A stretch of DNA of 64,000 nt from Tomocerus qinae (Eukaryota; Arthropoda; Collembola; Entomobryomorpha; Tomoceridae): positions 55,800,001 to 55,864,000 of the forward strand of contig CM034546.1 in assembly GCA_020055645.1 (NCBI GenBank), read 5' to 3'. The translations under genes and the position numbers were made by a program. Positions 1-64,000 of the stretch are shown here, one piece after another. How positions within the stretch are numbered: the first letter of the stretch is position 1; each line of letters opens with the position of its first letter. The notes under the pieces were generated by a model. That model was given only the letters and a program-made list of their open reading frames with translations. It was not told where the DNA came from and did not search any database.

Positions 1-307
1 TAAGTATGCATGTTTCATAAGTGAGACAAGAGCCTTTCGCAAAATGAATATTTTTGGTGATAGGTCTACATTTAATATTTTTAGATTTTATCTCCTCGAT
101 GATTTTGTCACCGAGGAGGCAAATAGAAGAGCATGTGTCCAAGTAAGCAAGATACTTGGCATTAAGAAGAGAAACTTCTATCAGGGGTTCATTTTGAAGT
201 AATTTTGAGACAAGTGCCGGATCACCTTCCTCAGAATTACTAATATAGGATTGAATGTTCTCCCGAGCCTTCAGCGACGAGCTGGACTCGGGATTTGGGA
301 GTTTAAA
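1..307 (-). CDS. Ty3/gypsy pol, N-terminal fragment with protease start (runs off the window)
   Basis: This frame lies -1 relative to gag and stays open from the gag/pol overlap to base 1. It encodes the aspartic protease that would cut the Gag-Pol polyprotein. The active-site segment reads YLDTCSSICLLG, with the catalytic D-T-C triad at 131-139. The usual retroviral motif is D-T/S-G, so Cys for Gly is unusual and may mean a degenerate or atypical protease. Reverse transcriptase, RNase H and integrase would lie beyond the left edge. There is no methionine start, so expression would depend on ribosomal frameshifting from gag at 301-307. The family is assigned from layout and motif. The Cys at the third triad position is seen directly, and its effect on activity is unknown. 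Confidence 0.7.
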
Positions 308-2019
308 GGATTATTTACAGATTTAAACTGTCCTTGGGTGTTGCTTGTGGAGTTCTTACGATCCCTATTACCTTGGGGAGAAAATTGCACCGGAGATGTG
401 CCTATAGAGTTACGACCTGGAGAATTGTTTGAATTTCTAGGTGGCGTATTATAAATATTTCTTGGGGGTTCTACACGAATGTCCGCCAAGTTCTGTGTGA
501 CGTTTCTCCTTTGAGAATTAGGATTCTGATTTCCTCTTTGCAAAGCATTAGGACTCGTAGGTATGTCAAATCTAACCTCACGCCTTTTGGGCGGTTCGGT
601 GTGGTGAAATGTAAACGCATCCACGGCTGCTAAGTGCAGACGTGGAGTTGACTTATTTTCCTCTGTCCAGGTCAATGCACCAGATTTAACTTTAGCGAAT
701 TCTTTTGGTTGGACAATTGGTTTCCAAGCCAAAGAAGGTTCAAGATTGCCGCTAACAGGAGGGGGTTTATAAGATCTATACGATTTTAGTAATTCTTGTG
801 CTTGTTCTGCACACAGTTTTAATTGACGAATTGTTCGAATGTTACGCCCCTGTAATGCCATTCCGTACTCAGGATGCATATTTTTTAGGATTCTACGAAC
901 CAAATCATTTTCGGTAAAATCCTCTCCCTTTCTTTCAAAATAGTCCGTAATGACTCGAATAAAGCTAGTTAGTGTTTCTGTACTACCCTGAGTTCTACTT
1001 TCTAACTCTCGTTGCAAGTCTTCTGCATAACCCACGGCCTGAAACTCAGCTCTAAATCTATCTTTAAACTCGTCATACGAATCAAATGGACTTTCGTATC
1101 TCCACCAATTACAAGCATCATCCGTCAAAGTGAGAGGAATTACATATTGTAATATTTCATTTTCGGTATAGCCTATGATGGAACGATACTTTTCCAACTC
1201 AATGAGAAAATCATAGGGAGTTTTCGAATCCATTGCACCGCTATATTTAGGCAGGACAATTTGTGCTGCTTTTAGATGATGTGACCTGTTGCCATTATTA
1301 CCGGCTTGATTTGCAGCTATTCCAACTTCGGCCCTTTCTCTATTGGCATTATCATGCATTACAGCATGAGGATGCTGAGGACATTGCGGAGCCGCTGCCG
1401 GTGGAGGTCTATCAATTAATGGGCGAACCCCTTGGGGCACACCGAGAAATTCTTGTCCACCGCCATGAACTGGAGGTGGTGGGTCTGCCCGTGCTAATTC
1501 TGCCCGTTGATTCTCCACATTCTGATTCTGAGCAATTCTATTACCAATGCAGTTCTCTATAGCTGTTAGTTGCGCTCTATTCATCGCTTCAAATGATGTT
1601 TGCATTTGTCTTTGGCTATTATTTATTGCAGTTACAAAATTTGTCTGCAAACTAGCCAAAATTGTTTGTAAAGCGCGTTCACCAATTACAGCCTCATTTC
1701 TAGCCCCTTGACTGGTACTTGGCTGTTGACCATCATCTACTACTCGGTGCATGAAATGAGGAACGTCATTTCCTCCTTGACCTGTTGGCCTATTAATAGT
1801 AGGTTGAGTATCTACTCGCGCCGCAGGAGGAGATACTGTAAATGCTCCAATAGTTTGATTATTAACGTTAAATGGGGAATTCGGAGGGGAGTGAATGACG
1901 CGTGGCGAGTTACCATGTGGAAGATTAATAGCAACTTCTGCCGCTGGCGGCGCAATTTCCTGACTACTTTCTTCAGTGGTATTTGCCCCACGTCTACCTC
2001 CTCTTCTTCGATTCGCCAT
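271..2019 (-). CDS. gag: Ty3/gypsy-type Gag polyprotein (582 aa)
   Basis: Structural capsid protein of an LTR retrotransposon. The first ~245 residues are basic and then rich in Pro, Gln and Asn (low complexity, starting MANRRRGGRRG). Residues ~250-425 form a retrotransposon gag domain, with the CNWW tryptophan pair, an LQRELESRTQ helix and a DLVRRILKNMHPEY segment. The tail to residue 582 is again low complexity. I see no CCHC zinc knuckle, which most Ty3/gypsy Gags have. The start is the first ATG downstream of the LTR and primer site. The frame is intact, and the pol frame overlaps its 3' end at the slippery heptamer. The intact 1.7-kb frame suggests a recently active copy. The exact gypsy lineage cannot be named here. 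Confidence 0.85.
   Translation of the reverse strand: MANRRRGGRRGANTTEESSQEIAPPAAEVAINLPHGNSPRVIHSPPNSPFNVNNQTIGAFTVSPPAARVDTQPTINRPTGQGGNDVPHFMHRVVDDGQQPSTSQGARNEAVIGERALQTILASLQTNFVTAINNSQRQMQTSFEAMNRAQLTAIENCIGNRIAQNQNVENQRAELARADPPPPVHGGGQEFLGVPQGVRPLIDRPPPAAAPQCPQHPHAVMHDNANRERAEVGIAANQAGNNGNRSHHLKAAQIVLPKYSGAMDSKTPYDFLIELEKYRSIIGYTENEILQYVIPLTLTDDACNWWRYESPFDSYDEFKDRFRAEFQAVGYAEDLQRELESRTQGSTETLTSFIRVITDYFERKGEDFTENDLVRRILKNMHPEYGMALQGRNIRTIRQLKLCAEQAQELLKSYRSYKPPPVSGNLEPSLAWKPIVQPKEFAKVKSGALTWTEENKSTPRLHLAAVDAFTFHHTEPPKRREVRFDIPTSPNALQRGNQNPNSQRRNVTQNLADIRVEPPRNIYNTPPRNSNNSPGRNSIGTSPVQFSPQGNRDRKNSTSNTQGQFKSVNNPLNSQIPSPARR
301..307 (-). promoter_or_regulatory. Programmed -1 frameshift slippery site T TTA AAC
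   Basis: On the minus strand the gag codons here are CCT TTA AAC, giving the heptamer T-TTA-AAC in exactly the X-XXY-YYZ register needed for -1 slippage. It sits about 30 bases before the gag stop. The -1 frame is closed by stops just upstream of the heptamer and open downstream of it into the protease. Position, register and frame relation therefore all agree. I did not identify a downstream pseudoknot. Confidence 0.75.
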
Positions 2020-2185
2020 TATTGATCTGAATTTTTATTCACAAGACGAAATGAAAGATGAAATGAAATATAATGTGAATTAAAAATAATATAGATTTTA
2101 ATAAAGAATTTAGCGACAAGAGAATTTCTGTAAATGAAATAGTTAAAGTTTAGTTTTTGAAATGCTAATTTTTGAAACAAAAGGT

Positions 2186-2203
2186 ATCTCGTCAGTGCCT
2201 CCA
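2186..2203 (-). other. Putative primer-binding site of the gypsy element
   Basis: On the minus strand the sequence begins TGG and complements a tRNA 3' end of the form ..CTCGTCAGTGCCT-CCA, which has the spacing of a T-stem followed by an acceptor stem with a U discriminator (tRNA-Thr-like). It lies between the proposed LTR end and gag. The tRNA identity is inferred from shape only. Confidence 0.4.
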
Positions 2204-2206
2204 CTT

Positions 2207-3123
2207 AATTGTGAGGTCCTAAGGTAAAAAGATGATATTATGTTATACCAGCGCTGTCTCCTACCTTGGACCTACAAATACTTCCAGAAAGTATTATCTA
2301 ATGATGAGAATAGATTTTTATGTATTATTTCTGGGATGTTAGTTCGTTCCTTTATATCCAATTAGCACATAAAATGAATAAGTCGATGCAAGAGCAAAAT
2401 AATATTATGTGTATGGTGAATGAAATAAGCACACAAGAATATCATCTTCAACAAAACACGTCAAAGTGGCAGGAGGGGGAGTACTATTTTAAGTGGTACA
2501 AAATACTGAGTAATTGTCCCCACCCAAAATTATATTCGAGTTACCCCAGACTTGATTTCCCCAAAATAGGATAGGTAATTTAGGAAACACTTAGGTAGCC
2601 CTAGGGGGTCCGAAAGCCGGATAACCCGTGTTTATTATAAGGAAACACTTTGCCTGAAGAAGGCAGAAAAATTAAATTAGAAGAAACGAAGTGAAGAGAA
2701 TATTAATTTCGTGTTGGTCAAAGTGACGAACACGAAAGTATGGAAGAAGAGTGGCTCGTACGCGACTCGACAAAGGGAGATTTGGCTCGACAAAAGTAGA
2801 GCCACGGTAAACCAAATCTTAGTCACCTTTGTCGGGTAAAATTAAATATAATTCCTTAACCTAAATGAAGAGGGGTTTCGCTCTTCACAAAAATAAAATT
2901 TCGGCTCGTGCTACGGCACAAAAGCTAATTAAAAGCCAAATGGTCAACTTACCCCGGCCTTTAGAAGGGCGAGTCGAAAGCGACAAAATGGTGAGTTGTC
3001 TAGTCTGTCCAGTGGAGCAGAAAGAAACAAGCAAGTCAGTTTGCAGAGCAAAGTGATTGGGCAAAATTGTGACATAAAGTGAGCTCTGAGCGTAAAGCTC
3101 AGGGCTTAAATAAACTTTCAATT
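2207..3123 (-). repeat. Probable 5' LTR of the gypsy element
   Basis: The stretch upstream of gag has no convincing gene. It is bounded by AATTG at 2207-2211 and its inverse CAATT at 3119-3123, and it lies three bases from the proposed primer site. The second LTR is off the window, so the boundary at 3123 is a guess. The short open frames inside it look random. Confidence 0.4.
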
Positions 3124-3207
3124 ATTTAAATGGATAGAAATCGGTAAGAAGGTTGGAAGGACAGAGATAGAAAAGTTCAGGTGGAACGACCGTAGTAGAA
3201 GGTCAAA

Positions 3208-3265
3208 TTCCAGTCTCATGCGCACTTGCATAAGCATGATGCAAGATATGCACATGCGACTGGAA
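3208..3265. other. Imperfect 58-nt hairpin
   Basis: TTCCAGTC at 3208-3215 pairs with GACTGGAA at 3258-3265, and inner arms around CATGCG and TTGCA/TGCAA also pair, leaving a ~9-base loop. It lies just outside the proposed LTR. It could be a small-RNA precursor or chance. Confidence 0.3.
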
Positions 3266-3439
3266 ATCTTAATGGATAGATTAGGAGTATTTAGAATAAT
3301 AGGGAAATAAGGGGAATTTACAATACCAAAAGTGAGGTATCCAAAAAGAGTCCTCACAGTTGTTGCACAGAATGAGTTGATTATTGTAATGCCAATCATT
3401 ACCTGCAAATCCTATACCTATACAATACAAGACATGTCA

Positions 3440-3780
3440 TAATGTTTCTGCTGCATGGGAGCCAGAAATATTGTCAGCAACATTTGATTATCACAAAGCA
3501 AACATTTTCAACATTGTGCTATTCCAACTTTTCAAAAGTAAGTGAATAAAGTATTACAAGCCAATACTTATTTCCTCAAACGGGTTTACTTTTATCAGTA
3601 GGATTCGCATAATATTATCACAAGGTTCACTGAGACGACAGCATTGTATTAATTATCTAAATAGTTAATTTATATTTAGAACCATAAAATGATACTAAGT
3701 TCACAGTCAATGTGAATTTTTACTTGAAGTTGATTCTGATCAACCTTAAAGCAAAATTCACACACCTTTAAGGCTGACTC
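3440..3780 (+). repeat. Upstream module, copy A (before elongase 1)
   Basis: A ~330-bp block that recurs before elongase 2 and both P450 genes, and in decayed form elsewhere. Shared landmarks in order: CATGGGAGCCAGAAAT (3454), CAAACATTTTCAACATTG, a conserved CAAAAGTAAGT resembling a splice donor (3534), and a segment ending in CAGTCAATGTGAATTTTTAC (3704). It may be an upstream non-coding exon plus intron of the gene that follows. The 3266-3439 stretch before it shows no feature. Confidence 0.6.
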
Positions 3781-4443
3781 GACGATACGCAAAACATTGA
3801 TAATACACTTCCCCCCGTGGGGAATAAAAATTTGTCATATTTTTTAAAACATGTACCACATATTTTCGGAGGGGGCATTGAGGCCCTTTTCAAAAATTCC
3901 CTTCATTTTTCAATATTTATTAGTTTTTGTAGTGGGGGAAATACATTGGAGTTTGACAAACTCGTTTCGTTTTCTGTTCTATGAAAACTTAAAAAATACC
4001 GAGAGACAATGCCCACTGCTGAATTTTGTACTCTACTTTATGAGGTGCTACATTTTGAAATCGGTTGCCCCAAATTTGATTTATCAATGTTTTGCATCTT
4101 TCCAACACCTTTCCTTACGGTACCACTAGACTGTGCCAATTTTTACTACGGGGAGGAAGGGTACTAATTTAAAATTACGTCACATTCTATAGACTAGGTT
4201 TGTTCATCATCTATAGCACCCCGTCGTAAAATTACTCATTTATGCTCGTCGCTGAGCAACCTTATAATTATCAAGATAGCCTTAAATACAAAATCACTGC
4301 ATTTTTAAATTGCAAGTCGTGAAACGTATTTATTCAACGCAGTAAATTTTATGAAATACTTAGCTGAGTAGAGTTTCTGTATTGTACAGTAGGTACGCAT
4401 GCATAGGGCTAAGTACTACGACTTCGACTACAAAACAATCTCA
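3781..4443. other. Intergenic sequence without recognised feature
   Basis: AT-rich, with a 92-codon open frame at 3851-4129 that has no recognisable domain. I see no gene here. Confidence 0.5.
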
Positions 4444-4451
4444 CTCGCAAT

Positions 4452-4849
4452 CAGGGTTGGAATTTCGTCACCAAATTATTTTTGCCAGCTGACTGGCAGA
4501 AAGAGGTTTAAACCAGGCAAACACTAGCTGAAACTATGCTTCATTTCAATATGAAAACCTACGTAGTTAAAATTTTCAAATCCGTCCATTTTTATCTTGA
4601 CTGTGTTGCCTAGATACGTAACGTTGGACGACACGATGGTGAAAAATAAATCCGTGTCCTCCTGCAAAGAAATTGGAAGTCGGCATGAATGGAATGGTCT
4701 GGTTTAATATAGCTTTAAGGTAAAAACAACTTTAAACTGTAACAAATAATAGGAAAATGTCTTTTGTCACATTTGTGAGTTTTAACCCCTTTCAACCAGT
4801 ATTTGTAACTAGGTTTTTGCCAGCCGGTTAAAACCATGTGCCAATCCGG
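4452..4849. mobile_element. Probable decayed non-autonomous hAT element
   Basis: It starts CAGGGTTGG and ends CCAATCCGG, with inverted subterminal TTTTTGCCAGC/GCTGGCAAAAA. The flanking octamers are CTCGCAAT (4444-4451) and CTCACAAT (4850-4857), with one mismatch. The shape fits hAT but both ends are diverged. It splits the upstream module of elongase 1. Confidence 0.5.
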
Positions 4850-4857
4850 CTCACAAT

Positions 4858-5477
4858 GTATATTCGTCTTTTGTATCTTAAAAATACCTAAAGTTTATAC
4901 CTACGAATTTATTTTGTTGCATGCACATTGAACAGTTTGGAAAGCATTGTTCCTTTCACTCTGTATTTTGATTTACAAAACCTTAAATATACAACATTAG
5001 GAAAATTCCGATTGTCTTTGTCTCAAATTTTTTATACGATCAGCAGATCAGAGACTGTAGAAATAATACCAAACTCTTAATCAAGTAATCTTTTCACAAC
5101 TGGTTTTTCTATTGAGAACATTATTTTTAAGTGTTGTGACTAGAGCTAGGTTGTAAAAATGGTTGAACACAATATCCAAGTAATAAACTGTATGAGAAAC
5201 TTCTGTGTATTGTGTAGCATACGAGTTATCTTTATTAAGGCAAACTACTTGCAAGTATTGTACAAGTGTTATTAGATTAAAACGAATTTCCCATTTACGC
5301 AAATAAAATCATATTCATGGAATTATTATTTACAACTATTATCTACAGGCTAATTCTGGTTTGTATGTTTTATATATGTCTGTGTATATTTTCACAGATT
5401 CATTCGAAGATTTGGATTGTAGCAGCTAACATCTTAACCCTAAACAACTTAGCCAAAGAATAACATTTTTCAGCATC
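4858..5477 (+). promoter_or_regulatory. 5' flank of elongase 1, shared with elongase 2 and the P450 genes
   Basis: Blocks here recur at the same relative place before elongase 2 (19800-20445), P450-1 (29750-30348) and P450-2 (39750-40149). Examples are AAGGCAAACTACTTGCAA (5237), GAATTTCCCATTTACG (5283) and GGCTAATTCTGGTTTGTA (5348). A core promoter is expected near the 3' end, but I cannot fix a TATA box with confidence. Confidence 0.6.
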
Positions 5478-6765
5478 ATGGCCATGGCCGTAAATCACTT
5501 AACTAATTGGGGTCTCAAACCATGGGTTTATGCAGATCCTCAAAAATTCGAACCTTTTTGGTTTGAAAAGTTCGATGGCAACGAATTGAGATATTTAGCC
5601 AGAAAGCAATTTCCATTTTGTGTAGCCATTTGTGGCGTTTATTTATTATTTATCCACTATGGTCCTTTACTGATGAAAAACCGAAAACCATTCAACTTAC
5701 AAGCTCCTTTAGCGATTTGGAATTTTCTTCTGGCTGTATTTTCAATAATAGCAACAATAAGAATATTGCCAGATATTTTTGACGTTCTAAGTTTTCCAAA
5801 TGGGTTTCATATCTCAACTTGTGAATTGTAATTACAACAAAGACCAATTGTAGTAAATTTCAAATATTATTAAAAAAGATTTTCTCTAATAATTCGTCTT
5901 AATTAAATGTATAGGAATGAACTTCACTACTCATCAACATTTTGGGCGTATGCTTTTGCGGTATCGAAAGTTGCAGAATTTGGGGACACTGTCTTCATAG
6001 TTTTACGGAAAAAACATTTAATGTTTTTACATTGGTAAGTTCAAAATGTTTTTTATTCCAAAATAAAGTAGCATTGAATTAAAATAATTGAAGATTTATG
6101 TAACTCAGAATTGAGAAAACTATGAACACACTTCTAGCGGTTTTTAATAACACATTTTTCAGGTTGCATCATCTGACTATGGTATTGGCTTCATTTTACA
6201 TCTATACTGAAGGAGAGCCCTATATGCGCTATGTTGGATTAATTAACTACAGTGTCCACTCTCTTATGTACTCGTATTATACGGCGAAGGTAATTGACAT
6301 AATACATATATCTTTTGTAATACTTTATAATGAACGTAAAAGATTTGAAATTAATATTCAGTCTATTAACACATTTAAGACATTATTTCTTCTTTCTTAA
6401 ACAATTTCACATTTTTATTACCAAAGGCAAAAATTAAATTTATGTAAATAATAGGCGTTAAGAATACGAGTCCCAAAAACAATTTCTATGATTGTCACCA
6501 GCATACAAATTTCACAATTTGTCGCTTTGCTTGCTGTAAATTCATACACGATTATCAACTACAGTAAGTCAATTTAATTTTTATCCACAATTTTAAGAAA
6601 TTTTTTAGAATATTGATAAAATCTTCTATTTTAGAATCTGGAAATTGCTACAGAACGACCAACTCAATGATAGCAACGTTCGTCCTACTAAGTACCTATT
6701 TATATCTATTCTCAAGACTGTTTTACAAGGCTTACGTCGCTAAACCAAAAGAAAAAAGCACATAG
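5478..6765 (+). CDS. ELO-family very-long-chain fatty acid elongase, copy 1 (278 aa, 5 exons)
   Basis: 3-Ketoacyl-CoA synthase of the ER membrane, which condenses malonyl-CoA with a fatty acyl-CoA. Exons: 5478-5827, 5915-6034, 6163-6289, 6455-6563, 6635-6765; they sum to 837 nt in one frame, a normal ELO length. Family motifs in order: KVAEFGDT (135-142), the histidine box HWLHH (156-160) and [12 protein letters not shown] (185-196). About seven hydrophobic segments and a Lys-rich tail follow the family pattern. The box resembles the ELOVL3/6 branch, but substrate cannot be told from sequence. The start ATCATGGCC has good context and matches copy 2. The reading frame runs on in intron 1 to a stop at 5829, so exon 1 alone would look like a short gene. 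It converges on the CUB gene at 7260. Confidence 0.93.
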
Positions 6766-7259
6766 CTGTGGAGATATTGGGGTAACAACAACAGAAAAAA
6801 AACTAGAAAAAAATGAGTTCTTATTGCCATTCCTGTCTTTATTCTATTGTTGTACTTGTTGCGGACTACTTACATACAATGAAAAGAAAATTAGTTAGCA
6901 GTTTTAATATATATGAGCAATAGTTTTAAGATGATTGGCATTGTTAATGCATTCTGTTATGTAAATTACAAACTCCAATCACAAAATAATTTTTTAAAGC
7001 ATAAAATTATATTTTGAAAGATATACAAGTCTACAAAATATCAGGGCTTTGAAGAATAAATACTAATGACTGATTGCAACCATTGTCGCGAGATATTAAT
7101 GATTTAGAATATCAAAGTTCATGATTGAAACTATTTTTATTACAGTTAGCTATATGACAATGACCATTTACAATTAATTACCAATTCCTGTGTAAATTGA
7201 TAAAATGAAGATACAAGTAAAGCCAAACTCCAAAGCAGGAAATACAACTTTTCTTGTTG
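6766..7259. other. Convergent 3' region between elongase 1 and CUB gene 1
   Basis: 494 bp without a coding feature. It should hold the 3' UTRs and poly(A) sites of the two converging genes. The equivalent gap in block 2 is only about 160 bp. Confidence 0.5.
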
Positions 7260-10200
7260 TTAAGAGTAAGGAGGGACAAAACTGTGAGTATAACTAAATC
7301 CCAAGTGATTCACCCTACTGTCGCTTTTAAATGTGAGAATTATGAGTTCTCTAGTGTAGTGCCATGTGGATCTCCCTGTTCCATTACACCACCTAAATCA
7401 ATTCCCATATTAATCTTTAATGTTTATAAATTAAGACTCGTAATAATAAGGTTAAGCGTTACTACATCGCAACTTGCTAAAAATATTATAATTTTAAACT
7501 CTTAATATATGTACTAGCTACAGTAGCGTACAACTTACCTTCTCGAATATAAAGCCATCGGACTGTAAGAGGCCTGAACATCATAAAGACTTAATTTGTC
7601 GTGATTGCAATTAGGCTCAATTCCATCGTCATATAAACGCAAATAAATATTCGTGAATTCGTTCTTTTGAATTGGGAATATCAATGTAGGAGGCTGAAGT
7701 ACAAGAACGAAAAGTTGATTGGGTTCATAAAAATTGCCATTTGGTGGGTATTTAAATGAAGGCACGTCCCGGTCGGAATAGTTAAACTGAGACAACACAA
7801 AAGAAGTAGTAAGTCTTGTCTCTGTCTCCAAACTGTACTCGTTGATTGTATTGTAGGACAACTCAAACCCCATCTCAGTCTGATTATTGCGACCGGATTT
7901 ATAAATCACAATAAACGCCAGTCCTGTAAATTCGTATTCATTACGATCTCCACGTGTACTGCAATTTTAAAATCAGAATTTAAGGCTGGCTCTATGGGTT
8001 TTCACCTTTTACTAAATACTGCCCACTCTCGCGCCGTAGAGCAACATAAAACATGAACTCCCCATAATTTCTTGTTATAGTAGGTACTAGCCGGTCACAG
8101 GGCCCAGGCCCTGTTATAAATAAAGCTAGTGTGTATTCCGGGGCAATATTGTAAGATGGATAGAATGTATTTCAGAAAATTCTTTCCCTCACCCGCCTGG
8201 TGCGTGAGGGGAAGCAGTTTATTTGCTTGGTCGGATAAAACAGAATAACACTTTGCAGCATAGATGTAAGTTGTTGGTAAACATCCCATCCAATGTAAAA
8301 GATGGAACACCCAACCCTATCCATTCCATCATCACCAAACCCCAAGAAAAGATCAACATCGTATCCAGCCCACCACCAATATTCAAATAAAGTAGTCCAT
8401 CTAATATAGCCCATCCCCAGTTTCCAAATAAAGTACCATTACAGCCATCACCAACACATCCCTTTCAGCCAATTCATACACCTGGATGGGATGTTGGGTA
8501 TAATGGATGGGATGCTTACATCTAAGCTTGGCAGTATGCATAATGGTGAGTCAGAGTAACGTAGACGTAACATTATACCCCAAGTCAAAAATGTGACCAT
8601 AATGGGTGACCAGAGTAAGTACCGATAGTCACAATAAAATTCCAACACAAAAATATTGGCCTTTGGTCGTAATACGCTGAAGTTTTAGAAAATTTTGTTT
8701 TTTTGATTTGGAATAACTAATTACATATACTACCGTTGTATAGTGTCAATGCAAGGAAAATGTCAACTTCCATGACACTCATGACTATGACCCAACAAAT
8801 GATCAATTCTGCCTTATTGGCAATGGACCGACAAATGATCAATTCTGCCTTATTGGCAATGGACCAACAAAGGGTCAATTCTGCCTTATAAGCAATGAAC
8901 CAACAAATGGTCAGGTCTGCCTTAATGGCAATGGACCAACAAATGGTCAAGTCTGCCTTATTGGCAATGGACCAACAAATGGTCAAGTCTTACTTATTGG
9001 CAATGGACCAACAAATGGTCAAGTCTGCCTTATTGGCAATGGACCAACAAATGGTCAAGTCTGCCTTATTGGCAATGGACCAACAAATGGTCAAGTCTGC
9101 CTTATTGGCAATGGACCAAAAAGTGGCCAAATCTGCCTTATTTGGCAAAAAATCGTTAAAACGATCAAATAAGAGTCAGTTTTATGATAGTAATAATGTG
9201 AACAATTTTTGGTTAGCTTTTAAAAAAGCTGTTCCTGAAATGAAAAAACAAATTAAGGGTTAAATACATCAAACAATTTTACCATAGTAAAATGCCTCAC
9301 AATAGACAACAAATCTTAGAGATGTGAGAGAAAATGATAAAGCACAAGACACGGTATTCTTACCTGAAGTATAAATGTCAATGATTTCATTTAACTTTCC
9401 TGTCACAATAGCACAACAAATCTTCAAGATGCGAGAGAAAATGATAGCAAAGAAAAGCACAAGACACAGTACACTTATTTGAATCAAGAAGTTTCAACTA
9501 CCACGTCGCACAACAGTGACTTTCATCATCGCGCAAGCGTGTATGCACAAAACCAAGTTCCATCTGGATGGAATTTAGCATCTTTTGCAAATAAACCAAA
9601 CTGTGTTGTTAATACATTTTGAAATAACCGTACGGTGGCCGAGTAATAACATTCATAATTTCATAATCCGTACACACAACATACATTTCGATGACGTAAT
9701 ATCATAATTTCATAATCCGTACACACAACATACATTTCGATGACGTTTATATTATAGAGTGATTGTATAGTACCTACTCTGTTTTGTTCCGTGTCACAAA
9801 ATGAATCAATTTTTTATACCACAGAATATTGAAATATTAAAACCACCCTGTTACAAAAACATTATGCTCATTATTTTATTACGTATACATTATGCTAAGC
9901 ATATTATTGTAACATTAACATAGGGTATTATAACTGGCAAGCGCAATCACAAATCAGCCGCAAAACCTTTTCATTTCAGGTTTTCCTATTTACTGTTGGT
10001 AATAGAGTGATATCAATCCTCTCATGTAATAACTGAAAATCGTGATTTGACCTTTTGGGGTCACTTTAGGGGATTTTGTAAAGATACCAAAAAGAAAGAG
10101 AAGAAAAATATCTAGTGAACCTAGAGCTTGTTTTTCTCAATTACACCATTAGTAACGACTACCGATGTAATGTATCTGTCTCACAGGCTCTTTTGCATGT

Positions 10201-11372
10201 ATTAACTTTTGCAGAAAATGACTCAACTTTTTATTTTCAAAAATCAAAAAATACTATTTTACTTCCGTTTAAAAAAATTCTAAGGACTAGGTTCACTAGA
10301 TAATAAGTCAAAGAATCTTCAATTTCAAATTTGGGTTCGTACGCCTTGTGGTAATGGAGGTAGGAGGATTTTGCGAAACGTAATGAAGACCCGTAGAATC
10401 AGCCTTAAAAAGTGGTACGTTTACATAATGTAAGTTAATTGCATTTATTTTGGATTGGCAAGCCACAAAATTATTACTGTGGGAATCAGTGCAGTTAATA
10501 CACGCCAACATTTTGAGGAAAAAATAGCAAAATTTAATTTTCATATCTTTACCAACATATAAAATCAGAAAAATATCTAGATTTAAAAAAAATTTAAATT
10601 AAACACAAATTATTATTAATACTAATAAATAAAACACAAATATTAAATAATTTATTATCTTGTAAGAAATAGCAAAGAAAATTATGACTACGACGGGAAT
10701 GTAGTGCTTTTAAAAAAAACTTTTTGGTTCTAAAATTCAGTGACGATTGGAAAAAAGAATTTAATTTTCTTGTCTTTTTTTGCGTTACTCAAAATCAATA
10801 TTTCCAAATACAATATCCAGTTGTTTGAAAATAGTGTTTAAAAATTTGGTTTCCAAGCTCGTTTTAAAAATATTGGTAAATTTTGAAATTCCTCTTTCAT
10901 GTATTAGTATACATTTATCAGCCGATCTCTTGAAAATATGTTAGTTCAAAGTTAAATTTTTCTTTTAATTAGAGAAATGTTAAAAACTTACAAAGATTTG
11001 AGATTCATTAAGTCTCCGTTTTCTGTAGGCGAATATATTGCCAAATTAGTAGAAGGAGAAAATCCATCCTCCACAAGTTTTATTCGAATCTGGGATACTT
11101 TGCTAGCATTGTTGGTCTTTATCACCCAAGCGCAGATTTGGTTAGGCCTGTAGTTCTCGTTTAGTCTATGCGTTATACTACCTGAATCTTGATACTTTAT
11201 TCCCCCACATTCTAAAATAAGTACAAATCATACAACAAATATTTGATAAAATTTATTCTTTTCCATATTACAAGATTGATTTACCTTCTTTAATGACGTC
11301 ATCGGCCAGCTGAGCATGAACTAGAATACCGTTGCAAGACCAAAGGATTATACCAACGAGAAAAAAATTCAT
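7260..11372 (-). CDS. Secreted double-CUB-domain protein, copy 1 (263 aa, 4 exons)
   Basis: Exons on the minus strand: 11372-11285, 11211-10992, 7958-7539, 7323-7260; total 792 nt in one frame, identical exon lengths to copy 2. Residues 1-20 are a signal peptide (MNFFLVGIILWS..VHA). CUB domain 1 spans ~31-138, opening ECGG, with NYRPNQICAW and closing GFELSY. CUB domain 2 spans ~160-255, with PNCNHDKLSLY and closing GFSYTH. CUB domains are extracellular binding folds, and the ligand here is unknown. Intron 2 is 3 kb in this copy against 0.7 kb in copy 2, swollen by a 36-bp minisatellite, a duplication and a MITE. A TATATAAAG box lies at 11471-11479. The last exon's acceptor is weak but conserved between copies. 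It is divergent from the gene at 12202. Confidence 0.82.
8788..9142. repeat. 36-bp minisatellite, ~9.7 copies, in intron 2 of CUB gene 1
   Basis: Tandem units of the form CAATGGACCAACAAATGGTC + AAGTCTGCCTTATTGG. The period is a multiple of three, so long open frames appear on both strands (plus strand: 12-residue repeats MDQQMVKSALLA). No splice or gene context supports translation, and it lies inside an intron of the minus-strand gene. Confidence 0.9.
9654..9748. repeat. Direct tandem duplication, 49-bp unit
   Basis: Two near-identical copies beginning CATAATTTCATAATCCGTAC at 9654 and 9703 and ending ATTTCGATGACGT. It lies within intron 2 of CUB gene 1. No function is apparent. Confidence 0.85.
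10111..10300. mobile_element. 190-bp Tc1/mariner-type MITE
   Basis: Perfect 14-bp terminal inverted repeats TCTAGTGAACCTAG (10111-10124 and its complement ending at 10300), flanked by TA on both sides (10109-10110, 10301-10302). TA duplication and small size fit a mariner-type MITE. There is no coding capacity. It lies inside intron 2 of CUB gene 1. Confidence 0.6.
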
Positions 11373-12201
11373 AATTATTAAAAAACTGAATTTATGTTGT
11401 AGGGCACCTAATTTATATCTCACAGTATCAAGACTGCTTTCATACCTGATTGAGAAAAAACATTCCATGGCTTTATATACTCTGACTTCTGACGTATGTA
11501 AGCAATAAATTTGGCAGTTGTGTAAAAGTAAAATTCTCCAAACTAAACACGTACTTTACTTCGAATATAAATAATATTTAGAAATGTCTCACCTTTATTT
11601 TCGAATATCTTGATTACGGAGTAACAAATGTAATTACCTAGTAATATTTGCAATAAACAACAAATTAATCAATCCTGTTTACAGAGAATCAGTATTAAGC
11701 AAACAAAAGGTACCACGTACCGCCACAATTGGATCCTCCATAAGGTAACAATGTTAAATTATGTACCACTCTCTAGTTCATTAACATTAGCCAAAAAGTC
11801 ATGGAGATAATGTTGTGTGTGTTTAAGCCATCGTCATTTTTGTGTTGTGCTATGGTGTAGTGAAATAAGCCTGACCGCAAATATTGATATTGACATGATG
11901 CATATACTTTTATTAATCAAACACTAATCTAAATCTACGTTTTTATTACAGTATCTAAGTTTGACCGTGAAATGCATTGAAACTTATCAATTGTTATTTA
12001 TATTTATTCACTGAATTTCCATTCTATTTTCCAGGTAAAAGTAAACCGAGTTTAAACATTTTTATCACTAAATCTGATTTTAACGGTAAACATTATTATC
12101 CAATGTAATAATATTTTTGTTTTATTACCCCCAATGGATTGCTATAAATAGAATCTCTTTTCATTTCCAAGTTGTCAATCTTACTTAGCCCATTCTCAGC
12201 C
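11373..12201. promoter_or_regulatory. Bidirectional promoter region of block 1
   Basis: 829 bp between two genes transcribed away from each other. TATATAAAG lies on the minus strand (11471-11479), and TATAAATA on the plus strand (12143-12150) about 52 bp before the plus-strand ATG, preceded by CCAATGGATTGC. Both boxes are conserved in block 2. This geometry suits co-expression of the two secreted proteins. Confidence 0.65.
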
Positions 12202-15200
12202 ATGCGTGTCATAATTGCAGTCAGTTTCATTTTTTATTTCTTTTTGGTTTCAAATAACGGCTTGGGGTCTCATTTAATAGAAGCAGTTAAGTGCGATGAT
12301 TGTGAAACAAGAACATTTGTAGCAGATACCGATCCAGTGTGCGGTAAATCGCTTGACAAAACATCCGGTGTTATTCAGTACCATGCAGGAGCGACAAATC
12401 TGACCGTCACCTGCCACATCATCTTAAACATCTCACCATATACTTCTTTGAATATTCATCTTAGACGTCGTCCTTGTGCTTCACCAAATCAAACAGTATC
12501 TCTTTTTGGCATTGATCCGCAGGATGACAACACACCTATTAAACAATTGCGAATATTGTAAGCTGTAACTAATTAATTATAAATTATAAAATTCTAATTT
12601 AGGTACGGTACAAACTATAATCTCAAGAGTCCCGGTTACCAAGTTACGGGACATGACCTCGATTACTATATCAAATTAGCCCTATTTTTTTGGCAAACTT
12701 GCATTTCCTCTGAGAATAATGGGCGTAGAATAGTAAAATTGTTCTCTAAAATCGCAGAAACGAGCCCGTCCATAAACCCTAGCCGTCACAACAATGTGAA
12801 AAAATTCACACAAAGGATTCTAGCTTATTTCGATTGGAGTACAATGATTATTGAACCACTAAAACATAATTTTTTCTAATAATAGCAGTGTTATAAGCAT
12901 CCTGCAGTCCAAAACCTTTTCCTTTCATTTTCTTTTTTGACTTACAAAGTGATACTTCATTAGAAAGTACAGTACAGTGAAATACATAGCAGCTTTAAAA
13001 TCAATAGAAAAAGAAAGAGACTGTAACCAGTGACCTTAAAACTGGTTGACAGGGCACTTCTACTTATTACCAAACATTTTTAGTGTAATATTTCTTCCTT
13101 TAAGGCATCAAATGTCTAATATGCACAGTTTACAAAATTTACCACCTTTCAGCTTATCAGAGTGGTAAAAATGCATTTAATGGTAAGCCGAACCAAAAGC
13201 TCGCCTGAGAGAAGGGGACCATGCACACATGTTTGGTAGAACCATAGAAATTTATCAATATTAAGTATCAAAATCAAAATAGATGATTGTTGGCAATCAA
13301 AAGCAATAGAAAATCAAAATAGATTAACCTTGACTACGAAAATCAACAGCAAATAAAAATAGATTAGTTTTGACTATCAAAAGCAATAGAAAATCAAATT
13401 TGGTTAATATTGAATATTAAAATAAACAACATCCAAATTGATTAATATTGTATATTAATATCAACAGAATCAAAATTGATTAATATTAATTATTAAAATA
13501 AACAGAAATTCAATATTGATTAATATTGAGTATCAAAATCAACAGAAATTCAAAATTGATATTGACTGTCATAATGAAAAGTAATTCGAAATAGTAAAGT
13601 TGACTGTCAATTTGAATATAAATTCGGAATAGATTTATTTCCGTCCTACAATGGATATTTTCCGGTTAAATTTACTATATTATGAATCTTAAATTTGGTC
13701 GAATTTATTCAAAGATGGTCGAATTTATTCAAAGATGGTTGAATTAATTCGAAGATGGTCGAATTTATTCGAAGATGGTAGAATTTATTCGAAGATGGTC
13801 GAATTTATTCAAAGATGGTCGAATTTATTCGAAGATGGTAGAATTTATTCGAAAATGGTAGAATTTATTTGAAGATGGTAGAATTTATTCGAAGACGGTA
13901 GAATTTTTTCAAAGACGGTAGAATTTATTCGAAGACGGTAGAATTTATTCGAAGACGGTAGAATTTATTCGAAGACGGTAGAATTTATTCGAAGACGGTA
14001 GAATTTAATCGAAGATATTTATTTCGGACATTCTCGATAGTGGGCGTTGAATTGAGATGAATGTCAGCTGTTGGTTGTGGTTGTATCCACTTCCGAGTAA
14101 TCGGTAGTGCAATAATAGTATGTCGGGTCTTAACGTTTGTGGCCGCCAGGTCCAACTGTCACTGACTTAAGAGTGCTTTGGCTCCGGCTTGTGTGAGTGT
14201 GTGGAGAGAAAGGAAGGCGATGCGATGAGTCATCAAGCTACACCAGGACAGGACATTGAAAGTCCCAATAGAATAGTAGGATACCTGGTTGAGGTATTCA
14301 TTATTCATCTCTAATTTCGAGATATTAAGGTTTTTATTTTAAATCCACAATATCTCGAAATATTAGAATAATGATATGAATAAACACAGAATACTAGACC
14401 TCAACCAGGTTGTTATGCAAATTTAGGATTGACCCCCGAATTGTCAACACCAAATTGTCAACACTGCAACCTATTCTAACCTAACCTAACATAACCATGT
14501 ACCATTCTGTTGACAGACAAAAAAATTGAAAAAGACAGGTGTTGACAAAAAAATGTTGACAATTTGGGATGTTTCCGAATTTAGAGACCGATTTGTCATT
14601 CCCGGAAGAGTTAAAAGTTTTCCAAAAAAGTATTTTTCAGTCCTGCCATAGAATAAATATCTACGCACCTTTGTGTTTTTAAGTCGTAGCCATAGATAAT
14701 TTCCCATCAAATTTACTTGACTTTTAATTGTTGAATTCCATCGTATTTTGAAAATCCCTGACTCGTATTTAAATTAAACTTTATAATTTATTTTTGTGTG
14801 GCTTTACAGGAAAAATAAGGACGGCGAGAACTATATTTTCAACGGATCAGTATTTATAATCAGTTACTTCAACAGACCTGAAGGGACTGTTATGGAGCAA
14901 AGCTTTGTCCTGGAGTTTGAAAGCATCAATGAGAATACACAGTTGGCTTCTGCCTTCAGCTATAAAAACTTTATTGTTTCAGATCCTACTTTTTCACTTA
15001 CTTCTCCCGACTTTGAATTTGCTCCAAACCAATTCACAACTTGGTTTATTCATGGCCCAATTTATGACAATAGAATGATAAGCTACATGCGAAATATTGG
15101 TCTAAATTTTTTGAATTTGAAAGAATGTCCTAATTGCGTTTTTTCAGTCTCGAAATTTTATGAGGACTACAATTTTTCCTCATCTACTTCTCGTTCCCAA

Positions 15201-15443
15201 GATTGGGTCCGATCGTAAGTTTAGCAATATTTTATTGACAGATTTTACTATGTTTAGACTATATTATGAAATTTTCAAATTGGGAAATTACTCTGAATAT
15301 TGTTTTACAGGTTTTACACATCATCTGAATATCCTATTCGAGTTTACGAAGATACGTTCTCAAGCATTGTTGCTACACTACGCATAGGAAACAGCAGCCT
15401 TGCTAATCCGGAATTCCTCTTGCGTTGGAGTTATCTTAGATAA
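12202..15443 (+). CDS. Secreted CUB-like protein, copy 1 (297 aa, 3 exons)
   Basis: Exons: 12202-12557, 14810-15214, 15311-15443; 894 nt in one frame. Residues 1-22 are a hydrophobic signal peptide (MRVIIAVSFIFYFFL..). The mature protein begins near a CDDC pair (31-34). Two diverged CUB-like halves follow: ~45-170, with SGVIQYHAGATNLTVTC and FVLEFE, and ~195-297, with FTTWFIHGP, CPNC and a final LRIGNSSLANPEFLLRW strand. The CUB assignment rests on pattern only and is weaker than for its divergent neighbour. The ATG at 12202 is chosen; the frame extends upstream only through non-ATG codons, and a TATA box lies at 12143. Intron 1 is 2.25 kb here but 116 bp in copy 2, through repeat and MITE insertion. 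Function unknown; probably an extracellular binding protein. Confidence 0.82.
13255..13620. repeat. Diverged ~50-bp tandem repeats
   Basis: Irregular units built on AAAATCAACAGAAATTCAAA followed by TTGATTAATATTGA. Copies are degenerate, so the array is older than the 20-bp array that follows. It lies in intron 1 of the CUB-like gene. Confidence 0.6.
13697..14018. repeat. 20-bp minisatellite, ~16 copies
   Basis: Unit GGTAGAATTTATTCGAAGAC with variants (GGTC, AAGAT). The right half (GACGGTA units) is nearly homogeneous, indicating recent expansion. Intronic. Confidence 0.9.
14283..14410. mobile_element. Small inverted-repeat element (MITE-like)
   Basis: Arms ACCTGGTTGAGGT and ACCTCAACCAGGT bound a second inverted pair, TTTCGAGATATT/AATATCTCGAAA. 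It has no coding content. The target duplication is unclear. Confidence 0.45.
14431..14575. mobile_element. Second small inverted-repeat element with CCTAA repeats inside
   Basis: Ends CCCCGAATTGTCAACACC and its inverse around TGTTGACAATTTGGGATG. The interior holds CTAACCTAACCTAAC, which looks like the arthropod telomere unit but is too short to be telomeric. It lies in intron 1 of the CUB-like gene. Confidence 0.4.
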
Positions 15444-16960
15444 GAAATTCATACAATAAATATTACAATGTCAAGACCATTATACATGTTTCCAGCAATA
15501 CAATAAGTTCTTCAAAATTCATAAAACCTCAAAAGTTTTATCAAGCATTTGCCAATTAATATGTATAATTTTTTCCATTTTAGTTTAAATAATCATATTA
15601 AAACATTGAACTGAATTTTTGCATAAGAAAGTTTGTTTTAAATTATTCTAAATTACTTTTAGTACTTAAAACTTGGTAATATTTCCCATTGAGAATAATT
15701 AAATTTGTCATGCTTCAACTGTTTATTATCATAATTAAAAAATAATTACGTATAGTATTATTTACTACGCATTGACTGCTGTTAATTTCGTTTAATGTAT
15801 AAAGGGGATCCTCTCCAAGTCAATATCAACAATTATGTAATGCAACAAAAAGTCGCAATCCCGGTATAAAATTTGGGCTCACCATGCCCTGTTGAACGGT
15901 AGATGGTACGAAAGAATAACACAGATTGAAAGTTATAAGGAACGTATAATATTATACTATTACACTAAATCCCATTCTGATCGTGGTATTTTACTTTCTA
16001 ACTCATTTTATCTACAATATTTTGTTGAGTATAAATACATTGTGAGCAACCTTTCAGTATTAGTTATTCACTGGCCAAAATGTGTTGGTTGATTGGTTAA
16101 TATTATTAATTCACTTGCGTCAAGTTGAGTTTATTCCAGTGCAAAATAATAGTAACATGCACAGGGAGAATAAAACGGCAAGTATTATCCAGCTTTTAAT
16201 GATGGTATAAAAATATTAACCATGAAAAATATTGTATCCTAATGTTATCTAAATTAATATTGGCTTTTATTTTAATAGTGAACGTGGTTTAGTATACTCG
16301 ACTCGTGTGAAAATTACTTAAATAACTGTGAGATGTACAGCGTAAGTTTCTGTGAGAAAGATCAAGTTGTAGTCATATTTATAATTCTCGTGTATAACTT
16401 TTATACGGGTTAATTTGAGAGTAACCAACTACCAATTCCCAACTGATGTATAACATGTATGTGGCTGATATAACAAATTTTCTGCTTCATGGGAACCAGA
16501 ATTTTAAGCATTCTTTAATGTCTATGCAAACAGTATTAACATTAGATTGTTTAAAATTAAATTTAAAAGCATAATACGAACAAAGTTTTTTAACGAAATA
16601 TTAAATCATATTATCGATTATACTTTCCATCAGAAGAATTTTACATGATCGTAATAATTATCTATATAGATGTTTACATACAACCGGAAAATGATTGCAC
16701 ATTCACAGCCAATGTGAATATTCACAGTTAAAATCTGGATTTAAATTTTGTTTGAGTTGAAGGATAAAATTAACAATCTTATGGAACCGAAAACTACACC
16801 TGGGTTAGAACCAATCATACATTCTACCCCACTCTGCTGTAAAACTGCTAGGATCTAACCAGTTTTCTTACAGTTTATAAGTCTGCTAGAATACTGTGCT
16901 CTAGGATCTAATCCAGGTCGTTGTATATCACATCACATAAAAAGTTAACTATAACTATGA
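15444..16960. other. Intergenic region with decayed upstream-module copy B
   Basis: No convincing gene. The part at 15444-16100 matches the 3' flank of the block-2 copy (around 26793-27200). From ~16480 to ~16750 there is a diverged copy of the upstream module (CATGGGAACCAGAATTTTAA, CACAGCCAATGTGAATATTC). A ~125-bp inverted repeat (CACCTGGGTTAGAACC..GGATCTAATCCAGG) lies at about 16797-16918, just before the LINE fragment. Confidence 0.5.
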
Positions 16961-17476
16961 TGCAATGAGACTAATGAAACTCTTCCCCACATCCTTGGAT
17001 TCTGTCAATTTGGACTACTGCTTCGTAATTCGAGACATCACCAAATCAGAACGATATTTGCCAATGCTTTTAGAGACAAAGGATTGGATGTGTATGAAGA
17101 AGTACATACAGTAGCAGTAAATAACTCAAATAGACGTGTGGATATTTTGATTTTAAATCATTTGCAACGAACAGCTCTCATTTTGGATCCCACTATACGT
17201 TTTGAACTTACAACTGACCAAGCCATACTTGTTGATGTTGAAAAGAAAAATATTTACACAAACTGTATCCCAGACTTACAACATAAATATTCTATTGATT
17301 ATGATTTTGAAGTTATAGGATTGTTTGTAGGTGCCCGTGGTACAATCTCCACTTTTCTTGAATCTTTCTGTAAAAGATTCAATTTACCATCGGGAACATT
17401 GGAACAAGTTGCTATTGCTGCTGTGAAAGGATCAGCAACTATTCTACAAAATCATTTGTTTAAAATTAAATGTTAA
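16961..17476 (+). pseudogene. 3' fragment of a non-LTR retrotransposon ORF
   Basis: 172 codons open from just after a TGA to a stop at 17474-17476. It begins with a Cys/His region (CNETNETLPHILGFC) and LRNSRHHQIR, then VYEEVHTVAV, RRVDILIL, ILDPTIRFE and IGLFVGARGT. This is the conserved C-terminal end of a widespread group of arthropod LINE reverse transcriptases. The spaced D residues within RRVDILIL..ILDPTIRFE recall a restriction-like endonuclease, as in R2-type elements, but clade assignment is not certain. The reverse transcriptase itself is absent (5' truncation, typical for LINEs). There is no intact gene. Confidence 0.7.
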
Positions 17477-19319
17477 GTTACTCTTTTCTAAACATATTAC
17501 TTTTATTTTTGTAAATTCAATTTGAATTATTTTACTGTGTCTTAAAGGCAATCTCATTTTGAGACAGTAATAAAATTATTATTACAAGGCAAACCACATA
17601 ATAAAGATAATATTTGTGTAAATAATACATTTTATGCCAATTTCCCATTAATGTTAAAGAATAGCGAATAACTTTGTACCCAAGTAAGTACCTATACATA
17701 CTCAAGCCGGGCTTAAGCCCGGCAACTGTTAGACTAATTATAGTAGCTCTATGTATCTCTATATACTAAAAATTTAAATAAACGAAATTATCTATGTTGT
17801 TTGTTTGTCCTTTGAATAGGGCTCTTTTAATATAGGCAGGTAATACGTTCAGCTCTTTGCAGCTGCAATCAACGCCTTAGACATAGATAAATTAAATGTT
17901 GGATTAAATGTCATATTGCTATATTTTTAGTGGTTCAAACCAATTAAACTTTTTTCGTAATAGTTTATTTATCCTTATTATTACATGTACTCCAATGTAA
18001 CGTGCAACAACGGCTACAATAAGACTGCATTCCATATAGCTGTACACTGTGCAACACTAAGAAAAATGTAAAGTAATTCGATCGTAGACCGTGGCGTAGA
18101 CCAATTAGGCAAAGATATAATATACAGTAAAAATATAATATACATTATAATATCTCTTAATAATAAACTGGCAGATGGATTTGGTCTTGAAAGACGATTT
18201 ATACATGTAGTGTTTGTATTGAAATTAATTTTTTCCTCGTTTTGCTCAGCTCGCTGACTTTGCTTTTCTAAATTATTTTCACATAGTGTACGATTAATAC
18301 TCGACAAATTGATATATACACTTGCATTCATATTTTATGAATCTTACTAAATCTATATAACCTTATTTATTGTTTTATATACTGCCATTTGGTTTAAAAT
18401 CGAAGACTAAGTTAATTTAAGACAAAAATTTTACCATTTGACCTTTAAATGGTAAAATTCTAGTCCGGATTGCGAGATAATGGAATGACTTAATCATTAC
18501 AGTACATTTTTTTCTGGCTGCGCTGCGGCGTTGACATAATATTACAACGAAATATTTTATTGTATTTAGATTCCCAAAAATCATTTTTGGCTTTTATTGC
18601 CGTAATAAATTACGTTGTTAAATGTACTAATCTACTGATCCTCCGACTCCGATTGTGGAAGGTGGGGAAGGAAAACAATAAAATAGTCACTACAGGATTG
18701 CGGGATTTACTTCGGCAAATTTAAGGATTTTGACTATTGACTATGGTGAACGGTGTGAAAAGTACCTTAAATACCATAATTATATAGTCTTATTAAATAC
18801 TGTCAGCTTGAAAATTTTGTTCTGTGTTGATTATATTATTAATAGCCTGAAATAGAAATAATCACATTAAATGCAAAAATGTTTGTATCTTGATACACAA
18901 TTTTCTTGCATTTTGAAATTGCTTGCCACGTGCTTGCTTGTATTGCTTTACGCCACGTCGTAACCTTGTATTTGTCTCTGGTCAAATTGTAAAGGTATTT
19001 AAGTCCTAAACTTTATTATTACCAATTGATATCATTTTACACAGAGTTAACTATGTGGGTAGGTGGGTGTAAGTGTATTTGGTAACCTTTAACTAGGAAC
19101 AAGGCAAAACTGATTACCTTTTTTATTTCAATCTATTTTACCAATGTCAAGGGAAAGATTCCGCGTCAATTTCCCTCACACTCAGTATTTATTGTTTGTA
19201 CATTGTACAGAATGAGTTGTGCAAATACCAACAAGCTAAGTAATAATTTAAGTGGCGTCTAACTGATAATTTCAATCATCACCTGCACCTTCTACTTATG
19301 CATATTTATTACTAAAACA
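17477..19319. other. Intergenic region with further module remnants
   Basis: No credible gene. At 17636-17690 a CCAATTTCCCATTAATGTTA block matches the promoter-proximal motif of the elongases and P450s, so the LINE fragment probably landed inside copy B. The segments at 18440-18480, 18630-18840 and 19130-19210 resemble 38820-38860, 27380-27560 and 39240-39310, respectively, showing that the shared flank extends further upstream. A 105-codon minus-strand frame at 18014-18331 has no recognisable domain. Confidence 0.5.
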
Positions 19320-20445
19320 AGGTTTATGTTGCATGAGAACCAGAAATATTGATAGAAACATTTTATTATCAACAAGGCAAACATTTTCAACATTGCGTTG
19401 TTGTTTCAACTTTTCAAAAGTAAGTAAATATAGTGTTATAATCCAATATTCATTATACATCAAACGGGTATACTATTATCAGAAGAATTCTCATATTATC
19501 ACAAGTTTCACTGAGACGCCCGTTGTACCATCAATTATCTACATAGATAATTTACATTAGAACCATAAAATGGTACTATAAGTTCACAGTCAATGTGAAT
19601 TTCCACTTGAAGTTTATCCTGATCAATCTTAAAGTTAAATTCACAGAGCTTTGAATAGAAAATCACCTATGCTTAGTATATAATGCATTAATTACGTGGA
19701 ACGAATTTTTTAACAATTATGTAAAATTTACTAACTACATAGCTCAGTTTCTGATTACTACAATACACATCGGGCTTAGAACACATTGTCACTCACAACA
19801 ATGCATTTGTCCTTTTAATATTAAAAATAACCAAAGTTTATACCTACCTACGAATTAATTTTGTGGCATACAAATTGTACCTTGGACAACTTTGTCCCTC
19901 TCTGTTTTGCTTTACATAAGCTTAAAAATGCAACATTGGGAAAATGCTATTTTTCTCAAATTCCCAATCTGTGAATCTGAGCTGTGAAAATAATACAATA
20001 CTTTTGTGTAAATAAACTTAGAACTGGTTATTCTTTTGAGAACATTTTTGGGTGATTGAACTAAGTTGGAAAAATAAATTTGCCAATGCCCAAGAAATAC
20101 ATAGTTTAAGAAAGTTCAGTGTATTCTATCACATAAGTTGATATTATCAAGGCAAACTACATACTAATAATAGTGTAATAAACAGATTAAACGAATTTCC
20201 CATTTACGCAGATAAAATTATGTGCACGGAATTATTCAAAGGCTGCCAACCTTCAGACTGATTCTGGTTTATGTTTGTTTAAGTATATTTTATGTGTGTA
20301 TGTTATGAAGTAAGATTGTCTAAACACAGTATCTTAGTGTTCATTAATATCATTCATAGATTTGGATTGTAGCAGTGAACATCTTAACCCTAAAGTATTT
20401 AGCAAAAGAATAAATTTAGTATCAATCTATACGTGTTTCAACATC
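19320..20445 (+). promoter_or_regulatory. Upstream module, copy C, and promoter flank of elongase 2
   Basis: The best-preserved copy. CATGAGAACCAGAAATATTG (19334), CAAACATTTTCAACATTG, the donor-like CAAAAGTAAGTAAAT, CAGTCAATGTGAATTTCC (19587), then GAATTTCCCATTTACGCAG (20194), GGCTGCCAACC, and finally TATCTTAGTGTTCATT (20330), also present before P450-2. The last element may mark the transcription start. Confidence 0.6.
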
Positions 20446-20972
20446 ATGGCCGCTGCAGTAAATCATTTGACTAATTGGGGTCTCAAACCATGGGTTTATG
20501 CAGATCCACAAAAATTCGAACCATTTTGGTTTGAAAAGTTCGATGGCAACGAATTAAGATATTTGGCCAGGCAGCAATTTCCATTTTGTGTGGCCATTTG
20601 TGTCGTTTATTTATTGTTTATCCACTATGGTCCTTTACTGATGAAAAACCGAAAACCATTCAACTTACAAACTCCTTTAGTGATTTGGAATTTTCTTCTT
20701 GCTATGTTTTCAATAACAGCAACAATAAGATTGTTACCAGACAATATTGACGTTCTAAGTTCTACAAATGGATTTCATATCTCAACTTGTGAATTGTAAT
20801 TACAAAAAAGACCAAATCGTATAGCAAATACAGATATTAAAATTTATTTTTAAAAAATAATTTACCTTAATAAAACAATGATTCTTATTTAAAGGAATGA
20901 TTTTCACTACACATCAACATTTTGGGGATATGCTTTTGCGGCATCTAAAGTTGTAGAATTGGGAGATACCGT

Positions 20973-22018
20973 CAGAGGCGGCGCACCCTATGGGCGAATC
21001 GGGCGACCGCCCAGGGCCCCGCGCTTCTTGGGGCCCCGCGCTTGAGTTTTTCTGGCATATAATTTGTACCTTTTAAATGCATTACGTATTGAATATATTA
21101 ATATTTATTCCATAATCTTTACTCTTCACAAGTTGCACATTACACTTTAAATGCATGTCTCATTTGTCTCAATCTCCACTACCATTCGAGTAACTAACAC
21201 GGAGGAAGTTGCAGTAAATAATGTTTGAATTTCATGTACTGTCAAGGGGTATAAAACCCAGAGACAACCCTATTGAAGACGAAAAGGAAATATTTCGCCG
21301 ACAGTTCTTCGTGGTTTTACTGGATACAGTAATAAAATGTTTAGAGGATAGATTTAAGGAGTTGAAAAACCATAAGGCTGTGTTTGGATTTTTATATGAT
21401 ATTTCCAAATTGAAAAACGAAAAACCAGACACAATTCTTAAACTTTGCAAAGATTTAGAAACTCGTTTTACAGATGCTGATAATAACGCCATTTCAGATG
21501 TGGACGGAAATGAACTGTGCGATGAACTACATATATTGGCATTAATTCTGCCAGAAAACTTAACTGTTTTTGAAACCCTGTGCTATCTTAAAGAAAAAAA
21601 TATGATTAATCAATACCCAAACATACGAATTGCCCTACAAATAATTTTAACAGTCCCTGTAACAATAGCAACGGCGGAGAGGAGCTTTTCTAAATTAAAA
21701 TTGATAAAAACATATTTAAGGTCAACAACATCTCAGAACAGACTGAATGGGTTAGCTATATTGTCCACCGAAAGTAAAATTGCTGAAGAACTGGATCTGG
21801 GGAATTTGATTACAGAATTTAGCGAAAAGAAGGCTCGGAAAGCATTATTTCAACAATTGATTGTAAAGTAATGAGTGGAACTTTTGCAAAATGAATTGTT
21901 TTTGGTTGCGTAATTAATTATATGACTTATATTGAAATAAAATAAAAGAATGGTATACATAAAGGGCCCCGCTTTCAAATCTCGCCCAGGGCCCCGCGGG
22001 TACCTCGCGCCGCCTCTG
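20973..22018. mobile_element. hAT DNA transposon, internally deleted, 1,046 bp
   Basis: Terminal inverted repeats CAGAGGCGGCGC / GCGCCGCCTCTG are perfect over 12 bp and GC-rich, unlike the surroundings. The flanking 8-bp duplication GATACCGT is perfect (20965-20972 and 22019-22026), diagnostic of hAT. Subterminal parts include GGGGCCC repeats. It encodes only the C-terminal third of a transposase, so it needs a helper to move. Perfect duplication and clean termini indicate a recent insertion. Confidence 0.95.
21221..21871 (+). CDS. hAT transposase C-terminal fragment (216 aa)
   Basis: Carries the hAT dimerisation (hATC) region near the C-terminus: NIRIALQIILTVPVT, ATAERSFSKLKLIK, RSTTSQNRLNGLAILS. 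Full hAT transposases are usually over 600 aa with a BED finger and an RNase-H-like catalytic core. The N-terminal DNA-binding part and most of the core are missing, so it cannot catalyse transposition. The ATG at 21221 is simply the first in frame and may not be used. It resembles the zinc-finger-MYM-like branch of hAT proteins. Confidence 0.85.
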   Translation: MFEFHVLSRGIKPRDNPIEDEKEIFRRQFFVVLLDTVIKCLEDRFKELKNHKAVFGFLYDISKLKNEKPDTILKLCKDLETRFTDADNNAISDVDGNELCDELHILALILPENLTVFETLCYLKEKNMINQYPNIRIALQIILTVPVTIATAERSFSKLKLIKTYLRSTTSQNRLNGLAILSTESKIAEELDLGNLITEFSEKKARKALFQQLIVK

Positions 22019-22972
22019 GATACCGTATTCATAGTCTTACGGAAGAAACATTTAATGTTTCTACATTGGTAAGCTCAATATTTTTTTTATTTGTTATTTA
22101 TTCCAAAATAAAGTAGTAATGAATTTAAATTATTTATTGAACTCAGAATGCAAAAAAACTGTGTGCAAACATTTTTAATAACACAATTTACAGGTTGCAT
22201 CATCTGACTATGGTGTTGGCTTCATTTTACATCTATACTGAAGGAGAACCTTATATGCGTTATGTTGGATTAATTAACTACAGTGTCCACTCTGTCATGT
22301 ACTCGTACTATACGGTGAAGGTAATTGGCAACTTATTTTTTGCAGTTTATATTGAACGTAAAAGATTTGAAATAACACTTCAGCCTCATATTTATACATT
22401 TAAGCCATTTTTTCTTAAACAATTTTATATTTTTAGTGCCATAGACAAAAATTAACATAGAATGACATCCAAATTGTAATACATTTTGTTTAAATACTAG
22501 GCGTTAAGAATACGAGTCCCAAAAACAATTTCCATGATTGTCACCAGCATTCAAATTTCACAATTTGTCGCTTTGCTTGCTGTAAATTCATACACGATTA
22601 TCAACTACAGTAAGTCAATTTGATTTTTATCCACAATTTCAAGAATTTTTTTTAGAATATTGATAAAATCTTCTATTTTAGAATCTGGAAATTGCTACAG
22701 AACGACCAACTCAATGATAGCAACGTTCGTCCTACTAAGTACCTATTTATATCTATTCTCAAGACTGTTTTACAACGCTTACGTCGCTAAGCCGAAACAA
22801 AAAAGCTCATAGTTGTGGAAATACTTCCTTTTGATGATTTATTATGGCTGAAGTATTTTACTAACATTAAATAAATGTTATCTAAATAAGTGTCAATAAC
22901 ATAAGTGTACAAAGTGAGCGAAGCAATAAAAGTGTTTGTTATAAGTACTCCGCATTAAAGTTGTATTTGTTG

Positions 22973-24733
22973 TTAAGAGGAAGGAGGGACAAAACAGTGA
23001 GTATAAGTAAATCCCAAGTGATTCACCCTGCTGTCGCTTTTAAATGTGAGAATTATAAGTGCATTATTTCCGTTATAAGTTCTTAGATTTGTTCCATCGC
23101 ACCACCTAAAAATGATTATCATGTCAATCTTTAATGTTTACAAACTACGAATCATAATTATATAATGTTAAGAGTACTACTATAGGTTACAACTTGACAA
23201 AAAATTATAATTTTAAACCTTGTAATACAAGTAATGCTATAGTAGCGTGTAACTTACCTTCCCTCATAATAAGGAAACGGATAGTTGTGGTCTTGAATAG
23301 TATAAAGGCTTAATTTGTCGTGATTGCAGTTAGGCTCAATTCCATTGGCATATACGTGCAAATAAATATTTGTGAATTCGTTCTTTTGAACTGGGAATAT
23401 CAATGTGGGAGGCTGAAGAACAAGAACAAAAAGTTGATTGGGTTCATAAAAATTGCCATTTGGTGGGTATTTAAATGAAGTCACGTCCCAGTTGGAATAG
23501 TTAAACTGCGACAAAACAAAAGAAGTAATAAGTCTTGTCTCTGTCTCCAGACTGTACTCGTTGATTGTACTGTATGACAATTTAAACCCCTTCTCAGTCT
23601 GATTATTACGACCGGATTTGTAAACCACAATAAATGCGAGCCCTGTAAATTCGTACTCATTACGATCTCCACGTATACTGCAAATTTTAAAATCATAATC
23701 ATTGGTATATTTACATAATGCATGTCCATTGTATTTAGATTGGATTAACAATCTAACAAATAATTCAATACAATTAATGAGCATACTACAAAATTTTCAG
23801 GTTAGAATTGCGCAAAGGGCTATCTACATAATATTGTATGTCTATTGCGCATATAAATTGGATTGACAACCCAACAAATAATTTACTGAGGGAATCAATG
23901 CAACTAATACACATTTTCGGGGAGTAGATGATAATTTTGTCTCCCTTCCCGTAGTAAAATCTCCCTTGCAATCGCTACCAAAAACATATAAATCAAGAAA
24001 AATACCGGGGTTTTGGAAATGCTTTAATGTAATAAAAAAACTATGATTCAAAAAAGGCAAAGAAAATTATGACGTGCAAATTTTTGTTTACTAACAGTGA
24101 GTGAAAGTGAAAAATCTAAACATAATTTTCTAGCCCGTATTACCTTACTCAAAATCAATATTTTCAAATACAGTTGGTTTTAAAATAGTGTTCGAAAATT
24201 TGGGCTCCATGCTCATTTTTAAAATAGGTAACTTTCAAAAATTGTTTATGTATTAGTATAATTAATGTTCATCACCAGCCGGTCTGGAAACTATATTTTA
24301 TAGAAACATGTTAGTTCAAATTTTAATAGTCCTTTTAATTTGGGAATTGTTTAAAACTTACAAAGATTTGGTAGTCATTAAGTCTCCGTTTTCTGTGGGC
24401 GAATATATTGCCAAACTAGTAGACGAAGAAAATCCATCCTCCACAAGTTTTATTCGAATCTGAGATACTTTGCTAGCATTATTTGTCTGTATTACCCAAG
24501 TACAGATTTGGTTAGGTCTGTAGTTCTCGTTCAGTCTATGCGTTATACTCCCTGAATCTTGATACTCCATTCCTCCGCATTCTAAAATGATTATAAATTA
24601 AATGTTTAATAAAATTTATTCTTTTTCATTTTACAAGATTTTTACCCTCTTTAATGACGACATCAGCAATTTGAGCCTGAACTAGAAGACCGTTGGATAA
24701 CCAAAGGATTATGCCCACGAGGAGAAAATTCAT
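22973..24733 (-). CDS. Secreted double-CUB-domain protein, copy 2 (263 aa, 4 exons)
   Basis: Exons: 24733-24646, 24581-24362, 23677-23258, 23036-22973; 792 nt in one frame, each exon the same length as in copy 1. Signal peptide MNFLLVGIILWLSNGLLVQA; CUB 1 ~31-138 (ECGG, NYRPNQICTW, closing GFKLSY); CUB 2 ~160-255 (PNCNHDKLSLY, closing GFTYTH). Differences from copy 1 are mostly conservative, but the region just before the last exon differs more (TIQDHNYPFPYYEG against VQASYSPMALYSR). This may be a divergent ligand-contact loop. The TATA box TATATAAAG lies at 24834-24842 on the minus strand. It is divergent from the gene at 25683 and convergent with elongase 2, about 160 bp away. Ligand unknown. 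Confidence 0.85.
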
Positions 24734-25682
24734 TATTATAACAAAACTGATTTTATGTTGTAGGGCACCTAATTTATATTTCACAGTATCAAGAATGCTT
24801 TCACGTACCTGATTGAAAAAGAATATTCCATAGCTTTATATACATTGGCTTCTGACGTACATCTGCAAGTAATAAAGTTGGCAGTTGTGTAAAGTAAAGT
24901 CCTCCAAACTAAAAACGTACTTTACTAAATATTACTTAGGAATGTCTCATCCTTATCTTCGGATATTCTGATTACAGAATAATAAACAATGTAATCACCA
25001 GTAATGATTGCAATAACAAATAAATACTATAGGGCTTCCACATTAATCAATCCTGATTTCAGCGAAATGGTATTAAACAAATAAATGATACACGTAGGCT
25101 TCTAAACCATTTTTGGCTTTCTATTAAAACTAATAAATTGAATCAAACATATAATAAAGATATACCTACAGTTTACCATCCACTAGTTCATTAACATCGC
25201 CCCAATCATCATGAATAAGTTGTAAAGTTGTAATCGTCAGCAGATTATCTCCGTATAACTGTTGTTAAAATTATCCCGTCTGCAGGTACAAACCCCATTC
25301 TGCAGACGGGATATTGATATATTCATTTTACACGCAATCTAAATGTACTTAATTTTATTGCCCTTTTTTCACAAATTTGCAAACTTGATGATACAACTTT
25401 TGGTGTCTTGCCACATTATAAAACTTTACTCTTCATGCAGTTTAGCTGTAAAATGTCAAAATAAAGTGTTGTTTGTACCTGAAATGCGTGGAAAGTTATC
25501 AATTATCAGTAACCCGATTTAGTATAGCAAGTTTAAACATTTTATCACTAAATCTGAATTCAACGGTAAAATAATTATTCAATGACGTAATACGTTTATG
25601 TTTTAATACTCCCAATGGATTGCTATAAATAGAATCTCTTTTCATTTCCCAGTTGTCAATCTTATTTAGTCTATTCTCAACC
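24734..25682. promoter_or_regulatory. Bidirectional promoter region of block 2
   Basis: 949 bp between divergent genes. Minus-strand TATATAAAG (24834-24842) and plus-strand TATAAATA (25624-25631, preceded by CCAATGGATTGC) are both conserved with block 1. The middle part differs from block 1 and includes a short palindromic ATCCCGTCTGCAGG..TGCAGACGGGAT (~25273-25308). Confidence 0.65.
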
Positions 25683-26792
25683 ATGCGTGTGATAATTGCA
25701 GTCAGTTTCATTTTTTATTTCTTTTTGGTTTCAAATAACGGCTTGGGGTCTCATTTAATAGAAGCAGTTAAGTGCGATGACTGTGAAACAAGAACATTTG
25801 TAGCAGATACCGATCCAGTTTGCGGTAAATCGCTTGATAAAACATCCGGTGTTATACAGTACCATGCAGGAGCGACTAATCTGACCGTCACTTGCCACAT
25901 CATTCTAAATATCTCACCATATACTTACTTGAATATTCATCTTAGACACCGTCCTTGTGCTTCACCAAATCAAACAGTATCTCTTTTTGTCATTGATCCG
26001 CAAGATGACAACACACCTATGAAACAATTGCGAACATTGTAAGCCTTAATTAATTTAATTAAAAATTGCCACATTTTAAATGAGTTTAATTTAGCTACAA
26101 GTTATAAGCTTAATTTAATACAATTTTTTAATTTATTTTTGTGTGATATTACAGTGAAAATAAGGACGACGATAAGATTTATATTATGAACGGATCAGTT
26201 TTTATAATCAGTTACTACAACAGACCTGAAGGGACTGTTATGGAACAAAGCTTTGTCCTGGAGTTTGAAGGCCGCCATAAGAATACAGCTTCTGACTTCA
26301 ACTATCAAAACTTCATTGTTTCAAATCCTACTGTTTCACTTACTTCTCCTGACTTTGAATTCGCTCCAAACCAATTCACAACTTGGTTTATTCATGGCCC
26401 AATTTACGACAACAGAATGATAAGCTACATGTACAATATTGGTCTAAATTTCTTGAATCTGAAAGAATGTCCGAATTGCGTTTTCTCAGTCTTGCAATTT
26501 TATCAGGACTCCACCCTCTCGTCTATTTCTCGTTCCCAAGATTGGGTCCGGTCGTAAGTTTAGCAATATATTATTGAATAATAGTAATATTATGATATTG
26601 ATGTATACATATTTAGTCTATATTTCAAACGGGAAAATAACTCTGAATATATTTTTCAGGTTTTACACATCCTCTGAATATCCTATTCGAGTTTATGAAG
26701 GTACGTTTTCAAGCATTGTTGCTACATTACGCATAGGAAACAGCAGCCTTGCTAACCCGGAATTCCTCTTGCGTTGGAATTATCTTAGATAA
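25683..26792 (+). CDS. Secreted CUB-like protein, copy 2 (295 aa, 3 exons)
   Basis: Exons: 25683-26038, 26155-26553, 26660-26792; 888 nt in one frame, two codons shorter than copy 1 in exon 2. Same signal peptide (MRVIIAVSFIFYFFL..), CDDC pair at 31-34, and two diverged CUB-like halves ending LRIGNSSLANPEFLLRWNYLR. Intron 1 is only 116 bp and intron 2 is 106 bp, probably the ancestral sizes, since copy 1 has gained 2 kb of repeats. The ATG at 25683 is chosen for the same reasons as in copy 1. The pair with the minus-strand CUB gene is preserved, arguing that the two products act together. Function unknown. Confidence 0.85.
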
Positions 26793-28419
26793 GAAATGCA
26801 TAAAATTCACTGTCAAGACAATTATGCATTCAATAAAATACTGAATTCCTAAAAATTTAAAAAACCTGAAAGGTTTTATCAAGCAATTGCCAATTAATAC
26901 AATTTTTTCAATTTTAGCTTAAATAATTAAATTTATATTAAAACATTGAGCTGAATTTTTGTATAAGATACTTATTTCAAAATTAGCCACAATTACTTTT
27001 AAAATTTAAAATGGACAAGAGTATTTGACCTAACACAATCCTCACACTTACACTTAAAGCAACTAAAATAAAATAATTATCATTATGGAAAGACTAGACA
27101 ACAAACCCAGCTTTCACTTTCGAAAAATGTTAATGTTAACCTAGAGTGTAGATTCATGTCAATATCAACCATTGTGCAATACAACAATCAGAAAAAATGG
27201 AACCAGAAAAGTTATAAGAAACATGCATTGTAACAAAAACCCATTGTAATTGGCATTTACATTTATAATCCATTTTCAAACACTGGGTTACATTCGTATA
27301 ATTACTCTTTCTAATTCTAACCTTATTTTTCCCACTATATATATTCACATGTGGTTTAAAATTAATTTAAGAATAATTCCTCCGACTCCGAATGTAGAGT
27401 GTGAGAAAGGAAAACACTAAAATAGCTGGGAGAGGGTTACCAGATTTATTTCGAATTTAAGTATTTTGACTATCGTGGCCGGCGTGGAAAATACCTTAAT
27501 GGTTTATAGACGTATTATACACTGTAATTCAAACAAAGCGTGAAAATTTTGTTCTGTGTTGATGTTAAACAACTGCTGAAATGTATATACTTATAACTTA
27601 TGACTAAAACAATGTTTATGCTGCATGGAAACCAGAAATATTAGGAGAAACGTTTCATCATCAAGGCAAACATTTTCAACATTGCAGTGTTTCAACTTTT
27701 CAAGAGTTTTACAATCCAATATTATTTACATCAAAGGGTTATACGTTAATCAGAAGGATTCACATAACATCACAATGTCCACTGATACGTCCGTTGTCTC
27801 GTTATATCCTGCATGAATTACAATTTACAATTCAGTTAGAAGCAGGGAACAAAAAAGGACCTTTTTTAACTTTTACCTTTTTATAAAAAACGTTAGGAGT
27901 AAGTTTTAAAAAAGCAGTCCTCTTGATATATAAGCGTGCTCCATTTACTTCCACTTTACATGTAAATAAGGTAAAAAAGGATTACTTTAGTTCCCTGGTT
28001 ATTGAAGTATTAGGAACCGTGGCAATTGGAAAAAGTGACAACGTTAACGTGCTAATCGGAAAATTAACACATGTACACGTACACTACTGATTAGATTCAA
28101 TTCATACATATCTGTTTTGTATGGCAAATATTGGATAATATCTACCTTGCTTGCTTGAGTCGGTTACCGTGCTTGATTTGAGGTTCTGATTCGCCAACTG
28201 ACGTACTGACTCAATGTAAAAGGGAGTTGAGCTGGGTTGAGTACAGAGAAAAGTCCCAATTAAAGTTTCCATAAATGTACCCCAAAACATACCTTCTTCG
28301 TGTATTAAATTTTATTTACGAAGGTATGCTTTGTGGTACATAAATGAAAATGTTAATATACTGAATACGGCGTAATTTGTTAGGATGGTTAGATTATACA
28401 AACATAATACGAAGCATAA
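26793..28419. other. Intergenic region with upstream-module copy D (orphan)
   Basis: No gene. 27380-27560 matches 18630-18840. 27615-27800 matches the upstream module (CATGGAAACCAGAAATATTA, CAAACATTTTCAACATTG) but is truncated and is not followed by an elongase or P450. Short open frames at 27154-27348, 27625-27816 and 28102-28290 look random. Confidence 0.5.
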
Positions 28420-28427
28420 CTCATCTT

Positions 28428-29148
28428 CAAGGTATCAAAAAACCGGGTTTTTTAGAAAAAAACCCTCGACCTCCGGTTTTTTAGGGTTTTTTGGGTTTAA
28501 GGGTTTTTTATATAACTATAGGTATAAATACAAGCCTTACCATATATGAAACTACAGCTGACAACAACAACAACTAACAACCGTGTCCACTACTATTACT
28601 TACGTCAATGAAAAAGAAAAATTAAAGCATAAAAGTTTAATTTTATTATGTTGTAACGTAGCAAATGCAGTATTTTTGTGAACACCTACATATTATTACT
28701 GTTTGATAACAACTAGTGAAATATTAAGCATTATAATATTTTACTGATTATATTGACTTTATGAATTATTCCTTTGTTAATTTGAAGCTTTAATTACAAA
28801 GCATTACAGTAATGAATATGTAAGTGATAAATTGAAATTATGTGTACAACAATATTATAAACATAATCTTCACAATGCAATGACTAAAGTATACATAAAA
28901 CTAATATTATTATAGTCCTCACATTACGATACATTAATTAAGCGTAGAAGTGTAGAAGCTATGTTTGTTACACCTGATTATGCATTTGTTTACATTTTTG
29001 AATAGAAATTAGTATGTTTTGCGTATCTAGATGGAGTTGTAGTGCACATTTTTGCATGTTTTGTAAAAAACCCAATAAACCCGGGGTTTTTTAAGTAAAG
29101 CGGGTGGGTTTTTTGCCAAAAAACCCAAAAACCCGACCCACAACCCTG
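28428..29148. mobile_element. Non-autonomous hAT element, 721 bp
   Basis: Perfect 8-bp duplication CTCATCTT (28420-28427 and 29149-29156). It begins CAAGGTATC and ends CAACCCTG. Both ends are dense in GGGTTTTTT/AAAAAACCC runs arranged as inverted subterminal repeats. These are telomere-like by chance; hAT transposases are known to bind subterminal repeats. It has no coding capacity. Confidence 0.8.
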
Positions 29149-29184
29149 CTCATCTTCTACGTACGCGTTACTAAGATATCAATT

Positions 29185-30348
29185 CTTCTGCTTCATGGGA
29201 ACCAAATTAATTATAAGCAGATCAGAAACTACTGACATAGACCTAGGTAAACATTTTCAACATTGCTACAACATTGTGTATATCAGGAGCACTAAATGTC
29301 TTCCAGGTAAGCGAATAATGTTTTCTACTAAGTAATCATCACATCAGCGGATATGATTTTATCAGAAGGATTTACCAATTATCACACTGAAATTCTTGGT
29401 CCATGGTAAACAATTACTAAGAACCAGAAAATGTAGACTGATTCCCACTCCCACTCATGTGAATTTTTATTAAGTTTATTTTGTTTGTTGTTGTTTGTTT
29501 GTTGTTTATTGACCAACCTTTGACCCTGAAGTAAAAATCACCAAGCTTTAACTAGAAAAGCACCCTTGAGCTATGCTATGCATAGTGTATTAATTACATG
29601 TTGTAATGTTATTATTCAATATTTAGGTAAAGTTAACCAAATAAATATTATATTCCTGAGCAGAGATTTTAGCTTGGTTAATATAATACACAATGTCCCT
29701 TTCGTCCTCTATTCTATGCTCTGACAGTAGTGGCTTTTGATTTATACACTTTAAACATGCAGCATTATAGGTTAATTCCATTTTTCTCAAATTCTCGATC
29801 TGATTCTGTCAGAAATTGTGGAATTAATACACAACCTTTGATTGAAAGTACTTTTTGCAGTCGGTTGTTTTTTGAAATTATATTTGAGTTTTGTAATTTT
29901 AGCTGATAATAATGAAATGAAAATAATAAATCTAGTTGTATGAAGTCACTACTCATAAGTATACTATCACATAAGTTACATTATCAGAGCACACAGTACA
30001 TATGCAGCTACTTACTACTATTACCGGATGCTACAGGTTATAACAGGTTATGCGAATTTCCCATTATGTTAAAAATACCAACTAAATTATGTACGCATAT
30101 TTATTGAAAGCCAACCAACTTTTAGCTTCAGGCTAATTCTAGTCAATATGCAAGATTACCAAGAAATGTAGGTACATAATATTATTATGATTATGTAATG
30201 AAAGTAAACTAACCCTGCACAACAATTTAGTGTTCATTTGAACTTCATCAAAAAATCGCATAGTTCCCAAGTATAAAAATAGATTAACTACAAGTTTTTT
30301 AACACAGTTTAAATAGAAGAATTTTAAGGCCAACAAAATATACGAACT
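29185..30348 (+). promoter_or_regulatory. Upstream module, copy E, and promoter flank of P450-1
   Basis: Diverged copy of the elongase upstream module: CTTCATGGGAACCAAATT (29190), AAACATTTTCAACATTGC, the donor-like CAGGTAAGCGAATAATG (29303), then GCGAATTTCCCATTATG (30052), AGCCAACCAAC with CAGGCTAATTCTAGT (30111-30143), and TTTAGTGTTCATTTGAAC (30226). It ends at the P450 start codon. Confidence 0.55.
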
Positions 30349-33300
30349 ATGTGGAAGGATATATTTTTAACAACTGGTCCTGATCTGCATTTTTTGACAA
30401 CTATCTCAGTCTTGGTATTGATAATTGTATACTTGAAGCATCGGAAACAAAAGGAGAAAGAAGGTAATACATTCCCTGCTTAAATTTTTATGAAACCATT
30501 TCTCCATTTACACGTCCTGAATTTAAATTCGTTTTTATTTTAAAAAGTATTGATTTACACATTTTTAAACGGATTCAAAAACATAACTGCACAATCAAAG
30601 TTTTCTTGATTCATAAAGTCTAAACACATATCATACTTTTTATTTTATATAGTATGGCAGTGGTGCCTACATATAATGTTATAATCTGTTTACTTGCAAT
30701 GTTGAAATACAGGAGTCCAAAGTTTTCCACTCAAAAAAGGACGGAATTTATTAAAATATTTCTTTGCGTGGCTACAATTTCTGGGCGAAAAAGCTTCAAC
30801 AAAACTACCACTGCTTGAGCATCTTTACCGAAGTACCTCGCTGAAAGAAGTAGTGGATGAAGGAACACCAAAGTTTTTCAACACTTTGAATATCTCTGGC
30901 CTTTGTAATTTACAATACACTTTTATTAAACAGAAAACAGAAAAAATGAAATGCTCATCATCAACTAAAATAAATTAAATAATTTTAATGCACATTAGAT
31001 TAGCAATGTCGATAAAATATTGGCAATACTAATTTTAGTGTCGAAGTCGAAACAAAATCTGCTTAGTCTTGGACTTTTTGACTAAATTTAATTCGAATTA
31101 ATCATTTATGCTATTTTCAGTTATTGCTGATGATTACGATTCGATAAAAGAAATATTACGCAGTAAAGAGTGCAATGGACGTTTCCTTCCATCATTCGCA
31201 AATATTCTTACAGGTGGACTTGGACATCGTACAGGTAAGTTTACAGATATAGAGGTGATGATTTAGGTTATAACATAAATCAACACAACTAAAGTATCAC
31301 TACGGTGTTAGTTACATAAATATAGATAGAAGATAGCTAGTGAGGGATCATTTTTAGTTTAGCTGGCTTTGGATAGATCTATGGGTCATTGAAAATGGTA
31401 TGGGTCAACTGGGACTGTTATTATACTGTACAAAGCCTTGCTAATTCATGGGAAATATTTATTTATGGCCCAGACAGCATGTAATCATCATAAGTGATGC
31501 TTATGGCTAATATGTGACTTTCGACAATAATATGATCAAAAACGACAATTTTTCCTATATTCCATATAATAGTGTCCATCAAACGTTGCATGAATAGTTC
31601 AAACTATAGAATTGCAGTTTCTAGTGTTGACTTTTAATTTTTTAGGTACAATGGATTACTATGAAAATGACTCAGATTTAAGTAAATATCAAAAACATAA
31701 TACATACATCATAATATGTGCTAGTAGACAGTTAATTACAATTAAGTCTATAATTTAGTCAAACAACAACTGACATCACTATGGGTTATACCAAAAATAC
31801 TTAGGCTATATACCTATGTACGGCAATGGCAATATTTAAAGTCTTGACTTTCCACACAGTACGAAAGAAATAAGGAAAATACTTGAAAATCAAAATTGTC
31901 GCTTATGCTAAAATGGCCTTTGTCACTTATGATAAAATGGCCCTAATTCATTTTAATAAGTGGCGTTTATGATAATATGGCTCTTAAATATCGCACCCCA
32001 AAAGAAATACTTCCCATGAAGCTACACTAACGAGTCATAAATACCGTTCGAAAGCCTGTTTCAAGGACTATCAATAGACATCATAATATTGGACATTTAT
32101 AACCAATAGCTAAAATAACAGCATTTCTTGTTACAAATGTCTCAACTTGATTACTTTTGAAATGATAAATTACAAAGTGTGATTTTAGCCTAATATTATT
32201 TTACAATGGCTCCTTTTATATCGTTTATTTATAGACTATGTTGTGTAGTTATGGTAAAAAAATCCGTCCTTTGGGTCCAGAGGACCTAGGGTTAGATAAC
32301 TTTGATAAAACTGCAAAAATTCGTTACAAATGCGGTGCCATTTAAGATGATGTGATCCCTCAAATTTTGAACCCCAAAATAAGTACTTGTCTTGTAAATA
32401 TATTAAGAAGGTTTATTCCATTCGAAAGGTCGTCTCAAAGACTATTAAATTTAACCTCAATATTGCAAGCGGTGAACCAATCGGTAAAATAGTAGCGTCG
32501 TAAAATCAGAATTTCATTTTGAATTTATCAATATACAAAATGTCATTTCACGGTATTATTATTTTTTATATTGGTAAGCCAACCTATTACTACATTTCAA
32601 AAATTAGGAATTTCGAAATAAGCTAATATTCACCCATATTGTACTTTCTTGGTTTATGTAATATGCAATGTATAAACGCATGTGTATTGCAACAATGTGC
32701 GTGACTTGGAACACTCATTGATATTTAGATTTATGGAACATAACATATGGTAGATACAAACAGCTTTATTTAGATAATGTAGCATTACATTGTACAAACT
32801 ATTGAGAATGGCCTACCTGAGTATGATATTATTATATTAATCCTGTACAGGACGGTCGTTCCGAAAATCCGTGATTTATCCATAGCATCTTAACATTGCA
32901 AAAGTCACAGAATAGCTATGTAAATGAAGTAATATTACGTTGCTATGTATGGATTTGTGTAAATAAGTAGCTGGGGAAAACATTAAAATCATTTCATAAA
33001 TGCACATTGCAATGAAATGATGTACTTGGTTGGCACTATGTAATAAAAACTGCTTAAATTTCCCTTCTAAAATTTTCCGGAATAGTCAGTTGTAAGTAAG
33101 TTTAGTAGTTTGCATACCCCAATGAGAGTATAATATTATGTTGTTCAATCTTCACAATTGCATTTATATAAAAAATAAATTTATTGTTCGTGCAACAGTA
33201 TACGGTACGATATAATAGGTAACTTTTTTATGCAGGTATTATGTTAACCGGCGGGCCACACTGGAATGAATTGAGGAAGTACACAGTTAGAAAACTTGGC

Positions 33301-36300
33301 CAGTTGGGTTTCCATAAAATTGATAAATTGTCAGACCTCCTTTCTGAATTGCTTTTGGACTTGACCAACAATCTCCACAATATTAAGAACTTAACACAAA
33401 ACAAAATTCCAGTGAAAGATTTGTTTGTGTTGCCAGCAACAAATATGGTTTGGTCTGTTGTATCAGGTCAAAAATTTCTTTCACAGGATGAAAATTTTTT
33501 GAAAATTTACAAAAATGTGGAAATTTTGGGACACACTCCTTTGTGGAAATTCGGTTTGTTGAGCATTTTACCAAATAACAAATTAATTCATTATATAATG
33601 GGATGTACACCATTCTGCAATGCCGGTAGAAACCTTAATGAATTCATGAAGGTTAGTAAAAATAATTTATATTAACTCTGATAATAAAAATGATGACTAA
33701 AAATACACATAATAAAAATGATGACTAAAAATACACATGAAATTGCATTGAAATGTTTGCATACATTTTCAGCAACTGGTTGATGAAAGAATGAAATTAG
33801 CTAAAACAGAGCCTGAAGATTTTGTCGATCACTTTCTTCTGGAAATTGAAAAACACAAAGACAATGGCACTTTGAAGAAGTATTATTGCAAAAATCAACT
33901 GGTCCAAATTTTATCAGAATTGTTTGAAGCAGGGAGTGACACAACCAGCAAATTTATGGAGTTTTCTCTTATGTACATGGCCCAGCATCTAGAAATACAG
34001 GAAAAAGTACAAATGGAAATAGATTCAGAAATAGGATACAAAACTATTCCTTTATACAATGATCACAGAAGCAGGTAAATGGACGTTTCAATAAATAAAA
34101 CTTAATGTACTACACTTAAGTAAAATAGAACGTTGTTATCCATCCCGAAATCTAGTTCTTACTAAATTATTATGGAATTCCTTTAATTTTCTTTTTTAGG
34201 TTTAGTGTCGTCCCTTAAAGAATCATTTTATTCTAATTCCATTTTTCGTGTTGTACACAAAATAACCTTAAACTGCACTGTTTGTTAACAAATCTCAAAT
34301 AATGAAGTTATTGGGGTCATTTAGACTCCATAGGGAGAATTATGGAGTTTTTATGGATCCTTAAATAGAGAAGGATTTAAAGAGTGTTGATGCACAAAGG
34401 TGGAAATTTAGTAAGACCTCAAGCGAATAAGACTTTGTTGGAGCAAAACATTGATATAGACTATTTATAACGTAAAATGGATGGAAATTTTTTCTTAAGG
34501 GACAATATTCTACCTTTCCGACCCTATAATACTAAATTAAATGATTTAAAAAGTTGGCTCAAATAATGTTACAATAACATATCACACAAGAACTGAAATT
34601 TTAATTTACCTCCAGAATGCCTTATACAATGGCAACAATCATGGAAATTCACAGATTGGGCAGCGTTATTCCTATCGTGCCAAGATTTACAGAATACGAT
34701 TGGAAAAATAAAGGAGAAGTTCTGGAAAAGGTATGCAATTAGTTAATAAAAATTAATCCAAATATTTAGCCTTGGTCAGATTTTATATGAAATCATGACA
34801 TCGGAAAGTCTATGCCTATTCAATTTAATAAGAATCAACCTGTAGGAACATATTTCTTTGCTTCTTTCCTGAATAGTTGGATTCTGGGTTTTTTGCCGGT
34901 ATTTTTTAGATTTCCAGCCGCTCACCTTACATAATATACCAGCTTGCATAATACGAGCCATATGTCGTCTAAAATACATGCATTTTTAGGCTGGTATCGA
35001 AAATACGCAATATGCAGCTATAAGCAGCAATATGTAGGCTAATATATGCATATTGAGTATTTTCGGTTCCAGCCTGAAAATGCATAATGCGTATTTGATA
35101 CCTCAAGGGACGATATAGAGTGAAAATATAAGAGATCACGCAAGCTGGGAACCGATTGTAACAGACGAAGTTGACAATTTCAGCATCTACTCTACTTTAG
35201 AATATTAGAAAACTAATTTCTCCAATTTTTTTTAAAATCCGCAGTTTTTGAGTTATGGCGGTTTTTACCCAAAACCTTTACGTGGGAGTAATTTCGAAAC
35301 TACTGAACCGATTTTGACGAAACCAAAGCCAAAATGATCGCATGGCTGTTCTCTACATGGGGTAATCAAAACATTTTTCAAAAATCCAAAATTTTGAAAA
35401 ATTTCGAAAAAACTTCGAAAAATGATTTTGATTCGAATTTTATTGTGCATTGAGTTTATGAAGACTTGTAATGCAGTTACAAATGTTTCTAAGTCGTCTT
35501 CAACTCATTTAAAGATTTTTCGAAATTTTTTCGAAATTTTTCAAAATTTTGGATTTTTGAAAAATGTTTTGATTACCCCATGTAGAGAATAGCCATGCGA
35601 TCATTTTGGCACTGGTTTCGTCAAAATCGGTTCAGTAGTTTCGAAATTACTCCCACGTAAAGGTTTTGGGTAAAAACCGCCATAACTCAAAAACTGCGGA
35701 TTTTTAAAAAAATTCGAGAAATTAGTTTTCTAATATTCTAAAGTAGAGTAGATGCTGAAATTGTCAACTTCGTCTGTTACAATCGGTTCCCAGCCTGCGT
35801 GATCTCTTATATTTTCACTCTATAACGGATCTGTCTATATCACAATTTCACATCTTTATATTGCTCCTGCAATAATTACATGTAATTATATTTGAAGCTA
35901 ATGTTTCAAAGTTACTCAACTTCAAAGTTCAAAGTAGTTCAAAGTAAAGTTACAAAATAATTACAGATAGTACAAGTTTTAATAATATAGCCATAAAGAG
36001 AATTCAGATCAACTTCTGGATCAAGTTTTAAATGCGTGAGAGCTGTAATATCTGTAGTTAGTACACTAGTTAGTTTTAAGTAGGGGTTACCTAGTATACT
36101 TAACCCATAAATTATACATAATTCGTTCCACAACTTACTGAGCTGATCTAATACTAACTATATAGTGTACTATGTAACTATAAATGCACGTTTTACTAAA
36201 AAACTAATAGCGTTTAAATACATTACTGCAAGGCATGAAAAAGGTAGGTGCTAGCAAAAAGGCAAAAAGCCACCTTTTTGCCTTTTTGCCTTTTTGTGCT

Positions 36301-37765
36301 TTTTTGCCTTTTTGGAGTAGTCACCGCCACCTGTGATACTTCATTAAAGCTAACTTTTGTAGACTGTCCCGTCCTACACATTCAAATATTCAGATAAATT
36401 GCAGATGCTAGTTAGAGTTTTTGACTATTAAACTATTTATTACTAATACAACACAATTCAAAATGAACTATAATGTATTTGTGACAAACCGTATAATAAA
36501 AAATGAGCCAGGTCGAACATCTGCGTATTGTGTACAATGTACAATATTATATGGGATATATCAGTTCAACCAAAATATCCACTATTTGACTGTTACTGGT
36601 TAGAACAGCTCTAGGTTCTTGTTTTTATCCTCATGTTTTTTTAAAATTGCTTACAATGTCAGTTTGTTGTTTTCGATTGTTTTTTATTATCTAATGAATA
36701 ATGAATGACCGAATTATTACAGATATAAGAATTGCTGTTTTTTAAAATCGTATTTCTTGTTCACATCCTTGATTGTCAATATGTCAATTGCTAATTACCC
36801 CATTTAACAGCAAAAAGGCAGAAAGGCAAAAAGGTAGCTTTTTGCTGATTTTGCTAGGCAAAAAGGCAAGCAAAAAGGCAAAAAGGCAAAAAGGTAGCTT
36901 TTTGCCTTTTTCATGCCCTGCATTACTGGCATAGTCTCAAGACGAAATGGCCATAGAAATACAAAAACCTTTACTTTGAAGGAATTCTTTAAAAAATAAT
37001 TTAATTTCAGGGAAACCAAATTGGTTGCGTCATGTGGGCTCTACGAATGAATGAGTCTTTTTGGGGCGATCCTGCCACATTTCGGCCAGAGCGATTTTTA
37101 AATGAGGACAATTCTTTCATTATGGAGAAAATGAACCGAGTGATGCCATTCTCGTCCAGTAAATTCTATTTTTCTTACAAATACGGAATAATTTACTACC
37201 CCAATACCGAAATATTGAAAGCGTTATTAGTGTAAAGAATATAAACCCAGATTAATAAATCTATTTTTAACACAACTTTTCACACTAAGGTTTCAACAAG
37301 AATTATATAAGTGGAGACTTTTTGGAGTTTTAGAAATTTCACAAAAAAATCATGGCAGACCGTCATGGTAGCCTTTGATATTGGTACACCCCTTTGGTAT
37401 CTTTGTAGGTAGTATATGTGGTCGATAAGAGTAAATGCTTTCAATATTTCTTCGGAAATCTTTAACTTGGGAAACCAGATAATAAAAAGAGTGTTGAACT
37501 AACTACCTTGTTATTAGGTATAAAATTTGATTATTTAAAAATTTTATTTTGTTTTTCATATAATTTTCTTTGATTGAAAGGTTTGCGGACATGCCCAGGA
37601 GAGAATATCGCGTCGGCTTCAATCTTTACATTTTTTGTTGGGATATTACAGAAGTACACTGTGAAAAAAGCTATTGAAAATGAGCTGTTAGGAAATGATC
37701 ACATAGTTTGTGGATATGTAAACCAACCGCTTCCTTTCCATGTCTCATTATTAGAGCGAATGTAA
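30349..37765 (+). CDS. Cytochrome P450, CYP2-like, copy 1 (528 aa, 8 exons)
   Basis: ER-membrane monooxygenase, heme-thiolate type. Exons: 30349-30463, 30713-30904, 31121-31234, 33236-33651, 33773-34074, 34616-34730, 37011-37158, 37581-37765; 1,587 nt in one frame. N-terminal anchor ~15-32. I-helix AGSDTT (332-337), K-helix EIHR (390-393), RPERF (443-447), heme region ending LRTCPGE with Cys472 as iron ligand. The GGPHWNELRKYTVRKLGQLGF segment is typical of clan 2. Oddities: the conserved Gly of F-x-x-G-x-R-x-C-x-G is Ser468, encoded across an exon junction, and the exon-2 part (39-102) lacks the usual proline-rich hinge and is hard to align with known P450s. Introns 3 and 6 are ~2 kb; intron 6 holds three inserted elements. 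It may be expressed with the elongases (shared flank). Confidence 0.85.
33676..33738. repeat. Short tandem duplication in P450-1 intron 4
   Basis: Two adjacent copies of ATAAAAATGATGACTAAAAA + TACACAT. No function is apparent. Confidence 0.7.
34979..35084. mobile_element. ~106-bp palindromic MITE in P450-1 intron 6
   Basis: Inverted arms TGCATTTTTAGGCTGG..GAAAATACGCAATATGCA against TGCATATTGAGTATTTTCGG..CCAGCCTGAAAATGCA. A relative lies in P450-2 intron 1 (~40464-40560). No coding. Confidence 0.55.
35116..35822. mobile_element. Fold-back element, 707 bp, with ~320-bp inverted arms
   Basis: The left arm (35116-~35435) and right arm (~35500-35822) are inverted copies, nearly identical to the eye, separated by ~65 bp. 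Termini are TAGAGTGAAAATATAAGAG and its complement, flanked by TA (35114-35115, 35823-35824), which suits a mariner-type fold-back or long-TIR MITE. It lies within the sense intron 6 of P450-1, so the pre-mRNA would form a long double-stranded hairpin. Confidence 0.85.
36229..36920. mobile_element. Non-autonomous hAT element, 692 bp
   Basis: Perfect 8-bp duplication CATTACTG (36221-36228, 36921-36928). Ends CAAGGCATGAAAAAGG and CCTTTTTCATGCCCTG. Both ends carry clusters of GGCAAAAA units in inverted orientation (36240-36320, 36810-36912), a typical subterminal arrangement. It lies inside intron 6 of P450-1 and has no transposase. Confidence 0.85.
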
Positions 37766-37882
37766 ATATGAATATCATATAACAAAGATAATACTATCAG
37801 ATAAACATCTGTAACATTCATATACCTATTGAATTATAATAAATGTGAGATATAATATCATTGCTGTTTAGTAAGTCTTGTT

Positions 37883-38412
37883 CAGGGTTACCAGGTATAC
37901 CTAAATGGCAAGATAATACTTAAATTAGGCCCTATACTTAAAATACTTGCAAGTGTTGTAAAATATACTTAAATAATGAGCTGAAATCGGTAACAATAAA
38001 ATAACTTGATCTTTAAACATAAAAATTACTTTTGTTACGTTCAAGTAAGTTGAAGAATTAAATTTGTCACTAACCACTTAAAGCTAAATTACAAAAAATT
38101 CGTGAAAACCTTTTTGATAAATTAAAGTAAAATTTCTGGCGCTGCGCGCTAATTGGTATCATCTCTGGATTTCCTTACTCATTTATGTAGTAGTATACAA
38201 AAATATTAATTTCGAAATACGTAATTTACGTTTTGTTTGCTTTATTTTCATTAAAAAACCGTAAAATTGTAAGCTGTATACCAATGATAGGGTGAAATAA
38301 GGATGTTTGCAATTCAATATCTTTTACCAAAACGCTTCTGAAGGGCGTGGGTTGGTAAATGACTTTTAATGGTCAGATACTTAAATTCATTGAAGAAAAT
38401 CTGGTAACCCTA
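37883..38412. mobile_element. Non-autonomous hAT element, 530 bp
   Basis: Perfect 8-bp duplication GTCTTGTT (37875-37882, 38413-38420). Ends CAGGGTTACCAG and CTGGTAACCCTA form a 12-bp inverted repeat with one mismatch at the tip. The interior has ACTTAAAT repeats and no open frame of note. It lies 118 bp past the P450-1 stop, probably within or just after its 3' UTR. Confidence 0.88.
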
Positions 38413-38420
38413 GTCTTGTT

Positions 38421-39414
38421 ATTCAAAATAATTAAATTCCTTTTCCCATAATATGTTTATCATATCACATGTAATGTAAAGATTACAATCAAACTGCATT
38501 CCACACCAAGTATCTGTACAACAAGTACAACCATGAGTACAAATACGATACTATCTTAATATAGGAGCCTAACTTATTATTAAATTCTGAAGCTTTACTG
38601 ACGTTATCTTATTTTTTAATTATCTTATTGCAAGAATAAAGGCGAAGTCTGAATGGCAATATGTGTGTGTTATTAAAGATTAATAGTTTACAATAAATAA
38701 TGTAAGATTTAATCTTTTGGCATTGTGAATACCTGCCTGTATACATTCATTCATATGACTTCCTAATTCCCCCTTATTAGCTCTCCTGAGTATTTTTCCT
38801 ATTATACACATTTGTGTTTCAAATGGTAAAATGCTTGCCCGGATGGCGATATATTATGTTAGCTTCAATACTACACGTGTGGGTTCATTTTTAGTCCTTT
38901 TCAACTATAAATCCGCCCGCATAATATACTCTATCCATTTTAATCCATTCCCCATCCTCCCATAGATTATTCACCTAATCGAAATCTGGTACTTAATCAA
39001 ATAATTACAATCCGTTGAGAAATTACACAGCCTACTCATTGTAAGAATCAATCATCATTTTTAACATCAATTATTCAGCAATTTTTTTAGCATTTTTGTA
39101 ATTTTTAACGTTGATGTTTTGATGTTCAAGAAAGAAGATATTTGATTATTACTCTTTTCAAATATTAGTATATTTAAAATATTGTTAAATACCTGAGAGT
39201 ATTTTAATTATCTGCCCAAATTAAATTGCCTTTTTATTTCAATCTAGCTTACCAATGTCAAGGAAAAGATTTCGTGTTTCCCTCAGACTCTGTATTTGTT
39301 GTTGGTACAGGTCTAGATGTATAGACAATACAGACCTGTAGAGTTTAAACGGCTTGATTTGAGAAAAAATTTTATACCAAACATAAAGCTCATCTTCTAT
39401 GTGTGAACGAATAA
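38421..39414. other. Intergenic flank between the P450 genes
   Basis: No gene. Scattered segments resemble the region before elongase 2 (38460-38530 with ~17975-18050; 38820-38860 with 18440-18480; 39240-39310 with 19130-19210). Confidence 0.5.
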
Positions 39415-40149
39415 AAAACAGAATTTTTGTTTCATGGGAACCTGAAATATTCGTAGAAACATTTAATTATCAAGGGAAAAAAATTAACTTTGTGGCGTTT
39501 CAACCTTTCAAAAGTAAGCGAATAAAGTTTTACAGTCCAATATTCATTACATCAAAGGTGTAGGTATATACTTATATCTGAATAATTGGCATAACATAAA
39601 AAAATCCACTGTGTAGCCCTTTGTACTACATAATAATTATCTACCTAGATAATTAATATTTAAAACCAGAAAATAATACTACCTGGGAGTTTTCACTAGG
39701 GGTTTATTAAAATAAACCTGGTTTTATAAAAAGCCTACACCTAAGTGATACATTGTTTAAGAAATTTAGGTGTATTGTACCACATAAAAATTAACTATTA
39801 TCAACATTATCAAGGCTAACTACTTGCAAATAATAGTATGACTAAATAAATAATACAGATTAAACGAATAACACAATAATAAAATAATATAATAAAAACA
39901 AATTTCCCATTTACCCAAATAAAAATATGTACAGGCACTTTTTCAAAGGCAGCCAACTTATATCTTCATGCTAATTCTGGTTTACAAGTAATATGTGTAT
40001 ATGATATTAAGTAAGACTGTCTCTACGCACAATATCTTAGTGTTCATTGGACCTCCATCAAAGAATAACAACCCTTAAATATTATAAACTACTAATTTAT
40101 TTACAAAACTTATTTTAAATAGCAAAAATTTAACACTGACAAGTGAACT
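39415..40149 (+). promoter_or_regulatory. Upstream module, copy F, and promoter flank of P450-2
   Basis: TTCATGGGAACCTGAAATAT (39422), the donor-like CAAAAGTAAGCGAATAAAG (39508), then AACTACTTGCAAATAATAG (39821), AAATTTCCCATTTACCC (39900), GGCAGCCAACTTAT, ATGCTAATTCTGGTTTACAA (39968) and ATCTTAGTGTTCATTGGACC (40033). The last 400 bp track the flank of elongase 2 closely despite the unrelated downstream genes. Confidence 0.62.
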
Positions 40150-40463
40150 ATGTGGAAGTCCATGCTTTTAACAACGGGTCCTGATCCGAATTTACTGGCA
40201 GCCATCTTAGTCTTGGGTTTTATAACTGTTTACTTTACACATAAGAAGCAAAAGAAGAAAGAAGGTAATTCATTCACTGCTTAAATTCTTATAATTTATG
40301 TTATTTCAAAGCAATTCGCAGATTTCTGTTGGATACAAAATATACTTATTATAATGTTATTGTTTCATTAAGTCGAAACAAGTGTTGCAATTTTTTTTAC
40401 ATAACACCACTAGTGCTTTTTTTTCTTTACGGTATCAAATAATAAACCCTCAACATTCATTAT

Positions 40464-40560
40464 GAAGCCGACACAGAAAATTCCCAATATACATTGATGT
40501 ATATTGCGCCTTTCCAGTGCCAACTAGAAATTGCATATTGGGTATTTTCGATGTCAGCCT
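40464..40560. mobile_element. Palindromic MITE, relative of the one at 34979
   Basis: Inverted arms GAAGCCGACACAGAAAATTC..CAATATAC and GCATATTGGGTATTTTCG..GTCAGCCT. It lies in P450-2 intron 1. No coding. Confidence 0.45.
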
Positions 40561-41508
40561 AAAGATGCATCTTGATATTATGCGTGTAAATTTTAGCTAC
40601 AAGCTTGTTATTGATAAATGTTAGGAAACTAAACGAAACTAAAATACTAGAGAATTTAAGCAAGTGCCAGTATAACAAAATTGAGACTGACCAGAAAACG
40701 TGTAGATCTTAGTTAGTTTTATTTACAGAAGCAAGTCAACGTAAAGCAAAACGCAAGTAATTGTGGAATGACATTCATATATGGAAGCCCTTTCTCACAA
40801 TCAGATTATAGTTGACCAATAGTTCACACATTAAAATAACTGCCGGCTTCCAGATACTAATTATTTAATTATGTAATCTGGAAATCCGTTCTAAGTCATA
40901 AATTCACGTTTACGTGGGTCAAAAAGTCACATTATATCTGTTGGAATCGAGTACACCAAAAAGTCATACCATCTAAGAAAACAGACAGAAATTGTAAAAA
41001 CTGATTAACCCTATTGATAATAATGGTGGAGATTTGACAATGTGCTTATTTACAATGTTGACACACGAGTCCTAAATTTTCCCCTCAAAAAGATTTTATT
41101 AAAATATTAAATGTGGAATTAAGACAAAGATAAAGCAGAAAACCACGCAACTACAAGGGTGATTATATGGATACCTCGTATGTGATGCATACGAGAGTAG
41201 TTTGGATAACCTTTCTTTGTTGTGCTAGTAGACTTCAAAACAGTTCCATAACATTGACTCGTATTGACAGTTTTAGGCTCCTCGGGCATTATTTGTCAAC
41301 GATGTCAGTATTGAGGTAGTTTGCAATTGGCCCGTAAATGAGGTCTGTGCCCAGAACTATCATTCTATAGTGAGGCCATATAGCATGCATATCATTTGTG
41401 ATATATATCACCGATATTACAAACAATATATTATGGCGTATAGTATAAACTTATGAAAAGATTGAATTCGTAAATACTTTCTGGCGAACCTTCCTTTGAT
41501 GCTACTAT

Positions 41509-41690
41509 CAGGGTTGCGTTTTGTCCGGATGAAATTGGTTTTGTCCACTGGATAAAACCATTTCGTCCACTAGACATAACCATTTTGTCCGGATGAAATT
41601 AATTTTATCCGGATAAAATCATTTTTCCAGTGGACAAAAACCATTTTATCCAATTTGTCCACAATTCCCTATCCGAATACCGCAACCCTG
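41509..41690. mobile_element. Miniature hAT element, 182 bp
   Basis: Perfect 8-bp duplication GCTACTAT (41501-41508, 41691-41698). Ends CAGGGTTGCG and CGCAACCCTG are a perfect 10-bp inverted repeat. The interior consists of TTTTGTCC/GGATAAAA units in both orientations. It lies in P450-2 intron 1. Confidence 0.92.
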
Positions 41691-42015
41691 GCTACTATCT
41701 TTTGGGCACTTCGGTATAAATTCTAATAACGCTGACCATTCTGTGTTGTTCTTAAATCTTGCATGATTCTTGATATCCGATTACAGGTATCTATATATTA
41801 TTATTATTGTACTATTTTTATGCATTAACTTAATGTTAAAATTTCCATTACAGAAACTACAAGTTACAAATCTGAAAAGCTTTGGAATACAATTAAAGTT
41901 GTTACCTTAAGTATGAAGTGGACATTTGAGAAATCTATTGGAAAAAAACCCTACTTTGAACATCTCTACCGGAGCAGAACACTGAAACCCTTAATTGATG
42001 AAGGAAGGCTGAAGT

Positions 42016-42469
42016 TGTTAAGTATAACAAACTAGGTTGTGAGTAAAAGATTTTGCATTTAGGTGTTACTTAAAGTAACTTTTATTTGGTACAGAGAAAG
42101 AAGTTTTCAGCTCAAACTTACGAGTAAAACTCAGTACAGTTGTATTGTTGCACACAGTATTTAAACAAAATGCTCACATACAGATTCATGTAATATGACG
42201 GACCCTTAATTACTTATAGCATAAGTAGCTTATAGTATTGTCTACATAAAGGACCCTTTGCTAGTACAGAAGTAACAGTTGTTCCCATATGTGTCATGCA
42301 TCATTTAAACTTAATTGAGCTGCAAGTGCTTAATATTAATAGGAACTACTTAAAGGGCCAGAGTTTAAGTGCCTAGACCCTTGACATCTAATGTTCACAA
42401 AAATTTACAATTCAATGGTGTGAACACTTGCTACAATTTTTCTCATGTATTTAGATTAGTACTCTAACA
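42016..42469 (-). repeat. Copia 3' LTR (left)
   Basis: 454 bp, TG..CA bounded with the inverted tips TGTTA/TAACA, identical to the right LTR except at 42312. The polypurine stretch AAGGGACAG (minus strand) ends against it at 42470. Confidence 0.95.
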
Positions 42470-42497
42470 CTGTCCCTTAATCTGAATACATTTTTAT

Positions 42498-44498
42498 TTA
42501 GGCATTATCTATTTCGATGGTTTCAGGGGCTGTAAATTTTACAGCAGGCTTGACAATTTTCTTACGTTTCCAAATGAAAATTATAACAACAACCAGAATT
42601 ATTATAATAAGAGACATAAAAATTATTCCACCAGTCAACAAATTCAAAAACATAAATGTAGTATTATGTGGATCATGATTTATCTTAGTTGTATCCCACA
42701 TTTTTATATCTTCCTTAATTTCGTCCATGTGTATCTTTGGCTGTAATAGCCAATTAGCTTTCATAGTGAATAAGGGGTTGACCTCCTGGATGTGGCTAAT
42801 TTGAAATTCGCCGGCCTTGTAAAAGTGATCATTAATTACGAAAGTTGCTGTAATAGGTAGCGTGAAGACATCAAGTGGGCAGGCCTGTTCTCTTTTTCCA
42901 ATTGTTATATTATTGCCGTGACAATAAATATAATTCTGAGAGTTGAAGTTTTTTACTTGAACGAAATCCATCGCATCCTTCGCATGTCTCGGATGACATT
43001 TTCCCAATGAATAATACCTCGAAACGTTTGGGTACGTCATGCTATGGTCACAATCCTGTGAAGGAGACAAAATCAAATCAGAGTATTTAACATTAACTGC
43101 ATACACACAACTGTGTAGTTCACTCATGATCACGTTACGGGGTCCAGAAAATGAGATAACGCAAGTCTGGTTCGCAGTTTGGTGAATCAGGTCAAAAGGG
43201 TCAGCCTCCAGAAGGTGCAGAGTATCATTTATAAGTGGAGTAACAAAATCAAAGTACAGTTTAGATTTGTCATAAGATAATCGACATTTCTTTGCTCTGC
43301 CAAGCCGAATCGGACAAGACTCTTTACATGGCAAGGAGAAACCAAGATAATCAAACAATGGAGCATATAGCTTCCGTTCTTCCCAATTTCGCTTCGCTTC
43401 TTTAAGTATTTGTTTGGCAGTCAGCATTCTTGATGTTATGTATGAAATTGCGTAAATGGATGCGCTCAGCTTTGCTTTCATTTGTGTATAGTCATCTTCA
43501 TGTGCCTTAGTTTCTATCCGCAAAAGTTTTACATTATGTTGTAGAACTTTAATTGCTTCTTTCGCTAATTCCATATTTTTCGAAAGACTTTCTAGTTCAC
43601 TCTCCATCTCAGTCATCTTCGTTTCAACAGTTGCTATTTTTCCTGCTGCTATACTGGCTGTCACCTGTGCTGAGATTCCAAGTCCAACTGGAACAACTAT
43701 GGACATGATTAGTATTCCCATTAATATTCCAAAAACAAATCTCTTAGAGCGTGAATGGACTTCTGTGAAGCTGCCTTTAGGGCACATAATTTCCAGTTCC
43801 TTCAAAAAATATTCATCATACAGTTCGTTGCATTTATTTTTCGTATCGATGAGAAGATCCTCATGAATTGTCTCATTCGTCAAAATGTCGCAAGGGCTTT
43901 TCAAATGAATCATTAAATAATACTCATTGTAACCTACAGTTATAGGTATGTTACTTGGCCTCCAAAGTACTGGTTGGTTTACGGTTGGGTTTGCAGTAAT
44001 TGGGGCTAGAAGTCCCAGCAATAGTAGCATAGTAATGAATAACTTGCTCATTAGTCCTTTTATGGTTCCAGTTCCAACACCAACCTTTGAATGGGGGTTG
44101 GCATTCCCGTTTCCTGTACTGAGTCCAAGTTGCTGAGTATCATGCTCATGTTTGCCTTTTAATAACGGCTTTGTGAATATATCCGCTTTCTGCTCTTCTG
44201 TACATACATACTTAACTTCCACTATTTTCTTACTTAATAGTTCTCTGATGTAGTGGTAACGCACATCTATGTGTTTGGTGCGTTTGTGGAACTCTGGATT
44301 ATGGGCTAGGCGTATGGTACTTGTATTGTCCACAAACAATATTGCTGGATCATATTGCTGTATCTTAAGTTCTGTGAGATACGATTGTAACCATACACAT
44401 TCTCTAGCTGCTGAGGAAAGAGCAACATACTCGGCTTCAGTACTTGATAAAGTAACAATAGGCTGCTTCTGGCTAGTCCAAGTTATTAGACTATCCCC
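42498..44498 (-). CDS. env: Copia RNase H C-terminus joined in frame to an envelope-like glycoprotein
   Basis: A frame open from the RNase H frameshift to 42498. From the first ATG at 44339 it encodes 613 residues. Residues 1-~65 are the end of the Copia RNase H (VDNTSTIRLA, HIDVRYHYIRE, ADIFTKPL). Without an intervening stop an envelope-like protein follows: Met97 (44051) starts a signal peptide (~97-117), then an ectodomain with several Cys and six N-x-S/T sites, a basic RSKR cleavage site (197-200), a long hydrophobic Gly/Ala-rich fusion-peptide-like stretch (201-232), a heptad-rich helix (~235-300), a Cys-rich part and a C-terminal membrane anchor (~570-592) with a short basic tail. The layout is that of a class I fusion protein. 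It may be made from Met97 via a spliced RNA or from the polyprotein. The source of the env cannot be named without a search. Confidence 0.85.
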   Translation of the reverse strand, partial: GDSLITWTSQKQPIVTLSSTEAEYVALSSAARECVWLQSYLTELKIQQYDPAILFVDNTSTIRLAHNPEFHKRTKHIDVRYHYIRELLSKKIVEVKYVCTEEQKADIFTKPLLKGKHEHDTQQLGLSTGNGNANPHSKVGVGTGTIKGLMSKLFITMLLLLGLLAPITANPTVNQPVLWRPSNIPITVGYNEYYLMIHLKSPCDILTNETIHEDLLIDTKNKCNELYDEYFLKELEIMCPKGSFTEVHSRSKRFVFGILMGILIMSIVVPVGLGISAQVTASIAAGKIATVETKMTEMESELESLSKNMELAKEAIKVLQHNVKLLRIETKAHEDDYTQMKAKLSASIYAISYITSRMLTAKQILKEAKRNWEERKLYAPLFDYLGFSLPCKESCPIRLGRAKKCRLSYDKSKLYFDFVTPLINDTLHLLEADPFDLIHQTANQTCVISFSGPRNVIMSELHSCVYAVNVKYSDLILSPSQDCDHSMTYPNVSRYYSLGKCHPRHAKDAMDFVQVKNFNSQNYIYCHGNNITIGKREQACPLDVFTLPITATFVINDHFYKAGEFQISHIQEVNPLFTMKANWLLQPKIHMDEIKEDIKMWDTTKINHDPHNTTFMFLNLLTGGIIFMSLIIIILVVVIIFIWKRKKIVKPAVKFTAPETIEIDNA

Positions 44499-47400
44499 AA
44501 GGAAAATGCATAGCCAGTAGTAGATTTCCTTTCTAGCCTGTCTCCTGCGTAGTCTGAGTCAGAGTAACCACACAGACTAATCTTCCCTCCTCTCTTGTAA
44601 TACAGTCCAATGTCCATGGTTCCCTTAAGGTACCTAAGTACCTTCTTTCCTGCTTCGAAGTGTCTCATGTCATAGGCATTCATAAACTGTGAAAGCTTTG
44701 ACACAGTATAGGCAATATCTGGTCGAGATAATCTCGCCAGAAAGAGCAAAGCTCCAATTAGCTGTGCATATGGAAGGTCTTTCTCACATTGTTCTGCTGG
44801 GACCAAGTCATGGTTGGGCTGCATGGGAACGGACAGAGCGTTGCAGTCAATCATGTTAAATCTTTCAAGTAGAGTCTGAACAAATGACCCTTGTCCCATA
44901 AAAATCCCATTTTCATCCCTTTTTATCTCAAAACCAACAAATGAATGCAGCTGTCCAACTGATATATCAAATGCAGACTTGATCTTTTCTGTAACTTCAA
45001 GAAGAGCAGCATTATCTGGAGATATTAACAAAATGTCGTCTACATATACAAGAAGATATACAATGTGTGTGTTAATGTATCCAATAAACACACATGGATC
45101 GCTAGAAAGAGCACTAAAATTGGCTTGTGTGAGATGTTGGGTTAATTTTTCATTCCAGCATCTTGGCGCCTGTTTAAGTCCATACAAGCTCTTGTTTAAT
45201 AGGCACACTAAGCCTGAGTTTTCTTCAAATCCTTCGGGTTGATTCATGTATATTGTTTCTTTCAACTCTCCATGCAGAAAAGCTGTTTTTACATCTAATT
45301 GAACAATGTAATAACCGTAATGTGCTGCAATGCACAACAACAATCGTATACTTTCGTAGCGGCATACCGATGAGAATGTATCTTCATAGTCAATCCCATA
45401 TTGTTGTCGAAATCCTCTGATTACCAATCGTGCTTTTAATCTGCTGATTGAGCCGTCTGGATTTCTCTTTACTCTGTAAATCCATCTATTATCAAGTATC
45501 GGTGTGTTTTCTGGACGCTGCACAAGAGTCCAAGTATTATTCAGACTGTGACTGGATAATTCATCTAGCATTGCTTGAGTCCATTCGTTTGCATTTTCAG
45601 ACTGCATTGCTTCTATGTAGGTAGTGGGCTCTCTGTAAACTTGTGCTTGATGTGCTTGGTACCTATCAATAGGTACTAACTTAGATCTGTCCCTTAAGGT
45701 CGGTCCAGGCCTAGGTTGACACTCTAGCTCCTCCTCATCTCCTACACACTCACTCTTTATTGTTTCACACAGCTCTAATGTGTTCATGTCGTTTTTCTCT
45801 TTTGAGAATTCTCCTTGCACAACTTCTTGAAAAGTGACATTTCGAGCAATTTTAATAGTCTTGTTTTCAGCGTTATACAGTCTATAACTCAATCCATCGT
45901 ATCCAACCATGTAACACTGTTCTCCATTAAGATCCCACACTTTACGTTTGCTTTCTGGAATATGTGCATAAACAATGCTGCCAAAAATTCGTAAATGCCC
46001 CATTTCAGGTTTTCTTTTGAAAATAGCCTCAAAAGCCGTTACATCTGGACTTTGTGTATCAAGAATCCTGTTCTTAATGTATACTGCAGTGGCCAATGCC
46101 TCTGCCCACAAAAATTCTGGAAGTTTTGACTGCAAAAGCATACAACGTGCTGATTCCTTCAGAGTTCTCATCTCTCTTTCTATCCTCCCATTTGACTCGG
46201 GGCAAAATGGAGCGGATCTCTCATGTAGGATACCCTTTTGCTCAAAGAATTTCTGCACTGTCTGATTAATCATTTCTGTGCCGTTATCGCTTCTGAAGAC
46301 TTTTAACCTTGCTCCTGTTTGATTTTCCATGAAATTAACATATTCTTCAATGCAGGCAGGGACTTGAGTCTTTTTAGAAATAAAAAATATCATGCGAAAT
46401 CCTGTCGAGTCATCCTTCATTAAGAAAAAATATTCAGCTCCTCCTATAGAACTGACTGGCATTTTCCCAGATAAGTCTGCGTGTACCATTTCTCCTGGCT
46501 TAGTGTTTCTTTTAATTTCTATTGGTGGATAAGGCTTTCTTGCTTGCTTTCCCAATTGACAAGTGCCACATACAATATGCTCGCTTCCAAATTGCTCATT
46601 GAATCCTCTCACTACATTTTTCTTAACAGTTTCCGTAAGAAATTTCATATTAATGTGACCCATACGCTCATGCCAGAGTCTAGCATTGGAATCCAAAGTC
46701 AGCGCATTTGCTGTAATCGGTTCAATAGACTTGAACTTCATAATGTATGTATTGTTTCTCAATTCAGCAATTGGCCCTTCTAATCCATTTGGGTCTATGT
46801 ATTTAGTGCACCCTGCTGCTCTTACTATAGTGTAGCCTTTTCTGTCCATAACTACTTCGGAAAACAGATTTACTGCATTTTCAATGTATAATACATTATG
46901 TAGTATGCATTCCGTCCATACGTTGGCTATAGATGCAAGTACAGGAACAGACCCTATCCCTTCGGCTTTTACAGTATTCCCATCAGTAAGGAATACAGAC
47001 AGCGGAGTCTCAAGGTCTTTAAAAGTAACAAATAAAGACTTCTTACCGCAAATATGCTGGCTTGCACCCGAGTCAGAAATCCATATATCATTACCATGGT
47101 TGGGATTACTCATGAAAGCAGCCGTTGTCTTTTTCTTATCCTCAGCGCTTTGATTTGATGGCTGATTTCGGGCTGGACATTCCTTATCATTAGACCAATG
47201 TCCAATCTGTTCGCATTTATGGCATTTAGTCTTCTTTTTCAATTCGTCAATCTTTTTCTTCTTAAATTCCTTCTTGTCTGTTTTTCCTTTAAACCCTTTT
47301 GCTTGGAACGCCTTGGCTTGGCTCTTCTCCGTCTCTTTCGTGGTTTCTTGAGTCATTTCAAGGTCCTCTTTCCTTAACCTGGCTAATAGTGCAGGCATAG

Positions 47401-47938
47401 TTTGGGATGCTGTAGGAACGCTGTCCCATGATTTCTTAAAAGCTAAATGCTTTTCATCAGGGAGTGAAGACACTATTTTCATTATTGTGGTCGCATCGTC
47501 AATGACCACGCCCATTTGGTTTAGAGAAATTGACAATCTCTCTATCTCTGTGTATGTAGTGACAAGACTCTTTCCTTCTTTGAACTTATAGTTTAAGAAC
47601 GAAGATAACACGAACTGTTTGTTCAACTGACTTGTGTCACTATGAATTGACTTCAGACGGTCATACACTTGTTTTGATGTAATGCAACTGTGGATATGAG
47701 TGGCGTTTACTAATGTTAGTGTAGGCACAATGATGGCTTGGGCCTTTATGTCAGAGTCGTCCCATTTATCTTTATCGGCTGCGGCTGCACGAGTGGATGT
47801 GCCACTGACAACATCCCACAATTTTGCAGCTTTTAGAACTAGGGAGATTTGCAGGTTCCACAAGTCCCAATTATCATTTGCAAGTTTAACTACGTGATTA
47901 GTATCAATACGTTGGGAAATACTGACACTAGAAGCCAT
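44486..47938 (-). CDS. gag-pol: Copia Gag-Pol polyprotein (1150 aa; RNase H truncated by frameshift)
   Basis: Single polyprotein frame. Gag part 1-~235 (UBN2-type, WDLWNLQISLVLKAAKLWDV). Zinc knuckle C239-x2-C242-x4-H247-x6-C254 (normally H-x4-C). Protease DSG at 289-291. Integrase zinc site H423/H428/C457/C460 and catalytic D487, D551, E587 (D-D-35-E). Reverse transcriptase ~800-1050 with LDVKTAFLHG and YVDD (965-968). RNase H begins at ~1100 with YSDSDYAGD but ends early at residue 1150. After the G run at 44495-44498 (minus strand) the frame is shifted by one base; the rest of RNase H continues in the frame that also holds env. Either one base has been lost or there is an assembly error. 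No canonical slippery heptamer is present there. The ATG at 47938 follows the primer site. Confidence 0.93.
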   Translation of the reverse strand: MASSVSISQRIDTNHVVKLANDNWDLWNLQISLVLKAAKLWDVVSGTSTRAAAADKDKWDDSDIKAQAIIVPTLTLVNATHIHSCITSKQVYDRLKSIHSDTSQLNKQFVLSSFLNYKFKEGKSLVTTYTEIERLSISLNQMGVVIDDATTIMKIVSSLPDEKHLAFKKSWDSVPTASQTMPALLARLRKEDLEMTQETTKETEKSQAKAFQAKGFKGKTDKKEFKKKKIDELKKKTKCHKCEQIGHWSNDKECPARNQPSNQSAEDKKKTTAAFMSNPNHGNDIWISDSGASQHICGKKSLFVTFKDLETPLSVFLTDGNTVKAEGIGSVPVLASIANVWTECILHNVLYIENAVNLFSEVVMDRKGYTIVRAAGCTKYIDPNGLEGPIAELRNNTYIMKFKSIEPITANALTLDSNARLWHERMGHINMKFLTETVKKNVVRGFNEQFGSEHIVCGTCQLGKQARKPYPPIEIKRNTKPGEMVHADLSGKMPVSSIGGAEYFFLMKDDSTGFRMIFFISKKTQVPACIEEYVNFMENQTGARLKVFRSDNGTEMINQTVQKFFEQKGILHERSAPFCPESNGRIEREMRTLKESARCMLLQSKLPEFLWAEALATAVYIKNRILDTQSPDVTAFEAIFKRKPEMGHLRIFGSIVYAHIPESKRKVWDLNGEQCYMVGYDGLSYRLYNAENKTIKIARNVTFQEVVQGEFSKEKNDMNTLELCETIKSECVGDEEELECQPRPGPTLRDRSKLVPIDRYQAHQAQVYREPTTYIEAMQSENANEWTQAMLDELSSHSLNNTWTLVQRPENTPILDNRWIYRVKRNPDGSISRLKARLVIRGFRQQYGIDYEDTFSSVCRYESIRLLLCIAAHYGYYIVQLDVKTAFLHGELKETIYMNQPEGFEENSGLVCLLNKSLYGLKQAPRCWNEKLTQHLTQANFSALSSDPCVFIGYINTHIVYLLVYVDDILLISPDNAALLEVTEKIKSAFDISVGQLHSFVGFEIKRDENGIFMGQGSFVQTLLERFNMIDCNALSVPMQPNHDLVPAEQCEKDLPYAQLIGALLFLARLSRPDIAYTVSKLSQFMNAYDMRHFEAGKKVLRYLKGTMDIGLYYKRGGKISLCGYSDSDYAGDRLERKSTTGYAFSLGIV

Positions 47939-48067
47939 TGTAGTTTGTTAGTTTCACTGTCTTTAAGTAAATCACTCTTTTCCACAAACTGACTGAGTAC
48001 TCACTGAATGAATCGATCTTTACCAATACAAAAATTCGCACAAAGTTTCTTAACTCACAGGTCCAAT

Positions 48068-48086
48068 AATCCCACTTCTGACACCA
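48068..48086 (-). other. Primer-binding site, complementary to tRNA-Leu 3' end
   Basis: Directly abuts the 5' LTR (no spacer). On the minus strand it reads TGGTGTCAGAAGTGGGATT, complementary to a tRNA ending AATCCCACTTCTGACA-CCA, the 3' end of a common metazoan tRNA-Leu, recalled from general knowledge. Many Copia elements prime from tRNA-iMet instead. Confidence 0.75.
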
Positions 48087-48540
48087 TGTTAAGTATAACA
48101 AACTAGGTTGTGAGTAAAAGATTTTGCATTTAGGTGTTACTTAAAGTAACTTTTATTTGGTACAGAGAAAGAAGTTTTCAGCTCAAACTTACGAGTAAAA
48201 CTCAGTACAGTTGTATTGTTGCACACAGTATTTAAACAAAATGCTCACATACAGATTCATGTAATATGACGGACCCTTAATTACTTATAGCATAAGTAGC
48301 TTATAGTATTGTCTACATAAAGGACCCTTTGCTAGTACAGAAGTAACAGTTGTTCCCATATGTGTCATGCATCATTTAAACTAAATTGAGCTGCAAGTGC
48401 TTAATATTAATAGGAACTACTTAAAGGGCCAGAGTTTAAGTGCCTAGACCCTTGACATCTAATGTTCACAAAAATTTACAATTCAATGGTGTGAACACTT
48501 GCTACAATTTTTCTCATGTATTTAGATTAGTACTCTAACA
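48087..48540 (-). repeat. Copia 5' LTR (right)
   Basis: 454 bp. In element orientation it would contain the promoter; I did not fix a TATA box. It differs from the left LTR only at 48383. Confidence 0.95.
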
Positions 48541-51500
48541 GAAGTTATTCAGAATTTTCAAAGCCAGAATTCGTAATCATTTAATGCTTTTATAGGCTCC
48601 ATATAAATATAAAACAAATGAAACAGCTTTTGGTATGTACTGACTTGGCAACTCCTGGCACACGGTTGTTTCTTCGTGTAGCACTAATCCTTTTCGATTC
48701 AAAAAGCGTTGTTAACGCCATGATAGATTAGAATAGGAACTTCTTTGGAACCTTTTACAGAGTTTTGTTGCTTTACTTAGAATCAATGTCCTTGAAACAC
48801 AAAATTGTTGTACTTTTTATCCAATCAACCGTTTCCATTTCCTTATGTTTTTTGGTCAACTTTTTACTGGCGCTGTTAATGGATGTTCCCTCACGTACCA
48901 AATGCCTTTAGTGGGAGAATTATAGTTCCAAAGGTTGTTTTTTACAGGGGATATTGATATAGTTGCTGTCCAGGGAATTATTTCGATGCGTGGAATTACA
49001 TCAATTGACAAATTAAATTGAAATTTTATGGTTTAATAATTTCAGTGGTTTCTGATGATATGGCGTCCTTTAAGAAAATGACTCACAGTAAGGAATGTAA
49101 TGGAGTATTCACTCATTCAATAGCGAATATTTTAGCAGGTGGTAAAGGTCATCACAAAGGTAATTGTTTTATAGAATATGTACCCAATTTACAAATAGTA
49201 TTGGGCTTTCGGATGGGCATCGTGTCGTAACGTTTCTTCAGCGATCTAACCAAAATCTCCTTACGACATTAACTTCTAACGCAGAAAAAAGTGAATATAA
49301 GGCGCTTCTTTCATTTTAACCTTTCATATTACTAAGCATACGTAATCAATATCAACGCAGTAGAGCAATAATGAATTCTCTATTTTATGACATTAAAATC
49401 TCATTTTTGTCAATACATGTCGCTAAGCCGGAATCGTTGGATGGCGCCCCAAATAGGCTTTTTAGTGAATGAGTCAAAAATTTTCAAAAATTACAACAAG
49501 GTATTAGGAGCTTGAAATGTTTCGGTAACAACATCCAAAGGTAGATGTGCTTTAGACTCACAGGACGTCCTCATTTATTCAACACTTTTTTTAATGGAAG
49601 TTTTTTGAAAGCATCACTGTTTGTCAAAACATGCACATAAGTTGTATGTTGAAAATGTATACAGACAGTTATTATACAAAATTCATAGGATATGATTTTT
49701 TTTTCAAAAACCAAAATTTGGATTTTTAGAGAACTTAGTTGAATTTATAGATAAATCAATCAGTCCTATGAAGACTTTCGTGGCAAAGTTATTAAATTTA
49801 CTAGCTTAGATTTTCTTTATTTTGATGATATGTTTATTCATTTATCTCGTTGTTTGTTCTAACTTTTAAAAGTAATATGACACTTGAATAAATTTGAACA
49901 TGTCTATATTAAATGAATAATAGAAGATAATAAAGAAATTATACCTTATAGATTTCTAAAACATGTTAGTCCAGTGTTATCAGTCTGGCTCACAAAAGAA
50001 CGATTTGTGTATCGGATATTCAATGATTTTATTATGTGCACGTTTTTTAAGAATAATTTTTTGTTATTACTTAACTTCGTTAGGTATTCTGTGGGCCGGT
50101 GGACCACAATGGGCGGATTTAAGGAAATACACCGTGAAAAAATTTGGCCAATTGGGTTTTAATAAAAGCGATCAATTGTCACACTTACTATCAGAATTGC
50201 TTTCGGATTTCATGGATAACATCAGCAACATTAAAATGGCGACCAAAAACAAAATTCCAGTAAAAAATTTATTTCTGTTGCCAACATTTAATCTCGTTTG
50301 GCTCTTAGTAGGAGGTCATAAATTTTCTCCGGATGATGAAAAATTTGTTAAGTTATTCAAAAATGTGGACCTTTTGGGACATGCACCCCTAATACATGGA
50401 CTGTTAATAGAGGTTTTGCCCAACAACAAAATTATTCACTACCTATTCGGATTGAAATCATTCATAAAAGCTGCTAAATCACTTAGAGCATTCATGGAAG
50501 TTAGTAATTTTATTCGTTTTTGTTTCTTTGAGATAATGAACAATGATATATAAAATTATGGCTTTTAGGAATTTGTAGATGAAAGAGAAAAATTATCAAA
50601 ACCAGAACCAGAAGATTTTACGGATTACTTTCTCCTTGAAATAGAAAAGCACAAGGATAATCCTAATTTAAAGGATTACTACTGTAAAGACCAACTGGTC
50701 CAACTTTTGGTAGAATTATTTGAAGCAGGATCCGACACAACAAGCAAATTTATGGAATTTTCTCTTATGTACATGGTACAAAATCCTGAAATACAGAAAA
50801 AGGTACAAATGGAAATAGACGAAGTAATAGGAAGCGACTGTTTTCCATCATACAGTGACTACAGGAAAAGGTTATTAGACATCTTATAACATATAAAAAT
50901 TAATTAAGTATTTACTTATAGAATAAAAATGTTAGGTAGGCGTATAATTATTTTTTAATCTACGATTATCAGTACACATTTATTTAACATTTTGATTTGA
51001 TCTGCAGAATGCCATATACACTCGCAACGATGATGGAAATTCACAGAATGGCCGGTATTGTCCAATATTTTCCGAGATCAACAGAAGAAAATTGGGAAAT
51101 TGACGGAAGTGTGCTAAAGAAGGTATTTGTTGGCTTATTATTTTATATTTGTCCGGCATGTCGAAAATTAAAATTTTCAGGGCAAAAAACTCTTCCCATT
51201 TCCTGATTCTCAGGTTTCAGCCCCACCCGTGAATTAAGTGAGATTACCAAAAAGATCCAAGTGTTATAATTTGAAATTTAATTTTGCATAAATTCATGTC
51301 TTTTAAATATTTGACGACGTGATAATTTTTATAAAAACGAAACAGGGCCATTTTGGAATTTTATTACTTATTTTATTACTTCTGCAATCCATTTCAGCTA
51401 ACCTCTCAGAATTTTCAAGTACCCTTTATAAAAAATTCTACTATAAATGGACCGGTTTTACAATCTAAACGAGCCATTTGTCCTAATGCGTGTTATTGCC

Positions 51501-51567
51501 CTTTGTGAAACTTTAACACCAGGTTCATTGATACTCCTTAACTGACTATTCACGGAATATTTGTTAG

Positions 51568-51876
51568 TATTTTATTATATTTAGGTATATTTTATTATAT
51601 TTAGGTATTTTATTATATTTAGATATTTTATTATATTTAGGTATTTTATTATATTTAGGTATTTTATTATATTTAGGTATTTTATTATATTTAGGTATTT
51701 TATTATATTTAGGTATTTTATTATATTTAGGTATTTTATTATATTTAGGTATTTTATTATATTTAGGTATTTTATTATATTTAGGTATTTTATTATATTT
51801 AGGTATTTTATTATATTTAGGTATTTTATTATATTTAGGTATTTTATTATATTTAGGTATTTTATTATATTTATAA
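51568..51876. repeat. 18-bp tandem array, ~17 copies, in P450-2 intron 6
   Basis: Unit TATTTTATTATATTTAGG, almost homogeneous, with a TATAT variant at the start. Recent expansion; length is likely polymorphic. Confidence 0.92.
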
Positions 51877-52566
51877 TAGTATTTGGCAGGCCTAAAAAGC
51901 TTAGAGCGAATATTCTTGCAATATCAATTTATAACTGTATTCAAATTATATATCTACAACATTTTTAACGTTATGGATATGTCTGGAAGTAAGTTATATT
52001 TTGTATTCAAGTAGCCCGTAAATCATTTTATTACTATTTAGAACTTTTAGAAGTATTATTATTTAGAATTATTTAGAAATGGTGTCAACAGACTTTTGTA
52101 TTTAATTTCAGGGTACTCTTATCATGTGTATGGTTTGGGCACTACGAATGAACGATTCTTACTGGGGTGATCCGGCCACATTTCGTCCAGAGCGATTTTT
52201 AAATGAGGACAATTCTTTTATTACGGAGAAAATGAACCGCGTGATGCCATTTAGTTATGGTAACTCATAATTCTATATTTGCAAGATCGTTTAAAATAAT
52301 TTAACATTAAAATAATAAAATAACTAGGTCTCTCAACTGAGAATAATTTTATTAATTGACTATTTTGTTTGTAAGGTTTGCGTACATGTCCAGGAGAGAA
52401 CATAGCCATGTCAACAAGTTTCACATTTTTTGTAGGTATATTACAAAAGTATACAGTGACAAAAGCTGTTGAAGATGAGGTGATAGGAATTTATGCAGAT
52501 AATACGGGCATTGTCAGCCAACCCTCTAGGTTCCATGTGTCATTATTAGAGCGTTGGTGTATGTGA

Positions 52567-53534
52567 TTATTTATGTACTAGTACTTACATCAATAACTAT
52601 TAAATGTGACTAGCCTGGCCCATAACTATGAATGAGTCAGGTAATTAGGCTGAAATAAAATATAAAAATATACTTAAATTTTCTTCATATCTCGTTTCTA
52701 TTTCCTGGTCCAAATAAATATTTTGAAATTTATTCCATTTATATTCAAAGTAAATTAATTTTCTCTATGGAATATTAATTTACCATTTTTAGCCGAGTAA
52801 AATAGTTTGCCATTTTTAAATTTATAAATAATTTATATGTTTTGGAATTTATATATATGCCGAATTAATACATTGTTTAAGAAATTTAGATGTTTACAAC
52901 ATAAATTAACCATTATCAAGACTAACTACTTACAATAGTGTTAAATAAATTAAATAACTAGTTAGGGATACCTAAAGGGACCATATAGAGCATAATTAAT
53001 ATCAGTAATAGTAACACTTAGATAGATAGACTAAGCCAATTGATAGACTAGAAAACCAATCATGGCACTTTAATGCTTCAAATGGAAATTAAAGTTAATA
53101 ATTAATAGCCTGTTACAAATGGTTGTTATCAAATAAAAACAGAGTCAACAGTCAGGTAAAAGTATTTGAAAAGCCAAAAAACACTTTAAAAATAATAAAG
53201 CAATAAAATTAAAATTTATTTGGGAGGAAATTCTTTATTGGTTGGTTGCATGGTAGGAAGATCCAGTGAATCAGATTTTCCACCGAACTCAAGTACTGCT
53301 TATTAACAAATAAAAAACATTAAACTTTATACTGTAGTACATTAGCTTCGATATTAATTCTATTTGTTTATCCTAATATTATATTGTCTTGAATTTAAGT
53401 TAAGTATAATTTATTTAGGCAAGTTCAACTTGAAAGCAATGTTGTATATATAGTATTAGTACATAAGCACACACATATATTATATGATACTATTATGTAC
53501 AAGAGTACAAGTACTTTTGTATAATATTAATAAT
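52567..53534. other. Intergenic region with upstream-module fragment G
   Basis: 52869-52940 (TACATTGTTTAAGAAATTTA, TTAACCATTATCAAGACTAA) matches 39750-39838 of the P450-2 flank, a remnant of a further gene flank now without a gene. Otherwise nothing is recognised. Confidence 0.5.
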
Positions 53535-53542
53535 GTTATTAT

Positions 53543-54733
53543 CAGACGTCGGAATTTTATTTAAGTAAAATTTTTACAGGCTTCTCATAGAGTTCTGAGA
53601 CTTCGTATCTACACGAATCATGCACTGAGGATTTCAAAAATATAAAAGTGTTAGTAAACTTTTTTACACTTTTGAGTTATAAAAAAATTTAAAGTTTTAG
53701 TAAATTTTTTTTATATAAAAAAAGTTTACATAAAATTTTCGACATAAAAAAATCTTAAGAAAATATTTTGGCAATTTCCAGAATATTGAATATTCAAAAT
53801 TTTTTTCAAAATTCTCAAAATGAAACTGCTACAATAAAATAAATGCATTTCCATAAATTATCTTTTCAATAAGCCTACAGTGACCAAGATTATCCAAGGT
53901 TAAGCGGGGCTTTCAAACATTACATTTTAGTGGTAGTTAGAGTTGAATTACAAGAAAAATTACAATATGCAGAAAGTAAAACACGATTTCCGTCTTTATT
54001 TCTTGTCGATTGAATTTATTCTATTATACCAATTATTGTTATAATGTTTTAGTATGGAAAATATTGAAATGCCAATGGTTTCATCTTATCATTTATCCAT
54101 AAGATTTTGCCATGGGTGTAATTTTGCCCGTTTTGTTGACTTTATTTAATTTCAATTTTAAAAATTTAATTTAAGATTTAAGATAATAAGAACGATATTA
54201 AGTTTGGATTGAATTTTAACGTATTAATATCCGATTTTAAATTGATCTGGAATTTAAGAAGTTAAGATTCGATATTAAGTTTAGATTAAATTTTAATATT
54301 AAAATTTATATGATTTTAAGATGGCAAGCATGGACTACATTTTAATATTGCAATATACATGTTTTAAGTTGTTAAGTTTGGATTAAGTTTTTATATTATT
54401 GAAATGTGTATGATTTTAAGATGGCAAGTTTGGATTTAAAAATTGAAGATTAAATGTACAATAATGAAATGGTATAATACATGCAGTTCTTATTTACCAC
54501 CTGATTATTTAGGTGGAGTTTCTGGCTTTTGATTTTTCAATTTGTTATATTATAGATACTATTTTTCCCGAAATCAAAAAAAACTGTTTAGAGAAAATTA
54601 TTGCCATGTTGGTAAATTTTTATAAAATTTTTTTGCCATTTTTGGTAAAATTTTATGAAAAATTTTTACCATTTTTTGGTAAATTTTCGTGTAAATTTTT
54701 TGCGATTTTAAATAAATAAAATTCCGACGTATG
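53543..54733. mobile_element. Non-autonomous hAT-like element, 1,191 bp
   Basis: Perfect 8-bp duplication GTTATTAT (53535-53542, 54734-54741). Ends CAGACGTCGGAATTTTATTT and AAATAAAATTCCGACGTATG form a ~20-bp inverted repeat with one mismatch. The interior is very AT-rich with no transposase. A second copy starts at 63324. Confidence 0.85.
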
Positions 54734-54741
54734 GTTATTAT

Positions 54742-56784
54742 ACTTATAGAAACAGTAAACAGAATAGGCATTTAGTCAATAAACCCAAATTTAACAACAC
54801 AGCAAAAGCAAAAAGTTTATTTAACGTATTAGTTTTGTATATACTTCACCATTAAAACAAAGTATAGACTCTAAAACCAATTCTGAGAGTAGACCTTTTC
54901 TATTCAAAACAAGCGAAGATCCCAGAAACAGATACGCCGTGAGACACTGCTAAAAATTAAAATGGGAGTGAAGTAACATGGATTGCTATTATTCGCTATC
55001 TGTTTATTTCATCTTCTGAATCTTCTCTATTACAGCCTTGAAAAAAAAAATATTTCTTTGTATCTGTCTCGAACTATTCTATCTACTACCTATGTTGTGC
55101 GAACTTAGAATGTCAATTTTGTTTTGTTACTATCTATCATAATTGTTACATATAATATATAACGTAATTCAAAGTCACTTTACTTTACGGTAGTGAACTC
55201 AACAAAGGGACGAACGTAGCATTCAAGCAAATCCAACAGGAAATTAATCTCAGCAACAAAAGTAGTTTCAAAAAATGTTTATGGTTATATTTGCCTTAGT
55301 TTCTATGTTTATGGCAATAGGGTCTGGATTTCTAGCAATTGGCATGTATCGCAGAAACATTAATAGAAACCCTTTATATATAATTGTCACCAATGCAATA
55401 TGACAATTCACCGATTATAACATGACGCATTTTTCATATCTGAGGATTTTTCTTATATGACCCTTAAGTTAACTACTTTTGAATAAATGGTGTTTGAGGA
55501 GATGTATCAACGAACCAAGTCGAGGGTCAAAGGGACATTCATAGAGTAATAAGTTCCAAATCTACCATTTCTCATTTGTAATTACCAATAAAAGTACATA
55601 CAATAAGGTATTTCGTTTGCTTAACATGACAATGTGACATACCAAATTAACATGTTACTCTCATTGTCTCACTATTTGATCCTAATCTTTCTTAAACAGA
55701 CTAAAGGTCAATAATGCCCATATAGATGCATAAATAATGCACAAACACCAGGTCTGGTTCATTAGGCTTCTCCATGTCGCAAATTAAATTACCACAATTC
55801 CATCGTAAATGAATATTTGACGGACGGGTGTCATAAGGCTTCGCAAATTTATTTAATATGAAACAAATATTTTGTACGATTAATTAATTATATTTAGGAT
55901 TCCCAAAACCAGGTTAAATAACAAATACCATTCGCATATAATAATAATAAATAGCAACAAATACCATTCGTTTCTTCCTACATCATACCGCGATAACTAT
56001 TCTCCATTCTATCATTTTTGACAGACATAGCATTGAACGGAATACTTATCTTAGTTGAATTATATTGAGTAAACAATAATAATAAACTATTACCTTTAAT
56101 AATCATAGTAATAAATGACTTTACTGCTAACTTCAAATAGGTTGTTTATATCGATGAGCTAGATACTTCCTTGCCTTGCAAACATTGGTACGTTGGTTGA
56201 AATGTTATTGTGCTGAATTGCTAAACTAATTTAAATCTCAATTTCATATTTATTGCTTTTATAAAAACCTTTATGTCGTCTGTAATTGTATTCTGTTGAA
56301 ACCAAATACCAGAGAGGACAATTCCAGTGAAAACAAGGTTAGTGAATTAAAGTTTTGCTGTACAAAAAATAAGCAGTTATCTACACCGACATTATACTCC
56401 CCTTTAAAAGCAAGGTAAACCAGTATAAAATAAACCAAACAGGGAAGTATTCCTGCTAGGCCAACTCTGTTGTCATTTAATTGCATCAGTATTTAGGTAC
56501 TGACGTAAATTATTATTTTGTTTGTCATTATCGAGGCTTGTAGATACTGAGCAAGAAGTAAATACATTAAGCCACAAAAACAAAAATCATGCCCCTTATA
56601 ATTTTTATATTTACTTCACAATTTAAGCTGAACTGTCAAACGATGCAGTTGTCGACATTTTCAGTGGCTTTGTAAATCAATTATTTTGCACAATATTCCA
56701 AAATTAAGACAGAAATAATATTTTTTACATAAATATGTATCCTTCTATTAATACCATTATTTTCGTCTTAGTTGGCCGTCTTAG
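54742..56784. other. Intergenic region upstream of the chemoreceptor
   Basis: No certain gene. A 42-codon ATG frame at 55275-55403 has a hydrophobic start (MFMVIFALVSMFMAIGSGF) but no visible continuation. The segment at ~55960-56000 (TTTCTTCCTACATCATACCG) is repeated at ~62150-62182. The minus-strand frame at 56271-56486 is unrecognised. Confidence 0.45.
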
Positions 56785-58199
56785 ATGGACGGAGTAATAC
56801 TCTGGAGGAAATATGGGGGTTATTTCAACTGTATTGTTAGACTGCCTGTCAAGAAGGAAGAAACGAAAGTAATACGATCAATACCTGAGGAAGTCTTTGA
56901 GCAGTTCGGGGTAATCGTTAAGTTAGCCTATTTGTTTGGAGTATCTCCATTCAAATGGATCAAAAGAGAGTATGCTCTGAAGAAGTCCGACAAGAAGATT
57001 ACAATTGCGATTCTTTATTTGCACGCTTTGTTATATTTTTCAGCGGCGGTATTTTTCACAATCCAGATAGTAAGATTTTCAAACAGGGAAGACGCAATAC
57101 TGCCACATATTATGTCTATGATTTTAAGCGCAACGTCCTGGAGCTTTGTCTTGATGGACATATTATGGACAGTGCATTCATGTGACATGGCAATATTAGT
57201 CACCGAGGGGTTGAAAATCCTTCGTGAGTTTGAAGGTAAGGTTAATTTGAAACCAATTGTCATATTTTAATATTTATGCAAGTAACTACACTTGACTGGT
57301 ATTTATTTAGAAAAATATATATACAAGAAAGAAGTTGAGCAGCATGCATCCCTAATTAAAGTGTTCAAAACTCTAAATACAAGTCTGTACACGATTCCAT
57401 TCCTTTCCACAGCGTGTTATCTAATTCTGCATCGACAGCCTGTGTTTCTGTATGTGGAGCTCCCAACACAATATCAACATTTCTCTTTAGTAATTTTCGT
57501 GGCGATATTGTTGTTTTGGCTGTCGGCTACTATGACATGGATTGTGGGTATCGGATTGGAACTACTCTTCATTGGGCACACATTTGTGTGTGTTTTTGAG
57601 AATGAGTTAAAGTAAGTCAAGTAATCTATTTAATGTAAGTTGTAAGAGAAGTAGAAATTACACCCAAATCAACACTACTTGTAATGTTGTCGCTTATACA
57701 TTATATAGCCCGTGCTGCCAAATTAACTCCCATAGAGAAATATTATTTCAGATGTGATATTGACATTTAATACTGAAAATTTATTGTTTACAGATTAGGA
57801 AAAAATCAGTACCGATCAATAGACGTCGTTCGCCAGGAACCAGCAATATTAATGAAATACACCAACATCTATAGATATTGCATACAGTATCTCCAAGAAA
57901 TGATTGGCTTCATTGCTGCACCCTTCCAGTCACTGGCAACAAGATCAGTAATAGTAATGATTTTCATTGTTATAAAACACACAAAGTCTTTAGACTTCCT
58001 GATCATTATTTTCATTTACTACAATATATTTGTTTGGTTTGTCAACTGGTGTTTAATTTTAGCTTCTTTGCACAAGATTACACAAATGTACAATGACACG
58101 GTAAAAAGCTACTCCAAGCTTTATACTTCAGAAAAAAACATAATGTCAGATGTGTCAAAAGGATTGTACGGTGTCAAAAAAAGATGTATTTTAAGATAG
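56785..58199 (+). CDS. Gustatory-receptor-like seven-helix chemoreceptor (385 aa, 3 exons; 3' end probably frameshifted)
   Basis: Exons: 56785-57235, 57311-57611, 57794-58199; 1,158 nt in one frame. The protein is mostly hydrophobic helices, with predicted membrane segments near residues 53, 75, 105, 175, 220, 295 and 325, and a short cytoplasmic N-terminus, as in arthropod gustatory receptors (inverted topology, ligand-gated cation channels). I see no TYhhhhhQF signature. The frame ends shortly after the sixth or seventh helix. In the -1 frame after an A7 run (58176-58182) the sequence stays open to 58315 and reads like a receptor C-terminus (GLEQVTAQSVPGFVLS.., GVVKLLMSAGNVGALI). One base may therefore be missing, by assembly error or pseudogenisation. 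Family assignment rests on length, topology and neighbourhood, not on a signature. Confidence 0.65.
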
Positions 58200-58315
58200 G
58201 CTTAGAGCAAGTCACTGCACAAAGCGTTCCTGGTTTTGTATTAAGTGTTAGCAGAGGGGTAGTAAAATTGCTGATGTCTGCGGGGAATGTTGGTGCACTA
58301 ATTAATGAAGTTTAA

Positions 58316-60112
58316 ACTGCTTACTGCTGGCAACTGTGGGTGGATGTTTTTTCAAATCAATTAATTCGAATTGAGAAAATTTTCGTTTTTCAAAATACTA
58401 TAGTCATTAATTGACCATTTAATATCTCGGTTTCTTATTGTTAGTATTATTTATATAGAGCACATATACCAACATATCCAGATAGCCAATATAATAAGCA
58501 AAGCCAATATCTATTATATTTAGCGTGTACACGAATAGTTATGGCCATGCAATCCAATTTAAAATTAAATAATGCCATTACCAATAACAGTTTAGTTTTT
58601 TATATTCTCTCTTTCCTTTACATTGAATGACTATTCCTATCTCGATTACAATAATATTAAATAGCCAGTAATTATGCCTCATATGACAGTGGCTTCTATT
58701 TCTCGAGTAAGCAATAACATAGTTACTACATTAAGGGATGTATACATTGTATTGTTTAGGTAGATTTGAAAATATTTAGATACCCTCCTCACTCGATTGC
58801 TACAACAACGCAGCAATGCTTTTGGTCGTATATAGTCATTTGAGTTAAAACTAACAGGTACACATTTAGTTTTTATTGTCTTGTTTACTACTTTTATAAA
58901 GCAGCTTAGTATTATGTTGGTTGTAATTGGATTCCATGGATAATAAAATACAATTAAGAATAGAAGATACGATTGCATTGTAATGTATTTTCCTTTATGC
59001 TATGCTACCTACGTTTAATAAAATTATTCCTAAATTACAAAATGACTAAGAAGGACAATAAGCAATTTTTATTCCAACCGAGTATACAGTATCACGGGCG
59101 TGAATTAAATTTATGAACGGTATGCCATAAATGGCTTTCATAATGCCATAAATTAGACAAAGACAACGTTTTTGACAGCTAGTAAAATAGAGTCTTTAAC
59201 AATTTTTTTATTCAAATGATCGCTAAACTATAATTGTGCGGCATTTACAGTAGTTCAACCCGCGCAAAAAAATTTATGACATTCGGCATTGATGGCTTGA
59301 TTCTATATTTATTTTTAGTGAAAAAAAAATTAGAGAGAAACCCTAAAGGCATTTTGCTAATTTATCCAATAAAAATCGATTCAATAATTTTATAACAAAA
59401 AAGGAAAGTATCCGCCCTTTGCCTCCCTTTCAATAATTTTATATCTTCTTAAAAAACTCTCCTAGTGGACCTTAACTTACGCACGTACAAGTGCACAAAG
59501 TTTTATGATTTTTTTAAAATGTTATTGAAAACAAGAAATTTTATCAAAATACGATCCTAAAACTTTGTAAAAAAGCCTGTAAGCGCTATGCTGGTACTGT
59601 TTAGCATCTGCATAGCGTCTATATCATTACTTAAGCAACAGTTTGAAATAAAAAGTATTTAATTCTCTCTCATAAATCAATCTCGCCATCATACAAATTT
59701 ATTAGTGCATAAAAGTTTCTATTACGTATATACACGTGCCAAGTTGAACAAAAGGAGAAGAACCTGTTTAGATAGGAAAATAGTAGGGAGCATCAGTAGC
59801 AGCAAACCAATCCGTTTTTACAGGCTGCAAATGAGTGATAATATGTACTTTTTCTAGCTTTGTTATGTTTAAATTAAAATTATTTTTGTTTCGCTTTCCG
59901 GATGTGAGCATTGTCATCCGGAAATCGTTTGTGTCTCAACGGAACTGACGCCCTAGGAAGTTACTTTCTATTGTACACACATCATAGCATCACCCACATT
60001 ACGGCAACATACTGAAGAAGAATTAATTTTATAAAGCTGAACAGTTTTGGTTTTTTATTTTTTATTTTATCTTTTGTTAAAATAATCATTGGGGCCCAAA
60101 ATTTGTCATTTT
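58316..60112. other. Intergenic region without recognised gene
   Basis: AT-rich. A 99-codon minus-strand frame at 58679-58978 shows no domain. I could not identify a convincing upstream exon for the ionotropic-receptor-like gene. Confidence 0.45.
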
Positions 60113-62050
60113 ATGGAAATTGCGACTTCAAATTTGGTAATAGCCAATAGTTCTGTCTGGGCGACGAGTTTTCTGATATCCAATCAAAATTTACAACCAT
60201 GGACAGTTGCTTCATTCGACTACAACCATAAACTACTCGGTCGAGATCACTTAAACCCACGGGATAAGTCCAATAACTTTTGCAGTATTAACATTCTTAT
60301 CGAACCAATTATCCTGCCTAAGCATGTTCTATCGAAATGTTTCGGACAAGAAATTAATCGCCTTTCTTCTACATTTTTAATTGTCTACGAAAGGAGGAAA
60401 AACAATGAAGAAAGGAATTTTGATGTTAGGAAAGAGATATCAAGTCCATTATTTACATTACTGATCGACAATGAGACCCATCACTCAGTAATGACGGGAA
60501 GTCTGTACAAAAAAAGAATATTCGTTGCAGATACAAAAATTGAAGGTGAAGATTGGGAAAAAGTTTGGTACTCTTTGAATGGAAACCTTCATGGTATCAA
60601 AATCGGAGCGCTTCATTACTTCTTCTTTGCTGTTTTCCCTCAACAATATTGTAAAATGTCTCCTTATTCTGCAATGAAAACAGGTCACAAACTTTGTCAA
60701 AACAATTTCAGGGAAGTAGAAGAAATGGCTGAAGCATTAAACTTCACCCCACATTATGCACCAGTGATTAACCGGTCATATTTATTATCAACAAAACCTT
60801 GTGGAATTATTAAAATGTTGGACTATAATTCAGACGTTTACGAATACCGTTGGATTTCTACGTATTTCATTGACTATTTTGAGGGGCGAATACCTTTTTA
60901 CTGTGAGCCATCACCAACTTACCACGACGTGACTCTGTGGGTGTTGATTCAGAATACATTTGATGGTCATTGTTGGCTCCTCATCTTCTCTCTTTTCCCA
61001 CTTTCATTTGCAGTTTTAGTTTTTGGAACGACGAATTCCTCCAGAGTTAGAAAAGTCGAATGGATTTTGATCTCTTTGGCAGCCGTTCTTGTAGATCAAG
61101 GGATTGTATATAACAGAAAAAGAAGTCTGTTCTTGATAATAGCAACCACAGGATTTGTAATCACTACTCTCTATGGAACTTGGATAACTAGTGAAATCAT
61201 TGCACCACCAGACAAGAAATTATTCAACGATTTCAAGGAACTCATCGAAAATGATTACAAATTACTGTGTTTGAAAGACAAACGAAACGCCCTAAATACA
61301 AATCATATTGACACATTTGCTAAGTACAAAATGTTGGAAAAGATAAACTCGAGTACTTATATATATGAGGTGAACATAGAAACTAAAGGAAGATATGATT
61401 CTGATTCTGACGGATTGTCTTTCAAATTACAATCTAACTTCTTCATGAAAATTTTCACTCTAGTAAGAAAAATACAAGTACAGGGGGAAGATTTCTTCCC
61501 ATCGACATCAATATTAGAATCATCTGGAAAACAATGCATGACAACCAAGGAAATTGCAAATTCAGTCCCATATTCTTATATATTTCTTGGCTGCTTTCGA
61601 CACAAATTTTTAAAACATTCCCAAATAATGCAGGAGAATGGATTATTAACCATTTCGAAGCTACAATTTAATTATCTTGGCTATCTGTCAGTTAGAAAGT
61701 CGATTGCGAAAAAAGAGTACGACGACAGTCAGCCTGTGGGCATTAATTTACAAATGAAAATTCATACGCTTTTATTTCTGTGTGGATATTTATTGCTTGG
61801 GCTTTTTATATCATTTTGTATCGAACTGCTCTGTGGTAAAATAATTCCTTCATTTCCTATCCAACATTATGTTCAATACTTGTTTACTGTACTTCAAAAT
61901 GTGATAAACAATGTCAAATCTTTAGGGACTGCGATAAGGAATTCCGCTGTGACAAAACCCAATTTCGAAAGATTTCGATATCAAGGGTTGATGAATGTTT
62001 GCAGACGTATATTCAAGAAGTTAATCAAAAGGGGACACGTCAAAATATAG
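60113..62050 (+). CDS. Ionotropic-receptor-like protein (about 645 aa, single long exon)
   Basis: Divergent member of the ionotropic glutamate receptor / IR chemosensory family, cation channels of the dendritic membrane. From Met at 60113: extracellular region ~1-280 with a ligand-binding-like part (ALHYFFFAVFPQ, KLCQNNFREVEEMAEALNF); membrane helix 1 ~286-305 (WLLIFSLFPLSFAVLVFG); pore region ~313-333; helix 2 ~338-362 (LFLIIATTGFVITTLYGTW); second binding lobe ~370-540; helix 3 ~553-575 (LLFLCGYLLLGLFISFCIEL); basic cytoplasmic tail. The order helix-pore-helix-lobe-helix is diagnostic of the superfamily. No signal peptide is visible at this start, so a 5' exon is probably missing from the model. 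The frame upstream of 60113 lacks another ATG. Ligand unknown. Confidence 0.8.
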   Translation: MEIATSNLVIANSSVWATSFLISNQNLQPWTVASFDYNHKLLGRDHLNPRDKSNNFCSINILIEPIILPKHVLSKCFGQEINRLSSTFLIVYERRKNNEERNFDVRKEISSPLFTLLIDNETHHSVMTGSLYKKRIFVADTKIEGEDWEKVWYSLNGNLHGIKIGALHYFFFAVFPQQYCKMSPYSAMKTGHKLCQNNFREVEEMAEALNFTPHYAPVINRSYLLSTKPCGIIKMLDYNSDVYEYRWISTYFIDYFEGRIPFYCEPSPTYHDVTLWVLIQNTFDGHCWLLIFSLFPLSFAVLVFGTTNSSRVRKVEWILISLAAVLVDQGIVYNRKRSLFLIIATTGFVITTLYGTWITSEIIAPPDKKLFNDFKELIENDYKLLCLKDKRNALNTNHIDTFAKYKMLEKINSSTYIYEVNIETKGRYDSDSDGLSFKLQSNFFMKIFTLVRKIQVQGEDFFPSTSILESSGKQCMTTKEIANSVPYSYIFLGCFRHKFLKHSQIMQENGLLTISKLQFNYLGYLSVRKSIAKKEYDDSQPVGINLQMKIHTLLFLCGYLLLGLFISFCIELLCGKIIPSFPIQHYVQYLFTVLQNVINNVKSLGTAIRNSAVTKPNFERFRYQGLMNVCRRIFKKLIKRGHVKI

Positions 62051-62389
62051 TGAACCAAATTCGTTATTGGAAAGCGAAGTGAAAAACTGCGCTGCGCCCC
62101 CCCCCCCGCCCCTACTAAATACGTGCTTGACTGCCACAAACACCATCCGTTTCTTCCTACATCATACCGCGATAACTATAACTAACCCCTATAACTAGCC
62201 CCCCTAATTGGCATACACTTTTTGGCATAAAATATTGTTTTCAAAAATCCTTTTTGGCATACGTTATTGGCATAAATTTATTGAACAAACAAATAATTAA
62301 TTAATTAATTAACCAATAATAGTCATAATACTCAGTCAAAAAATGTGTAATGCCTGCAGTGTCAATGAAAATACCGAATCCAGTTATCA
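62051..62389. other. 3' flank of the IR-like gene
   Basis: Contains a C-rich run at ~62096-62115, a copy of the TTTCTTCCTACATCATACCG segment also found near 55962, and short TTGGCATA repeats (62209-62275). No gene. Confidence 0.5.
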
Positions 62390-62794
62390 AGATAAATTAT
62401 ACAAATCAAAGTTTATCCACTCCGAATAGCTCATATTAGAACGATTTTTAACAATTTTCAGCAGCATTTTGTCATATAGCAGATCTTTTTTTTCTTCTTG
62501 TCCGGAAATTTGTTCACAAGCATCCGTGCTAAGGTGTTCTCCGTCCTGTGTTGTTCTCTTTGCAGTACGTTGCAAAATTTCCAAATGGAAGGGTTAGTTG
62601 TTACGATTTTTTTTAGCAAATCGACGATGCCAGCCCTTAGCATAATTTGATGTCCTGGGTAGACCAGAAAGCATTCTGTCTCTCACATTCCATATAGAAA
62701 TGTCATACAGAGGCGGATCCCAATCAGCACCTACATATATTATTATGTTGCGAAGAAATATTTCGCTATTGGTTGTATGGCTGGGTCTAACCAT
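62390..62794 (-). pseudogene. MULE-type transposase C-terminal remnant, frameshifted
   Basis: Minus-strand pieces read WNVRDRMLSGLPRTSNYAKGWHRR, then, after a one-base shift in an A run near 62610-62617, TTNPSIWKFCNVLQREQHRTE. The WNV..RTNN..EGWHRRF..HPNIWKFI..L+REQ pattern is the conserved C-terminal end of Mutator-like (FLYWCH-associated) transposases. A second frame change precedes KMLLKIVKNRSNMSYSEWINF. The catalytic DDE part is absent. It is a decayed fragment with no function expected. Confidence 0.6.
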
Positions 62795-63323
62795 TTTAGA
62801 GTCTCAGAAATTCTGTAAAGCGATAAGCAAATGTCATTAAAAGTAATTTAAAGCTATTAAGCTAGGTAGTAATTTAGAGCAAAAAATAGTAGAGGCTACC
62901 TTTTCCTGACTTGTGAAGGTTTTACAAACGCCAAGCTGTATAAATAGCGGACTTGCAATGCAAAATATTCATCGTTATTGTACCGAACTTGTAGACCCTC
63001 TTCTTGAACCTTCCGCAAAATATTTTACGTTAGGTGGAACAAGCGACCACGGATTTCAACTTTAGGAAAGACAGAGGCACAGACATTTATGGGTGCTCTT
63101 TCGAAATCCATGATTAACATTTTGGGTAGTCGGCCATTTTAGGAATGAAACGAACAACTAGAGAGAGAGAAGAAGAAAAGAGAAGTATAACTCGAACTTC
63201 GGAGATCCATTCTTATCAGCGATCAACATGTTATGCATATTGGAAATGTTAATTCATTCTTAGCATAGCATAGAATTATTTCTCACCTCCTAACTTACTG
63301 TCAGTGTATGTATCTATCATATC
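62795..63323. other. Intergenic, no recognised feature
   Basis: Possibly further MULE-derived flank next to the remnant. A short purine-rich run AGAGAGAGAAGAAGAAAAGAG lies at ~63162-63182. No gene seen. Confidence 0.4.
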
Positions 63324-64000
63324 CAGACGTCGGAATTTTATTTAAGTAAAATTTTTAGAGCCTTCTCATAGAGTTCTGAGACTTCGTATCTACACGAATC
63401 ATGCTCTGAGGATTTCAAAAATATAAATGTGTTAGTAAACTTTTTTAAACTTTTGAGTTATAAATAAATTTAAAGTTTTAGTAAATTTTTTTTATATAAA
63501 AATAGTTTAAATTAAATTTTCGACATAAAAAAATTTTAAGAAAATATTTTGACATTTTCTAGAATATGGTATATTCAAATTTTTTTTCAAAATTCTCAAA
63601 ATGAAACTTACAATAAAATAAATACATTTGCATTAATTATTTTTTCAATAAGCCTAAAGTGACCAAGATTAGCCAAGGTTTTAAGCGGGGCTTTCAATTT
63701 CAAACATTACATTTTAGTGTCGCTGTAGTTGAAGTTGAATTACAAGGAAAGTGCAATATGCAGAAAGTAAAACTGACAATTTCCGACTTTATTTCTTGTC
63801 GATTGAATTTATTCTTTTATACCAGTTATTGTCATAATATTTTAGTATGCACAAGGCATTTTTGAGTCCACGGCGACAAAAAATGAGTATGGAAAATATT
63901 GAAATGTCAATCCCTTATTATTGATCCACATTATTTTGCCATTGGTGTAATTTTGCCCATTTTGTTGGCATCATTATTTCATTTCAATTTCAAAAATTAA
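63324..64000. mobile_element. Second copy of the 53543 hAT-like element, cut by the window edge
   Basis: Starts CAGACGTCGGAATTTTATTT and follows the copy at 53543 almost base for base with small indels (for example TAGAGCC for ACAGGC, an extra TT in the GTTTTAAGC stretch). Its right end and target duplication lie beyond 64000. Short open frames inside it are not shared with the first copy. Confidence 0.85.

Follow-up and report, generated by a model that had tools for sequence, protein, structure and literature searches.

An F-type envelope gene, probably captured long ago, in the pol frame of a Copia lineage from the springtail Tomocerus qinae

Introduction

In animals, Copia elements are regarded as intracellular. 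In its profile of the Pseudoviridae, the ICTV gives the family no extracellular phase, its table adding that virions 'might be enveloped', and it names an env-like third ORF for the plant Sirevirus only (PMC8515867). A further source says in general terms that env-like genes are expressed by a few members of the three families (PMC11599104).

Capture of an envelope by an LTR element is in itself known; new here are its presence in an animal Copia, its spread through a whole lineage, its place in the pol frame and its exchange as a cassette. The TelKA elements of rotifers are not known to be of the Copia type, and the env of errantiviruses is F-type and a separate spliced ORF. According to the passages on TelKA in PMC5408684, these bdelloid LTR elements carry a paramyxovirus F-type env; they share with the lineage described here a class I F-type env with RXXR, fusion peptide, coiled coil and TM segment, and differ in the rotifer host, in env being ORF3 and in a clear PF00523 match. 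BEL/Pao elements have captured envelopes of chuvirus, phlebovirus and herpesvirus types, as passages of PMC7642597 describe. Among them the mosquito element Anakin is likewise an arthropod LTR element with a glycoprotein captured from an RNA virus (a chuvirus), but it belongs to another superfamily and has a gB-like glycoprotein. Errantiviruses (Ty3/gypsy) are also arthropod LTR elements with env, which likely came from a baculovirus by the relevant passages of PMC12440569; their pol is of Ty3 type, whereas ours has RVT_2 and Copia order. Passages of PMC10084718 report no clear evidence for chuvirus glycoprotein capture by Gypsy or Copia. In the passages retrieved from the open-licence literature, we found no envelope-bearing animal Copia described; the same holds for the relevant passages of PMC13172572, PMC9094657, PMC2774666, PMC12693562 and PMC5490193 (the Folsomia genome).

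Here we analyze a Copia element in a 64,000-nucleotide stretch of the Tomocerus qinae genome (the window) together with its relatives. With the Pseudoviridae the element shares LTRs, the gag-PR-IN-RT order, RVT_2 and a single gag-pol frame. In contrast to the family profile, its lineage is animal and encodes an F-type env within the pol frame. Sirevirus has a plant host and an env-like gene as third ORF, whereas this lineage resides in an arthropod genome, has named relatives in Collembola and carries env in the pol frame (28 of 61 RT-env pairs and one protein from another record, P0024; the frame is broken in the window copy). Read from its sequence, the env gene speaks against the description 'no extracellular phase'.

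We conclude with good confidence that this is a Copia lineage of springtail-like arthropods that captured a class I F-type glycoprotein gene long ago and has kept it working. That confidence covers the core of the reading: an LTR element, env behind pol, the pol frame, the modelled F-type fold, selection and cassette exchange. The gene is well preserved and resembles in shape the fusion protein of measles-type viruses, which suggests a present or former ability of the element to move from cell to cell in the manner of a virus; for spread by means of env in the present day, we consider the case evenly balanced. More tentatively, we propose a long-lived lineage of true animal Copia retroviruses, in springtails and other soil arthropods, that make one Gag-Pol-Env polyprotein, spread between cells and perhaps species, exchange Env as cassettes and have left selected protease-Env genes in the host. 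If true, retrovirus-like life would have arisen independently from another of the big LTR superfamilies, and what becomes of an LTR element once it has acquired an envelope would turn into a testable question. A single genome brings together numerous families, copies damaged to different degrees, env exchanges whose edges can be seen and a possible domestication by the host, and springtails would become a system in which to study the horizontal or soma-to-germline spread of Copia.

Results

Anatomy of the Copia element

Coordinates are window positions, and all features lie on the minus strand except the target-site duplication, which has no strand. The element extends from LTR to LTR over 6525 nt (42016..48540). 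The 5' LTR (48087..48540) and the 3' LTR (42016..42469) are each 454 nt long, of the form TG...CA (5' LTR TGTTAGAG...ACTTAACA), and are the same at 453 of 454 positions. They are flanked by a duplication of the target, GAAGT, at 42011..42015 on the left and 48541..48545 on the right. Directly after the 5' LTR lies a primer binding site of 19 nt (48068..48086), complementary to the 3' end of a host tRNA-Leu plus CCA. The 14-base core of this tRNA-Leu end occurs 31 times in the genome; at the 10 places examined with ARAGORN, all away from the listed RT loci, two tRNA-Leu genes end in the core. The primer is thus of tRNA-Leu type, in contrast to the initiator tRNA-Met that is usual in Pseudoviridae (PMC8515867). 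The purine-rich stretch directly before the 3' LTR (42470..42490, AAGGGACAG) is presumed, by eye, to be the polypurine tract.

An open frame of 1150 residues (44486..47938) encodes gag and pol. Pfam places in it, in order, Retrotran_gag_2 (PF14223, 82.3 bits, 47411..47842), Pol_BBD in the protease region (PF22936, 63.7 bits, 46832..47083), GAG-pre-integrase, the integrase core rve (PF00665, 40.7 bits, 46208..46504, residues 479–577), SH3 and the reverse transcriptase RVT_2 (PF07727, 228 bits, 44819..45541, residues 800–1040), which is the Copia order; a zinc knuckle matches below the Pfam cut-off. RVT_2 with the integrase before it, the LTR pair, the short target duplication and the tRNA primer site place the element in the Pseudoviridae. 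An Errantivirus (Ty3/gypsy) identity is excluded by RVT_2 and the gene order.

Pfam did not call RNase H in the window element; its position and inspection by eye led to the assignment. Within this domain the frame breaks (44340..44485), so that RT and env lie in different frames in this copy. An earlier note, made from the letters alone, had described a complete Ty1/copia element with integrase before reverse transcriptase, a 5-bp target duplication and recent movement. Type, gene order, duplication and recency are borne out, the last by the single LTR mismatch. 'Complete' needs correcting, as the copy is not fully intact: given the near-identical LTRs and the break in RNase H, it is recent and already damaged.

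The envelope gene

Behind RNase H, an open frame (42498..44339) holds the envelope gene, which runs from a first methionine at 44051 to the stop (42498..44051, about 517 residues). Its sequence begins with a hydrophobic, signal-like segment (43989..44045). The furin-type cleavage site RSKR (residues 100–103, 43740..43751) directly precedes a putative fusion peptide (43659..43739), placed by alignment with human metapneumovirus (hMPV) F and by a weak PF00523 match. A long helical region resembling heptad repeat A follows in the structure model (residues ~152–223, 43380..43595). Near the C-terminus, a transmembrane anchor recognized in the sequence, and a helix in the model, is followed by a short basic tail (anchor 42567..42647). 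The protein has 12 cysteines and six N-x-S/T sites. The envelope features listed in the earlier note (signal peptide, RSKR with hydrophobic stretch, long heptad region, N-glycosylation sites, anchor) are all present, the leader as a signal-like segment and the heptad region as a helical one.

We aligned the window env with nine from other loci of the same genome and two metagenome proteins. Across these 12 diverged sequences (23–54% identity to the first row), the 12 cysteines and the last arginine of the cleavage site are invariant. The env of one locus, L054, lacks the C-terminal anchor.

Predicted fold of the envelope

Two AlphaFold models of env reached pLDDT values of 72 and 74. The best 50 of 103 PDB matches (E ≤ 0.001) are all paramyxovirus or pneumovirus F proteins, the best with E = 1.5e-9. 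Residues 23–415 of the env model match 8tvg across F2, the fusion peptide, HRA and the F1 beta domains, and the second model agrees with the F fold when aligned with VIA-align. The predicted protein thus has the F fold over F2 and F1, as expected of a class I F-type glycoprotein, together with the basic site directly before the putative fusion peptide and the heptad helix. Comparison with viral fusion proteins had been set beforehand as a route to refuting the envelope reading; it returned an F-type match.

Sequence likeness is much fainter. PF00523 (Fusion_gly) matches the window env in the right place but below the cut-off (15.0 against 29.8 bits); among nine relatives the best score is 17.3 bits, under the same cut-off, and at a limit of E = 1 the model picks up four of the 12 diverged env, the best with E = 0.004. 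Built from 17 env, a profile gives weak matches to pneumovirus and paramyxovirus F (best F E = 0.0028), with env 97–195 aligned to hMPV F 78–175 in register at the cleavage site, but a bacterial coiled-coil protein outscores F in the same search (E = 0.00028). With a profile of the 12 diverged env, F (E = 0.011) ranks under other coiled coils. Sequence comparison alone is insufficient to decide whether env is an F protein.

Searches for a viral relative returned none within their scope. Three protein-database searches, in which only the top word-sharing candidates were scored and most matches are nameless, gave no virus-named match to env, and a single-env query against viral contigs found no relative. 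A genome search for PF00523 and the mononegavirus polymerase PF00946 returned nothing, and carries little weight since the controls were equally silent; the PF00523 search misses even the window env.

Could env be a coiled-coil membrane protein, no envelope at all, that resembles F by chance? The weak sequence matches are in part generic coiled coils, some ranked above F. Set against this, the fold match takes in all the F2 and F1 parts named above, and the PDB rows listed are all F. From this span and the conserved cysteines we judge chance resemblance highly improbable, despite the coiled coils that outscore F by sequence.

The env-bearing lineage

In the 334-Mb genome we found at least 80 RVT_2 and at least 87 env matches; 24 of the 87 env matches listed contain stops. 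Merging by distance reduced the 80 RT matches to 68 loci and the 87 env matches to 71. Env lies within 6 kb behind RT at 61 of the 68 Copia RT loci, with a spacing of 741–845 nt in 54 of these 61 pairs. The seven RT loci lacking env within this distance are partial or stop-bearing RVT_2 matches with frames of 78–367 residues. Sister copies without env, or with env in neutral decay, had been named beforehand as a way for the envelope reading to fail; most copies instead retain it.

Relatives also occur in other records. P0024 is a single protein of 1906 residues that comprises gag, protease region, integrase, RVT_2 and env (gag domain 43–204, RVT_2 872–1112, env from about 1397 to 1868), and P0007, P0011, P0018 and P0022 are RVT_2-env frames. 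Folsomia candida contributes relatives annotated 'Copia protein' and hypothetical protein, and Allacma fusca an unnamed product; these named relatives span two orders of Collembola. The presence of env, with at least 87 matches in the genome and relatives elsewhere, exceeds chance. The proposed arthropod host is confirmed by 114 Chitin_bind_4 cuticle chitin-binding matches of arthropod type and by the named springtail relatives; the genome also gave a single insect odorant-receptor match, which is compatible with a springtail but falls short of proof.

We built trees of 49 rows, of 18 rows and of 36 chosen rows. The database searches had yielded 16, 18 and 11 overlapping protein matches, of which the 49-row and 36-row trees took 12 and 19. 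In the tree of 36 chosen env, sequences from the genome and from other records are interleaved, with seven label changes, at least four of them forced by well-supported branches. The env-bearing families are therefore older than the host splits, or have moved between hosts. Capture of env by Copia, as first proposed, is supported; a capture specific to this element is not, the gene being old, lineage-wide and exchanged between families.

Expression of env

In the less damaged copies, env continues the pol frame and has no ORF of its own. Taking frames of equal length as shared, RT and env share a frame in 28 of 61 pairs, and at 12 loci a single open frame of 1780–1995 residues runs from RT into env; env is cut short in at least two of these 12 (C1:64.43 Mb and C5:2.37 Mb). 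The presence of gag was established in the window and in P0024, and the long-frame copies were scored for RT and env only. These shared frames rule out a separate env ORF in the less damaged copies. The protein was correctly placed after RNase H, but in these copies it continues the pol frame and is not a third ORF.

We lean towards a gag-pol-env polyprotein in which the signal sequence lies internally, as it does in the structural polyproteins of alphaviruses, which offer an analogy. Synthesis of the long polyprotein would begin in the cytosol; the internal hydrophobic segment would then direct env to the ER, where signal peptidase would free it. A furin-like host protease would cut RSKR, the F2/F1 trimer would travel to the cell surface, and Copia particles could acquire env on budding. 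Fusion would follow the class I route, by insertion of the fusion peptide and collapse into a helix bundle, and the outcome would be spread from cell to cell, probably from soma to germline.

The same captured F-type env could instead be translated from a spliced subgenomic mRNA, the mode of retroviruses and errantiviruses, with the open pol-env frame incidental, an alternative that we regard as a serious one of somewhat lower probability. Most of the copies inspected have an in-frame methionine shortly before the hydrophobic segment (about 25–45 residues upstream in the others), and a polyprotein would yield env in an amount equal to gag, which is unusual. Against splicing, 13 copies (12 distinct) share neither a methionine position before env nor, by a simple scoring that leaves absence unproven, a polypyrimidine-AG acceptor at a common position, and the frame stays open across env families that are about 30% identical and in P0024.

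Selection on env

We compared 38 env rows of at least 400 aligned residues, including the window env (L009); 103 of 703 pairs, those with dS below 1.6, are listed. For listed pairs with dS of at least 0.1, dN/dS is 0.05–0.19. Window env and that of the L013 family give dN 0.020 and dS 0.130 (ratio 0.15), L039 and L040 dN 0.074 and dS 1.45 (0.05), L047 and L049 a ratio of 0.14, and L043 and L057 one of 0.09. In a choice of 13 env pairs, synonymous sites are saturated in 11, whose dN is 0.21–0.55. Some near-identical young pairs, differing by a handful of changes, show ratios near or above 1, as expected of young or decaying copies. Env evolves under purifying selection, the outcome of a dN/dS test that the earlier note had suggested. 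Five env copies are identical which, together with the LTR agreement, indicates recency.

To our knowledge, Drosophila Copia has not been described with env. Env might have ceased to serve infection, acting in an intracellular Copia in some other way (membrane targeting, interference) or riding along as a passenger. Copia capsids do move between cells in Drosophila, according to passages of PMC11835246, which would fit such a reading. However, a passenger would decay, so that purifying selection and the retention of cleavage site, fusion peptide, 12 cysteines and anchor over large divergence (L054 without the anchor) speak against it. We consider a loss of infectious function improbable and retain the reading of a working envelope.

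Exchange of env as a cassette

Sliding comparison in 200-nt windows shows that identity between the window element and L013 is 66–76% before env, 91–98% through env and 70–74% after it, in the LTR. One intermediate 200-nt window lies at each edge (81 and 84%). The exchanged segment is thereby placed at 42470..44145, with edges good to about ±100 nt, so what was exchanged corresponds almost precisely to the env gene. Very similar profiles result when L010 and L017 are compared with the window element. The RTs of window and L013 are 71% identical with saturated synonymous sites (pS 0.81), whereas their env are 96% identical (dS 0.13). Stronger constraint on env cannot account for synonymous sites, and recombination must be invoked, probably through template switching during reverse transcription between co-packaged RNAs.

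Over 18 copies, RT and env distances are correlated (r = 0.88) with clear exceptions. L039 and L040, at 65% identity in RT and 87% in env and near saturation in both, are a weaker, non-conclusive case of a swap.

Protease-env loci and the origin of env

Ten env loci have no RVT_2 nearby, and at five loci a retroviral-type aspartyl protease part precedes env. At C1:65.01 Mb and C1:67.04 Mb, protease and env form one open frame of 1023 and 1090 residues, respectively. The loci at C1:66.42 and C1:67.99 Mb carry stops, and the frame of the C10 locus breaks inside env. With 22.4 bits, the RVP match at C1:67.04 Mb passes the cut-off of 20.7; at C1:65.01 Mb other protease models match, below cut-off. 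A dUTPase-like stretch seen by eye in these loci was dropped, as Pfam did not support it. In our trees, the env of the protease-env loci forms the sister group of a clade of the window family and L023, and so falls within the diversity of Copia env.

These loci bear on where env came from. Arthropod Lispiviridae, placed by taxonomy, are prominent among the matching viral models in BFVD: four of their matches have query TM-scores of 0.33–0.37, against 0.28–0.34 for baculovirus F, a small margin. Lispiviridae are exogenous RNA viruses, with arthropod hosts by name; their glycoproteins have the F-type fold, are among the best model matches and resemble Copia env by predicted fold. These models make an arthropod mononegavirus close to Lispiviridae the probable donor. 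Alternatively, env may have come with or from another retroelement, Ty3-like or an errantivirus of baculovirus-F type, rather than straight from a lispivirus-like RNA virus. The baculovirus F models match env too (E = 2.4e-9 and 1.9e-8), and the genome does contain protease-env loci without Copia pol. Because the latter are nested within Copia env, and the TM-scores lean slightly to Lispiviridae, we think this origin rather unlikely and keep the RNA virus as the probable donor.

The most plausible reading of the protease-env loci is a domestication, in which the host has retained an env of Copia origin joined to a Ty3-type protease part; the rival reading is a dead recombinant element. A blastn comparison of the fetched flanks at C1:65.01 Mb, C1:67.04 Mb and C10 showed no LTR-type repeat between them. 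At all three the opposite strand carries a BTB gene, accompanied at two of these loci by a weak MATH match. At C1:67.04 Mb and C10 both flanks are ~89–93% identical, which identifies a segmental duplication. Between C1:67.04 and C1:65.01 Mb, the neighbour genes are 37% and the protease parts 33% identical, but the env parts are 66% identical, with pN 0.206 and pS 0.747.

Envelope genes within and outside Copia

In the window, the segment 44145-42470 is an env cassette that has been swapped between Copia families, as seen in comparison with three Copia copies of the same genome (L013, L010 and L017) whose env is closely similar and whose RT has diverged. A possible second env swap, between loci L039 and L040, is less well supported.

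The Copia-type env is also found outside Copia, downstream of a retroviral aspartyl protease, at three loci of this genome: C1:65.01 Mb (stretches L028, L059 and L060), C1:67.04 Mb (L029, L061 and L062) and C10:0.39 Mb (L063 and L064). Protease and env form a single open frame at the first two; at C10:0.39 Mb the frame is interrupted within env. No RT is present among the listed frames of the stretches read at these loci, no flanking LTR was detected at any of them, and a BTB gene adjoins the protease-env pair at all three. Between the two C1 loci env is 66% identical and better kept than its partners. The protease-env pair is a candidate domesticated envelope gene. Its protease region recurs elsewhere in the genome in long open frames of 1128-1854 aa (C1:82.06, C2:5.21, C1:47.47, C1:67.79 and C10:0.07 Mb, and contig C46), presumably Ty3-like elements.

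At C1:83.62-83.68 Mb (L067, L068), three matches fall inside ~54 kb on the same strand: two to the Copia-type RT (RVT_2), neither with an env inside 6 kb, and one to env that lacks an RVT_2 partner. These are perhaps elements split by later insertions.

Other features of the window and genome

By eye, similar open frames at 5478-5831, 7535-7909, 12172-12561 and 14796-15218 pair up, in much the same order, with frames at 20362-20799, 23254-23784, 25653-26042 and 26186-26557, suggesting that some 11-16 kb of the window has been duplicated. One pair contains an ELO elongase fragment, and a hAT transposase C-terminal dimerisation domain (PF05699; 21221-21871, (+) strand) falls within the duplicated stretch. 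A retrotransposon gag (PF03732; 271-2019, (-) strand), presumably of Ty3 type, sits at the window edge. Profile searches of the genome gave 114 matches to cuticle chitin-binding (PF00379) versus one to insect odorant-receptor (PF02949), indicating an arthropod, probably one other than a winged insect.
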